From Tubulanus polymorphus (taxonomy: Eukaryota; Nemertea; Palaeonemertea; Tubulaniformes; Tubulanidae), in the NCBI RefSeq assembly GCF_964204645.1, contig NC_134027.1, positions 8,916,485 to 8,980,484 of the forward strand: DNA of 64,000 nt, read 5' to 3'. The position numbers were made by a program, and so were the translations under genes. This document shows positions 1 to 64,000 of this stretch, in pieces. Each line of letters starts with the position of its first letter. Positions within the stretch are counted from its first letter, which is position 1. Below the pieces are notes generated by a model that worked only from the letters and a program-made list of their open reading frames with translations, ran no database searches and was not told the DNA's origin.

Positions 1-1213
1 ATTATTATCATTGAAAGCAAATATCTGCGTGTAACCCAGCCTCATAAATCATCGGACACACTTCAAATGATTAATACTCAAGTGAACATTAATTCAGAGA
101 AATATACGAAAATCGTTTAGCTAACACTTGTGTGATAGTGATTAACAACTCAATGATAATTACCCTAAGTAGTGTGTGACTAATTAACCATTTAATCAGT
201 TGTTAATTGATGGTAAAGGAACTAATGAAATTCTGTTTGTTGTAGAGGGAGTCTCCAGTCCCGTACTATAATATGGCAAGTGTTTGTTATTGTATGAAAA
301 ACTGCTTCAGTGTAAAATGTGCATGCGCAAGAGGGCATATTTATTATCGCACTCAGTTTACTTTCATTCGCATGTTCTGTCTGATATGTAGCTACTGGTC
401 AAATGCCAACTACGTCTTGTTGTTAAGTAATTAATGTGACAATTGATTCAGTTATCGGTATTTTAACACTTGCCTCTAGACACTCAAAAAAGGATATATT
501 TTGTCTACACAGTTTGATTAAAACATAAGATGTTGTTTTGTTCAATTTCCATCGACATTTGCCCCTTCAAATTCTTCTTATCATAACTTCCTATCCTTTT
601 ATCTATCCTTCCCTCTCCTTCATACGGAATGCCTAAGGTGTCGTGTTGATATTTATGCTTCTCACTGCTTGCTGTGTGTGAACGATATTCGATGTTCTTG
701 CTCGCAATACTTGGTACTTTCTGAATCATACGCATGTTTTTGAAAAAGAAAACAGTGAACGTGATGCTGTAAGGCACGATAATTGGCATGCAAATTTTGT
801 ATGATGTACCGTAGCTAACGTATAGAAACTAATCAAAGGCATGAAGATGAAGCATGTATAGCAGGACACCTTGGTTTTCTGTAGTGTGACAACCTGCCTA
901 ATCAGTAGTGTATTTACCGTAGTAATTTTATGTTTGTCTTGTGTGCGTGGTAATTTTTTCTGAAGATCTATCTCGACTAATGCAATCTCATTTATATGAT
1001 ATAGTTTTCAAGCTTGTTTCAGATTTCTACTCGTTCTAGCTTTTGAATTAGATTAAAATTCTAGGTTTTGAATTAGATTAAAATCAAAGATTAATTTATA
1101 GTTACATTGATAATCGATCTGATATAAGGTGGATTAAATAGATGGATTAGATTCGTTCATTGTATTGGCGTCGTAGTTCGAGTGAGTGAACAGTTGGATG
1201 AATACTTTTCTAG
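1..1213 (+). other. Intronic sequence of the CHD-type gene (upstream exons off window)
   Basis: No exon could be supported here. The first confident exon of the chromatin remodeler opens at 1214 in phase 0, so this stretch is probably an intron. A short open segment at about 246-276 follows a TAG acceptor-like site and ends near a GT. It is too short to call and has no recognisable homology. Confidence 0.5.
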
Positions 1214-4200
1214 GGCGATGGATTGAAAATGACAATACAGAAGAAACGCAAGAGACGCACAAAATTAGAAATGGAAGCGGAGCGAAGTAAGTTCGTGTAG
1301 ACATCGGTTTGAAAGATGTGTCAAAAAGTCAACACTGAAATTTTGGACCCTTTAATTTCTTGCGTTTTTGAACACTTTTATTTCCTAATGTTCAGCAGCC
1401 AAATTCGTGAAAGCTTGGTTTACAAGGCTTAGCAATCGATCGTAACTTCTAATTTTCAGCTATTTGAACTTGCACAATTTCGAATTTAAACCCGACTACC
1501 ACCTCTGCTCAATGGATGATAAATCCCTCGGTACAAATAACATTGTTTTCTCTTCAGTTGTGAAACTGCGTGAACTGTTGGGCGGTCGTTCGTCGATGCA
1601 GAATATGAGTAGTAGCAGTCTCGCCGGCGGTGATCTGAGCAGCGATAGGGAGAATGATAGCGACACTAATATGACATCTTTACGAATACCGGTAATAGTT
1701 CATTTTTAGTACCCAGTTTTCGCTGAGCTCTTGACCATTTCCAGGTCCGATTTCCACAGTTATGGGTTAATTCCTCAGCTACTGGGCGAGCTGGATGGGA
1801 TGATTTTCGTCGAGTTGAGTTCATTTCTTCTCCGATGTTTAAAATCTTAACCAGGAATTGTGAACTGGGTCCTGGTAACTTGCTAGTGGAGTTACGTCAG
1901 ATCAAGAAAGAGAACCTACAAAAAAAAAAAACTTGCCTTCTGAATCCTTACTCTTACAAAAAGTATTAATTAAGTATTTAAGTTATTAATTTACCTGTAT
2001 CTCCTCATTGTTGTTGAAAGGGTTTATATTACACCCTTCAGAATATTAAGAATGCATCCACCTATTCATCGTTAATCTTCTCATGGAATTTATTTTTGGT
2101 CACATCCACAGGTTCCGCATCATCGCAGCGAATTTTTGACTAATGGTGCTATAGAAGACTATTGCAGTAGTCGTGATAACACGGATGGTGAAAGTAAAAC
2201 GACAATCGGACGCACATCGACGCCTATGTGTATGGGACTGGTAAGTGCTACCTAAGAAATTGAAAAATATAATTTGTAAACAATGCAGTGCGTTTCACAA
2301 TAAAACCAAACCAGCCAATTATCAAAAGATCTTTAGATGGGCATTATGATCACCGTACAAAAACAGTGTTGATTATTGAAAACTTTCTATTTTGGATTAT
2401 CACATTTTTCTTAAGTTAAGTATTCAAAATTGAAACCTGCATAGTAATGAACTGCGTCTGAGAACTCGTTTGTTGTCAATCTATCACTGTAACTTCATAA
2501 GGTTCTTTATGGATTTTAGGGCAATTCGTTTAAGAAGAAAAGAGGTCGAAAGCCGAAAGATGTGAAGTTGATGGAACAGCGTATCGCGGCTGCTGCGGCG
2601 AGTGGGTCTAGTAGTCCTCGAGGCCATTCAACGCAAATTAATAGACATTTACTACCGCTGTCTAAATTGGGGCCAGGTGAGCGTGAAATTAATGCTATCG
2701 TATCACTACTGTATCTTTTTCAATTAGACTTTTTTTGAATTTCAAATTACTCTTAATTTTGGTGAAAACTACAACAATTAGAGATATCAGGGAGTCTGGA
2801 CTGATGTGTCTATATTTCATTTGTATGTAACGTGTATCGTTGCTTAAGAATCATTTATTTTACGCGAACTGTTCGTGTTGTAGACGCTCGTATACCAGTT
2901 GTCAGTATCGAAGACGGAACCCGTCTGACTGGTGAAGACGCGCCGAAACGATCCGACCTTGAAGACTGGTTAGAAACGCACCCGGGTTTCATGGTCGATT
3001 TACCCGACGAACTGATGGACGACGAGTTGCTGATGACGTCGAACGACGACCAGGCGTTGCACGGCGGTCACCACGCGCATCGTAACAAACAACGCCGGCC
3101 TCGTCTCGATCCAACCACCCTTAAACCGGAGTCGCTCACCGGTGATGAAAATGTATCTGTGATCAATAAAGTATCCGGAAAAAGGGTGAGTTCAGCGACG
3201 TACTATTATTTCATGTCGCCTCAATCTTTTATCCAGGAATGACTGATCTGTAGGGAACCTGCTAATAGCATTATTGTCTTTGTTTCAGATTACTGGTGCT
3301 AAGGCCCCACCATTGAAGCATTTAGCTGAGTGGCTTCAACAGAACCCACATTTCTACGTCGATCCAAAATGGTCTCATTTAGTCAAAGAAAAGGTACTTA
3401 CCAGTAGTTTGCTTATATACCTCTAAATACAAAAACTGTTAAGTTTGATGAATAAAAACCACTATTTAAGAAAAAGACATATGGATTTTGACGTTCAAAA
3501 ATCAATGAGCCATTTCCGGGGCACATCCAAGAGGAGGGTGTAGGGGCTTTGCATTTCCTTCTAAAGAAGTCAAATTGCCCCGAAATTTTACATGAGAATG
3601 TCGAATGATACCTGAAAAAGTTTAAATTCATACTGTTAGTACTTGACAACTGAACTGTTTATTGTCATTTCTCTTTAGGGTAACCTGCCAGAGTCGCTAC
3701 AGTCACGACTTTTGAAGCCATCCGAAAAACGTGGACGGAAACCCGCGCAGCAGGCCACGCTGTCTCAGCAGATGTTAGCCGAACAATACACGAAAGCTCA
3801 AATGGCTGCTTTATCAGCGGCGGCTAATCCCGCTTTACTCGCCGCTAACATGTCCAAACTACCGGTCAGTATGGCTTCGTACGCCAACATGGCTGCCATG
3901 GCGGCCAATCCGATGGCGTATTTAGCCGCGTACGGTTTGCCAGTTTCAACTGCTGTTGCCGGATCGTCGCAGTCGTCGAAATCGAAAGACGGCAAAGACG
4001 ACGGACCGGAGCCTGGGGAAAAGTTACCATCTTCGTCGGCGGCCGCTTCGTTTCCGTATCTGTACAGTCCGTTGATGTATAATTCGTTGATAAGCGCCGC
4101 GGCCGCCGCGCAGGGACTTGGCAATTATTCTGTTCCGCAAAATATTATGGCGCAGTATGCTCAGCTCGCGCAGGCTCAAGCTTCGATGATGAACGGCGTG

Positions 4201-4464
4201 TCATCTTCGACTGGCGGGGGTGGCGCGGCGTCTGACAGCGACGAGCCGGCGATGAGCAACAAGGCGAAGGAGGACAAGCCGACGACGTCAGGGCGTCGAC
4301 GTAGCGACGCGCCGCAGGATCTCTCGATGCCGAAAACGACGGCCGCGACGGCGACGAAAAAATCGCCGGCGAAATCGAAGAACGAAAAACGATCAGATTA
4401 CGCGAACAGTTTAGACGACGAGAAACCGTTAGATTTGAAAAAGTCGTCGAAGTCCGATTCGTAG
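1214..4464 (+). CDS. CHD7: CHD7-type chromodomain helicase, C-terminal part (5' end outside window)
   Basis: This is the 3' end of a nuclear ATP-dependent chromatin remodeler of the CHD6/7/8/9 (kismet) subfamily. Exons: 1214-1286, 1396-1441, 1460-1691, 2112-2240, 2520-2676, 2884-3185, 3289-3393, 3679-4464. Their lengths sum to 610 codons and all phases agree. The first exon gives a lysine/arginine-rich stretch like the KKRRRRKK...EAER segment of vertebrate CHD7. Exon 2520-2676 has an AT-hook-like KKRGRKPK. A BRK domain (RIPVVSIEDGTRLTGEDAP..DLEDWLETHP) starts at 2884. A second BRK-like unit spans the end of that exon and 3289-3393 (ITGAKAPPLKHLAEWL). The last exon is alanine-rich and carries PQDLS and PLDL motifs before a TAG stop. 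The chromodomain and helicase exons lie upstream of the window. The paralogue (6, 7, 8 or 9) cannot be fixed from this part; invertebrates usually have one. The small exon 1396-1441 is inferred from phase and is the weakest link. Confidence 0.88.
3440..3640. repeat. Fragment of a dispersed MITE family in a CHD intron
   Basis: The intron 3394-3678 contains a stretch (GAGGAGGGTGTAGGGGC ... GTCAAATTGCCCCGAAATTTT) that matches the left half of the inverted-repeat element at 8162-8424. The terminal inverted repeats are not preserved, so this is a truncated copy. Confidence 0.55.
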
Positions 4465-4786
4465 TAGGCCGAGAATGCGCGCAAATTTTTCTGATGCTCA
4501 CGATTTTTCTGCTGCTGCGAACGAACAAATGTTGAAGAAAAAAATACGAATATGGTCTCAAGCGAATTTCTTGCTTTCTCATATTCTATCTACTAAACGG
4601 CAGGGCTCATTTCTTACGGAAATAATCGACTTCTTATTATTTATTTATTCGTTTAGCTTGCTATTTTGAGATGTGTATATAGTGTTATGATTGATGATCA
4701 TGAGGATTATGACAATTAATTGGTAAATGTATGGAATTTTGTAAATAATGATAGTATAGTTTTGTGGTCATCCGATATGAAATAAA
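4465..4786 (+). other. 3' UTR and polyadenylation signal of the CHD-type gene
   Basis: After the stop codon at 4462-4464 the sequence becomes AT-rich and non-coding. The first good AATAAA lies at 4781-4786, about 320 bases past the stop, which is a normal distance. I infer cleavage shortly after 4800. Confidence 0.6.
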
Positions 4787-6279
4787 ACGGCAGTTATGAA
4801 TGAATGATGGAGAAAAACCGTTTTTGAGGTTGATTTTAATGATTAGGTTTCATTTTAACATTTTACATTAAAAAGTGACGAGTCGAATTGCGAAAAAGGT
4901 TTCGTTCAAGTCCCTCCTCGATCCCGATTTCGACTTTGACCTAGATGAATCGGCGAAGAAATTTAAATGATTTTGCAAAATATTCTCTAGATAATCCTGA
5001 TTGATAATCATTATTTTTTGGGAAGATAGAATTCAAAACATCCCCAGAAAAGTGAAAACATTACCATTACCATAAACATTCGGAAATTGACCTTGGAAAT
5101 CTTTTTAAAAGTACTAACTTGTAATGTCGCGCTCTTGAGGACTTACTATGAATTTTTCTGAACATACAAAAACCAAAAGCCTTTTTATGAACTAGCATAA
5201 TCAGAATAGATTTGCTATTTAGATTATATAGACGATTAGTATCAATTATCATAACCGGCTATGTTGGTTGATAAAAACGCCAGGTAGAAATTATCCATTT
5301 ATGGTGCACTTGGCACCAACCCACTACCGAGAACACCATCTTAGTTGGATTAGATAATCGGCATACTTGCTCGCCGAGTGAGTATGCTGGGTATGCTAAT
5401 CGATTATGATAACCAATGTTAACAAAAATGACAGATTATGACATAATCCATGCTCTTAAAAACGTTTTGCATAATTTTCGACATTAATCTAGTGTTCATA
5501 AAAAGGCCTCAACTGCCATGCGTGATTGGTTTGACAACAATTTCTAACGCAAGACTTGTAGGATTTTAAACTGTTTGTTCATTCTTCACTCGATTGCGAT
5601 GTATTACAGTCAACAAGATGAAAGTTGAAGGGATGGAATAAACTTGTCTTGTAGAACAGTTACTACGATCATGACGCGTTGTCCAAATAAGGAGTTCGAA
5701 ATCTAAACCAATTATTATCTTGGTCAGATTTTATCATTTGGTCCCTATATTTACTGGATCATACCAAACGTTTTGTAGGATACTATTCTTTTCGCAATGG
5801 TTGATCGAGTATTCCGGAAAGGAGTTCATTATTCAGTTCAGTGTTTAGAGAATCCAGAGAATGGGTTCTATTAATACACATGGACCACGAAAATCGCTTC
5901 AGTTACTAATAATGCATTTAAGATTACAGAGCCAAAATTGTTTTTTTCTTTTTTTTACCGTATATAATTATATTAACAGTCTATCCATTTTTCGCAATTC
6001 GAGAACAAGGCACTTCGGCGATTGCCTCATGAATCTTGCTCAGAAAATGTCTGTTTCGAATAGAAATAATCTTTTCGAACTGCTGCCTGGAAATGTACTT
6101 TAATTATAATGCATACGATGCGCTTTAAACCTTCAGTGCGGTGGGCTGGCAGCAAGACACGCCCCTTGATGAAAAATATTCCTGTTCCAACGCGAAAGCG
6201 TTGCTCATAGAAAAATGCTTGGACGGTCCACCGCATATTGAGCGTACCTGCTGTGATACATATTGAGTGTGTATTGTAA

Positions 6280-6306
6280 AATTATTATTATTATTAATAT
6301 GATAAC

Positions 6307-6337
<31 letters not shown>

Positions 6338-6342
6338 ATATA
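6280..6342. repeat. TTA/TAT trinucleotide microsatellite
   Basis: A run of ATT/TAT trinucleotides with one interruption (AATATGATAACT) is directly visible. It explains the asparagine- and isoleucine-rich reading frames on the opposite strand, which are artefacts. Confidence 0.9.
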
Positions 6343-7779
6343 TGTATATATGAACGTGTAAATAGGTAGAATTTGTGAATGTATTTTTTTCGTGGCGTGA
6401 ATGTGAATGATGTGTACTATTTGCTTGCATTGTGTACCTAACACTGGTTTTCGATGATAATAAACTAAGCAGTGCTAGCTATTTATTTTCAAATTCGACC
6501 CTTCGTCTCCGTTCTTGTTGTAGACGCTGTTGATATCTCCGATGAGTTGAAACGTATATACCGTTCTAGTTCATGGTTAGCACGCTAGACGGTGTCGGTT
6601 TCGAACGCGTGTGGACAATGAGCATAGTACGAGTGACCTTACCTGGCCCAAGTTCCACGGGTGTCGAATTTGAGTTATTCTTACGTCGATTGGGTAAAAG
6701 CTGGTATCAAATATAAGAATGACGCTCAACGTGACCGGGTGGCATTGATGGCTAACCAACATTGCTGGATTTCGGAATCTAGCAGTTTTAAGTCGACCTT
6801 AACTATTAGAGCTGTTGACCTTGGTAAAGTCGGAGCGGATCTAGGAAAAATAGAAGGCTGTGGGTTGGAAGAAGATTCAAGGCATTTCTCGGAAAAAGCA
6901 ATCGTCTCAAAGGCCACTAGCGGGTCCACCCTCGATGAGGATAACCGTTTACTCCGGACCTCATGACCACCTCTAAATCCACCCCTGAAAGTTCACGTTT
7001 TCAGTTAGACATTTGAAATATGTTGTGGACAATCATACACGATACAGGCTAACGTAGATAATTTGAAAAAAAAAACGAAGAAGCGATCCGCGTATCGAGT
7101 CCGATTATTCCTACGTATCTTTCATTTACTATCCCCCATTATTGCGAGAGCGGATTCTGAAAATGTGGTTATCAGTCGCACCAGACACTCCTTTAAATAA
7201 ACCCCGTACCTTTTCTCAAATACTGCTGTCGTAATATCTAAACCGATGACATCTAGTTTTATGGCCAAGGACCCTCAGATAATATTCAAAGCGTCCTTGC
7301 GGGGGACGAGACCGGTACTCCAGTACAAATCCTTTGAATCGCAACTTGAAGATTATCTGATATAATTTTGTGACATTTCCAGTTTGGTTGACATTTGAAA
7401 TAGATACAGGACCACCAAGGTGAAGTTCAGATTCACAGACTCATTCGTTGCCAAAAGAAAAACTACGGAGAAATCTAAGCCAAAAAATGGTATTTAGCTT
7501 ATAAAAGCGGATTGGTTTCCATTTTCTTCGAAATTAGAATCATCCGAGTGTACAACCTACAGGCTTAATCTGTACTGGCCTATACCCTAGGGACGTTGCT
7601 CGTATCTTAGTCGTGTTCTGTGCTGAGAACGGATTCGCCGAAGCCTGAATAAATGACATGTATATGAATATATCTTCAACAAACATTATCAATGAAGTTG
7701 TCGAATAAACACTATAATCCGTGTTAACTGTAGATAAATGAAGAAATCCCACACTTCGAATTTGAAATTATACTATCAA

Positions 7780-7862
7780 ATTTATTATTACGAAACCACA
7801 ACGTTTCGGCTGATGACTAACAGCCATCATCAGGTGGAATGACCAGAAAAACAAGTTACAAA
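7780..7862 (-). mobile_element. Penelope-like element fragment with hammerhead ribozyme-like core
   Basis: Read on the minus strand, CTGATGA (plus 7827-7833) is followed by a GGCT stem, a 10-nt loop, the matching AGCC, and then GAAAC (plus 7803-7807). This is the order of the conserved hammerhead core: CUGAUGA, stem II, GAAA. Hammerhead motifs of this kind are known from the terminal repeats of Penelope-like retroelements. A degenerate relative lies at 60241-60276. No reverse transcriptase frame is visible nearby, so this is a fragment. Cleavage activity is not shown. Confidence 0.55.
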
Positions 7863-8161
7863 GCATATAAACTCACAGGATCTAAAATAGAAGCAGTGTG
7901 TCAAAACTAATTATCAATGAACAACGAACTTTTTGACATACAATATGTAATTCCGGCTTGATTTGTGTCGGTTTTGTGCGGTAGAACTGTTCGTTTAAAG
8001 ATAAACCTAGCCTTCAGTGGCCGGGTATTGTTTTTTCATCGTTTGACGTCCTAATATAACATATTCATACATACTTTCTAGCTGTCAAATTTCCCACGGA
8101 AATGATATATGTGAAGCGTTAAACACGTTTCCCAAAATCGTAAAGACGAATCAAATTATAG

Positions 8162-8424
8162 TCAGGGGCGGATCTAAGCGGAGGGTGCAGGGGGTGCGCT
8201 ATCTTTCCAAAGGATGTCAAGTTGCCCTGAAATTTTTACGGGAAAATGAAAAATATTAGATCTAAAATATCAAATTGTTACCTAACAAAATTAAATTCAT
8301 AAGCCTCGCTGTATTAAAAAAGAAATGAGTTTTTTTTGCGATGAATTTCTTCGGAATGCCATTCTAATTATGTGATATGACCTATTTTGGGGTGCACCTC
8401 TCCCTGACCCTAGAATCGCCCCTG
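8162..8424. mobile_element. MITE with TCAGGGGCG terminal inverted repeats
   Basis: The left end reads TCAGGGGCGGATCTAAGCGG. The right end, read on the other strand, begins TCAGGGGCGATTCTAGGG. The element is about 263 bp, has no coding capacity, and shares its ends with many GGGGCGGATC-type fragments across the window (near 12400, 18491, 22610, 35113, 38644 and 61513). It is probably a non-autonomous DNA transposon. No clear target-site duplication was identified. Confidence 0.65.
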
Positions 8425-10048
8425 ATCTCTGAGAAGATACTTCAAATACTTAAAAAAGAGGGAAAATATCTGGTACGAAGTCGACGACCGAATGAAATTC
8501 TACCTTACAAAATCGTTTCATTTCATGAACATAAAAATGGGATATTGTTTCGTTTAAGTCTTCGTGGCTGTTCGAAATGGCGATATCCGTTTACACGCAA
8601 AATTATTCGCAGAAATTCATTACCGCCTAGGCATCATATAGACGAGTCACTATAAGTGAGAAACGTAAATTATCACGTCGCCCCTCATTTGTTCACTTCA
8701 TATATATACACGTATTTCAATCTTAACCCAGCCATGTTCTGAGTAGACCAGAATATCGACCAGACAATAGATATAGTACAGTTTTAAGCGTTATTATAAA
8801 ACTAGATCCGGTAGATTACTTGCTGAATAAATAAAACACATATAATGGTTTATATCAAATATTTCTGCACGAAAACATGCTTCTCGCCAATGATGATGAT
8901 CTGGTCTCGCCGGTATACCTGAAGCTTGCGCCGCCCGATTTTGGAGCCGAATCATTCACCGTATAATTCGCCCGCGAACTCGGGAGATCAAGGTTGCGGC
9001 GTGATTCGGTGTGAAGATGATTGGCCGGATAAATTCGCCGATCAATAAGCCTTTTTTACAGTTGCAGGCGCCATGTTTTTGGGTACCCTCTGGGTCGGCA
9101 TTGTTTAATTTTTTTGCTCCTTATTTTCCCAATTTGATGCTTTTATTTCGTCCATATCCGTGGAATATCTGAAAATAGAAACGACGTGAAAATACCGATC
9201 CAACTGCAGGTGATAATTTTGACGTTACTCATCTAAATATTAACTGCACCAAAATTATGAAAAGACTTATGATTATAATATGGCGGTTACATAAAAATTT
9301 GCATATATCGTATAATAATTGGAATTCTATTATATTGCTATTATTTTACAAATATTTCATGGACCCTCGCGGAGCAACTATTGTACCTACAATCATTAAA
9401 GGACTAGGTGACCGCCTACTCGTCTACAGAAAAAAAATTGTTTAATGGTGGTTTTCGGTGCAGCACGCGAGAAATCTTAATCCTCTTTCATCATCAATTC
9501 TTCGTATTTCGACTCGGATTCTCTTTTTTGTGAGCACGGTTCAACATTTCATGTTGTTCGCAGAGAAAAGACTCATCAGGGAAAATGTCAGCTCCATAAG
9601 TTGAAGTGAAAGATGCTTTGGGGCTTATGCCGTCAAAACGTACCAGACCGATCCTGGTTTTGTGTCATGCGCGTTTGGATTCGCAGACATATTTCAAGTT
9701 GTGTTAATCTCTCTGTACAATTGAATATTAAGTAAACTTACAAGGTATATGATCTAATACGCTGGACCTGTCGGCCTTCGTTCAAACTCGTACAAAAGTT
9801 TTGTCGAATCTAAAAGATTCGAAGCTGCAAGCGAACATGGTGAACAGATAATATCATAAAACCAACACATTAAGAAAGTTTTAAAACATCTGTCATTGAT
9901 GCTTGGGACTCTCACTAGATACCATTTCCTTTTTTATCTCCCATTTCATTCTCGTCAAATTGGAAATAACGCTTACAGAACAGAAAGAGCAGTAAGATTG
10001 CGTTTACGACCTCTTGTCTGAAAACTTCGCGAATCCAGATCTATCAGC

Positions 10049-10438
10049 TACGGAAGCCCCTAGGTGACATACGAGCAATTTTTTTACAATTGCGACTTAT
10101 TATGTCGAATTCCGACTTATTATCTCGAAATTCGACATATTAAGTCAACTTTCGAATTTCGAGTTATTTTTATGTCGAATTTCGAGATAATAAGCAGTAC
10201 GGAAGCCCCTAGGTGACATACGAGAAAATTTGTTCACAATTTTGACTTATTAAGTCGAATTTCGACATAATAAGTCAAATTTCGACTTAATAAGTCGAAT
10301 TTCGTGTTAATTAAGTCGAATTTCGAGTTTTGTTTTCATGTCGAATTTCTACTTATTAATTAAGTCGAAATTCGACTTAATTAACACGAAATTCTACTTA
10401 TTATGTCGAAATTCGAATGTCACCTAGGGGCTTCCGTA
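10049..10438. mobile_element. Foldback element with CGGAAGCCCCTAGGTGACAT ends
   Basis: TACGGAAGCCCCTAGGTGAC appears at 10049 and again at 10198 in direct orientation, and as its reverse complement at about 10417-10438. The interior is made of many short palindromes built from GTCGAAATTCGAC and TTAATAAGTCGAA. The piece from 10198 to 10438 is therefore almost entirely self-complementary. This fits a foldback DNA transposon or nested MITE. There is no coding sequence. Confidence 0.8.
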
Positions 10439-11039
10439 AATAAGTCTACATGAAAATGACACAAAATTCGTCATAATCGATCGATACTTTCGACGAATAG
10501 ATACAAAAGAGAAAAAGATCATTGAAAACAAATTTGAATGAAGAAAACCTCATTGACGTAAGAAAATATAGTTTAGAGTTGTATCTTGGTTGAATCGGCC
10601 GAGGTGGTGGCTTCCTGGTTGAGTAGACATTTTACATCGTCGTTTGAGTTACGGCTGTTATTATCTAGCCAATAATGACACCAATAAGCAAGTGTTTCAT
10701 CCACAATGAATCGATTGTACAGTTATCAACAGAATCATATCTAGCGAAACAACTCGAAAAGAACAGAGATGGCGTACGTTAGCCAAACAAGATGACAAGT
10801 ACAACGTTAGTCAGTTGTAAATATTTGAGTTGTTGATTCGGAAGAGGTGTTTAAATATATATAATCTTGGAACGAGCCGATAAAACCCATCCGAGTAAAT
10901 ATCAATGTAATTGTGCGATTGATTGAGTCAATCTTAGGAAGCATATTTCATAACCGTTTTCCGAACCAGAGCCACAGCTTCGCAGATACTCGCTTATTTT
11001 GAGACGCAGAAATCCAGTGAAGATTCTCTGATTGTGACA

Positions 11040-11064
11040 ATGACGAGAAACTCGATAGTGAAAT
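11040..11064 (+). other. Candidate start exon, unassigned
   Basis: An ATG at 11040 opens an eight-codon frame that ends at a strong GTAAGT donor (exon end 11064, phase 1). A TATA-like AAATATATATAATC lies about 190 bases upstream. It could be the 5' coding exon of the receptor gene that becomes clear at 13350, via a phase-1 hydrophobic segment starting near 12694. No single continuous model could be fixed. This is inference only. Confidence 0.2.
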
Positions 11065-11775
11065 GTAAGTACCGGGATCCATCTTCAACCGCAGGTGAAT
11101 ATAAGAATCTTGCGGATAAGTGTACTCACTATTTCGGTACGCACTTTACGTCTTGATCATTTTTATAATACGCTTTTTAGTTCAACCACCGTTAACCAGT
11201 TTGAAGTACAAGAAGATTACTCGTAATATTTTACATGATTTTTCTAATCAAATTATGCATCATATCTGTAAACTCGATTACGGATAGGGTCATTGTTCAG
11301 TTTAAATTACCGTGAACAATTTACGCCCCATATGGTATCAATACGTTATTCATATGTGCTAGAATTACGTATATAATTAATGAAGACATTGGGTAGACGT
11401 TCTACCGCATAAAATAGCGTCTTCAAATCGAATTGAAACGCTCTTAATTTCTCACGAGTTGGAGAGGAATTGCTCACATTGATAGTATACGCGTGATTAA
11501 TTGAAATTAAAAATTTGAAATTTGAAATTTAATCGCTACCCCAAATGACGGTCTACCATATTATTGATACCCATTTTTTATTTCGAAGGCAGATGTTTCC
11601 AAAATCAGATCCGAAACTTCACATTTCGAAATAACATTGATTATGTGCAGGTGTGGTGGGTTTGTAACGGACAACAATCAAGTCAAATCAAATCAAACGA
11701 AATCTATCTAATTAAATAAATGATAGGGTCAATCCCTACTTTAAGATCGAAAATTATGTTGTTTGCACGTTTCAA

Positions 11776-12078
11776 GGGGCGTCACTATAGGATGTTTTTT
11801 CAAAGGAGGTCAGAATTATTACAAGCGGAGCTTACTTTACACCGCACCCGCCAAGCGCCGACCGCAAAGGAGCATTTCTGAATCCTTCAATGTTCTAAGA
11901 TATTTTCAAATTAGGAGCTCGAAAGGGGCGTTTTCTGGGCCTTATAAGACCAAATATTTATGAAATTTCTGGAATGTGGGAAAAACCTAAATTTTGAAAT
12001 CAAAATGCGGAATTTGGTTTTAAAAAAAATGGGGGTCGTCCGCGCCCCCGACTCGTCCCCCTCTGTTGACGCCCATGG
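11776..12078. mobile_element. MITE with GGGCGTCA ends
   Basis: The left end is AAGGGGCGTCACTATAGG. The right end, TTGACGCCCATGG, is its approximate inverse. About 300 bp of AT-rich, non-coding sequence lie between. Open frames across it have no support and are treated as chance. Confidence 0.5.
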
Positions 12079-13349
12079 TTTCATACATTCAAATGCGTTT
12101 TTCATCCGATTGTTTTTGATTTTTGAATTTTTCCAAAAGATTAATCCGTCTAGTATTCACATGTGGGTTGGAGGACAATTCAATATTATTTTCTGCGGAT
12201 AAAATAGACCTGATACAGTATCTGTGTGACATTTTTCACGATAACATGTTAGCTAAAACACACCTTAATTATTTCGCAACATACGACCTTTTTCAATCGT
12301 CATAAACTTGGGAAATGGAGACGTTCGCCCACCCCGACACACGGCGCGAATTACATTGTCGCTTTTTGTCCTGTTTTCAACCCACCGCTACAAGTGCAGG
12401 GGTGGATCTCGGTGAGAAATTTCACCGGATAATTTAGACCGGCTTTTTGCTTGTTTATTTTTTTTCTAAAGATGGCATCGTTTGTCAGAAGACTATAGGG
12501 ACATCTTAACACTCGGGAAAGAAACAAATATACATACGTCGTGAGTCGTGTGTCACTCGGGATGTACTGATCGATGGACTTGTTTTACTGACGCTGCACA
12601 TCTATACGCTATTGACAGATATACGTACATGTACATGTCATTATTAGCGGTAACAAGACTATCTAACTGTTGAGGTACCAGTAATTTGTGGTTTATACAG
12701 GCGCGGAGCTCAACTCTAAGGAGTGGATTTGTTTTGCGATATTCTCTCTGTATTTCTCACACACTTTTTTGTCCCTGCTTATCAGCCTACTCAGAGTGAC
12801 GTCATTTCAAGCTGACCGGTACAGATATTGCCCCCTGAAGGAACCCCGAATTTCCACGGCTAATGTACACACATACAGACACAACTACAGATATAACAGA
12901 CACAAAAAATTCCAAACTAAACTTTTAGATTCTTTTCAAATTAATTCTAGATATCAAACTTTAACAATTATTCATAGGGGTCCCATGTTTTTTCCCTAAA
13001 GTGTAATATTATGAGGCGCTATTTATAGTTCGATTTGCCTTGACGACAGTTGTTTTAGAGAGAAAATAGAAAAAATGAATAGGTTACGAAGCCGATGTTA
13101 TTGCTATTTAAGAATTAAAACCCTTATTACTTATGCGCAGCGAATCGCTGGGATTCGTTCGAGAATAGTTGGTGACGAATGGCACATTGTCATCTTAACG
13201 GTGTTCTCTGTAAACGCAGGCGGCGCTTGAACTAGTCCAACATTCAGTTCAGAATTCGCTAGAACTAACATAAATATCGCTTTGAGAACGGTTCTAAGTA
13301 TTCTACGACGAAATTTCATCAAGTCGACACGCGCGTTCACCGAGACGAG

Positions 13350-16300
13350 ATGGACCCGGCGGTAACCGACTACGAATCAGGTAAGATGTCATACAGAAAA
13401 GTTTTCTACGATTTCTTTCATGAACATTTTGCAAGAAAGTAATGAGTTAGAAATATTCTTACAGAATTAATTGAATTCAATTAAGTGCGTTGTTATGTAC
13501 GCATTCTTTACTACTTCATACCAATATACTCAATTATCAACTCCTCAAAGGATTTCCGTAATGTGGCATTTATTTCTCTTTTAAGGCAATTTCATTTCTA
13601 GTATATATGTATTAGCGACGTGAAAATTATAACGATTATAATTATAATTATAACAAATAACGATATGAAAATTCTCTTCTTATGGATGTTGCCCGTAAGA
13701 TTTATATATGTGTGGTATTAGATTAGTACATTATATATTACTATCGTTTGGGCAAGTTTTTTTTAGTGTCAATAGAAGCCGTATAAAACTATTTTATTTT
13801 ATTATATCATAATGTATTATAGGCCATTTTCGAAACATCGAATAAACTATTAACTGTTACAGGGAAATGTAAAGTGAAATATCACACTTTTGCAAAAAAT
13901 ATGCCCAAAAATATTCTCTGGTTATCGTGGCTAAATTATTTTACTTTCATCGAAAAGAGTGGCTCAAGACATATATCATTCAAGTGCGCAATGAATATAT
14001 ATATGCTAAAAACCTCTTCGAATTAGTAGGATTCGGAAACTGTTATACTCATATTAATTGTTCTTACATTCTTTTACAAGAGGTTTTCTGCATATTCATG
14101 TTGAAATAGAGTTTTCCCCCGGCAATTTCAATATTGTATGAAAAAAACTGTTGCTTATTGTACAATCAATAGGCTTTATCAGATAGATAAGTATAATGAT
14201 TCCAAAAGTTTTTAACTACTGGACCCGGTTCGTCACACTTGTGAGTTAGAGTTAACTCTGAGACTGGGCCCCGGTATGTAATCGAATATCACATTAATGA
14301 TTATAATAATGTGAGTAATTAATTATTTTTGTTATTATTACTATTACTATTATTATTATCATCATCATTATCATCATTGATTATAATTGATTATGATGAT
14401 AATCATGTTGGAATCTAAAGATTGATAACTGTAGCACTCAATGATATTCAATATGCCCCCTTTCATGTTGGGGTGATTTGCTGTAGATGCGAGTGGTCTC
14501 TGGCTTATATTTGAAAAGGTGAATAAGGATAAATGAATCTATTTACGAAAATAATTCGTTCAGACCTAAATCCTAGGTTCTTCAGTGAGTTGGACCGGCT
14601 CTCCGTTTACTTACCAAGAAAATGATGACTCGGTCAAAGTATCGTTTACTCCGGCACCACCGGAATTCGGTTTCACCGAATACTACGTTGAACTGGTGTC
14701 CGATTACGATGTCGTTTCTACAACCAAAGTAAACAAGGTAAATTGACTGCAAGATATGATATTGATATCAATGCGTTTATCGCCTGACAATTTCATAGTT
14801 GATCTAAACCCCAGTTTCGTGAGTTTATCTAAAGAGTTTATCATCAGAGAAACCAAAACGATAAAAGCATTGTGGTCGTTCTGATGATGGAGTTCAGATA
14901 AACTCCGAAACTGTCAGACAATGAACGCTTTAATATCAACAGTGGTTTTTTACTTGTAAAATGTAAATTCAACGTATTGATTCGTAATCCGTTGCTCGAA
15001 GGAAAACCATTCAAAGCGCCCACTTTCTGGTACAGACATCGGAGTCTAAACACCATCATCCACATACGCATAGATTGGTTAATATTATCCAACAGGCTCC
15101 AGTTCCACAGTCGTGAGTTAGAGTTAACTCCGAGTCAAATCTTAACTCGCAACTGTGGAATTGGTTCCTGATGTCTGTTGAAAAAAACAAGTTTTGAAGT
15201 TCATGGTTATTATCATTTTCAGGATGAATCGCAGATTCTAATAAGAGGTTTATGCCGCGGACATTATTATTTAACGGTAAGCCGAATTCAACCCGAAAAA
15301 ATAGCGTTCTTTTTTCGAAGTAATAATAAGCTGTTGATGGAGCTGTCATAATGATGTACATGAAACAAAATCATGTATTCAATTGAATTACATTTAAGGT
15401 TGATTATTTTCCGTTATTTCCTTTTTTCAGTTGCAACCGGTTGACAAATATAAGATTCCAGAATTGTGTAAATGTAAAAATGGGATAGGCATGTGCACCG
15501 CATGTGATATTGATCTATTCGGGCCGTTTGAAGTAAATGGTTAGTTGATTTATTCACTCAAGTAAAATCTTTCCATCCAAATCAACTTACATTTAATTCT
15601 ATTATCTAAAATGTTTGCAAAATTAAATTCGACTTTCTAACATATATATGTTTTTCCACACACATCCACTGACGAAAACGATGAAACGCATGACCTTATA
15701 GTCATTGAACCATTGAAAATTGAGGGCCTTGAATGTCACTCGTATTACTCCGAAATTTTCAAATATTTTCAAAACTCTCTCGTTCTCGCAGGCTCTCCAC
15801 ACTGCCGTATTATACCTACAGCGTTTCGTGGCACGAAACCGACTGGTAGAAATACTAATGACCATCGATTGGTTCGAACCAGTACGGAATCCACTAAAAC
15901 GCCTTCTACTGCTGCTGTCGCTGCTGCTGCTGAACTTTTTCCAACATTCGAAACTGCGGACGAATCAAATATGCCGGAAATCCCAACGTTTTATTCGGAT
16001 CTGAGTAAGACTTCGGTGTATGTCGTTACGTCGTACAGTCTTGTCGCGTTCGTTATGTTTTTCCGTGGTTATTTGATGTGCAAAAATACGAAGTTGCTTC
16101 ACAATCAGATCTACACCCAAATATTGTACCGGGCTTGTGACTATAATAAATGGTACGCAAATAGTAAAAAGACGTTTTTGCTTATGTAATTTTAATAACA
16201 GTAAATTCGCTTCAGTGTTTATCGTAAAATGCTCCGATCAGAACTTCAAGTAGCAACTCGTCAAGCTTTCGTTCATGAGATTTACGTATTTATTTTCGAC

Positions 16301-19300
16301 TCGCTGAATATTGCCCGGTTGGTAGAATGTCCTTTTAGTTAGAACTCCAAACACAGACTGTAGTTTACATTAAAAATGATAAATTTTATACATTCTTCAT
16401 TACAGACTAATGTTTTGCTAAACTGTTAATTACACCAATTAGTGTCAGACAGGTCTTTGCTCCGAGACATATAAATAACAACAAACCGACGATTTATTGG
16501 TTTGTCAACTAACTGAGCAAAAGAAACAATTCATGTCATTTTGTTTTGCTAAATAATCCTTTTTAAATAATTTGTCGACGATTTATGAACTCTTTGGTTG
16601 AATAGATTGACATTATATAATGGCATCCAAATTCGTGTTGATATTAGGTGTTCGTAATTCTGTTTGCCAGTTTGGAGTTTTCGTCTGTAGAAAAATGGAA
16701 ATTTGAATTGTCTTCTTTATTCACTGATATATGCAAACGGAATAAAAACAACTAGTTTCAAGACTTTGCGGGGGCTTGCAAGGCGTTCCTGTAGTACAAA
16801 ACTATCAACCACTGGATGATAACAAAATAAGTAAAAGGAATTGGTGTCGAATTAGGAATTCCTTTGTAATAATGTTTTGTCCGCTTTGCCGTATGTCATC
16901 AAGGATACTGTGTCACATTTGTTTGTAGCAAACGAAAAATAAAGTTATGCACCTGACATTTTTATCAGATTTAACTATTGAATTTATAACTGAATTATCA
17001 TTTTTTCCAATGGGGTTTGTTAAATTCACTTCGATTATTCATTCGCATCATCGCAACTTCATTTGCAGTCGATGGAAACAATACGTCGCTGTGGGATGCT
17101 GAAGATCTGTCGGTGGAAAATAACGCGACTGGTCAGTTGATTGTAAAATTCACCGCAGCCCCGAAACCTTATAAATTCCGAAAATACAAAGTCTCATTGG
17201 GAACAGCCAGCGGTGATATTGTGGATGAACTGTATATTTATGCGGTATGTTACTCAAACTAATTACAAGTCATTGGGTTGTAAACTTTTCAATAGTAACT
17301 TTACGTACTGATTTCGAATTGTCTGTATATCAGGTCGATTTCTTGCTACGCGCTACACGAAGCCTGTAAGAATTTATGGAATAGATAATTTCCCCACAAA
17401 AGAACATTTGTTTTGCATCCTGAAAGGATAACCATTGCCACCTTTCCCATCATTTTTTCTTTCTATTTTCTATATCTTCTCATTCACTTTATATCCATCG
17501 CCAGGCATCGAATCGATAGGCGTGTAAAGCTATCTGATAGATAACGTCCTTGGCTGCAACGGAGACAGAGTCAACTAGAGTAACCTGTAATGTGAATTCT
17601 TTTCGCAATTCCCTCTTTTAGGATGAGCAATGCGTTGTTTTCAATGACTTGTGCCGAGGCCAATACATAGTACACGTAAGTTAAATGGTATACATATTAC
17701 AAACTTCACCACTAACGATAACTTGTTACCTTGAAGTAGATACGTACTTCATTGGACTCATTTCAGTGCTTTCAATTACTGTTACTTTCAATTTCTAATT
17801 TACCAATCTAATACAGGCCATTGAACTACAATACCTTCCAACAAAAGTTCTTCTTGTGCATAAATATAAGAATCGAGTGTGGGGCTAGAACCTAATCCGT
17901 GTAATTTTTTTCTGGCCTTAAAAAGATATATACTCATTCCTTTTGCAGGTCGAACCATCTCAAGGTGGTCTTACAATGCTGCCATCGTGTCCGTGTAAAC
18001 TGAACGGACAATGCCACAGCTGCGTAGGCACATGGAGACTGGTTGTTATCACAAATGGTGAGTAATAAAATCAATAATAATTTGTTACGTAAAAGCGCTT
18101 ACATTGAAACACTATCAGAGCCCTTTTACAAAAATTGGTTAAAGATCCAGTTAGTACGTCAACTTGCTTTGTTCACCAAGAACCTGAGTGTCTGATGTAA
18201 TGGGTAGGATCCGTGTTAGATCGACGGAGATACAACCACTTACAGCATTTTTCAGGACCGTGTGAACCTTCTGCGGAACGTATCTGACGTGTTTTGTGCT
18301 CAGTTTACAGCAAGATGTTCAAATATGAAATGATGAAACAGATTTGAATTCGGTTTTATTTTCTGGAATACAACAAATCGTTGTTTCCAACCTATGGCAC
18401 TTGTAGCCACAGTTAAGTGCCATGGTGTCAATTCCTCATCAGGACAAACTTACTGCTTGATTTCTTATGCCCGTCCGTATATTCGCAGTCGGCGAGGGTG
18501 GATTTAGGGGGTGGACCAGGTGGCATGGTGCCTTTAGAATTAGAATATTCCCTCCATATATATCGAAAAGGGCTCCGTTATGGGCCAGAAAAGACTTTTA
18601 GTTCATCAAGTATCTGTGATGGGACCCTAAAAACCTCCACCAATGCTTCGCTGGCAGCCCTCGCATTGCCAAATCTATCCTTCTAAAATTGTCTGTCCGT
18701 CTTTCAGGCACAACCCTTCCAAGAATCCTAGATTCGCCCTTGGAGGGCCCATATCCCCGCTCATATTTCTTGCAAATGCGGATTGATGTGGGTTACGTAT
18801 CTATCGTTTTAGGAAAGAGCTGCGACGGAAAACCTGAAAATAACACCGAAATCATCCCGAAATTATCCGATCAAACGCCTTGTACGAAGTCCGAAGGGGA
18901 TTCACTTGAGGAGGGGGATATCGCTCCCCAAGATTGGTCTGGCGATTCAAACGTCATACCAGACGGCCACAAGCTTCCGCCAACACCAACTGTACAGGCC
19001 GAACGTAAAAGCGTACACGTTCGAAACGATCTAGATATTTCAGAACAGCTAAAACAACAACAACAACAGCAACACTATAATCTACGCGGCCGATTTTTAA
19101 ACGACAGCTATATCGGACTGGAGAAGAGAGTGGCCGATACTGGAACGGGGAAATTGGCGGACAGTACGCACGGTTTAGGACTCGCTAGCGTTGTTGGTCT
19201 CGTAAGCTCGGCGGTTTTCATCATTGCGTTGATAGCTCTAGTGCTGATAATCGTGAAGTTAGTTCTGCGCCATAAAGCGAAACGTGAGTAAACATACATG

Positions 19301-21521
19301 CATTAACTCCTCGCAAGTTGCTTAACTTTTCAAATTTACGGGATGCCTCGGTTGCAAGATAACTAAACTATGCGTAGGCACCCGATGGAGAAAAAAGACA
19401 TTTCAACAGAATTTCACTTAATATGATAATTGTTCAGTCTGTCACCGTTATCATATCACATGGCTTTCTTAGAAAATGACGGACATTTTTCACCCACCAT
19501 TTCAACTACAATTTATTTCCCAGAAAAGCAGAACATTGAAATTACGAGTTAAACAATTCAAAAAGAGAGAGAAAAATCATCGAATATGACAGTCTGCTAT
19601 CATTATACAAAAAGCTACAACAAAATCAAAAGACGTGACAAAGCGTACCGTCAAGTTATAGATTTTGAAATGGTTTGTGTTTTCCCTCGTATTGTGGGAT
19701 TTGTCATTAAGTTTAATGACATAAATTTAATGACTTAACATGATACGTATTTGTCTTATAAAGACATTACGGTTTTCGTTGCATTTGCGAGATATGGTGA
19801 AGACGAAGACGATAATGATGATGTGCAGTTCCTAATCGCGGCGTTGAATTTCTCATATAGTTATGTTGGTGTGACATTTTGTTGTCCATTTATGAGTTTT
19901 TTACATAAATCTGAGGTATTCTAGTTAGGTTTATCCCGTTTACAGTAATTATGCATTAATTTTTTGGATGCGTTGCTAATTGCAGAGAATTCAAGAATGG
20001 TGACCCCGCTCCCGATACATCGTAAAAAAGAAAACAAGCGAACGTCATCACCGACAGACTATCTTCAATCCATAAAGATACCGAAAAATGAACCAAACAC
20101 GTTATCAGGTAAGTTTACGACGGATTTCTATGTTTTATCGCTACGCCATTTCCTTTCTTAGTTGCAGTCGTACAAAGTCAATGCTCCAAAGTGGTGAATA
20201 TTCGTAAATGAGTTTTCGCAACTTTTCCAGAATAGCGCCTTCTGCAAAAACATCTTTCATCGTATATAATCCTGGTATACATACTATTTCGCCAGTCGCC
20301 CAGCAAAGGCGATATTTGCTTTTTTGTAGAAATTGTTTTCAAAGCATTCCTTTTTACCGTATGAAATTTCACATTTTCTTCCTCAGCTGCAAGCTCAATG
20401 TTCATCGGCATTCCGCGGGTGATGATTATATATTTCAAGGACAGCGAACAGCATCAAAATGTTGTGCACCACTTCGCCAATTTCGTCAACGAATACGGTG
20501 CTGTTGACATCCGCATGCATGAGTGGTCACAAAAAGAGATTCACAGAGTAGGCACGTACCAATGGTTGAACAACACGATGGAGGACTGCCAGCATATCAT
20601 CGTTATCAATTCACGCGGAGCCTACGAACGTCATCGCTTGCTGAAGAAAGGCAAACCACTGCCCGACGACGCAACCGACCCGCTGGGCAACATGTTCCCG
20701 CTGGCATTGGATCTACTAGCGAAGAAGTACGAGACCCTCAAAGAGAAGTACATCATGGTGTACTTCAATTACGACGATAAAGAACACATTCTGAAACATC
20801 TAAGTTCCGGTATTGAACTGTGCATGCCGCAGCACATGGAGCAGTTGTACTTGCAGCTGCATCACTGCGAAGAATACGAGGGCGGCTTCAAAAACCACGT
20901 GCGTCTGTTCAACTCCGAGGACTACATGAGCACCCCAGAAGGAAAAAAACTTCAGGACACGATCAGAAAGATTTACCAGAGGATAAACAGTAACGACACG
21001 CACGATTCGGGCATTCATTCCACGTCGCCGGAAACTATGCGACGGCTGAAACAACAAAGCGGGAATTCGACATCTTTACAACTGCCAGAAGATAGGCTAT
21101 GTGAAGGTAATTATGCTTATTGGCTATTTTAGTGAAATTTACAAATGAAATGATATTTTCGAAGTCCATCATAGAGGATCTCATGGGGAAAGTAATCGTG
21201 GTTTAGTTTGAGAACAATTAATTCAGGGTAAATAAAACAAAAAGACATGAAACAAAAGGCAACGACTGGAAATACAAATTTCGGAGATTTCATATATAAA
21301 ATCAAAAAATCTATCAAAAAAGATCATAATATATATTCGTAGCATTTGTAATATAACCTAACTTATCAATTTTTGTTTTATTTTAAGGAGACGCCGTTTC
21401 GACAACTAGTACTATGTATTGCAATGACGTGGCGTGTCAACTGCTTGCGGAGATCGACAATGGCAACAATTCAATTGTAACTAGTCGAATCCACGATTAC
21501 GGAACTCTGCCACATCATTGA
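13350..21521 (+). CDS. IL-17 receptor-like type I membrane protein with SEFIR domain (long form)
   Basis: This is a cytokine receptor of the IL-17R family. Exons: 13350-13380, 14577-14737, 15223-15276, 15431-15539, 17069-17244, 17622-17675, 17949-18057, 18813-19283, 19986-20108, 20387-21106, 21388-21521. All phases agree and give about 713 residues. The ectodomain is two modules, each of three exons, with fibronectin-III-like sequence (VKVSFTPAPPEF; LIVKFTAAPKPY) and paired cysteines (LCRGHYY; LCRGQYI; CKCKNGIGMCTAC; CPCKLNGQCHSC). Exon 18813-19283 has a polyglutamine run and a strong transmembrane helix (SVVGLVSSAVFIIALIALVL). Exon 20387-21106 encodes the SEFIR domain (MIIYFKDSEQHQNVVHHFANF ... 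CQHIIVINSRGAYERH), which recruits Act1-type adaptors in known systems. The first exon gives MDPAVTDYES with no signal peptide, so the true N-terminus is probably encoded further upstream. It is nearest the IL17RD-like or invertebrate IL-17R group, but the paralogue is uncertain. Confidence 0.85.
14221..14276. repeat. Short palindromic MITE (GAGTTAGAGTTAACTC core)
   Basis: The stretch CACTTGTGAGTTAGAGTTAACTCTGAGACTGGGCC is flanked by CCGG-containing inverse ends and shares its core with 15094-15170. It lies in an intron of the receptor gene. Confidence 0.5.
15094..15170. repeat. Hairpin MITE in receptor intron
   Basis: CCAGTTCCACAGTCGTGAGTTA on the left pairs with TTAACTCGCAACTGTGGAATTGG on the right, giving an almost complete hairpin of about 77 bases. 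It belongs to the same family as 14221-14276. Confidence 0.7.
15792..16189 (+). CDS. Alternative terminal exon of the IL-17R-like gene: transmembrane segment, no SEFIR
   Basis: A CAG acceptor at 15789-15791 opens a phase-matched frame from the G left by exon 15431-15539 and runs to a TAA at 16187-16189. It encodes a Ser/Thr/Ala-rich stalk, a hydrophobic stretch (VYVVTSYSLVAFVMFF) that could span the membrane, and a short basic tail. It sits at the same position after module 1 as exon 18813-19283 does after module 2. Together with the four upstream exons it would give about 250 residues with one ectodomain module and no SEFIR domain. An AATAAA at about 16741 could end this transcript. It could be an alternative 3' exon of one gene or the end of a separate tandem gene; transcript data would decide. 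Confidence 0.55.
16190..17068 (+). other. Receptor gene intron or intergenic spacer between the two ectodomain modules
   Basis: This is AT-rich sequence with no exon I can support. AATAAA motifs at about 16741 and 16937 could end the short transcript. Directly before exon 17069 the open frame reads LRLFIRIIATSFA, which resembles a signal peptide. It has no in-frame ATG and follows a normal CAG acceptor, so I treat it as intron. Confidence 0.5.
18491..18742. mobile_element. MITE in receptor intron, GGCGAGGGTGGATTTAGG ends
   Basis: The left end GGCGAGGGTGGATTTAGG is matched by an inverse right end CCTAGATTCGCCCTTGGAG. The element lies just upstream of the transmembrane exon and supplies an extra in-frame CAG acceptor at 18705-18707. 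Confidence 0.6.
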
Positions 21522-22393
21522 AAGAGAGAAGAGATATCGCTATACTTGGTAAACAGCATCCATTTTTTTGTGATATCTCCGAATTTGTGATCGGAGACTA
21601 TATACGTAGGAAAGCTTTGTAGATATTCTCAACCGGAAACGAAACGTTGATATAATGTTACTTAAATATAAATATTTTTCGTCTGGTTTCAACGCGATGA
21701 ACGGAACTGTTTGTTTTAGCTGTCTTAGTCAGAACTTGTTCAATGTTGATACTTCTCTTTTCGACGGATTTTGGATTACATTCACATTGTACATAAAGTA
21801 TACCGATATCATTCAGCATGAATGTTTTTTCGTTTAGTTTAAGAAAGTTTTCTCGCGGCTCGCAGTGTGCGAGGTTGATGTTCGTTGTATATGATTATCA
21901 TGTTTATCGCGTGTTGTGCTGGGTTAATCGAAAATTGTTTATAAGATCGAAAATAAGATTTTTTGTTCGCAGCAGACCACGCCCTGAAAGATAGCTCTTG
22001 AAAGCAATTAAGTTGCTACTCGGTCAGTGCTAATAAGGAAAAATAAACATGTTACAATATACATTTGCTACATTTTGCGTAAAGTTTGTAAGAAAGATGA
22101 TTCCAAATAGATGTTGACCTGTTATATATATATAATCACTGCGAAAAATTGTAAATATGTTTGAAATGAATAAGATTGCGATTATTACTAGTTATTGTAG
22201 ATCAATACTATCCAGAACTGGAATGTTACGTTAGCAGCGTTTCTGTTTACTTGCAAATTTAAAAGCATATCTTGTTATACGATACGCGTTATTACAATTG
22301 TTATATACATATATACGTATATATACTTGATGAAAAATGACTGATGAGATAGATAAGACATGGGTATTACAGGCATGTAAAAGTTACAATAAA
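21522..22393 (+). other. 3' UTR and polyadenylation signal of the IL-17R-like gene
   Basis: AT-rich non-coding sequence follows the TGA at 21519-21521. AATAAA motifs occur near 22042 and at 22388-22393. The second lies in a typical poly(A) context (ACAATAAAGTTTTC). Confidence 0.55.
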
Positions 22394-22609
22394 GTTTTCA
22401 ATGTTGAATTATTAGTAATTTATACGTTTCTCTCCCTGTTTTATTATCTGTCGCCAGATCTACCGTAACTCTCTGTCAGTTCCATAGGGTTTTCATATTT
22501 ACTATCGAACCAAGATATATACACGTTTGACCAAAGGCTAAGTTTCGATGAAGCCCAGGGGCGGATCCTATCACACTATTCGACTGTCACATGTCAAAAA
22601 GGCAGATAG

Positions 22610-22880
22610 CAGGGGTGGATGTTGGATATCTGGGAGGCCGGGCTCCCGAAATAAAGAAAAGGCGGTTCTCAGATGAAAGCGATCATATCATAGGCTTCTA
22701 TCGGGCCCGCCTCGTTATTCGATGTTTTTCTGCTTTTTTAAGAGAAAGAAAACGATGCAGTTTCCGAAAGGATGATCAAATTTACAGGTTTTAACGATCT
22801 TTGCCTTGATGAAAAGGGCAACTTAAATGGGAAGGCAGGGGACCGGACCCCTGAGACCACCCCCTAAATCCATCCGTCTG
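22610..22880. mobile_element. MITE-like repeat of the GGGGTGGAT family
   Basis: It starts with CAGGGGTGGATGTTGG and ends near CCCCCTAAATCCATCCGTC, the inverse of the same family ends. Open frames in both directions across it are short and unsupported. Confidence 0.5.
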
Positions 22881-23035
22881 GATGGGTGAAAGAGGAATGT
22901 GTGCATTGGCGGGTGCGACCCGACCGTCGCGTCGACTTGCGAATGGCACAGTCGCAAGGGCGCGCAATTTGACGGGCTTAAATGAAGTAAATTCCATCGC
23001 AATGAATCGCAAGCGCGGTCGTTGGTCACCCGGTT

Positions 23036-23345
23036 CAGCGGAACTATTAGCGATAATCAATAACAATAGCATGTCATGCATTTCGGCCTCCGTTAATTAC
23101 AGACGTTGGTCTGTATTTGTCACTTTGATACTGTGAACGAACACGCCTCACTCGTCGTCTATGAATAACCAAGACGACACACAGACCAGCGAGAAAGCGA
23201 GAATTAATAAGTCGTTTTATCATTACTTTCCTGTAAAATATTTATTCGCACATTTCATATCCTATTACAGGCAAGCGCTGACCGGCAGGCAGTATTTTAC
23301 TACAGTGCATGTTTTATAATAATACATTTTACTACATGTACTATC
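23036..23345. repeat. Local duplication, copy 1
   Basis: This segment, containing ATGTCATGCATTTCGGCCTC, GTGAACGAACAC and AAGCGCTGACCGGCAGGC in order, recurs at 24207-24497 in the same orientation with small indels. It contains no exon I recognise. Confidence 0.85.
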
Positions 23346-23366
23346 ATCTACTTTTACACAAAGCAG

Positions 23367-23744
23367 CAGGGTCCCTACAGATCAGTCTTTCCAGAATTCA
23401 ATGACTTTTCAAGGAGAATATTTCAAATCTCGAGTAGTGTACGCATCACTTTCATATCCAAATTACACAAGACTCCTCCTAAATCGGTACTGTTTATCTT
23501 GGTTAACTGTTAATTCGGTAACTTAGAAGGCAAATATAATCTTTTACACTAACTAAACTCGGTTTCTAATTCAGTAGCCGCCTAAACCATTTGATTCGGT
23601 GGAATCTGCGTGTATTAAGTGTATGGACAAACATTTTGGAATTGCCCAATTTCTCAAAATTCAAGGAGTTTTCAAGGACTTTTGGGCATTTTGCTCAAAC
23701 ATTTTTGGTTTAGAAGGAGTTTTCAAGGAGTCGTAGGGACCCTG
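23367..23744. mobile_element. MITE with CAGGGTCCCTAC terminal inverted repeats
   Basis: The left end CAGGGTCCCTACAGATCAG and right end GTAGGGACCCTG are perfect inverses over the outer 12 bases, bounding about 378 bp. Relatives lie at about 33133-33505 (same orientation, in a TBC1D31 intron) and 59165-59538 (reversed, in the LRRCC1 intron). A short end fragment is at 3223-3258. Confidence 0.8.
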
Positions 23745-23947
23745 GCAAAGACACTAACCCTTGATTTAACCAAGAATACGGTCAACCTCAGATATACCGC
23801 CCACATCAGTGCAGAACGATTTTGGGCGGTATAGAAAGAATGATGATATAGCAGGTGGTGTTTTACTATGTATTTGTATTGAGAAAACTTAGCGGTAGGC
23901 AGTATATGGGAGGGCGGTGGGTTGACTGTAGAATTCTCATCACCAGG

Positions 23948-24129
23948 GATCGAAGGTGTGTAAAGCTATCTGATACATAATGTCCTTGGCTGCAACAGGG
24001 ACAGAGTCAACTAGAGTAACCTGATAGGCTTTTCGCAATTCTCTCTTTTAGGATGAGCCACGTGTTGTTTTCGATGACTTGTGCCTAGGCTAATAATAGT
24101 ACATGTAAGTAAAATGGTATACATTTTAC
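23948..24129 (+). pseudogene. Dead copy of an IL-17R-like ectodomain exon plus flanking intron
   Basis: About 180 bases closely match 17510-17700, covering intron, acceptor, exon 17622-17675 and donor. The copied exon (24052-24104) keeps a TTTTAG acceptor and GTAAGT donor. It is one base shorter (53 against 54) and reads DEPRVVFDDLCLG followed by stop codons, so it cannot be used in frame. It lies about 6.4 kb downstream of its source on the same strand and points to a third, decayed module or a stray segmental copy. Confidence 0.8.
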
Positions 24130-24206
24130 CATGGACGTATAAACTAGACAACACGATTCATAATCATAAATATATATCTGCTTCAGATGATGTTCGATAA
24201 TTATTT

Positions 24207-24497
24207 TCAGCAGAACTATCAGCGATAATCAATAATAGCATGTCATGCATTTCGGCCTCCGTGAATTACAGACATTGGTCTATTCGTCACCTTGATACTG
24301 TGAACGAACACACCTCACTGTCGTTTATAAATTACCACCAAGACGACACAGCGAGAAAACAAGAAGCCGCTCTATTATTACATTCCTGTAAAATATTAAT
24401 TCATACCCTATTACAAGCAAGCGCTGACCGGCAGGCATATTTATTTTACTATAGTGCATGTTTTATAATAATGCATTTCACTACATGTTCTATCATC
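24207..24497. repeat. Local duplication, copy 2
   Basis: This is the direct-orientation partner of 23036-23345, about 1.17 kb downstream. The two copies flank a MITE and the dead receptor exon. Confidence 0.85.
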
Positions 24498-25089
24498 TTC
24501 TTTTACACAACGACTCTTAATACTCTCGATTTTGCAAAATAGAATTATCAAACCAATACCGCTTGTCTACACACTAGGTTTGCGTGCAGAATTGTACATT
24601 CTATCCTATTTCCTCATTCACCAACATTCTATTCATAATTGATATTGTAATACTTGTACATGTACAACTATATACAGGCCACTGCTTGGCCGATGTTATG
24701 GCTTTGTTGAAAGGGACGTAACTTAACTAATGCCATGTCTCTATCAACAACCAAAAGATGAAATAATGCCTGCAAATGCTTGAAACTAGACAATGTGTAA
24801 ACGTTATCTCACAGTTGATAAAACCAGGTTTAGCTAATGTCGCTTGCTTTTAAAACAATGGTTTCATAAACTCGAAATTTTTACAATCTAATCGTGAGAT
24901 TAAATTTACAGTGGAAGCTTGTAACCAATGGTTGCAATGCATTTAAGAAACCTAACGGAGAACAGACATTAGACATTTCTAGACTATAACTAAAACTCTA
25001 TCTTCATCTTTTATGAAAACCTGACCAGCAGGTTACAAATTGCTATAATTAAGCAAGAAATTATGGTAATACATGATGTCATACGATGA

Positions 25090-25095
25090 TTTATT
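25090..25095 (-). terminator. TBC1D31: Polyadenylation signal of TBC1D31
   Basis: TTTATT on the plus strand is AATAAA on the gene strand, about 217 bases after the stop codon at 25312-25314. Confidence 0.5.
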
Positions 25096-25311
25096 ATATG
25101 GAGGCAATCATCATTTTTTACATGTAAATATGTTGTTAGATAAATGCAATTCTTAAGTACAATAGAAACAATACCGATATATCAAAGTACTCAATCAGCT
25201 ACAATGTTCTGAAGTACACATTTTCTGATTCTGAGAACTTATGATATGTTGATTTGGCGTAAACATCATGGCAGAGAGCTGGCTGCATCATCGAGTTGAG
25301 GAACCCAGTGA

Positions 25312-28300
25312 TCATCTAGGGCCAGGACGACTTTCTCTCGCGAGTTTTTCACGAATTCTTCGAACTTCTAACATCAGTTTATGTTCACCTTCATCAAGTT
25401 TCTGACGGTCTGATCGCAGCGATGCTGAAATTAATGAAATAAATGATATTCAAATAGAATTAGATAACACGTTTAAGGACTGCATAAGAGGGGCTGCTCA
25501 TAAATTGGTTAATATTTCGCTTAATGTCTTAGTTAACAAGGTTGCCACTTGTATTTGACTTGCTTTTTCTCCCGACTTTTCTCTCACAATTCCCCGACAT
25601 GCTGTTTTCCCTGATTTGATCTGCTTTGAATCCAATCAATTAACGCAGTCAAATACGTATTACATAGGCGGAAACTGTTTGATTATCCGCACGATCGAGC
25701 AGTCTCAATAAATTTCCGACTTTCCCCGGATTTTTCGCTATTCGCGAAATTCCGACTTTTCCCAGCTTTCCAAGTAAGTAGCTGTAATCTCAATAATTAG
25801 CGTGTGTATAGTTAACTCGGTTCACATGGTGCTGTGACTACTGCAAAACAAAATGTCTCGAAACTAGGTCCCTGAAAATGTCATCTTACACGTCGAATGC
25901 ACTCACGATAAGAGGATGATGACGAGGTCACTGATTCGACGTCACCGTTGTTATTTTCATCGTTCGCCATATTTTGCCGCAATTCCCGTAAACGCTCTGA
26001 TCGAAATATAGAATTTTTATCGTATCAACAAAAATTAATAAGTAATAATGTTATCAATTTCACTTGATACTAGAATAGAATGTTGAAGTTTGAATACAAT
26101 TACGAGTACTAACCAAATGATTTTTGCAGATCTTCCGAGTCATCTGATTCTGTAATCACACTACGCGCACCAGTCCCACCGTACACGCGGTTCACAAACT
26201 CTTGCTCTTCAGAATCGGCGAAAGCCTTCTACACAAAATAGATTTTAAAGCATAGTAACTTACAAGGAAATGTCAGGAGCAAAAACCAATAAAATTCTCA
26301 AAACTAAATGTGACGCAGGTAGAAAGAAAAAAAAAAACCACTCGATCAACTTTTAAACCAATCATCAATAACCACACTAAAGAGATATCTCAACTTATCT
26401 CTGCAAAATAAGCTTCTGCATTATGAACTATGCAAAAAACGCTTCCTGATTTTGGATACACTTTTTCCTCCCTGCTAATTGAGGCTATGGACATTATTAT
26501 CTATATTTACTGTGTAAACAGTTCGTAAAATGATGAAACCGTTTAATTCAAAATGGTGTAACATTGGCAATTATTTAGTCAGTGGTAAATAGATAGATGG
26601 TTAAGTACACAACAGGTCAACTGCTAATTTACAGTCTGCCAATTCCTTGTACATGTATATCGTACGAGGTGTCAATTGTTTAATGGCTTCTCAGAAGTAG
26701 GGACTGACTTCATTAACACCTCTGTGGCTTCACCAAGCTTTGTCCAAAAATTATGTCACAAATGACAACAATTCAGAAATTCAAATTCTATTTGAAATTG
26801 GTATGAAATACATATACAATCGCTGGCACTATTGCACTCTGCAATTTGTGTATTCGCTTGAGGATATTTTCATTTTAGCATGATTATCTATTGATAAATC
26901 AAGATGTCAAAAACTTGTTTGTTGCCATTATAGTGTCCGTAGAGTGGATAAAAAGGGTCGGTGCCATTCATAACTGGTGCGTAACCAGGACAAGTCGATA
27001 TTCCTGGTACAGGTATGACGTAATCGCTCTGTTGTGTAAATGTAAGCTTATTCACACTCTTAAATTACCACATGCCTAGGATTATCAGCTAGTATGTTCT
27101 ATTCCGGAAGGTGTGGGAAGTGAACATCCTCCCAGGTCATACCAAAGTCAAGTAATTGGGTAAGAAACCACCTGCTTCGATCTGCATAAACCACTAATTT
27201 GATAAAAGTACAATTCCCCGTAAATCTAGCTTTGTTGTACCTTATGTTCTTTGACTTGATCCATTAGATTTTCAATCTTTCGCTCCATTGCTGCATTTTC
27301 ATCGTATCTCTTCGCCATCTGTTGTATGAATAATTCATGAATTAAACCGATATTATTGTATTTCAGTTAAATGCCACATTTACTGTATCTTATTCAGGGC
27401 TGCCAAAATCTGAAAAGTGCTATCAGTAACAAATTAAATTTTTTCCTGTAACATTCCAACGTTCATATTAATCAATAATAAACAGTAAACAACCCTCAGT
27501 AACATCTTTTGAATTTCTGTATGCATCAAACAAATGAAATCAGTATTCCTCTTTATAGAATAGTAACAAAAACTGAAAATCAGGAACAGTTGGCAGCTCT
27601 ACTTATTGTATTTGCATATATTCCATTACCTGTAATAGTTCGCGTTCGTGTTGCATTTCTTCCAAGCGATGTCGCAATTCCAGCTCGTTCATCATTCTAC
27701 CGTCCATGGCTAATTGCTCGACATGACCCAATTCCTTTTGCATCGCCTACGATGAGAATAACGATAATATCCAATATCTCTAGCCCTTTTCAAAATGAAC
27801 TAGATAATGGTTAACAAGGGTAAGTCATTTTCTAGTAAATATAAAGACATAATGACTTCTTGATAACGCATTTCTCTTTTCTTAGTAAACCAAAGTATTA
27901 AAAGAATATACAACCAGACTCACCCTTTTGTGTGGATCTCCGACATCGTCCGGAATGAATTCGTGGAATTTTAATCTACGCGATATTTCTGCCTCTTTAT
28001 CAATGCCATCCGCGTAATGTTTCTGGCCGAATGTTGATTTAAGGGCCTCTCGTTCTAAATCCTATAGAATAATTTTGTTAGAAACTTAAGCAATGATAAA
28101 GATGTAACGAATAACACGTTGAAAATAGTCAAGCAGTGAAGTGAATAAACATGGTTTTTTATATGCCGCAAAACTTTCTGTAATAAACAAAGAAACTGTC
28201 AGTCTAACAGGGTGGCCACTTTTATTTGACTTCTATTCCCTGACATGCACGTTATTTTCCTTGACTTGATCTGCTAAGAATCCAATCAATTAACACGTAA

Positions 28301-31300
28301 GATATAGATGTAAACTGTTTGATTTCCCTAAATTTTCCCGGATTTTAGCTTTAAAAAAAAAATATTACTGATTATACTGATTATTCCGTGGCTTTTTTTT
28401 AAAAAGAAATTTCCCTGATTTCCAGGTTAAGTGGCCACCTGGTCAAATATAATTATTACCTGCTGTAACATTTGTTTCTGCAACTGCAGTTGCATGTTCC
28501 TGCTTTCCGCTTCGTTGATCGCATTTCTTGTCTCTTGGTCACGAATCAATTTCTAAGAAGAAAAGAAATAATCATAATCTTTATCATTCTGCATTTATTG
28601 CCCGTCGATCGATAAACGACCAACCTTGCTCTGCAATTCATCGTCCAGGCGTTTGAGTTCCAGTTCTTTCTGGCGTTGTTGATGATGCATGAATTTTCGT
28701 CGTGCCGCGTCCAACAGAGTCATCTCCTTCACTTTCATTTCGCGATTCATTGCCTGTAGTCTAAAACAACAACATTTTCTATCATTCAACCCGAAAACCA
28801 AGTCCAAGAATGAAAGACTCCATTAAATGCCGTGATTCCGATCACAAGCCACCTCAGGAGTTTTACCTTTAGCAAAAAATTGTGAGTTTAAACTCGCATT
28901 TATTTGCAAGTAGTGCCTCATGTACCCTCATTAAAAGGCTTTACTGTCTGTCACACTCATTGATACGTGTAAATTTTGTATCTATACTCTAAATAGTTGT
29001 TTATTTCGACTGTGGGCTTATATGCCTTCTGCAGATAGTTCATCATTTTATCTAGTTATCATACATGGTGAGGCTGAAGTGAATCAGCGAAATCGATCGT
29101 GCGTTGGATTACATTATTTTTCAAATGAATTTTGTTTTCGTTGTGGCGTCATCGTTCATTCGACTCTTTTCCAAAAGTTTTACCTTTGTCTTTGCTCAAC
29201 GAGTTTTTCCTCCTCGTCTTTGATCATCAAGCGTCGTTTTTCTTCGGCATCCATCAGCAACTGCTGCTGTCGATACCAAGCCTCCTCCTCATGTCGATGG
29301 TGAATCGTTTCTTGTTGTAGTTGCAGCGACAACTGCCTGAAAGTCACCAATTTTGAATACCGGGTCATAGATTTCATCCGATAAGACCATTATCTAGACT
29401 CCACCATTAAACTTGAAAACAATTACGTTGTCAGAAAAAACGAAAACAACAGACTACAATGATAAAGTTGCCAGCTGATCTTGACTCAAGCAGCGAACTA
29501 CGGAAAGCCCATGCTAATGAGGACGCATTAATCTACAAATTCTGCTACCGAGGTAGGTGGAAAATTGATGACGGAACATATGGTAATATGACCACTCGCA
29601 TTCAGCAATGAAATTATCACATCGCAGAGGGCTCGTTTTGGCTGGATCATTTAGACAAATCATCGGTCCTTTTTCGTAATAAATAAGAAGAAACTTTTTT
29701 GTAGATTGTCAGTTGTTCATGAACTTGGATAGAATAAAAGAAATATCTATCATATTGTGCCTAGAATCAAAGATAAAAAATATGTTGTACCTTTGTTTCA
29801 AATATTCCATTTCCTCTTGGCGTAGTCGCTCTCGTTCTTGTATTTGGTAGTCAACGATGAATTTCGGGTATTTGTTGAATATCGGGTACTGGCCTTTCGT
29901 TAGCGGCTGGAACGGTTCTAACATTCGTTTCGGGTTGATCTCAACTGGCGACGCGGATTCGATGCGATACGCTTCCTTGATAACTTGATTCAGATCGACC
30001 GCGTTTCGATTGTGGAAATAATACTAGAGAACGAGAAAACTATCATTCAGAACAGATTTCCCATACCCTTTAAATCAATATCCAGCCAACTAATTAGACA
30101 AATGAAAGACGATACTGCAATAAATAGGTACAGTATATAATAAATACAATGTCTGTGTCAAAAAATCTTGCTTTGAATATTTTTTTCATGGAATTTATGA
30201 TTCATGATGAAAAAATAAGAAGTATAGAAAATAAGAAGGACCTTGAGACTTCGTCGACAAAATCATGTTCCACAAGACACTTTGGGAAAATAATGAACAA
30301 GAGCACTTCAGGTTAGGCTGTGGGACAATGTAGCTAGAGTTATTAAGTATTTTCTTATGCTATATACGGCGCACACGATTAAGTGTTGTTAATAGCCGTA
30401 CCTTAAAATCATCGATTTCTGTACAGTTCAGAAGAGCACCGCGTGAACAGATAGAGTATGATACGACTGACGTGAGCAGGAATGACGGGTGATTACTGAT
30501 GACGTTGTCCCACATTTTCAACCATTCGTCCTTCGTAAGAACCTCGGAGAACGCCGTTTCCAACAAGGGCCACGCATAAATCTGTAAGAAACGTCTTCAC
30601 GTTGATAGACGAAAGCCAAATTTCAAGTTCATTTCAATTTGTAAAATGACGATCATACCTGAGAGGTGACTTTATATTTGACGAAATGCTGCAACAACTC
30701 TTTATCATGATGGGCGAGCAGGTTTTCCACCATACTCAGCATATTGATTGGTGGGTTTGGGAAATATTCGAACCAATGTTGACACCAATTAACTGCAATA
30801 TACAAGAAATTGCAGCCTTTAACTAACATAGGGATCAGTTCCTCAAAAGTTGGTTAGAGTTAACCAGTGGATAGTTGACATAGTGACAATTAAAAGTTCA
30901 TTGTAACTATGGTATTCATCCGCTGGTTATCTTCAACCAACTATTGAGCACCTGAATTTAAGTAGAAAACTTAGTGGTTCTTTGTCGATATACTTTATTC
31001 CGGTGTCGAGAGACTCACCGAGTATAGAGGCAACAACCTCAAAACAGACAAGCTGATTGTTCTGACACAGTTTCACGAAAGGAAACGCGAACAGCGGTAA
31101 ATACTGCGTCTCACCGAATATCGGAGACCAATGAGCCATGGCTGATAAAGTCCTACAACAGATGAAATAAGATTTGAAAAAATTTTATGATAAAAGTTGA
31201 AAATCCGGGATAGGTGAAAATTGGTATGAAATGCGGCGTTGAATTACCGTTGAAGCACTCGAAGCAATTTGCGACTTTTGATCGGGTATTCTTGGTGAAT

Positions 31301-34300
31301 TTTCGTATACGAGGAATGGGTTCCTTTATCGACGAGTGCGGCGTATGCGGCGTGGTTCTCCGGCAGACGCAGTAAACTACGCCAAATGAACATGCGATAC
31401 TTCACCGGATATTCGCCGTATCCTTTCAAAATTCCGAGCAGACGCTTATGATTCAGTCCGGCGGGTAGCGACTCCTCGGGCTATTGATGAGATAAGAACT
31501 AGACAAGTGTAGTTTACAAATTTAGGAAAATATTGAAATTCTTCGCATTTGTTATTTTCTGCAAGGCTCTTTTGTCATTATATTATCACTTGAATTTGCA
31601 GGTACTTTGCAAAAGAGACTAACTAACCTCTTCAACGGTAAAAACTTGAGGTATTTTAGAAATCAACGGTTTCTTCTGTTCGTCGAGTTCATCATCTTTC
31701 GAACTGACAATCTGCACGAGTGGCGCAGGCGGCTGAAGATAGATTAACATTTCTTCACTAACCAAGTCAGAATGTTCCAGGACCTTGGACAAGTATCTTT
31801 GAGCATAATAACTTTTTCAATTGCTAAATAATCTATTCGTTCCAAAGCACAAACCTTATTAATCTCGGATGTTAGTGCGTGCACTCCGAGCAGATTGATC
31901 GTGCCGTCTTCGATCACGCAGACGACGTACCGTCCGTTCGGGCTGATCGATGCGTTCATGATTCGTTTGTCGATGGATCCAATATCGAACAACAATTTAC
32001 ACGTGACGATATCGATAAACCTCATTATCCCATCCTGGCTAAGGACTCCGAGTACCTTCAAGCAAATATCAGTAACGTTCATGTTCATTTGAGACAAAAA
32101 TCATTTTCTATGTTCAGTGGTAAACCACACAGATCCACATTATTTATGGTACTTGATCATTACTATCAGTCTGCAACAGCAACCAGATATGCTCTCAGGC
32201 CAATTCTACATAATCGTGATTAGTTACCGGCATCATTTTCATTTTACCTGTTTTCCGGGACAGCCGAATAATTCGGGAAGAAATCCCAACTGTTTAACGC
32301 ATTTCACTTTAGCTGGCAGCTGAATGATGTGCTGCATTTGATGAGTTTCTAAGTTCCAGACATGGATAAACTTAGACTTTCCACCAGCAGCTAAAAGTCG
32401 GCCGTCTCTATATGAAAAGAGAATTATTATAGAGAACTCAAGGAAAAGAAAGTCAAATTCAGCGAACATTCAAAACAGCAATAATATGTCACAATCATAA
32501 CCCAGTTTCAGTTATGAATAAATAATGTAAAATAATCTTAGGTATTTATCTTAAAAGGGTAATGGAACGAACCTAGAACAAGCAAAATCCTTGAAGTGCA
32601 CATCACTGTCAGGAACGGGTAACTGGTATTTACAATTCAGCGTTTCTGAATCCCAGCAAAATATTGAAAAGTCCTTGAAACACGTCATTATACTGTTACT
32701 CATTGGCAAAAAGAAAACCTAAAAAATAGGTCATACATATATATTAATTGCCCAGAATTGATATGTACTTGACTGTTTTCCCGAGCGTCATAATCAGGAA
32801 CTTAAGAGATTAAGGAACATGGTTTGTCGTGTCATTTAGATGGCAAGACTCATAATGTGATTCAGTAATACGTTAATACCTTAACAATGCCAACGTTTTC
32901 TTTGATGTTCAATTTTCGTTTACGTTGGAAAGTGTCTAAATCCCACAGCTGGGCCGTATCCGCAGAGCTTGTCAGGGCATAACGTCCCGATGCGTGGACC
33001 GAGATTGTATGTATGGCCGACTCGTGGCCTTTCATCCACGCAATCAATTCCTTTTTCTCTGAAAGTGAAAATAAAACGAGGATAACATCGTCAAATCCAC
33101 TAAATCCATGATCCACCAAATACATAAAGTAGGGTTTTTAAGGAGAGAATTTGAATTTTCACAAAGTGTCCGAATCACTTTCATATCCCAATTACAGTGA
33201 CTTTTCCTAGAAAGGTATTGTGTTTATCTTGGTAAACCATCAATTATGGGGTTTTGCAAGCAAATTCTTATCCTATACACTAACTAAACTCGTTTTCTAA
33301 TTTGGTAACTGCCTACAAAAGAAATCCTGGTCTCAATTGTATGGATTTAGGTGTAGCTGCTGTACGACTTCAAACATTTCTAATTACCTATTTCTCAAAA
33401 TTAAAGGAGTTTTGGGCATTTTGTGCAAACTAAATGAGTTTCATGCACCTTTAAAAGCATTTTCAGCTCAGGAATTTTCAAGGAATCAAGGAGTTGTGGC
33501 AAAGTTTTTCATCGATTCTGTCTTATTCCTTACCTGCGTCAAAACATTTCAGAGTATAATCTGACAGAGCAACGAGAAATTCGTGTCGTCGTCTCAAACT
33601 GAAAGCCAAAGCAGTACATGCCACGCCGGTCTTCTGAACCAGCTCAAATCTGCAAATAAATTCCATGTCAAAACATGTCAGTCACCTAATCGTTGATGGC
33701 AAGCTATTACTCGGATAAGGTTATAGGTGGGCTCTGAAATATCCAACAGGGCGGCCACTCTCTGCCCATTTATAAATTTCTAGGATTAAAATGTTACAGT
33801 TCATTCATCTTTCGTTGAAATCACCAATCAAGACCAATTTGAGGTATGTGTTCAAAAGTTTTAGAGAAATATACCCAAAAAATCGATGTCAGACAAAAAA
33901 TAGACAATAGGCATAGTAACAAGCTACATCAAGAACAGTTCACATGATTTTTATAAGAGAACTCAGGAGGGGCACACAAATACTCTTTTTTTTATAAGAA
34001 GAATGAAAAATTATGACTCAGTATGCAAGAGAATGCCATCTGTTTAGTATTGTTTATTCTATTTACCTATTCCTATTGAGATCGAACTGGTAAATGCTGC
34101 CCTGGTGATCACAAGCAAGAAATGTGTCGCCTTCCGCGTCGAACGCGCTGTGGAGGAATCGAATATTTCTCGACGGGTGCGATAAAGAGCTCGGCACGGT
34201 GTTCGAAATTGTAACAATAATTCTGAAAAACAATCAATTCAAATGAAGGGAATGAGAAAGTGTTGAACGATCGAAAGGCAGACTCTTGAACAAAATAATC

Positions 34301-34409
34301 TTGTTCATTTTCGACAATTTCGTTAATCTCACCCGTCGTAAATTGTTGGGTTCGGTTTTCTGCACCAAATTTTCCCCGTTGTCCTCTTACACAGATCAAC
34401 AGTCTGCAT
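25312..34409 (-). CDS. TBC1D31: TBC1D31 (WDR67) homologue: WD40 plus TBC domain plus coiled coil, complete
   Basis: This is a centrosome/centriolar-satellite protein linked to ciliogenesis in vertebrates. There are 22 coding exons on the minus strand, in order: 34333-34409, 34067-34222, 33534-33649, 32880-33058, 32573-32718, 32248-32407, 31855-32055, 31628-31732, 31248-31480, 31019-31152, 30659-30792, 30402-30581, 29791-30023, 29184-29336, 28625-28760, 28460-28552, 27924-28061, 27630-27746, 27241-27318, 26114-26228, 25907-25996, 25312-25424. Every phase agrees. The total is 1,028 residues; the human protein is about 1,066. The start resembles the human one (MQTVDL...GKIWCRKPNP). WD40 repeats fill the first third (HESAIHTISVHASGRY, TAQLWDLDTFQRK). 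The TBC region begins at LKGYGEYPVKYRMFIW and runs through FPFVKLCQNNQLVCFEV and WPLLETAFSEVL. The C-terminal half is charged coiled coil (QERERLRQEEMEYL, KVKEMTLLDAARRKF). The canonical TBC arginine and glutamine fingers are not apparent, so GAP activity is doubtful. Confidence 0.96.
25538..25785. mobile_element. Degenerate MITE of the GGTGGCCACT family in TBC1D31 intron
   Basis: AAGGTTGCCACTTGTATTTGAC on the left and CCGACTTTTCCCAGCTTTCC on the right match the copies at 28208-28442 and 57371-57590, with decay at the ends. Confidence 0.6.
28208..28442. mobile_element. MITE with CAGGGTGGCCACT ends in TBC1D31 intron
   Basis: The left end CAGGGTGGCCACTT and right end AAGTGGCCACCTGG are inverted repeats bounding 235 bp. 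The interior includes TTCCCTGACATGC and TTTCCCTGATTTCCAGG, as in the other copies. Confidence 0.8.
30840..30956. mobile_element. Short MITE with CTCAAAAGTTGGTTAGAGTT ends
   Basis: The left CTCAAAAGTTGGTTAGAGTTAACCAG and right CTGGTTATCTTCAACCAACTATTGAG are inverted. The element lies in the TBC1D31 intron 30793-31018. A longer relative is at 53060-53385. Confidence 0.7.
33133..33505. mobile_element. MITE of the CAGGGTCCCTAC family in TBC1D31 intron
   Basis: Closely resembles the interior of 23367-23744: the ATCACTTTCATATCC, TGTTTATCTTGGT, CACTAACTAAACTCG and TTTTGGGCATTTTG blocks occur in the same order. The terminal repeats are eroded. Confidence 0.7.
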
Positions 34410-34869
34410 GTTGCCGTTGCATCCGCGGAAATCAGTCTGTTTCAGGGATTAAATGAGTGATTTTCGAAAGTTTCTGCTTTTTAAACTCGGCGGGACTACT
34501 GGATGTTTCACGCGTCTCAGAACCCGGTGGCACCTTTTAAATTCAATTCAATTTAATCATTATTGATCCAAAATCCGGATAGGTCGGATGATATAGCTTA
34601 TTCCATACTATATATCGACCCCGTATAAAGTATTTTTCGGATGATATAACTTATTCCATACTATATATCGACCCCGTATAAACCTAAATCTTTTAACCCC
34701 AAATTCCGACGTTGTATTTCGATACTCAGTAGAGTTTGCGATCCATTGACATTTTGCCACGTCTAGTTTGAAGAAGAATCCCGTAAAATCGCACTGTCAT
34801 TCCTTATACATCGAATCGATATTTAACAGAGTAATACAGAGGAGGTAGCGAACTGACCGAGCAACGAAA
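34410..34869. promoter_or_regulatory. Shared bidirectional promoter region of TBC1D31 and DERL1
   Basis: The two start codons (34409 minus, 34870 plus) face away from each other across 460 bp, so the promoters and 5' UTRs of both genes must lie here unless there are distant non-coding exons. The stretch holds a direct repeat of about 51 bp (34582-34632 and 34633-34683) containing TTATTCCATACTATATATCG. An AG-preceded segment just before the TBC1D31 ATG could be a 5' UTR splice site. Dual promoter function is inferred from geometry. Confidence 0.6.
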
Positions 34870-37222
34870 ATGTCGAACGATATCGGTGACTGGTATCGTA
34901 GTATACCGCAAATATCCAAGTACTGGTTCACGGCTTCGATCGTGCTACCCCTCATCGGAAAACTAGGACTCTTAAGCCCGATACATATGATCTTACATTA
35001 CGATTGGTTCATTCATCATTTTCAGGTAGGCCAAGATTGCTTCATTTTTTATACCGGGTAGTTAGGTTTGGGACCGAATTAAGGATATTCGAATGGTCGA
35101 GCGGAGTAAATGCAGGGGCGGATGGGGCCCGGCCCGGTTTTTGTTCCCAAGATAACATTATTGTGTAGTAATTTTGTGTTGGAATGATTCTAAAATATAA
35201 TTACCACATAATAAAAAGTGAGATGATATAACTGCTGTTTTGTCTGAATTATTGTAGACTACTGAGTGTGTAATGCATTTTGAATTCACTGATTTGACTT
35301 TTTTTTATCTTGTAGTTATGGAGACCAGTTACGGCGCTTTTCTATTATCCAATCTCACCGAATACCGGCTTCCACTATCTTATAAATTTATACTTCCTTT
35401 ATTCCTATTCAACACGACTTGAGACTGGTAAGTAGCCTAATCAGTTAAATCCTGCCGGTTTTGAATGTCTATTAATCTGACAGCAAAATGAAGTGTAGAT
35501 TCAATGCATATCATATGATTGTCTAAAAAACCGATGCTTGTTTCTCCTAATCAGCTGTGTTTCATTTTGTAAACTGCAATGAAAGTTCTTATCGGATCTG
35601 TTATTGGTTAGCTTGATCACGATATTAAAAAGTAATGTACAGGGTACCCGGTAGATAAGCTGCCTGGTCAACTTTAAGCTCAGCAGTAAATGAGATACAT
35701 GGTATCAAATTTTTTAGCCGTATAGGCCTACATATGTAATAATCAAATTTTCCATTGTAATTCTTTTTTTCTAGGTGTATTTGATGGTCGACCAGCTGAC
35801 TATCTTTTCATGCTTATTTTCAACTGGATCATCCTAGTTGTATCCTTTTATTTGAATGAATAATTTAGAAAATTCTCTGTACACTGAACATTGTGATATA
35901 TATTTTACAGTAGAATCTGCTTTATTCGGATCTTCGCGATCGAGGAAATTCATCAGTTTTTCAATAGGCCCAGGTCTGAACATCATATTTACATGAATTT
36001 ATGTAGTTTTAATTCATGTATATAGATGTAGGTGGAACCTAAATATTATCTGGATTCAACTGATCCGATTAAGCAGGTTTGACTAGAGCACCAGCGACAT
36101 ACACCCAAATTATTATATTATTTCTGTTAAAGAATCTATATTAACCAAAAAAACTAATTTACATGGAATATCCTTGACGTATTTGTACAGATAATAGGTC
36201 TATTGGCTGAAATTATGGTAAGTAATTCTTAGTTGCTGATGTACATTTCATAGGCCTCAATCAAATATTCTATACCTGTGATCAAAATCATTAAAACATC
36301 TATATCGCTTGATAATTGCAGTTATTGATGGACCCGATGATTCTCAGTGTTTTATATATTTGGTGTCAGCTCAATCGCGATCAAATCGTACAGTTCTGGT
36401 TCGGTACACAGTTCAAGGTAAATTGATGCTAGATCATCGAAACAACGATAGTTTCTACTCTGACAAGCAGCGGAGTCGAACACCGCCTTATTGTTTTTGG
36501 ACACGATGCATGCAGAATATCGATACTGTCGGCTTCTAAGCATTTTCATCGTCCTTATCGTTCTCAATGAAAATCGGCTCGTTTGCGAGGGGAAATAGAC
36601 CATTTTCCTAGGGTGTTTTCCTTACTACAGTGTATTTCAATTGAAACCTTTCTATAAGATAATATATTTAAAGATGAAATTTATGCTGGATCTGTTTGAT
36701 TTAATGGTACGTGATTTGTTTTCAGGCGATGTATCTTCCTTGGGTACTTGTTGGATTTAATATGATCATTCGAGGCGGGTAAGTAAAGTAAAAGTTAAAA
36801 ATTCATATTTGAAGTGATGATATCGGTCACTAGTAAACTGTATGTTTTCATTTGCAAACTTTGAATGTGAACCTTTGATATTTCTGTGGTTTTCAGAGGT
36901 TTGATGGAGCTAATTGGAATTTTTGTCGGCCATTTGTACTTTTTCCTTATGTTCAAGTATCCGATTGATTTTGGCGGCATGCGACTTCTGCATACTCCGC
37001 AAATTCTGTAAGAGCGAATTTCCTAGTAGCAAATTACATCAAGAGAAATAACTTTAGAATCCATCTAATTTTTCCTTCCTAAATTTCAGATACAAATATT
37101 TTCCGAATAGGAGAGGTGGTGTATCCGGGTTCGGGCAAGCGCCAGAGGCCCGTCGCCAGCCCGATGCTGTTGATAATAGGCGACACCGGTGGGGCACTGG
37201 ATTCCAACTAGGCGGAAACTAA
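34870..37222 (+). CDS. DERL1: Derlin-1, complete
   Basis: A rhomboid-family pseudoprotease of the ER membrane that forms part of the ER-associated degradation channel. Exons: 34870-35025, 35316-35427, 35775-35839, 36191-36217, 36322-36417, 36726-36778, 36897-37007, 37090-37222. Phases agree and give 250 residues; human Derlin-1 has 251. The N-terminus MSNDIGDWYRSIPQISKYWF matches the family start. The WR motif is present (LWRPVTALFYYP), followed by FDGRPADYLFMLIFNW, the hydrophobic segments, and the Gx3G-like FVGHLYFF. The C-terminus RHRWGTGFQLGGN matches the SHP box that binds the p97/VCP ATPase in human Derlin-1. One exon is only 27 bases long. The gene is head-to-head with TBC1D31, as in human. 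Confidence 0.97.
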
Positions 37223-37833
37223 ATCTCTGATATGAAAAAGAAGAATGTGAAGCCATCTTAACAACCAAATTCAAAACTGTCGAGGATGCTAAACCATTTT
37301 GTAACATTTGGGTGCCACTGCCTACTACTTACTACCAATTTATTTTCACGACCTGCTGTCTTTGACGTTTCTTACTACTGTAAATTGGTGTAGTACATAT
37401 GCCCAGTGAAGTGAGACTTGTGTCTGCACATGTATTATATGACTGCAAAGATTTTGAGTCTTTTTAAGAGCCTAATATTAATTAATTTATGTTTATTCTG
37501 TAATGAGAGTTTGACTTGCACTCTAAAGTTAACAAGTTTATGTAAATCGATGCAAATTATGTCCAGAACGCATTATCCTGATAGGATCCATGAAATAGTT
37601 ATAATCATTGAATATTTACTGTAGATTTCTTATGCCTGGTTTGAACATTAGATTGGGACTATGGTACTACGTATATGTACCGACTGATACCTGGACTACC
37701 AGTAGTTTTCTTCAAAAGATATTTTTGAACTTAATTTGCGTTGCTTTCTTCACGTTGTACATAATTTATTTCTGCGTTGTATGTGAAAAGAAAACGGAAT
37801 GTGTGTGAAAATGATATTTTAAATGAAAATAAA
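37223..37833 (+). other. DERL1: 3' UTR and polyadenylation signal of DERL1
   Basis: Non-coding sequence follows the TAA at 37220-37222. An AATAAA at 37828-37833 is the first good signal, giving a UTR of about 610 bases. Confidence 0.55.
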
Positions 37834-39176
37834 TTTGAAATTTATTGTTTAAAACATTTTTTGTTGTAATATTTTTTGTAGAAAATTCATAAAAGATTTT
37901 TTATGAAAACAAGGAATGCATTTTCCAATCGGGGGTTAAGAGTACGTATGATATATTAGAGACACTGGATTAATAGGTTATTATTTTGCAGTACCGGTGG
38001 TATTCAAGCCCGTAGCCAGGATTTTGAAAGGGGTGTTCTTAGATTATAAAAAGGGCACTTTTTCATGTCTGTATCCCATCATATGCTTAAAACCAGAATT
38101 CTGTAGCTATTCCCCACAAACAATAAAAACAACTGAATTTCAGTAGTTTTGGCGAGGTTTAATCTCTGGTTTTAGCGCGGGGCCTTTGGAGCGTTTAACT
38201 ATAACGGATAATCGACTGATATATCTTTAGCAACCGGAATAACGAATGTTGGTTAGGCATTACAACTCCGCTGAGCTCGTCTCCGCTGATCTCCCCTGCC
38301 AGGATTCGACCTCGATTGAAACTCGATACCGACATCGTACATTTTGACATTTTCGCGGTAATCTGAGACACTATCAAAATATCAATATCAAAATGGCGTG
38401 CTCAATTAACGCGAAAAGCAAAAACCTCGCCTAATTTCAAACATAGGCAGCCTCCTTTAAGACCCCATAAATCAGTATTTCAATATTTGGTTAGTATTCG
38501 TATCATTAGTTAAAATGGCGAAAAATATTTCATCTTAGATATTGCGGGTAATCATGTTTCTGAGGTGAATCTAGGCGCACATGGTGAAAATCAGTCAAGC
38601 AAGACAAGTTGAAAAACTTTAAAGGGCCAATGATGAATTGACTGACCAGGGCGGATCCAGGAATTTAGAATACCGAATATGGGGCCCAAAACTTCAAGAG
38701 CTGACGACAGTCATCTGATTTTTCTAGACCATGGGCTTGGGTCTTGCTGTATTGTGGGCCTTATGTTGTTTTGCCTTGTCTTTATGACTTTATTCTGTTT
38801 TTATCCGGTATCAGTTTTAATACTCTCGTTTTAATTTGTAGATCTGTTAAACCATTTTAAAAAGAATTGACATCAGAAACAGTGAAAACAGTGTAAGTTT
38901 ATTTCATCTTTTAAATGTTTTCATCAATTTCAGTAACAGATACAATTCATCTATTCATGTATCTTCATTACTTCCTTTTATATTTGATGTTGAACTCAAA
39001 ACCAAAACCTAAACCGTAGATAGAAAGCCCTGGATAAATGAACTACAGATTGGAGCGAACAATTTAATTAGTAAGTTTGAATTTTGAATTTGATAATTCT
39101 GCAGTTATCTAAGGAAAGAAAACAATCTTTGATGTCTATCATAGTTATCACTACAATGGGAGCTTGGATTCAGCAG
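37834..39176. other. Intergenic, repeat fragments only
   Basis: Contains a fragment near 38010-38060 and a CAGGGCGGATCCAGG fragment at about 38647, both of the dispersed MITE type. No exon is supported. Confidence 0.5.
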
Positions 39177-39427
39177 GACAACAAGGAATCAGTGCGTTAC
39201 AAATAAGACTATCTAGGAATCAGCGCAAGACAACCAGGATCAGTGCTTTACAGTAATACTTTGTCGGAGTCAATACAGGACAAGGAATCAGTACTTTACA
39301 TGACTTTGTTGGATTCAATACAGGACAAACAGTGCGTTACAATCAAACCTTCTTAGATTCTATGCAGGGACATCAGGAATCACTATTTTACATTAAGACT
39401 GTCTTGCAGGACAACAGGATTCACTGA
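39177..39427. repeat. Degenerate tandem repeat, period about 55-65 bp
   Basis: The unit GGACAACAAGGAATCAGTGC followed by GTTACAAATAAGACT is repeated about five times with many changes (AGGACAA, AATCAGT and TTTACA recur in order). Confidence 0.7.
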
Positions 39428-39699
39428 ATGGAAATTCAAGATAAGTTACAATTATCTCTTAATTTATTGGTTGTTGATTTGATTTTAAGGGACCAGTTTT
39501 ATAGTGTTTGTTATAAACCATGTTTTGAAATGAAATCTCGGCTTTATCAGTTTATTGAATCCATTCAATTGTCTTTATATCAGTGGTGTATATTTGGTGA
39601 GGGATTAGTTCATAGTTGGGATTGTTATTTCAGCCATACATAAAAGAATAAAGCGGGTTTTCAGGTTTTCTAAATTGATACTCAAATGAACATATTTTC

Positions 39700-39957
39700 A
39701 AGATGAAACTGGTCCCTGATGTCAATAACACAACTGTTATCATCATGTTCCTTCGCCACAATTGGATGTGTTCATAATTTCTCTAGATTACGCTGCTGTA
39801 GATCTCGGACTGTTTGAACGGTTACGGATACATGTCACATTGTGTGCAGTTACAGAGAACAGATCACTGCATTACTTCATCCTGTGATCGAACAGTAATT
39901 TGTTCTCTCATCTTCTCTATTCCCAACTAAAACATCGTAACAGTTCAACTCATCTAA
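39700..39957 (+). repeat. Left arm of a 7-kb-spaced inverted repeat
   Basis: The sequence from about GAAACTGGTCCCTGATGTCAA to CATCGTAACAGTTCAACTCA recurs as its reverse complement, with scattered differences, at 47065-47320. Shared blocks include TTGTTCTCTCATCTTC, TTCCCAACT and GTAACAGTT. Confidence 0.75.
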
Positions 39958-40440
39958 CCGCGGGGTTCGGGGAGGGTGGTTTGAGGGAGGGTGGGAGGGA
40001 TGGGGTCTGGGAGGGCGGGAGGGAAGGGGTATGGGAGGGTGGGAGGGAAGGGGTCTGGGAGGGAGGGAGGGAAGGGGTCTGGGAGGACAGGAGGGATGGG
40101 GTCTGGGAGGGTGGGTAGGGATGGGGTCTGGGAGGGTGGTGCAGGGATGGGGTCTGGGAGGGGGACGGTGGGGTAGGGATGGGGTCTGGGAGGGTGGGGC
40201 AGGGATAGGGTTAGGATTAGGGAGGGTTGGAGTGGTGGGGTCTAGGAGGGATGGAGTGAGGGAGGGTGGGATGTAGGGGTGGGCTGGGGAGGATGGGTGG
40301 TGGTGGGATGTAGGGATGGGCTGGGGAGGATGGGTGGTGGTAGGACTTTGGGGGAGGGGTGAAGGGTCTATGTGGGTGGTACTGTAGGGTTTAGGGAATA
40401 GGTGGGTGGTAGTGAAGGTTTTAGGTGGGTGGGGATTTAG
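39958..40440 (+). repeat. G-rich minisatellite 1
   Basis: Tandem units such as GGGAGGGATGGGGTCTGGGA of about 22-27 bases are repeated for about 480 bp on the plus strand. The open frames across it encode only glycine/tryptophan-rich repeats and are artefacts. Confidence 0.9.
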
Positions 40441-40620
40441 GGTCAGGTACAGTCGTGGTAGCTATTTTTAGTCTTGAACTTCAGGATATTTCAGAAAATG
40501 TGTCCCATTTTTTATTGTATTCTAATAACCAATAGGATTAGTACAAAACACCTTAACTTTTAGGCATCATCACACATGACTTGAATACGTAATTTTACAA
40601 TCACTACGCATACAGCAAGC

Positions 40621-40698
40621 TGGTTAAATGGACTAGTTCCATTAGTTTTACCCGTTTTTAGCGCGTAATTGCCTTCTACGAGACCCGGGTTCGATCTC
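40621..40698 (+). repeat. tRNA-like A-box/B-box pair, possible SINE head
   Basis: TGGTTAAATGG at 40621 fits an A box and GGTTCGATCTC at 40688 fits a B box. The spacing is longer than in a normal tRNA and no cloverleaf forms, so this is at best a tRNA-derived repeat. Confidence 0.3.
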
Positions 40699-41125
40699 CG
40701 CGGTTAGTGCGCGTAATTTCACTGTCACTTCTCTTAAAATCGTTAAAGAGATAATTGCCCCTGATTTTTGAATGGGCACTTTTCAATTTTCTATGCCGTT
40801 ATTCAAGTTGGCCATGAATGAGTAATTTACTTGAATGATTTTAGAAACTGCTCCCTGTTTGCGATCAAAATATAGCTTAATGAGCAATCGACAATTATTT
40901 ATGTAATAATTGTTGAAAGCTGGTGGTATGCTGCTTCTTTTTGAATACGTTGCCAGCAAGTTGTATTTTACTTTCTTATGTGCTATCATTCGAAATACAG
41001 GTGGCAGATTTGAAGACAAATGTACTGTTTATTTTTAAAGGAGAGCATGGAATGTATTTGTATGAAGTGATTTGTATTGTAATCTATGGAAGCGTTCTGG
41101 GGACGTAATTTATAAATAAAATAAA

Positions 41126-41370
41126 AATTTTATTTTCAGTTGAGATATATCTCAACATAAAATCGTTTATGATTAATAGATAGTTTTGCTAATTTAGTTA
41201 TTATGAATTCATTTACGATTACTAAAAAGTTTTCCCAATTTTATTTTATTTTCAGTTGAGATGTATCTCAACATAAAATCATTTATGATTAATAGATAGT
41301 TTTGCTAATTTAGTTATTATGAATTCATTTACGATTACTAAAAAGTTTTCCCAATTTTATTTTATTTTCG
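41126..41370. repeat. 116-bp tandem duplication with palindrome
   Basis: Two near-identical units, with CAGTTGAGATATATCTCAAC at 41137 and its one-base variant at 41253. Each contains the palindrome TTGAGATATATCTCAA and the block ATGAATTCATTTACGATTAC. Confidence 0.9.
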
Positions 41371-42569
41371 CAACAAACTCAATTTTTTTTTCATTTTTCG
41401 TAAATGATTTTATGTCAAGATGATAGGCTTGTTCACGTGACGAAATTTAGACCAGTCTAGATTTGGTCCAGTCCAATTTAGCAGTACGCGGCACAGATAT
41501 CACTTTTTGAAGATAGATAAATATCCATAGTAGTTAGTTATCCTATTATTTTCACAAAGAGGGAACACATTTTCTGAAATAAACTGTTCAATTTATAGGT
41601 GGAACAACTGTACGATTTATAAGGGGAACAATTATGACACGTATTGACTAAGACAGAGTGACAGTTGTTCTATCATACATCCAGCAACTTTCATATTTCT
41701 GAATAGATTCTATTGGCATCAGTATATTTCAAGCTGAGACTTCTTGTTTTCTCAACAGAATAAAAGGCCCTGTGAACTAATCATACTTATATCAGGAAAT
41801 ATTTTTAAACCTGATCTAGTTTTACCTCGAGTTCTTCCCACTACTTTTGAGTGAGTAGTTCACTTATAGAGCGCATTTATACATCTTAGTTACGAATCTA
41901 AGAATAAAGTTGCAAAGCTGATAACGGGTTTCTGCCTTGCTGGATTAAATTTCGTACTTAGAGGCGTACAAAGGTTTAATCAATATCAGTTCAAAAGAAA
42001 GAACGGCTCTTTCAAGGAGCGCCACCTAAGGGTCAACTCACATACTGGAAGCGCAATTATACATCTTAGTTATGGATCTAAGATTATTTTTGTGATGAGA
42101 ATTATTTAAGATCTTAGTGATTTATTTGTATGAAGTGTGTCAATTTTTTTAAATTAACTTCGTTTTAATGTTATTGCGTATGTTGTTATGATTGTAAATA
42201 CTGTTTTCCCTCCATATGGTTGGAGTGTAGTTAATATTCGTATTCATTGATCACAATGCAATCAAATAAATATTTATTGCTTCCAAGTTAACGAGCTAGC
42301 TTTTGGACCAATGAGACTTACGTGTGAAATATGTTCCTTAAGAAAAATACGATTCCAATAAAACCATCAGGATCCTTAAGATCTACAAATGCTGTATTTT
42401 AATGAATCACCATTATGAAAGTGCCGTTGAGCCGCAAATTTTTTTCGTAAAGATTTATCGCTCTGGCGTTGAAGAAAAAATCCGCCTTGGATTGAAAATA
42501 TTCAGATTTGTACAGTTCATAAAATCCACTTGTCCACAAGCCCGCGCTGGTATCTATGGTTCAAAGCGC

Positions 42570-43161
42570 TAAAGGGACATGCCAGTTGCTAGTTGCTAGT
42601 TGCAAATTGCCAATTGCTAGTTGCCAAATGCTTGTTGTCAATCCATCCACTAGCGCCACCTCAATACATGTAGGTATATACAGGTGCGAGCATCAGTCGG
42701 CTTCAGTACGTCACGACCAAGTGCGCAGGTACATGCGCAGCTTTGCCACACGAAAACTTGCAGGACCAATCAGATTGCTCGTTGTATAGTCGCTGGGGTA
42801 AATTTCACAGAAGAACTGTAAATGGGAAAACCCAGGCTAGAATGAAACGGGATTTCTGATTGGCTAATAATGACATCATCTAAGCTGCGCGTGTATGTGG
42901 GCACCTTGTCTACCTTATCTAGTGTTGCAGGGTTTCGTACCATGGCAATCTCTATGCCATCAGGTTCGAATCCCTACCGGGGGAAGATGGTTTTATACTG
43001 GGTATCATCTTTTGATAATCATGCAGTAAATAACAGAAATATACGGCCAGGTGGCGCTAGCAGATGAACAAGCAATTATCAATAAGCAAACTAGCAATAA
43101 CTAAACTAGCGATAACTAGAGCATATAGCAATTAGCAACTAGCTACTGGCATGTCCCTTAA
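42570..43161. mobile_element. Non-autonomous DNA transposon with TAAAGGGACATGCCAG ends
   Basis: The left end TAAAGGGACATGCCAGTTGC and the right end, whose reverse complement reads TAAGGGACATGCCAGTAGC, bound about 590 bp. Next to each end are arrays of TTGCTAGTTGC-like units, inverted relative to each other, and then inverted AGGTGGCGCTAG-type blocks. The middle holds a tRNA B-box-like GGTTCGAATCC at 42962-42972. No transposase frame is present. Confidence 0.75.
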
Positions 43162-44039
43162 ACACTTCCATATGAAACAGAAGACAAATTAATTCAATAC
43201 GGATTTTATCGCTTCCAAGTTGTTCTAGGACGTGGAACCATTAATGCAGAAAACAAGTTATCGCTAGTTGTTCAAAATCGCGGAATCATTAAAACAGAAA
43301 ACCCGTTATCGCCGCTTTGCAACTATATTTCTCGTTCCTATGTATGAAAATTACAATATAGTCAAAACGTAGAATAACCTGCGCAAATCCGAGATTACAT
43401 TTTCAGACTAAATGTTATTTTTTTCGTCATCATTGTGGGATTCTCTACGTGTTTTATTTAACATGGTTAGTTTTATTTCACTTAATGACAGTTAGATTAT
43501 TTTGCTATTTTTCACGATCATATCAGTTTATATGATAGTTATTTCATCCTCCGTAGTTTAAGTTTTTGAAATTTTATCAGTGCTTCAATTTGTCAGTTTA
43601 TATGATGTAGCTCTTTGACGTTTGATCGATGCATTATTCCAAACTCTAATTAGTTCCTTATTTTTGACATCATTAATTGGTACAGGTTGCGAACCCATTC
43701 GGGGTGTAATCTTAAAGCGGGCCGCACACTAGCCTCAAAGCCGCCACAACAACCGCGACAATTTTTCAGCAACATTGACGCCGAAAACTGTTCACGCACA
43801 CTACCAACAACCACGCAGCTTCAACCGCTGCATCTCACTATTGTAGGTCAAGTGGCCGATGATTAATCAATGAACGCGATGTATGCCCAGTTAAACTAAA
43901 TCCGGCGGACACTCAGGCGAACTTGTCGCCTTGCATCAAAAATATCAAGCATGTTAGATATCGGCGTCGAAGCCGTGAGCGGCAAAAACGCTTTGGAATT
44001 GCCCCCGCACACTAGGTTAAAAGTTCACTCTTTGGTAAC

Positions 44040-44960
44040 CGAACCAGCAGGGCCATGAACCAAACGTTGACTCTTAGGTCACAAAACCAGGGCTGTGGAC
44101 CAAAAGTTCACTCTTTGGTAACCAAACCGGTGCGGTGAACCAAACATTGACTCTTTGGTCACCAAACCAAGGCTGTGCATCAAAGGTTGACTCAGGTCAC
44201 CAAACCAGTGCGGCGGACCAAACATTGACTCTTTGGTCACCAAACCAAGGCTGTGCATCAAAGGTTGACTCAGGTCACCAAACCAGTGCGGCGAACCAAA
44301 CATTGACTCTTTGGTCACCAAACCAAGGCTGTGCATCAAAGGTTGACTCAGGTCACCAAACCAGTGCGGCGAACCAAACGTTGACTCTTTGGTCACCAAA
44401 CCAAGGCTGTGCATCAAAGGTTGACTCAGGTCACCAAACCAGTGCAGTGGACCAAACATTGACTCTTTGGTCACCAAACCAAGGCTGTGCATCAAAGGTT
44501 GACTCAGGTCACCAAACCAGTGCGGTGAACCAAACATTGACTCTTTGGTCACCAAACCAAGGCTGTGTGTCAAAGGTTGACTCAGGTCACCAAACCAGTG
44601 CGGTGAACCAAATATTGACTCTTTGGTCACCAAACCAAGGCTGTGCATCAAAGGTTAACTCAGGTCACCAAACCAGGGCCGTGAACCAAACATTGAATCT
44701 TAGGTCACCAAACCAGGGCTGTGAACCAAAGTTTGACTCCTTGGTTACCAAACCAGTGCAAGAACCAAACAATGAATCTTAGGTCACCAAACAAGGGCAG
44801 TGAACCAAACTTTGACTCTTTGGTCACCAAACCAGGGCTGTGAACCAAAGTTTTACTGCTTGGTTACCAAACCAGGCTGTGAACCAAACTTTGAAACTTT
44901 GGTCACCAATCCAGGGCCGTTAACCAAACTTTGACTCTTTATTGTCACTAAACAGGGTCC
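44040..44960 (+). repeat. 78-bp higher-order tandem array (two ~39-bp subunits)
   Basis: The unit alternates ACCAAACCAGTGCGGTGAAC with ACCAAACCAAGGCTGTGCAT halves, each followed by a GTTGACTC-like block. At least seven regular 78-bp periods lie in 44140-44660, with single subunits continuing on both sides. Isolated subunits occur at about 45197-45252 and, inverted, at about 46217-46253. Because 78 is a multiple of 3, both strands stay open for about 200 codons. That is a consequence of the period and not evidence for a protein. Confidence 0.92.
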
Positions 44961-45252
44961 GATCTAAGGAATAAAAACCATTTGCCCGGCAAGCATAAGC
45001 ATATCTGAAATTTTACTTGCCCCCCTCCAAAATCTATTTGCCCTACACGCAGTCCAACTGTTGTATCAATTGGGAAAAAGCTTTGGGACAAAGAAATACA
45101 CTAGCCCGGAGGACAAGTGATAATGATAACCTACTTGCCCTTATGATAATATACTTGTCCCGGCCAATCAGACAAGTGCTTAGATTGGACCCTGCTAAAC
45201 CAGGGCCGTGAACCAAACTTTGACTCTTTGGTCACCAAACCAGGGTCATGAA

Positions 45253-46190
45253 TGAAATGTCTTAAGCTATAAAAGTCTATGAGAACACAATTTATTTCTG
45301 TTGTCTTCACGAATCTATTTGAGAATGAACTGATTAACGTGGACCTAATGACGTTGTTAATGTAAAAATCATCCGTATACAATATTGTATAACAAGTGCT
45401 GCTGCTACTGGTTTTATTGGCAGCTGTGAGGGATTCTCTAAATCACCAAACGTGTTATTGCTGCTTATCTCTACAAGACATATAAATATGACGTATGAAT
45501 TCGAATATGATCCCAGTTGGAACTGACAAAAAGACAAATGATAAAATGAGAAAAGCCAATAAGAAAAAGCCATATGAAAAGAAAATATGAAGCAGTATGA
45601 AACAGTATAAAATGCTGATATAAAGAGTGGGGTCCGAGAGCAATTCGAAGGTTTAGTGTCCTGCACGCTTAGAGGGCGGGCAGGGGTCTATCCTACCTCG
45701 ACTCAAAAAAAAAATTCTGTGTGCTGAAACTAAAAAGAATGAAAAAGGAAAAATGGCTAATGAAGAAATATGGCTGTAGTCTTATTGCTGGGTTCAAGTG
45801 ATACTTAAAAAGACAATGAAACCGATTGTTTATTATCTATTTTTTAACATATAGACATAGGCAGTTTATAAACATTGATTGAATAATCTTATGAAAAGGA
45901 TTCCATTAAACAACTTGCTCATATAAAGCCTCTAGTAGTAGTAGTGGTAGTAGTAGTAGTAGTAGTAGGGTGATAGAAATGTCTTATCTGACTATCAACT
46001 GCCATTGGTCCACAACGGTTTCATAATGACATGCTGAATTCGTGAGGTAACATGAATAGCCTTGTTAGTTCTTGATCTATCGAATCGGCCATCATTCTTG
46101 TCCTTGGTTTGTGTTTGCCCTCTACACAACACCCAAATAATACCAATGTATAGTCATATAATTACTTATAGGAGGGCTAAGAAAAAATAG
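45253..46190. other. Intergenic, one microsatellite
   Basis: An AGT/GTA trinucleotide run lies at about 45931-45968. Nothing else is recognised. Confidence 0.5.
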
Positions 46191-46479
46191 GAATAATTTG
46201 AATATATTCCTAATAAGAGTCAAAGTTTGGTTCACGGCCCTGGTTTGGTGACCAATTGATAAAGAAATCATCTATAGAAATGAGGCCTTGTGATTTTCGA
46301 CACTGATTAGTTTATGAACATGGTATTTGATCATTTGAATTCCTTCATCTCTGAGACTAGTGAATGATTGCAATCGATTAAGCATTTATAGTTGTTAATT
46401 CAATTGATATGATTGTGAAAAATGGCATATCTTTCTTGAGTTACTGTACAGATGAGTGATGTCCTAGGAAGAGACGAGA

Positions 46480-47064
46480 GTTGAGGAGGCTTGATCGGAG
46501 GGCATTGAGGGAAGCTAGGTGGGCGGGCATTGAGGGAGGCTAGGTGGGCGGGCATTGAGGGAGGCTAGGTGGGAGGGCATTGAGGGAGGCTAGGTGGGCG
46601 GGCATTGAGGGAGGCTAGGTGGGAGGGCATTGAGGGAGGCTAGGTGGGCGGGTATTGAGGGAGGGCTTGGTGGGGGCATTAGGGTAGGGTGGGATGGATG
46701 GGGTTCGGGGGAGGGCGGGAGGTATGGGGTCTGGGAGGGAGGTATGGGGTCTGGGACGGGGAAGGAAGGGGTCTGGGAGGGTGGGAGGGAGGGGGTTTGG
46801 GAGGGGAGAGGGATGGGATTAGGGAGGGGGGAGGGAAGGGGTTTGGGAGGTTGGGAGGGAAGGGGTTTGGGAGGGGGGAAGGGGTTTGGGAGGCGCGAGG
46901 CGGGAGGGAAGGGGTTTGGGAGGCGGGAGGGAAGGGGTCTGGGAGGTTGGGGAGGGAAGGGGTTTGTGAGGGGGGAGGGAAGGGGTTTGGGAGGGGGAGG
47001 GATGGGGTTGGGGGGGAGGGAAGGGGTCTGGGAGGGCGGGAGGGATGGGGTCTGGGAGGGCCGG
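46480..47064 (+). repeat. G-rich minisatellite 2
   Basis: The first part repeats GGGCATTGAGGGAGGCTAGGT (about 27-bp period, six copies, 46497-46660). The second part repeats GGGAGGGAAGGGGTTTGGGA-like units similar to minisatellite 1. Both arrays are G-rich on the plus strand. Confidence 0.9.
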
Positions 47065-47320
47065 GACGGGAGGTTAGATTGAAGTGTTACGATGTTTTTA
47101 GTTAGACAGTTGGGAATTGTGAAGATGAGAGAACAAATAACTGTTCAATCACAAGATGAAGTAATGTAATGATCTGTACTCTGTATCTGCACTCAATGTT
47201 ACATGTATCAGTAACTGTTCAATCAGTCCGAAATCTACAGCAAAGTTGTGAACACATTTGATTGTAATTGGAACATAATTGATTACAGTGTTGTTGACAC
47301 CAGGGAACAGTTTGTGATTT
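47065..47320 (-). repeat. Right arm of the 7-kb-spaced inverted repeat
   Basis: This is the reverse-complement partner of 39700-39957. The GAAGTGTTACGATG start, AGTTGGGAATTGTGAAGATG and GAGAACAAATAACTGTTC blocks match in inverse order. Confidence 0.75.
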
Positions 47321-47684
47321 GAGATGTTGCCAGCAGCTCTGTGATGACTGATTATTGTTTCTTTTTCTTTGAGAATGAAATAAACGCAATGGATTCTACC
47401 TGGTACTATCTAAAAGTTAAGTTCAAAGCTAATGATGAATTTCTCTACAGAATTCTCAGGAGTTTATTTCGACGATTTGAATTATTTTTCAACTAAAAAC
47501 TGCTGTTATAATCTCATCTGCTGTTTTACTCATTTCAGAAACACACAGCACCAGCAGCTGGTAAAACCTGTTTGGGAAATAGATCATCAGTATTCTTTGT
47601 CTTTCTGTTTATTTTTCATATCACAGCAGTTTGAGGTGAGTTTTCAATCATTTTATCATTGAATTTTATGTTTTTCATAACAAC

Positions 47685-49580
47685 TTAACTGACAATTTAT
47701 AGCATTTATGCATTTGTAGGAGCCAAAATAAGCGGAACCTTTGACAGAATCTGTGAACACTTACAATTGGAATTCACTGAAGATTTGTAAATGATGGACA
47801 TTGATTTAGATCCTTTCATTTCAAGCATCAGTAAATATATCTGCAGATTCCTGTCTCTATAAAACTTGCTACTGTTTGACTAAATGTATGAAGTAATTTC
47901 CTGATAAAAATATTCTTTTATGACCTGAATGAATGAATTTTATTTTAGAGTATATTCTATGGCTACTCAGAAATCTGGATACAGTCAACACATGGTGGGT
48001 TTTCAGTGCGTAGAACATAAACAAGCTGCATTTTCTATTTATTTCACTAATTATTTCCTGGTATGATTTTTCTCTTTCCAGATTGCGGTGCAACCATTAC
48101 AAATTGTGCTGGAAAAATGTAAATTCACCTTCAAATAATGAGGAAGCTTGTTATTGTTGCTGAAGCTGCTATTTCATGAGAAACTAAGTAATTTTCCCTA
48201 TACAATTCAATCTAGTATTCTATGCAACTTTACTGTTCAATCATACATGTATTTATTTTTTTTCAGGAAATCGTCAGTGCTCTTATCTTTATGACATTAT
48301 GGCTCTTTGGAAGTGAAATCCTGCAGGAAATGAAAATAGCATGGTCAAAAGGCACTAATCTAATCCGATATAAGTCTGGAAATGGTGAGCTTTGCTCTAA
48401 TTTGATAATAACCTAGCAATACATCATCTATCCAGTATTTTTGTGTCATTCTCTCAAAAGCTTTGTAAGAAGTGAGCTGCTACATTGCGTATCAAAATTC
48501 TTTATTTCACTTATCAATTTTCTCTTGACAGAATAAAGTTCATCATTAGAATTTACAGCTCCTGAAATTTACAGCAAGACCTGGTTCAAAGTTCACCTCG
48601 AACATATTGCTAGATTCTCCTTAAAATGTAGCCTAATAGTTCTGCAAACAAGTGAGACGAAAGCTGTAAGCTTCAATCTGAAACAGATCTTATTTCATAA
48701 CAACTTAATTGACAATTTCTAACATTAATACTTTTGTATTTTAGGAGCCTCAATAAGCGGAACCCCTGACAGAATCTGTAAACACTAGATGCTAGGAATT
48801 CACTGAAGATCTGTTAATGGTGGACATTGCTTTAGATCCTCAAAACAAGCACCAGTAAATATTTCTGCAGATTCCAGTCTCTATAAGACTTACTGTTGTT
48901 GCTGTAAATTTCAGATAAGGTGAATTTTCAATCACTTTTTTCCTGCTCGAAGTTAGAATTATCAAGTCAAAATTATATAACTTCTGTATTTTAGTGGCCG
49001 ATATGAAGTTGAACCTTTGCAAATCTGCAAACAGTAAACCTGCGTTCTACAAATCAAACACTAGATGGAAGCAGTAAGTGTTATATCAATTTATTGCAGT
49101 GATTTATGGTGATTTATCAGTTATAAAGTATATTTAGTAAAGTATCATTTTCTGTCTGATTTCAGGAGATGTATCTTGAGATGTGTGATAAATGCCTGGT
49201 GGGTTTTCTGTTAATTCACCACAAACGCGCTGCAGTTTCTATTTATTTCACCAATTATTATCTGGCATAATTTTTCTCTCCAGAATGCGATGCACCAGAC
49301 ACGAATTGCAGCTGGAGAAATCGAGAATATTCACCTTCAAATATTGAAGAAGCTCGTTGTTGCTGAAGTTGCTATTATTTCTTTAAGAAACCAAGTAGTT
49401 TTCTCTACACGATTCAACCTGGTTCTTGCTTGATATAAAACTTTGCGTTTCAATCACTTGTAAATTCTTTTTTTTTCAGTAAATCCCCAGCCAGTTCTCT
49501 TAACTTTATGACATTATGACTCTTGGAAGTGAAATCCTGCTAGAAATGGTTTGGTCTGCATGGTCAAAATGGTACAATAC
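47685..49580 (+). repeat. Duplicated non-coding modules with exon-like borders
   Basis: The segment 47685-47880 recurs at 48705-48896 (GGAGCC...ATAAGCGGAACC..TGACAGAATCTGT, TTCTGCAGATTCC). The segment 47960-48360 recurs at 49165-49575 (GGTGGGTTTTC, CACCTTCAAATA, TTTATGACATTATG, GGAAGTGAAATCCTGC). In several places the shared block is preceded by a pyrimidine tract and AG, as in an acceptor. No long reading frame is conserved between copies. This may be a non-coding RNA gene or just tandem duplication. Confidence 0.6.
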
Positions 49581-49599
49581 TTAAAAGACTGCCATCAGA

Positions 49600-52500
49600 T
49601 AAACACAAGATTGAAAATGGTTGGTTTTCTTATAGTATTTATCCCCAATTTCTGACTGCTAGAATTTTGTAAATACAATGCTAATTGTTCTCATGGTATG
49701 ATTTTTTTTTCAGCATGAAATTTGTCCGATAGAACAGTTTGAAAGTTGATCAGAGATTGAATAATGGTGTTTAATTATTTCGAGTTCTGTATGGTAACTA
49801 TAAAACTCTTATGAAATTCCCACAACTGTTAATTAAATTCAACATTTTCAAATTTTCTCTATTCCAGGACGAAGTGGGGAACCAATATGCCATTTGACAG
49901 GGACACGGACCAAGACGCCATCTGCCTTGAGATTGATATACTGCCACTTACTTCAGACCTCTGCAATTTCAATGTTTTAAGACAAATGAAAATCTTTATA
50001 TTGTGCCTGCAATTTTAAAGTTTAAAGCCAAACGAAAATGTTTATATTGTGCTGGCCAGTACGGACCTACTGTTGTTCTGTTTGTAATGGTTTCATTGAC
50101 ATGAATCATGTATCCATCAAAACAATGGAGTCATCCCCTGATACATCTCACAATGTTGTGACGTCATTTTTGCTGTAGTAATAGCCTGTTCACTAACTCG
50201 GGCGTAGAAATAGTTGATAAAAACCCGCTATATACAAGTTTGAAAGATATGACACTTAATTTATTTATCAAGAATCAGAATCAAATTGAACTCTCAACCT
50301 AAGCACTTAACACCCCCACGCTTTTCTTTTTCAATTCACTTTTTCCTATTCCCCCTGTTTTAGTTATTTCTTCACATCTGACAATGGTCTCTAGAGAGAC
50401 TCCAAAACGTTGTGTTCTTCTTTTAGATTTGTACTGTAGGTTTTCATTGTATTTTGATTTTTACTGGAAATTGAAGATCAACGATGGGTTTTCTGAGATG
50501 GATCAAGGGCATGAGATATTTTACAAACTCCATGTAATTGCATTAGTTAGTAATAGTTTCTACTTCAGAATCCAGTTCCACTGTTCTGGACGTGTTAGTA
50601 TAAACTTGTATAATACAATAAACCAGCTTAATTCGTATCTACGAATTTCTTTTCTACGAATTAGAAATTATACAGATTATTGTTAATTCGTATTGTCTAT
50701 GAATTATGTATAATTCGTAGAATTAACGATTTATCGATTAATTCATATAAACTACGAATAAAAACCAGCTAAAATTTGTTTCCACTGGCATTGGAACAAA
50801 CTCCGCGCTACGGCCATTCAGTGTTCAGACTTGACTGACAAGTAATTGATAAGCTTGCCAATTACTGCCAGCAGGCGGAACAATGGGATAGAATTACGCG
50901 TCGTATTTTCTTTTGTGTTTAAGAAAAGGGACCGTGGATACGGCTACGAATTACGAAGTACGAATTAACCGATAGAAATTAACGGGAATAACGAAGGAAC
51001 AAAAAGGGGCCTTTCATTTTTATACGAATTAGGTACGGTAGCTATACAAATATACCGTCGACGAATTAAGCGAGTTGTTGACTACTGTGATGGGCTTGTA
51101 GTCCGCAGTCAATGAAAGTTGACAAATATTGACAGGTTTTCTTTTATCATGTGACTACCCTTGATTTTGTACGAACTGTTGTGATCGTGTTATTTGAAAT
51201 AAATATATATTTTCTCTGTTGTTCCATTTATGGTTACAGACACCAGCAGTTTTATAGACTCTGCGTCACGTACATGATAAACCTTACGTATGTGATAAAC
51301 CTACATCCATAGGTTCAGTTTCATAAAAATGATTTGGGTTTTTAAGAAACCGAGCCGAAGGTCCAACAATTGCGTAAGAACATGTACCGGTATTTTGTTT
51401 TCAAGAAACAATCCAGACATTGATTCCTCTGTTCGTTAAACGTATCCTGTGGACCCGGTTTCACTAACAGTTGAACTAAGATAGGTGAGGAGCGCGTCTC
51501 CCACTGGCTGATATATGGGTTTCGTGATTTGTTAATTGTCGGAGCCAGCCTGCACTCTCCATTGACCCGCGTTAGCGCTTACTTCCGTTGTAAATAAATA
51601 CCCATGGCGCACATTACGGTTTCTGTCTAAGAATAGGCCTGTTTGTAGACGAGTTTCTGTTCTGAATACTCGGCCGTACGTAAAGACTCCAGACACCATC
51701 ATTTTGATTTACACATGACTTAAAAACGTGAGATAAACCTGATGGTAAGTGATCGATTTTGATCCCGTTTATATTACTGTAGTAGTAATACTAAAATAAG
51801 ATAAATGCTATGCTAGATCCGATCCTATAGCCGAGTCGTACACAAAATGACAGCTTTTTCAATCGATGAAGCTTGGTCTGAAGATCAGAAGGGTTAGTAT
51901 CAAGAGGGTTTAGGGTTACGGTTAGGGTTTTGGGTTAGGTTTAGAGGCTTTAGGTTTATTTCTATAAGGTAGCTTAGGGTAAGGCTACATCTTGATCTTG
52001 ATTAAATGCGTCGTCGTCGAGTATCCTTATTAGGCGTATAACGACGGGTGAGAGAGGGCGTGCGAGGATGTCAAAAGTATCTTCTTATGCCTTGTTGAAA
52101 GGCGCAGGAATCGCTGGCAGAGGCGATAGCCTCTTCTAATTGGTTCCACTCAGCGGTAGTACGCACAAAGAAAGAGTTTTTGTACTGGTCTTTCCTGCTG
52201 AACGGCACTTTAAAACACCTAATTAGAGTGATTGTACACTGTTCTCTGTACTAGATTTGTAGCTTCAAATTCTCTCAGGTGTCCAGTTTTTATTTTCTTC
52301 CTGTTTGCACGAACTGGTTCGAGAAACTGGTCGGGTGGAAGTGCCGGTACTAGACCCCCAACAATCTTATACATAAGCTACATGAATTTATAAAATCAGT
52401 GGTTCCGAAAGCTAGCGAGTGCTGTGGGATAACGTTAGGCTTACACTGTCGTGTAGGCCCTATGCAAGAGTTTTCTAAGACCAGGCAGTCAATGCGCATG

Positions 52501-52600
52501 CGCGATAAGTCAGTTATAGGATCTAACATCTACCCTGTAAAAATTGGGGATGAACTTCTATTGTGATAACCGATAAATCGTTCTATCTATTTATTTTGTT
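49600..52600. other. LRRCC1: Intergenic region upstream of the LRRCC1-like gene
   Basis: 50620-51070 is rich in ACGAATT and its inverse, probably a decayed inverted-repeat element. The CTGATGGTAAGTG at about 51739-51751 is a good donor and could end a 5' UTR exon of the LRRCC1-like gene. No coding exon is recognised. Confidence 0.45.
51905..51952 (+). repeat. Degenerate telomere-like TTAGGG stretch
   Basis: GGGTTTAGGGTTACGGTTAGGG followed by TTTTGGGTTAGG is a short run of TTAGGG units with errors. TTAGGG is the usual animal telomere repeat, so this may be an interstitial remnant. It is too short to exclude chance. Confidence 0.5.
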
Positions 52601-52693
52601 CTAATCGGTTTATATCGAAGTCAAAATAACAAGGTTCCTATGTATGTATTTTTTCTAATGTATTATAAAATTATTTATTTCTATTTTACAGAG

Positions 52694-55600
52694 ATGAACG
52701 CAATCGGCGACCCCAATGCGACGGAACTGTGTCTTATGGATGCTGGCATCCACGACCTGCACAGTCTTCCATTACCGGACAAACTTCAGTCTCTCATCCT
52801 CCATTGCAACTCGATCAAGACTGTCGACAGTCTCAGTCATTTGAGCTGTCTTCGCCATTTAGACCTGTCATCGAATCAGATTGCGTTGCTATCCGGTTTA
52901 GAAAATCTTGCATCCCTGACTGTATTAAACTTGTCTTGTAATAACATCAAGGTCATACAAGGATTAGAATGCCTTAGGTACTGTATATGTACAGTAAAAA
53001 TTGAATTAAGTTAGGCTAATAATTAGGCAATTATTGCCGGGGGGGGGGGGGCAATTGGCTTGCTCAAAAGTTGGTTAGAGTTACACTTCCCTGGTTGGAG
53101 TTAACCAGTGGCTACCTGACATGATGATAATTAAAAGTTCATTGTCAGATTAAATACGGACTAGATACTATAAAATATAGAAATCAGATTTTTTATTTTT
53201 AAAAATTAAGTAGAATAATATAGCATTGATGATTATTTAATTCTGATATAGTGATAGCATTAATTCTTACAATGTTTTATAGTAATTTGTTTGGTTAGAG
53301 ATTCTATTTTTGACTGGAACTGGAAGCTTTTTTCCATGTTTGTTTGTCGGTTGTCTTTGACCAACTTTCGAGCAACTGGCCTCTGCTTTTCTTATAATAA
53401 CAATTATTGTCAACTTGACCAAAGAGGATACAATTCATCGAATACTTGCTTCTCTACTTGAGAGCTAACCACTGAGACCGCTGTTTTCTGTCATTACAAT
53501 TTCAACCACCTTTCACTTTTGCAGATCTTTGGTATCGATAAACTTGTCGTACAACGCGATAAATGATATTTCGGGATTCGTGTTGATGTCGGGATCGCAG
53601 TATGCCTTGCAAAAAGTCGAATTGCACGGTAACGATATCAAATCACAGGACGATGTTTTGCAAGCGTTTCTTGGGTGTCAGAATTTACTGCGGTTGACCC
53701 TTGCACAAGATGGTGCTAGTAACCCTGTCTGCTTGACTAAAGGTACTGGTATTTTTGTTTTCAGATGATCTGAATGCTGAGAAAGAGTCAGTTTTTGAAA
53801 TGTATACAATGCAGAGCTGCCAACACAATGTTACTGATTTTTAGTATTTGTTACTCATGGCGAGAAAAACCAATTTGATTTGATTAAAGCGTACAGACAT
53901 ATGAAAGATGTTACTGAAGGTCCTACTGTTTGATTACTGATATTGAATGGAACATTTTCTTTCTTATTTCAATGTAATGTCACCCGAAAAATTCTGATTA
54001 GTAACTGATATCGTTTATCAGCAGTTGGCAGCCCCGCATTTCTATTTTGTGCATTTCCAATCGTTGAATATTTAAACTTGTAACGATGGAACTGAAATTT
54101 ATTGGGAAATAGCAGATATGTAGAACTCAGTCCTCTATTTCCGATCTTACCGATCTCTTCAGGTTATCGCGATCGTGTGTTGTCGACTATACCTCAGTTG
54201 ATAGCCCTGGATAATATCGACAGACGCGGCAAGCTGCTGTCTGATAATCAGGACATCGAAATTCCAGGTTTCGAGGACTATATCGAATATTTGCAATCAT
54301 CGACAACCACTTCTAGCAATGTAAGTGATCAATCACGCTTTGGATCAATCGCCTTTTTTCTTGCAGTGATGTAGAGTTATCTAGTGATGATGAATTCGAT
54401 TTGACTTGGTTGAATACAGTAACGCAAGGGAAATCTCACTTAGTCGATGAAAAATTTGAAGAAAAAATTTTTCAGGATCCTCCGATGGTACCAACCCCTT
54501 GTATTGATGCAGCATTGAAAACCTTCCAACGTGAGACACGTATCGAAACGTCGAGCAGTACGGAAAAAGATATTTCTCCTGTAGCAAAGGTATTGCAAAT
54601 ACCATTATAAAAAAATACCTCCCAACTCGGATTTAGAAATGATTTTGGATTACCTGGTGGCAAATTGGCTGATAACCGGCTAATATGAATTATCTTGTTC
54701 ATCAACTGTCGCATCCAAATTTCTATGCAGTCATTCGTTATTTTTAGGGAGTGGATCAGTCATTCAACATGAATCAGGATCAAACAGACCGTATAGAAAA
54801 ACTGGAATTGCAGTTGGCCAATTTGATGAAACAGAAACTGGTAATATTTCATGATATCATAGTCGTGTGTTCTATTTTCGGTTCAGTAAAATCGGGCGTT
54901 CATCACATCCATCTATTCCATTTGCAGAATGAAAGATCCGGCAATTCATATTCCAGTTGTCCAAAGAGTCCTCACAGATTGCAAGCTGAGAAAGGTAAAT
55001 AATTGGGTCGGTTAGTGCATTTTGAATGTGTACACATACATTTTCTGTTCTTGCTGTTGAAACCAGTGATACCGTATTGTCGCGGGCGTTCCCCGCTTAT
55101 AATTCCAATATTTGTCTGAAACCCCAGGGGTGCTTTCCCGAGAGTTACCTGGCCAATGCACCCTCCAAATTTTCATTGAGGCAGCGTGGCATTCATTCTT
55201 ATCTTGCATAAGTATTGTTTGATAGGTGGCGTCATGGAAAATGTAGGGTTTGAGCTTGCTCAATACAAGAGATTTCGGTATCATTAAGAATGTGTCAAAA
55301 ACCCGGAAGATAAAACAAGGCTTAATTGTTTTGGTAAAGGTTCTTGTTTGTCATAACAAATAAAATCAGGGGAAGCAGACCAGGGTTTGTAAAATCAGAA
55401 ATCAACATATTAAATGGCATGGTTGCCCCAGAAGGGACGCTCGCCCAGGAGAATTTGATATAACCAATAATATCTGTTATAATATTCATGGCACCTTTTG
55501 TTTTATATGATATTTTCAGACTACTACAGCGGCAGTGATTCGAGTGTCAAATCGGAAACTCCAACGCAGAAAGGACGCAAACTCAGTAAAGATAGACGCG

Positions 55601-58600
55601 AGAAAAAGTAAGCTTCTCATCTGTTATAGGTGTTTAAACATCTGCTATTTTCTTGCACAGATTTACAAATGATTGAGAATGACGGCATGTTATTTCACCT
55701 ATGCTACTCATTGAGCAGCTGCTAATTGTTGAAAAAAATGGGGAAAATGTAGGGATTTATGAATATTACTGATAATGTGTCATGAGAAGAGCCGTTATGG
55801 TTTTAACTCTGCTGTGACCAAAGGTCAGCGGAACTGATGAGCAAGGGATTTACTTTGAATTGCTACTAGTCCAACACAGTTTCTATCAGATCAAGATGAA
55901 CTTAATGAAGCCCCTAAATAGAATAGTATAGAGCCGTTTTTGGATCTGACTCCAGGAGGTAACCTAGGGCTGGGCCCATATTTCCGTGAAGAATTTCTGT
56001 CAAGATATTACCATTAGATAGATGAGGTATATAATGAAGTTTATGTAACACAACAGAGCTATATCAGTTGACAGACTGCTTGTCAGGCATTGTTCACCAA
56101 CAACTGTATGAAATCTTCCATTTTACAGGCTCATTAGGCTGCTGCTAGGTAAATGAAAAATTTAGCGTTAACCTCGCAGTGTATCATGATATATATGCCA
56201 TTGTAGGGTTTATAGCAGTCATTGAAGGTCCTTAGAAGTATTGAAATGGGAATTGGTCTATTCCTTTGAGTTTTCATATTCCTATGGCTTTGAGTGTCAT
56301 GGATAGGCTCTAAAATTCTTAAATGATTGTCATGGTCCTTAGATGGCATCGCCTAACCACACCAAAAAAAACAGGTTGAAGCTTTTGGTCGCATATCAAT
56401 GGTGTATCGTATATCAGATCTAGGTATTGTTCGGCCTAGTACACTAGTCTGGTGATAATTCTCAACTCCAATGACGGCAATGATTCTGGACGATGCTAGT
56501 ATAAAGATTATATTCAAGTCCTGGAATCGGAGTCAAAGAGATTGGTCACACACACTATGAACCCAGCGGCAAAACCAAATTATTAAGCAGTTGATATTTT
56601 TTTCATAATAATGGTTTGAATTTTATTTCTATAAAGCAGACAAATAGACACTTTCAGACATTTCATGTACATCATATGAATACGGTGATATATTTGTACA
56701 CAATGTCGATATATTTGGTCCAAAAATTAAAATCATTGCACATTTTTTTACATCGATAACTTTAGGAGCACAATACTCAGATAACCGGTAAATTTTCCCA
56801 GTACAGCTAACTAAGTCCTTGTTAGCTAACCCCCTAATTTATCCGTGTTTATTCTTAAAAATTTTTTTTTTACTAGGGTACTGTACATTTTTTTTGAGGA
56901 GTTGAAAGTGATTTTTGTTTCATTAAGAAGGCAATCTTTCAATTTGAAGGAATCGCCGAAGAACAGTCAGTTTTTATCGGCAATTACATTCTGTACACAT
57001 GTGCTGATTGATCTGCATTATTCCTAAGTTGAATACGAAGTTAACAAACCTAGCGACGAGCGACATTCATCTGTCCCTTGATTATTTACACCGGGTAACT
57101 TCGACACTGGTGCCTTGTAGAAACCTAAATCATGAAATGCAATTTCGACAGGAACAGCATCCTTCCTTTGGGCGACATCAAGTTTAAACTTTCTCGCATT
57201 TAATTGAATAGAAACTCTCCCAGAAGCCCTGAATATGATCAGACTGTTTCAATATTCATGTCTCGCAGCAATTATTCAGAAACCTAAGTTGGAATACGCT
57301 TTTGAAGTTATTCGTTGCCAAAATAGATTTTTCTGAGCCCTGAGCTGGATGCGGAATAGCTCGTCATGGTCAGGGTGGCCACTGACCTGGAAATCAGGGA
57401 AAAGCCTGGGAAATTTATATTTTCTTTGAAAAAGTCGGGGAATAGTCCGGGAATTTTGTAAAAAAAGTTAAAATCAAGGAAAAGTGGGAGAAATTTGTTG
57501 AGTTTGCTAGATGGCATGTAAAATCAAACAGTTTTTGCTTATGTCTCACATACTTGTCTGTTAAATGAATTCAAAATAATGGCCACCCTGCTTCGTTCGT
57601 TCTGGCCAAAACCATGTCTGTATCATCCGGATCCGTTGTGGTACTGTGACATTGAAGGATTATTACACACTTAAATATAGATTATAGATTAGTTTGTCAT
57701 TATACTTCGTCATCAGTGGCAACAGTCGTGGTTGTGATGAGTCTTCGGCGCGGATCGTCGTTATCGACGGGTATCTCGACGTCGTCAGCATCGATGAATT
57801 GCGTCGCGTGCCCGTTGACGTGGTTGTTATTTTGTAATCCTTGTTTGACGACGACGTTGTTGTGCTCGCGGCGGCTGCCGGTCGCGTTCGCCTGGCGTTG
57901 ACTCCCGGCGGCGGACATCGTCGTGCCGGTGACCGTTTGTCGGTTTGTCGTGCGGAACATTTGCATCGACGTCTCGCTGCGGTCGGTGCTTTTGCGGCCG
58001 CAGAAAATCTGTAGGAACACACGTCGGAACTTGTTGCCGAACACGCAATAGAGCAGAAAGTTGATCGCCGAGTTGATGGCGACGAGCAGATTGCTGACTG
58101 TCGTGAATCGCGTGAAGAACCAGTGAGCGTGTAGATCGGCCATCGACACGATCGCAACGAAGATGTTGTCGATCAGCGCCGGCAGTTGACACACGAGAAA
58201 CACGATCACGACGACGATAACCATGATCGTCAGGTTGTTCTCGCGCGCCGTACGGGCGTTCATCTGGTTGCGCGCGCGTTGCGAGTCTTTCACTGCTCGT
58301 AACAACAGTATGTTCAACGTGAACAACAACAGGAATGGCAGTAGAAAAATGAAGAACAGATACATGTACGTTCGGTATATTTTCAGAAACACGACGTTGT
58401 TGCCTAGCTTCGACGGATGGATCTCGGGACAGTTGTGCGTCTCGTTGTCGAGGCGAGTCAAATCGGCCGGGCTGAACGTGTTCTTTTCCATCATGCGCGG
58501 AACGTTGTACAGTATCGACACGAACGACACGAGTAAACTGACTTTGATGGCGCGTTTCGGCGTGCACATGTTCGACGCCTGCAACGGTCGGCAAACGGCG

Positions 58601-61600
58601 ATGTAACGTTCGACCGTGAACGACACGGTGATGTAGATCGTGCCTGTCTGCCCGATCAACGCGAGCGGATAGACGACCGGATTCAGGTATGGGTACACGC
58701 AGCGGTAGCTGTCGTTCAGCATGCTTATCGTCATGCTCAGTATCATCATGATGAGCACGATGCAGTCGAACACGGCCTGCGCGATCAGGTAGCACGACAT
58801 GGACGAACGCATTCGCCGTCGGCTCAGCACGATCACGGCGAGCACGTTGCCGATGATGCCTAGAATGCAGATCGTTGGCGCCACCACACCGTAGACGCCG
58901 AACTGAAAATTTACGATTCCCGTATCGCTGTTCGTCGCTTCGCTGTCATTCATCGTGTTTTCACTGTTCGTTATCAACTATTACATCACTGAAACAGCAA
59001 ACAGAAAAAGATGTTATTTGATTGTCCATGGTTAGAACTATTAGGGTACCTACAACTTGATAACTGTAGAGTAGCCGTGTTAACCGCATTTAGAATAAAT
59101 AACATGACAAATAGTTCTGTAAACGTTTACTTTTAATTTGACGCACAAGCTTTTGCAACTTATGTACAGAAAAGAGTACATCAGGTGAATGATTACTTAA
59201 AAATTTTGATTATCCTTAGCACTACCTTAACTTGGTTTCTAATTTGGTTACCGCATTATAAGGCAAAAAAAAGTCTAGGTCCCAACTGTACCGATTTAGG
59301 CGTTGTTTACTGTACAACCCTTTAAAAGTATTTTCCATTTAGAAGGTGTTTATAAGTAAAGATTTTCTTACGAGACCACAGAATTAATGGTTTACCGAGA
59401 TAAACAGTACTGATTTAGGTGTCTACAGTAATTACGACTTATAGTGATGCAGACGCTTCCTCGAAATTTGAAATTTTCTTCTTTAAAACCCCTTGAAAAC
59501 TCCTGATATCCAGGAATGGCTGATCTGTAGGGAACCGGATATAACCTGGATTGTGATCAGAGATAGAATAAAAGAAAGTACACTCATTAATCGTCGTTTC
59601 TTGGGCGCATCCAGGTGAACGCTATGAATCGCGCTTTACCGTATAATTGATTTTTTCGTACATACGTCTAACTGATTAGGCTGATCGATGACATCAGCGC
59701 TTTTTTACGAGCGCCTATTAAGTTCTAATCGAGATCGTTTTAATGAACCTCGATAACGCTAATTCCTTTTCCTCCCAATTACTCTCTCCGGTACGCTGAG
59801 ATGAGTAGTGCTAATAGTACGCCGCGATTGATTTTCGGTCGGCGGATTAGTGCTTTTTCTACTACCCTTCATCAAATCGTTTACGCTAATTGGCGCCACT
59901 TGGCGTTCAATTCAATTCGCTTATTCAGTCAGTAAAATGCCTCATTTGAGCTTTCTCGTCACCTTTCCAGTATTTCTTATAGTTGTATGGTATAGTATAG
60001 TATATTCATTTTTCATAAGCCATACATACAGTGTAATAAGTCGATAATATTTTTAAGTGCACTTTATATGTGGTTATGAAGGATCCAGTTCTAGCCAGCT
60101 GGTTGTACTTAGAATAAAGGCACTGGACCCTGAGCAAGGTGAACAACAGGGTGATAATGATAATAATAATGATAATTGACGAGGATATACCACAATAATT
60201 CAGCCAAAAATGGAAAAGTTCTTGAATAAAAGTGTATTTGAGCAACGCTTTGGCTAAAGACATAAGCCATCATCAGCCATCATCTCTTGTACATTCATCT
60301 TACACGGATATTGGTGAATCTTTTTGACTAGAAGTAATAATAATAATGATAATGATAATAGTTATTATTATAATTATACAGCATTTTGATATGCCATACG
60401 TTGTTGATATGCCAATCAGATGCCATACCTTTTTATCTAGGCTATTGTTATCCGTTGATATTGTTGTAATGTTAATATCAAATGATGCTTTCAATTAAAA
60501 ATTGAAAACTTGCATAACTGCCAAACAAGGTCGCGCGCACACATTACATCGCACTTTTACATCAATAAACATCGAATGTCAATTTACGTCAAGCCGTGAT
60601 GGAGCTTTCAGTTGAATAAGTTTCATCAATATAAAAAAGAAGATATCTCCTATCGAAATAAGGTTTATATCGTGTTACTATAAAATCATAAGACGCTTTA
60701 AAAAGCTCGCTGATATCTCGGTATATTCAAAGAATTTAAAAATGTTATCAGCGTGTTGTCCCATTGAAATTGCCTATAATCCTTATTGATTTGAAATTCT
60801 TTCGCACCGAGGTTAGTCTTATCAGTAGAAAATAACTTGAAATATGATCATTATCTATATAACCTATGCACGGTCAGTTTTATAGACGGGTACCAGGGGC
60901 TGACTCAATTGAAAATTTTAACCCTCCGCCGGGTTGAAGTAAACACCAGTCCCTGAATGTAAAGTTCATGTTAAAGTTGCCTGGCATTTCGCAATAATTT
61001 AGGGATCATTTGTCTTTTCGCGCTGAATTTCAACACCTTTTGTTTGGGTTCGTCATCGGCTGGTGTTGTTGTTGTCGTGGACTTGTCGCTGGTAACTCCT
61101 AATGAATTTGTCTTGTGTAGGTTTCTCTTCCAGTTATTGTCCTCCGGCTTCGACGTATCGTCTTTCAGCTCGGAGCGATCATTCTGTCCATCGACGAAGT
61201 ACATTGGTATAAACGAGAGTTTAGTTTAGGGTGCGTTGTTTATACGCCCATATTCTCGAGTGATTTCGCTGATTAAACGTACGTGGTAACCCGCAGTCAT
61301 CATCGCACTCGATATTGTAATTTTCATTTATTTCTCCTGTATTAATGGGTCGTTTGTTAATATTTGTTCCCCCCCTCTCTCTCTCTCTCTCTTTGTTATG
61401 TAATCATTTGTCTCTGTTCCGTTCGTATGTGCATTTTATTGCATGTAATTTTGTTATCACTTGGAAGCTATTAATCTTTATTGGATTGAATGGATTTCGA
61501 ACACCACTATGGTATTTTGCAGCGGCAGATCCAGGGGGCCAAAGTGGACCGCCCTCCTATCTTTTGTCAAAATAAAATTTTTACAACCTGGTAAATTATC

Positions 61601-62143
61601 GCCGGTCATTTCGTCTTAGAATCATTTTGAATGCTCAGAAAATGATCAACTTTTTCAAAATTTTCTTGGGCCCCAAAAAACCCCTTAAAGACTTTATGTC
61701 TAGAGTGTTCATACCAAGTACAGGTATACAGTTATTATTTGACTTGAGAACTATACGTTGTTACAAAATTAAAAAGTGATGATAAGCTTGGGTTCATTGT
61801 TAATGTGGGAAAGGGTTTTGTTGGCCTTCTGGATGGAATGGTCAATTTTGAAAAAAAACATGGACATTTTTTAATGCCACATTGAGTATGTTATCTCTAG
61901 CTTGTTATTTCCAATCATTGTAATTCGGTGAAAAAAATTATTTTCGATGCGTTCATTTATTGATACATCAATCATGTTGTTTGACTTGTCATCTTTTTTC
62001 TTATTCTCGTTAGGTCATCGCCATCGCCCTCGAAGCGGGATAAGCTGGTAAGCGCAGATAAGAGAAAAGATATTCGAGCGGGTAACAGAAAACCTAAACG
62101 CGAAGATGAAGCGAAAAGGGATGATCTTGAGGCAACTTATCAG
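52694..62143 (+). CDS. LRRCC1: LRRCC1-like centrosomal leucine-rich-repeat protein, 5' part (3' end outside window)
   Basis: In vertebrates LRRCC1 is a centriole/centrosome protein, related to VFL1, involved in spindle-pole and cilium organisation. Exons: 52694-52977, 53525-53742, 54163-54320, about 54377-54589, 54748-54840, 54928-54994, 55520-55607, 62014-62143. The N-terminus has leucine-rich repeats of the SDS22 type (LRHLDLSSNQIALLSGLENL, LTVLNLSCNNIKVIQGLECL, LVSINLSYNAINDISG) and a cap with NPVCLTKGYRDRVLSTIPQL, like the human NPVCRLPGYRAVILQTLPQL. A short helical segment follows (RIEKLELQLANLMKQK), then a Ser/Lys-rich linker. The long coiled coil expected in this family would be downstream of the window. 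Exon 4 has three possible AG acceptors; only the third (start 54377) keeps the frame with exon 3. Intron 7 (55608-62013) contains an antisense GPCR gene. Confidence 0.87.
53060..53385. mobile_element. MITE with TTGCTCAAAAGTTGGTTAGA ends in LRRCC1 intron
   Basis: The left TTGCTCAAAAGTTGGTTAGAG and right TTTGACCAACTTTCGAGCAA are inverted. The element is related to 30840-30956, sharing ATAATTAAAAGTTCATTGT. A run of about 14 G lies just upstream at 53037-53052. Confidence 0.7.
55608..57370 (+). other. LRRCC1 intron, 5' part
   Basis: No exon or clear repeat is recognised, apart from scattered AT-rich sequence. Confidence 0.5.
57371..57590. mobile_element. MITE with CAGGGTGGCCACT ends
   Basis: The left CAGGGTGGCCACTGACC and right ATGGCCACCCTG are inverted over 220 bp. 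It belongs to the same family as 28208-28442, in reverse orientation, with GGAAATCAGGGAAAAGCCTGGG inside. Confidence 0.85.
57700..58953 (-). CDS. Rhodopsin-family GPCR, FMRFamide-receptor-like, uninterrupted frame, nested in LRRCC1 intron
   Basis: A seven-transmembrane neuropeptide receptor, about 417 residues in one exon. The start is the first ATG (58953); an in-frame TAG lies just upstream. TM1 has GIIGNVLAV. TM2 has the conserved Asp (AQAVFD). TM3 carries a Cys after the first loop (YRCVYP) and ERYIAVC, the E/DRY motif. The TM4 end reads ILYNVPRMMEK, like the LYNLPRFFE of FMRFamide receptors. TM6 has CQLP where most family members have CWxP. TM7 has NSAINFLLYCVFG, the NPxxY variant typical of FMRFamide receptors. 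The C-terminal tail is long, basic, and rich in Ser, Thr and Asn. The expected TM4 tryptophan is not apparent. A CAG acceptor just upstream of the frame suggests a 5' UTR intron. The frame is GC-richer than its surroundings. The ligand is inferred, not known. Confidence 0.88.
   Translation of the reverse strand: MNDSEATNSDTGIVNFQFGVYGVVAPTICILGIIGNVLAVIVLSRRRMRSSMSCYLIAQAVFDCIVLIMMILSMTISMLNDSYRCVYPYLNPVVYPLALIGQTGTIYITVSFTVERYIAVCRPLQASNMCTPKRAIKVSLLVSFVSILYNVPRMMEKNTFSPADLTRLDNETHNCPEIHPSKLGNNVVFLKIYRTYMYLFFIFLLPFLLLFTLNILLLRAVKDSQRARNQMNARTARENNLTIMVIVVVIVFLVCQLPALIDNIFVAIVSMADLHAHWFFTRFTTVSNLLVAINSAINFLLYCVFGNKFRRVFLQIFCGRKSTDRSETSMQMFRTTNRQTVTGTTMSAAGSQRQANATGSRREHNNVVVKQGLQNNNHVNGHATQFIDADDVEIPVDNDDPRRRLITTTTVATDDEV
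59165..59538. mobile_element. MITE of the CAGGGTCCCTAC family, reversed
   Basis: Its right end, AATGGCTGATCTGTAGGGAACC, is the inverse of the left end of 23367-23744. Internal blocks (CTAACTTGGTTTCTAATTTGG, TTTAGGCGTTG) also match. Confidence 0.65.
60120..60375 (-). mobile_element. Penelope-like fragment with degenerate hammerhead core, plus microsatellites
   Basis: On the minus strand, 60276 to 60241 reads CTGATGATGGCT, a loop, then AGCC followed by AAAGC. This is the same layout as 7803-7833, but with GAAAC mutated. TAA/TGA microsatellites flank it at about 60140-60170 and 60338-60375. Confidence 0.45.
60971..61204 (-). CDS. Unrecognised small ORF, 77 residues
   Basis: An ATG in a fair context (ACCAATGTAC) opens a frame rich in Lys, Asp, Thr and Asn with no hydrophobic segment. 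I do not recognise the product. It lies inside the LRRCC1 intron about 2 kb upstream of the GPCR, on the same strand. It could be an exon of an unknown transcript or chance. Confidence 0.2.
   Translation of the reverse strand: MYFVDGQNDRSELKDDTSKPEDNNWKRNLHKTNSLGVTSDKSTTTTTPADDEPKQKVLKFSAKRQMIPKLLRNARQL
61374..61393. repeat. CT dinucleotide microsatellite
   Basis: A run of CT repeats preceded by seven C, directly visible. Confidence 0.9.
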
Positions 62144-62578
62144 GTAAACGGACACTCTTTGCGATAAAGCTGGTCGGGTAACAAAAAGTGGAGTTTCACG
62201 TGACTAGAGAGCCATACTAGGTTTCCTGATAAGGACAGTGCGTTCATGTGAATGAATGCAATACTTTTTCAAAACCTCGCGATGATGGCTGGACCAATCA
62301 GTAAGCTGATCGTATGACAGTTTTTGCCAAGCTAAGTTGGTTCGATACAGGAGTATTTCATGGTCCTAATTTCTGTAGTTGAACACCAGTTGAGTTAAGA
62401 ACTTTAGTAATTTTTGGAACAATGCATTCCTAAGCGCTTCTTTCAAGTTCAAAGGAATGCAGCAATACCTTGCAGTAATCTTTTTTGAGTTGAGTAACAT
62501 TTCCTTCCCTGGAAGTACCAATGGGTGGTAACTTTACCAAATTTTATCATGAAATGTTATTATGAGCTGGACTTAAAA

Positions 62579-62821
62579 GCCACATTCACGCTACTATATT
62601 TAGAACGGTCTAAATTTGGACCGTTGCAATTTAGAAGGGACCAAGGTTCACACTACTAAAATACCAAAATGCTCATGGTGACATCATGATGATGTAGGGC
62701 CACTTATGGCTATCTGCAGCCAATTCAGCAATGCGAGTGTGAATGCACGCTTTGATTTGGTCCGTTCCAGATATGGACCAATTTGGAACAGTCTAACTAG
62801 TGGTAGTGTGAACACGGCTAA
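62579..62821. mobile_element. MITE with GCCACATTCACGCTACTA ends in LRRCC1 intron
   Basis: The left AGCCACATTCACGCTACTA and right TAGTGGTAGTGTGAACACGGCT are inverted. Inner repeats of TTTGGACC and GGTCCGTT also pair. No coding sequence. About 240 bp. Confidence 0.8.
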
Positions 62822-63676
62822 AATTGTTCTTGTCATAGTGCATTTGCTTTAGTCAAATCGGCTGTGAAAGACAAGACACGAATGTTAATAGTTAAGACTA
62901 TTTCCAGTCTTGAATATCAGTGAGCTGAAACCCACGATATAGATAAATCTTAACAAGTCGGAATGTTTGTTATCGCTTACATCAAACCTACTATTGTAAC
63001 AAATAGATTCTAAAATGAAGATGGGCGGAAATATAAAGTTAAAGGAGTACGACAAGAGCAGTTGTTTAGATTTACAACGTCAGCTTTCGCTGAGGTCGTG
63101 AAAGTTCTGAGGAACAGGAAATGTTGCGTCACGAGCAGCGCGATACTACTCTTTTTTTGCAGTCGGCTATCAATAAATTTTGGCGAAACAAATGAACTGC
63201 CGATGTATATAGAATCTCGGCTCATCGATGCGCGATTACCACCAGTCATAATCATTTCCGCGGGACACGTGTGGTCAGCGGGGAGACAGATGCAATTTGT
63301 CTTCTGCGCAACTGATTGCATCCACCAGCACCACCACCTATAGTGCCTCGACTGTGAATAATGAATTCTGCGCGCACCGTAACGATTATCCTTGATGCAA
63401 GAAAAAAGTATTCCACTAAATGACCGATGCCCCTGGATGCAAATCGAACTTATGAACAATTTTGCGTCCGGGCCAAGAACGCTTGCGTGATCGCTGCTAA
63501 TGTCTTATTGTCTGTGCTAGAATCACATATGAAATATTTCTCCGATCAATTATCATCGAGTTTGGATATCACTAAAATCTGACTTATTTACATATGGTTC
63601 AAAAAAATCCCAGGCAGAATTGGCTGTTACTAAAACATCCGACTGTCGTATATAAATTTGGGTTAATTTGAATTCA
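62822..63676. other. LRRCC1 intron, no supported feature
   Basis: Overlapping open frames on both strands at 63010-63459 lack a recognisable product or splice support. Nothing else was seen. Confidence 0.45.
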
Positions 63677-63937
63677 CGGTTCTTATGGGTTTTGGAAAGT
63701 TTAGGAAAATTTGAATTTTCTTTCCAAGCCCTGGAAAAGCTGTGGAAATAGTATTTTCTCCATGGCTACGGAAAATCAGATTTGATACCATAAACACATT
63801 GTCGATGGTATTTGCTTGAATGGGCCTACATTGCCTGTTCTTGATAGGCGACATGAAACTTGGGGGTATGGAAAATTCATAATCCAGAAAAGAAAAAGTA
63901 TGGAAAATGAAATTCGGGAAACCCGTAAGGACCCTGC
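63677..63937. mobile_element. MITE-like repeat with CGGTTCTTATGGG / CCCGTAAGGACC ends
   Basis: The left CGGTTCTTATGGGTTTTGGAAA and right TTCGGGAAACCCGTAAGGACC are approximate inverses. GGAAAAT-rich sequence lies between. It falls in the intron at the end of the window. Confidence 0.55.
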
Positions 63938-64000
63938 TCGATGAAATATAATCAGTTTTTAACCGATGTTTGCTGCTAGCAGGTGTGCTATCAAACTAAG

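Follow-up and report, generated by a model that had tools for sequence, protein, structure and literature searches.

The stretch at 15792–16189 on the plus strand probably represents a genuine alternative last exon of an IL-17-receptor-like gene, and a transcript ending in it would encode a receptor without the SEFIR domain. The gene lies in a 64-kb window (the whole stretch of DNA that was analyzed, G000:C3:8916485-8980484, from a genome of 268 Mb). The exon by itself is held with more confidence than the whole reading, in which a genuine alternative 3′-terminal exon gives a SEFIR-less product that lowers signaling; the chances of the latter are put slightly short of even. Use of the short form in RNA, its polyadenylation, export, membrane insertion, ligand binding and damping action are predictions read from genomic DNA.

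The long form of the gene belongs to the IL-17 receptors by its SEFIR domain, its Ig_ILCR1 modules and its transmembrane segment, and is encoded in a single reading frame on the plus strand that runs from module 1 through module 2, a transmembrane exon, a cytoplasmic exon and the SEFIR exon to a last exon. Module 1 is made up of exons at 14577–14737 (161 nt, with a weak acceptor; an alternative acceptor at 14586 also keeps the frame), 15223–15276 (54 nt) and 15431–15539 (109 nt, donor ATG/GTTAGT), and module 2 of exons at 17069–17244 (176 nt), 17622–17675 (54 nt) and 17949–18057 (109 nt). Both modules match PF23608 (Ig_ILCR1) in Pfam above the cut-off, with E values of 1.9e-13 and 1.1e-12, respectively; a search of solved structures with modules 1 and 2 gave 0 matches. 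Downstream, also on the plus strand, are the stalk and transmembrane exon at 18708–19283, whose segment was assigned by KD hydropathy (3.29 over 19 residues), the juxtamembrane cytoplasmic exon at 19986–20108, the SEFIR exon at 20387–21106 (PF08357, E = 2.1e-19, 70.7 bits against a cut-off of 23, domain at 20.4–20.9 kb of the window) and the last exon of the long form at 21388–21521, which ends at its stop. Searched through the genome, PF08357 gives three matches at E 0.001 or better, one of which is the SEFIR of the window.

The donor of module 1 exon 3 at 15539 leaves one base, and an exon starting at 15792 needs exactly one; the open run to which the candidate exon belongs starts upstream of its acceptor, at 15641. 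The exon holds 131 full codons and a split codon, which give 132 residues, not the 133 first ascribed to it, followed by a TAA stop at 16187–16189. The preliminary description had presented a phase-matched, terminating stretch after module 1 that mirrors the transmembrane exon after module 2 and yields a short receptor without SEFIR. Its coordinates, phase and stop hold. The transmembrane exon at 18708–19283 follows module 2 in a phase identical to that in which the 15792 exon follows module 1, and the 54- and 109-nt exons of the two modules match. The short receptor is borne out at the level of a gene model, with the ectodomain exons joined in phase and the stop ahead of SEFIR. The 15539 donor is in phase with module 2 as well. 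A full match to the stretch 15792–16189 is found at a single place in the genome, and the match after it is at E 2.97; a multi-copy or transposon-derived exon was rejected on this count.

Acceptor strength was compared across the 3325 AGs of the plus strand using crude splice matrices, of which the ranks are usable and the scores are not. By three generic scorings the 15792 acceptor ranks 1, 2 and 1, the third in a tie with module 1 exon 3. A fourth matrix was trained on the ten remaining acceptors of this gene, to which it necessarily gives high scores; by this matrix the 15792 acceptor ranks 90th of 3325 with a score of 7.2, against 13.0 for the first acceptor of module 2, itself in the training set. 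For chance expectation, 4000 introns of 1529 nt each were simulated from a third-order Markov model trained on the introns of this gene together with 4700–13000 and 21900–28000, non-coding by assumption. An in-phase open frame of at least 131 codons followed any AG in 55/4000 simulated introns, an acceptor scoring at least 3 in 4/4000 and an acceptor scoring at least 8 in 0/4000. When the real 64 kb was scanned on both strands and in any phase, 19 acceptor/phase combinations from 6600 AGs passed a score of 3 and 131 codons: three at the transmembrane exon of the IL-17 receptor, one at its SEFIR exon, three in the run 3679–4461, four over a GPCR gene (two in its frame), six in two proline-rich repeats, one at 63 kb and one at the 15792 stretch, with the top acceptor score. 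Passing pairs thus defined fall for the most part within repeats or probable coding exons. We take the combination of acceptor, phase and open frame in the stretch to be more than chance.

The exon encodes a stalk, a weakly hydrophobic segment at about 16013–16078 and a basic tail of 36 residues. A stalk, a hydrophobic segment and a tail of 30 to 40 residues had been proposed; the segment itself is weak and of a kind common by chance. Its best 19-residue mean is 1.51 on the KD scale, against 3.29 in the true transmembrane exon; among 719 random open frames of equal length, 270 match or exceed this value. Its insertion energy, on a rough scale, is above zero. As a membrane span the segment is marginal. 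GC content is 0.43, compared with 0.34 in the introns of the gene, a value reached in 12 of the 160 overlapping windows of equal size taken from introns, where reaching means 0.43 or more. Codon usage was discarded as a coding test, since it decides nothing when four of the six module exons fall below zero themselves: the log-odds per codon are −0.10 for the 15792 stretch, −0.03, −0.40 and −0.29 for the module 1 exons, and between 0.02 and −0.56 in 12 non-coding runs at least 100 codons long, by a training set of 1677 codons to which three GC-rich pieces contributed 943. The training piece at 3682–4461, which we take to be the end of a chromodomain helicase, had no Pfam match at 0.01.

In the mechanism that we propose, the 15539 donor would be joined either to the near acceptor at 15792 or to the more distant one of module 2. 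Joining of 15539 to 15792 would lead to the stop in that exon and to polyadenylation inside the same intron, and the short product, of about 250 residues if translation starts in the exon at 13350–13380, would consist of one Ig_ILCR1 module, the stalk and the basic tail. Skipping of the 15792 exon would bring in module 2, the transmembrane exon and SEFIR, giving the long receptor. The SEFIR-less product could lower signaling if it bound ligand or paired with full receptors; such decoy action is considered unlikely. A stronger version, in which the gene makes the SEFIR-less form by default and a signaling receptor arises only by active skipping and suppression of the intronic 3′ end, is suggested because the 15792 acceptor is nearer than that of module 2 and stands above it in all three generic scorings; the gene-trained matrix reverses this order, and we regard the version as quite improbable. 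If it is true, the gene would contain its own splice switch controlling IL-17 responsiveness, and a transposable element would form part of the 3′ UTR of the short form.

The putative first coding exon at 13350–13380 on the plus strand (MDPAVTDYES plus 1 nt) starts with an ATG that has G at −3 and +4 and ends in a phase 1 donor, CAG/GTAAGA, with a score of 11.3. It is the only strong first-exon candidate in 13000–14570; the other candidate, with an ATG at 13682, has a donor score of just 5.1. The exon is without a signal peptide, and apart from a poor candidate at 9257–9407 no signal-peptide exon in a fitting phase was found in 4600–17060. An ATG at 13665 encodes the signal-like MKILFLWMLP, with its donor in the wrong phase. 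No D1 was detected by Pfam in three plus-strand frames of 5401–14580, a method of low sensitivity, since the putative D1 of the paralog L010 gave no Pfam hit either. Motif scans, and a tblastn search of window positions 1–22000 with the D1 exons of paralogs, did not find it either. L010 and a second paralog, L008, appear to have D1 domains, which were recognized visually by their position and arrangement of tryptophans. IL-17RA is described as engaging IL-17F by two fibronectin-type domains (PMC4517768). Because IL-17RA is said to use two domains and D1 was not found here, the single D2-like domain of the short product may be insufficient to bind ligand alone, to which pairing with full receptors would be the alternative. 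With neither signal peptide nor D1 found, export and binding of the short form are therefore doubtful. The long receptor as modeled (13350–14737 region) likewise lacks a signal peptide, and where D1 and D2 would be expected it has a pair of D2-like domains; its ectodomain is unusual unless exons further upstream are missing from the model.

It is somewhat unlikely that the stretch is non-functional, that is, a chance open frame or the decaying relic of an exon duplicate in a normal intron of a gene that makes the long receptor only. The undecided codon usage, the weak hydrophobic segment and the 90th rank of the acceptor by the gene-trained matrix agree with this, as does the comparison with four transmembrane exons by local alignment, in which 208, 193, 115 and 85 of 500 shuffles scored equally high, against 1/500 for a control pair of transmembrane exons. 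Taken together, the acceptor, its phase and the open frame argue strongly enough to count against it. Position, phase and the symmetry of the modules suggest that the stretch is a copy of the transmembrane exon, a descent not reflected in sequence similarity, and blastn of the intron 15540–17068 against 18058–20386 gave no match. Partial tandem duplication, which the preliminary description had offered as an equivalent explanation, is consistent with the matching 54- and 109-nt exons; the lack of similarity to transmembrane exons does not fit it, nor do modules that are no closer to each other than to other receptors. Modules 1 and 2 are identical at 28/105 aligned residues, and module 1 has similar identity to L010 (27/103) and L008 (28/98). 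L010 has module-matching exons of 48 and 115 nt, then a transmembrane exon in the same phase as here; the order of a D2 trio followed by a phase 1 transmembrane exon is shared with L010, which favors the reading as an alternative last exon. When neutral decay was simulated, 1.6% of sequences stayed stop-free at 0.5 changes per site, so a relic as old as the divergence of the modules would be expected to have closed, and its open frame would be unexpected.

A second alternative, which we rate as decidedly unlikely, places two tandem genes in this region: an upstream copy, shortened to module 1 and the 15792 exon and equipped with a promoter and a 3′ end of its own, and a separate gene from module 2 to SEFIR. 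The agreement in exon lengths (54 and 109 nt) between the modules, the presence of a tandem receptor pair elsewhere in the genome and the strong first-exon candidate ahead of module 1 are in its favor. Against it, the 15539 donor is phase-compatible with module 2 also, and a search of 16190–17060 for a first exon of module 2 (donor of at least 5, in the right phase) found none, which favors one transcription unit.

The tandem receptor pair consists of L009 (G000:C3:24480000-24489900) and L010 (24495500-24505400), which are 82–89% identical at the DNA level in their four longest pieces, SEFIR exons included. L008 (G000:C3:9643400-9653300, minus strand) is an IL-17-receptor-like gene with D1- and D2-like exons and a clear transmembrane exon. 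Its part 2823–3365 is SEFIR-like by eye, although Pfam did not match it to SEFIR even at E values as high as 10; L008 is possibly a receptor with a degenerate signaling domain. An Ig_ILCR1 match at C12:8288525 was rejected as a further receptor, being judged by eye to be a fibronectin-like stretch.

Two donors in the stretch, TT/GTGACT at 16137–16142 on the plus strand (phase 1, weak, score 2.9) and ATG/GTACGC at 16153 (phase 2, score 6.7, out of frame with the downstream exons), may leave space for its use as an internal exon. Joining of 16137 to 19986, in phase, to give a SEFIR receptor lacking module 2, or use of 16153 to make a poison exon whose out-of-phase transcript is destroyed, are together highly improbable: 15792–16136 would be a 345-nt exon running from phase 1 to phase 1, like the transmembrane exons here and in L010, and the 16153 donor is stronger than that at 15539 (5.6), but the in-phase donor is weak and the segment barely hydrophobic enough.

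Under the preferred reading of a terminal exon, the sequence behind the stop would be 3′ UTR, the first portion of which would be a dispersed repeat of 363 bp at 16191–16553 on the plus strand. As the repeat begins one base past the stop codon, its inclusion in the coding exon was rejected. From its size and rough terminal inverted repeats it is called MITE-like. TAAT stands on both of its flanks (16187–16190 and 16554–16557). The genome contains at least 24 matches to it, with that of the window counted and some being pieces of one copy, and the best other copy among the matches listed is at 95%. Exact 4-bp duplications flank three of seven other copies inspected (L002, L004 and L005); they are absent at L001 and L003, and L006 and L007 are partial matches. 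Because the stop lies within the left TAAT target duplication, it is probably older than the insertion. An origin of the stop from the repeat was rejected on the reading that TAAT is the target duplication: with the flanks joined at one TAAT, the frame ends at the same TAA. A candidate polyadenylation signal, AATAAA, is at 16741–16746 on the plus strand, with further candidate motifs at 16938 (AATAAA) and, inside the repeat, at 16369 (ATTAAA). These three are found in the 879 nt after the stop, against about 1.45 expected at training-intron density.

Truncation by alternative 3′ ends is already known for several receptors, and secreted IL-17 receptor splice forms are reported in mammals. Apart from IL-17RA, the IL-17 receptors are reported to be capable of giving rise, through splicing, to secreted inhibitors of IL-17 signaling (PMC9498678). 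Mammalian soluble IL-17RC and others are, like the form proposed here, SEFIR-less products of an IL-17 receptor gene; the present case differs in having a dedicated terminal exon after the D2-like module 1, with its own segment and tail, and in being a gene model. IL18R1-Short (PMC13232192, a preprint) is alike in its intronic polyadenylation, transposable element and lost cytoplasmic signaling domain. In that case the poly(A) signal comes from the element and damping was measured, whereas here the repeat follows the stop and the case is known from sequence alone. In DAF-2B, a truncated form of the C. elegans insulin receptor and thus of another receptor family, an exon is similarly read past a poor 5′ splice site to an intronic stop, and the ligand-binding ectodomain is kept and reported to sequester insulin peptides (PMC7041946). 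Soluble PD-L1 from CD274-L2A resembles our model in having an intronic repeat at an alternative 3′ end and in being a truncated antagonist (PMC6877088); it differs in that PD-L1 is the ligand of PD-1 and that the exonized repeat forms a new C-terminus. Among invertebrates, exon 16 of sea urchin SpIL17R1, between the transmembrane segment and SEFIR, is alternatively spliced, with no mention of a natural SEFIR-less form in the part of that paper considered (PMC5457136), and the transmembrane segment and SEFIR are described as retained in all six receptor types of the mussel (PMC8353272). In the portions of the decoy-receptor literature covered, no invertebrate was found to have a natural IL-17 receptor form without SEFIR. 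The Ig_ILCR1 domains and the genome size suggest that the present gene comes from an invertebrate. A dedicated short-form exon outside vertebrates would suggest that IL-17 signaling is limited in similar ways across animals.

Elsewhere in the window, ACGGAAGCCCCTAGGTGACAT occurs at 10020–10440 in two direct copies and one inverted copy, seen by eye, around AT-rich TTCGAC repeats. The long open frames at 39877–40461, 46590–47144 (minus strand) and 44078–44782 (both strands) are made of low-complexity sequence or tandem repeats, proline-rich or with a repeated WSPNQGCASKVDSGHQT unit, and are unlikely to be genes. At 57700–58977 on the minus strand is a single-exon-looking gene for a rhodopsin-type GPCR (PF00001, 6.5e-26).
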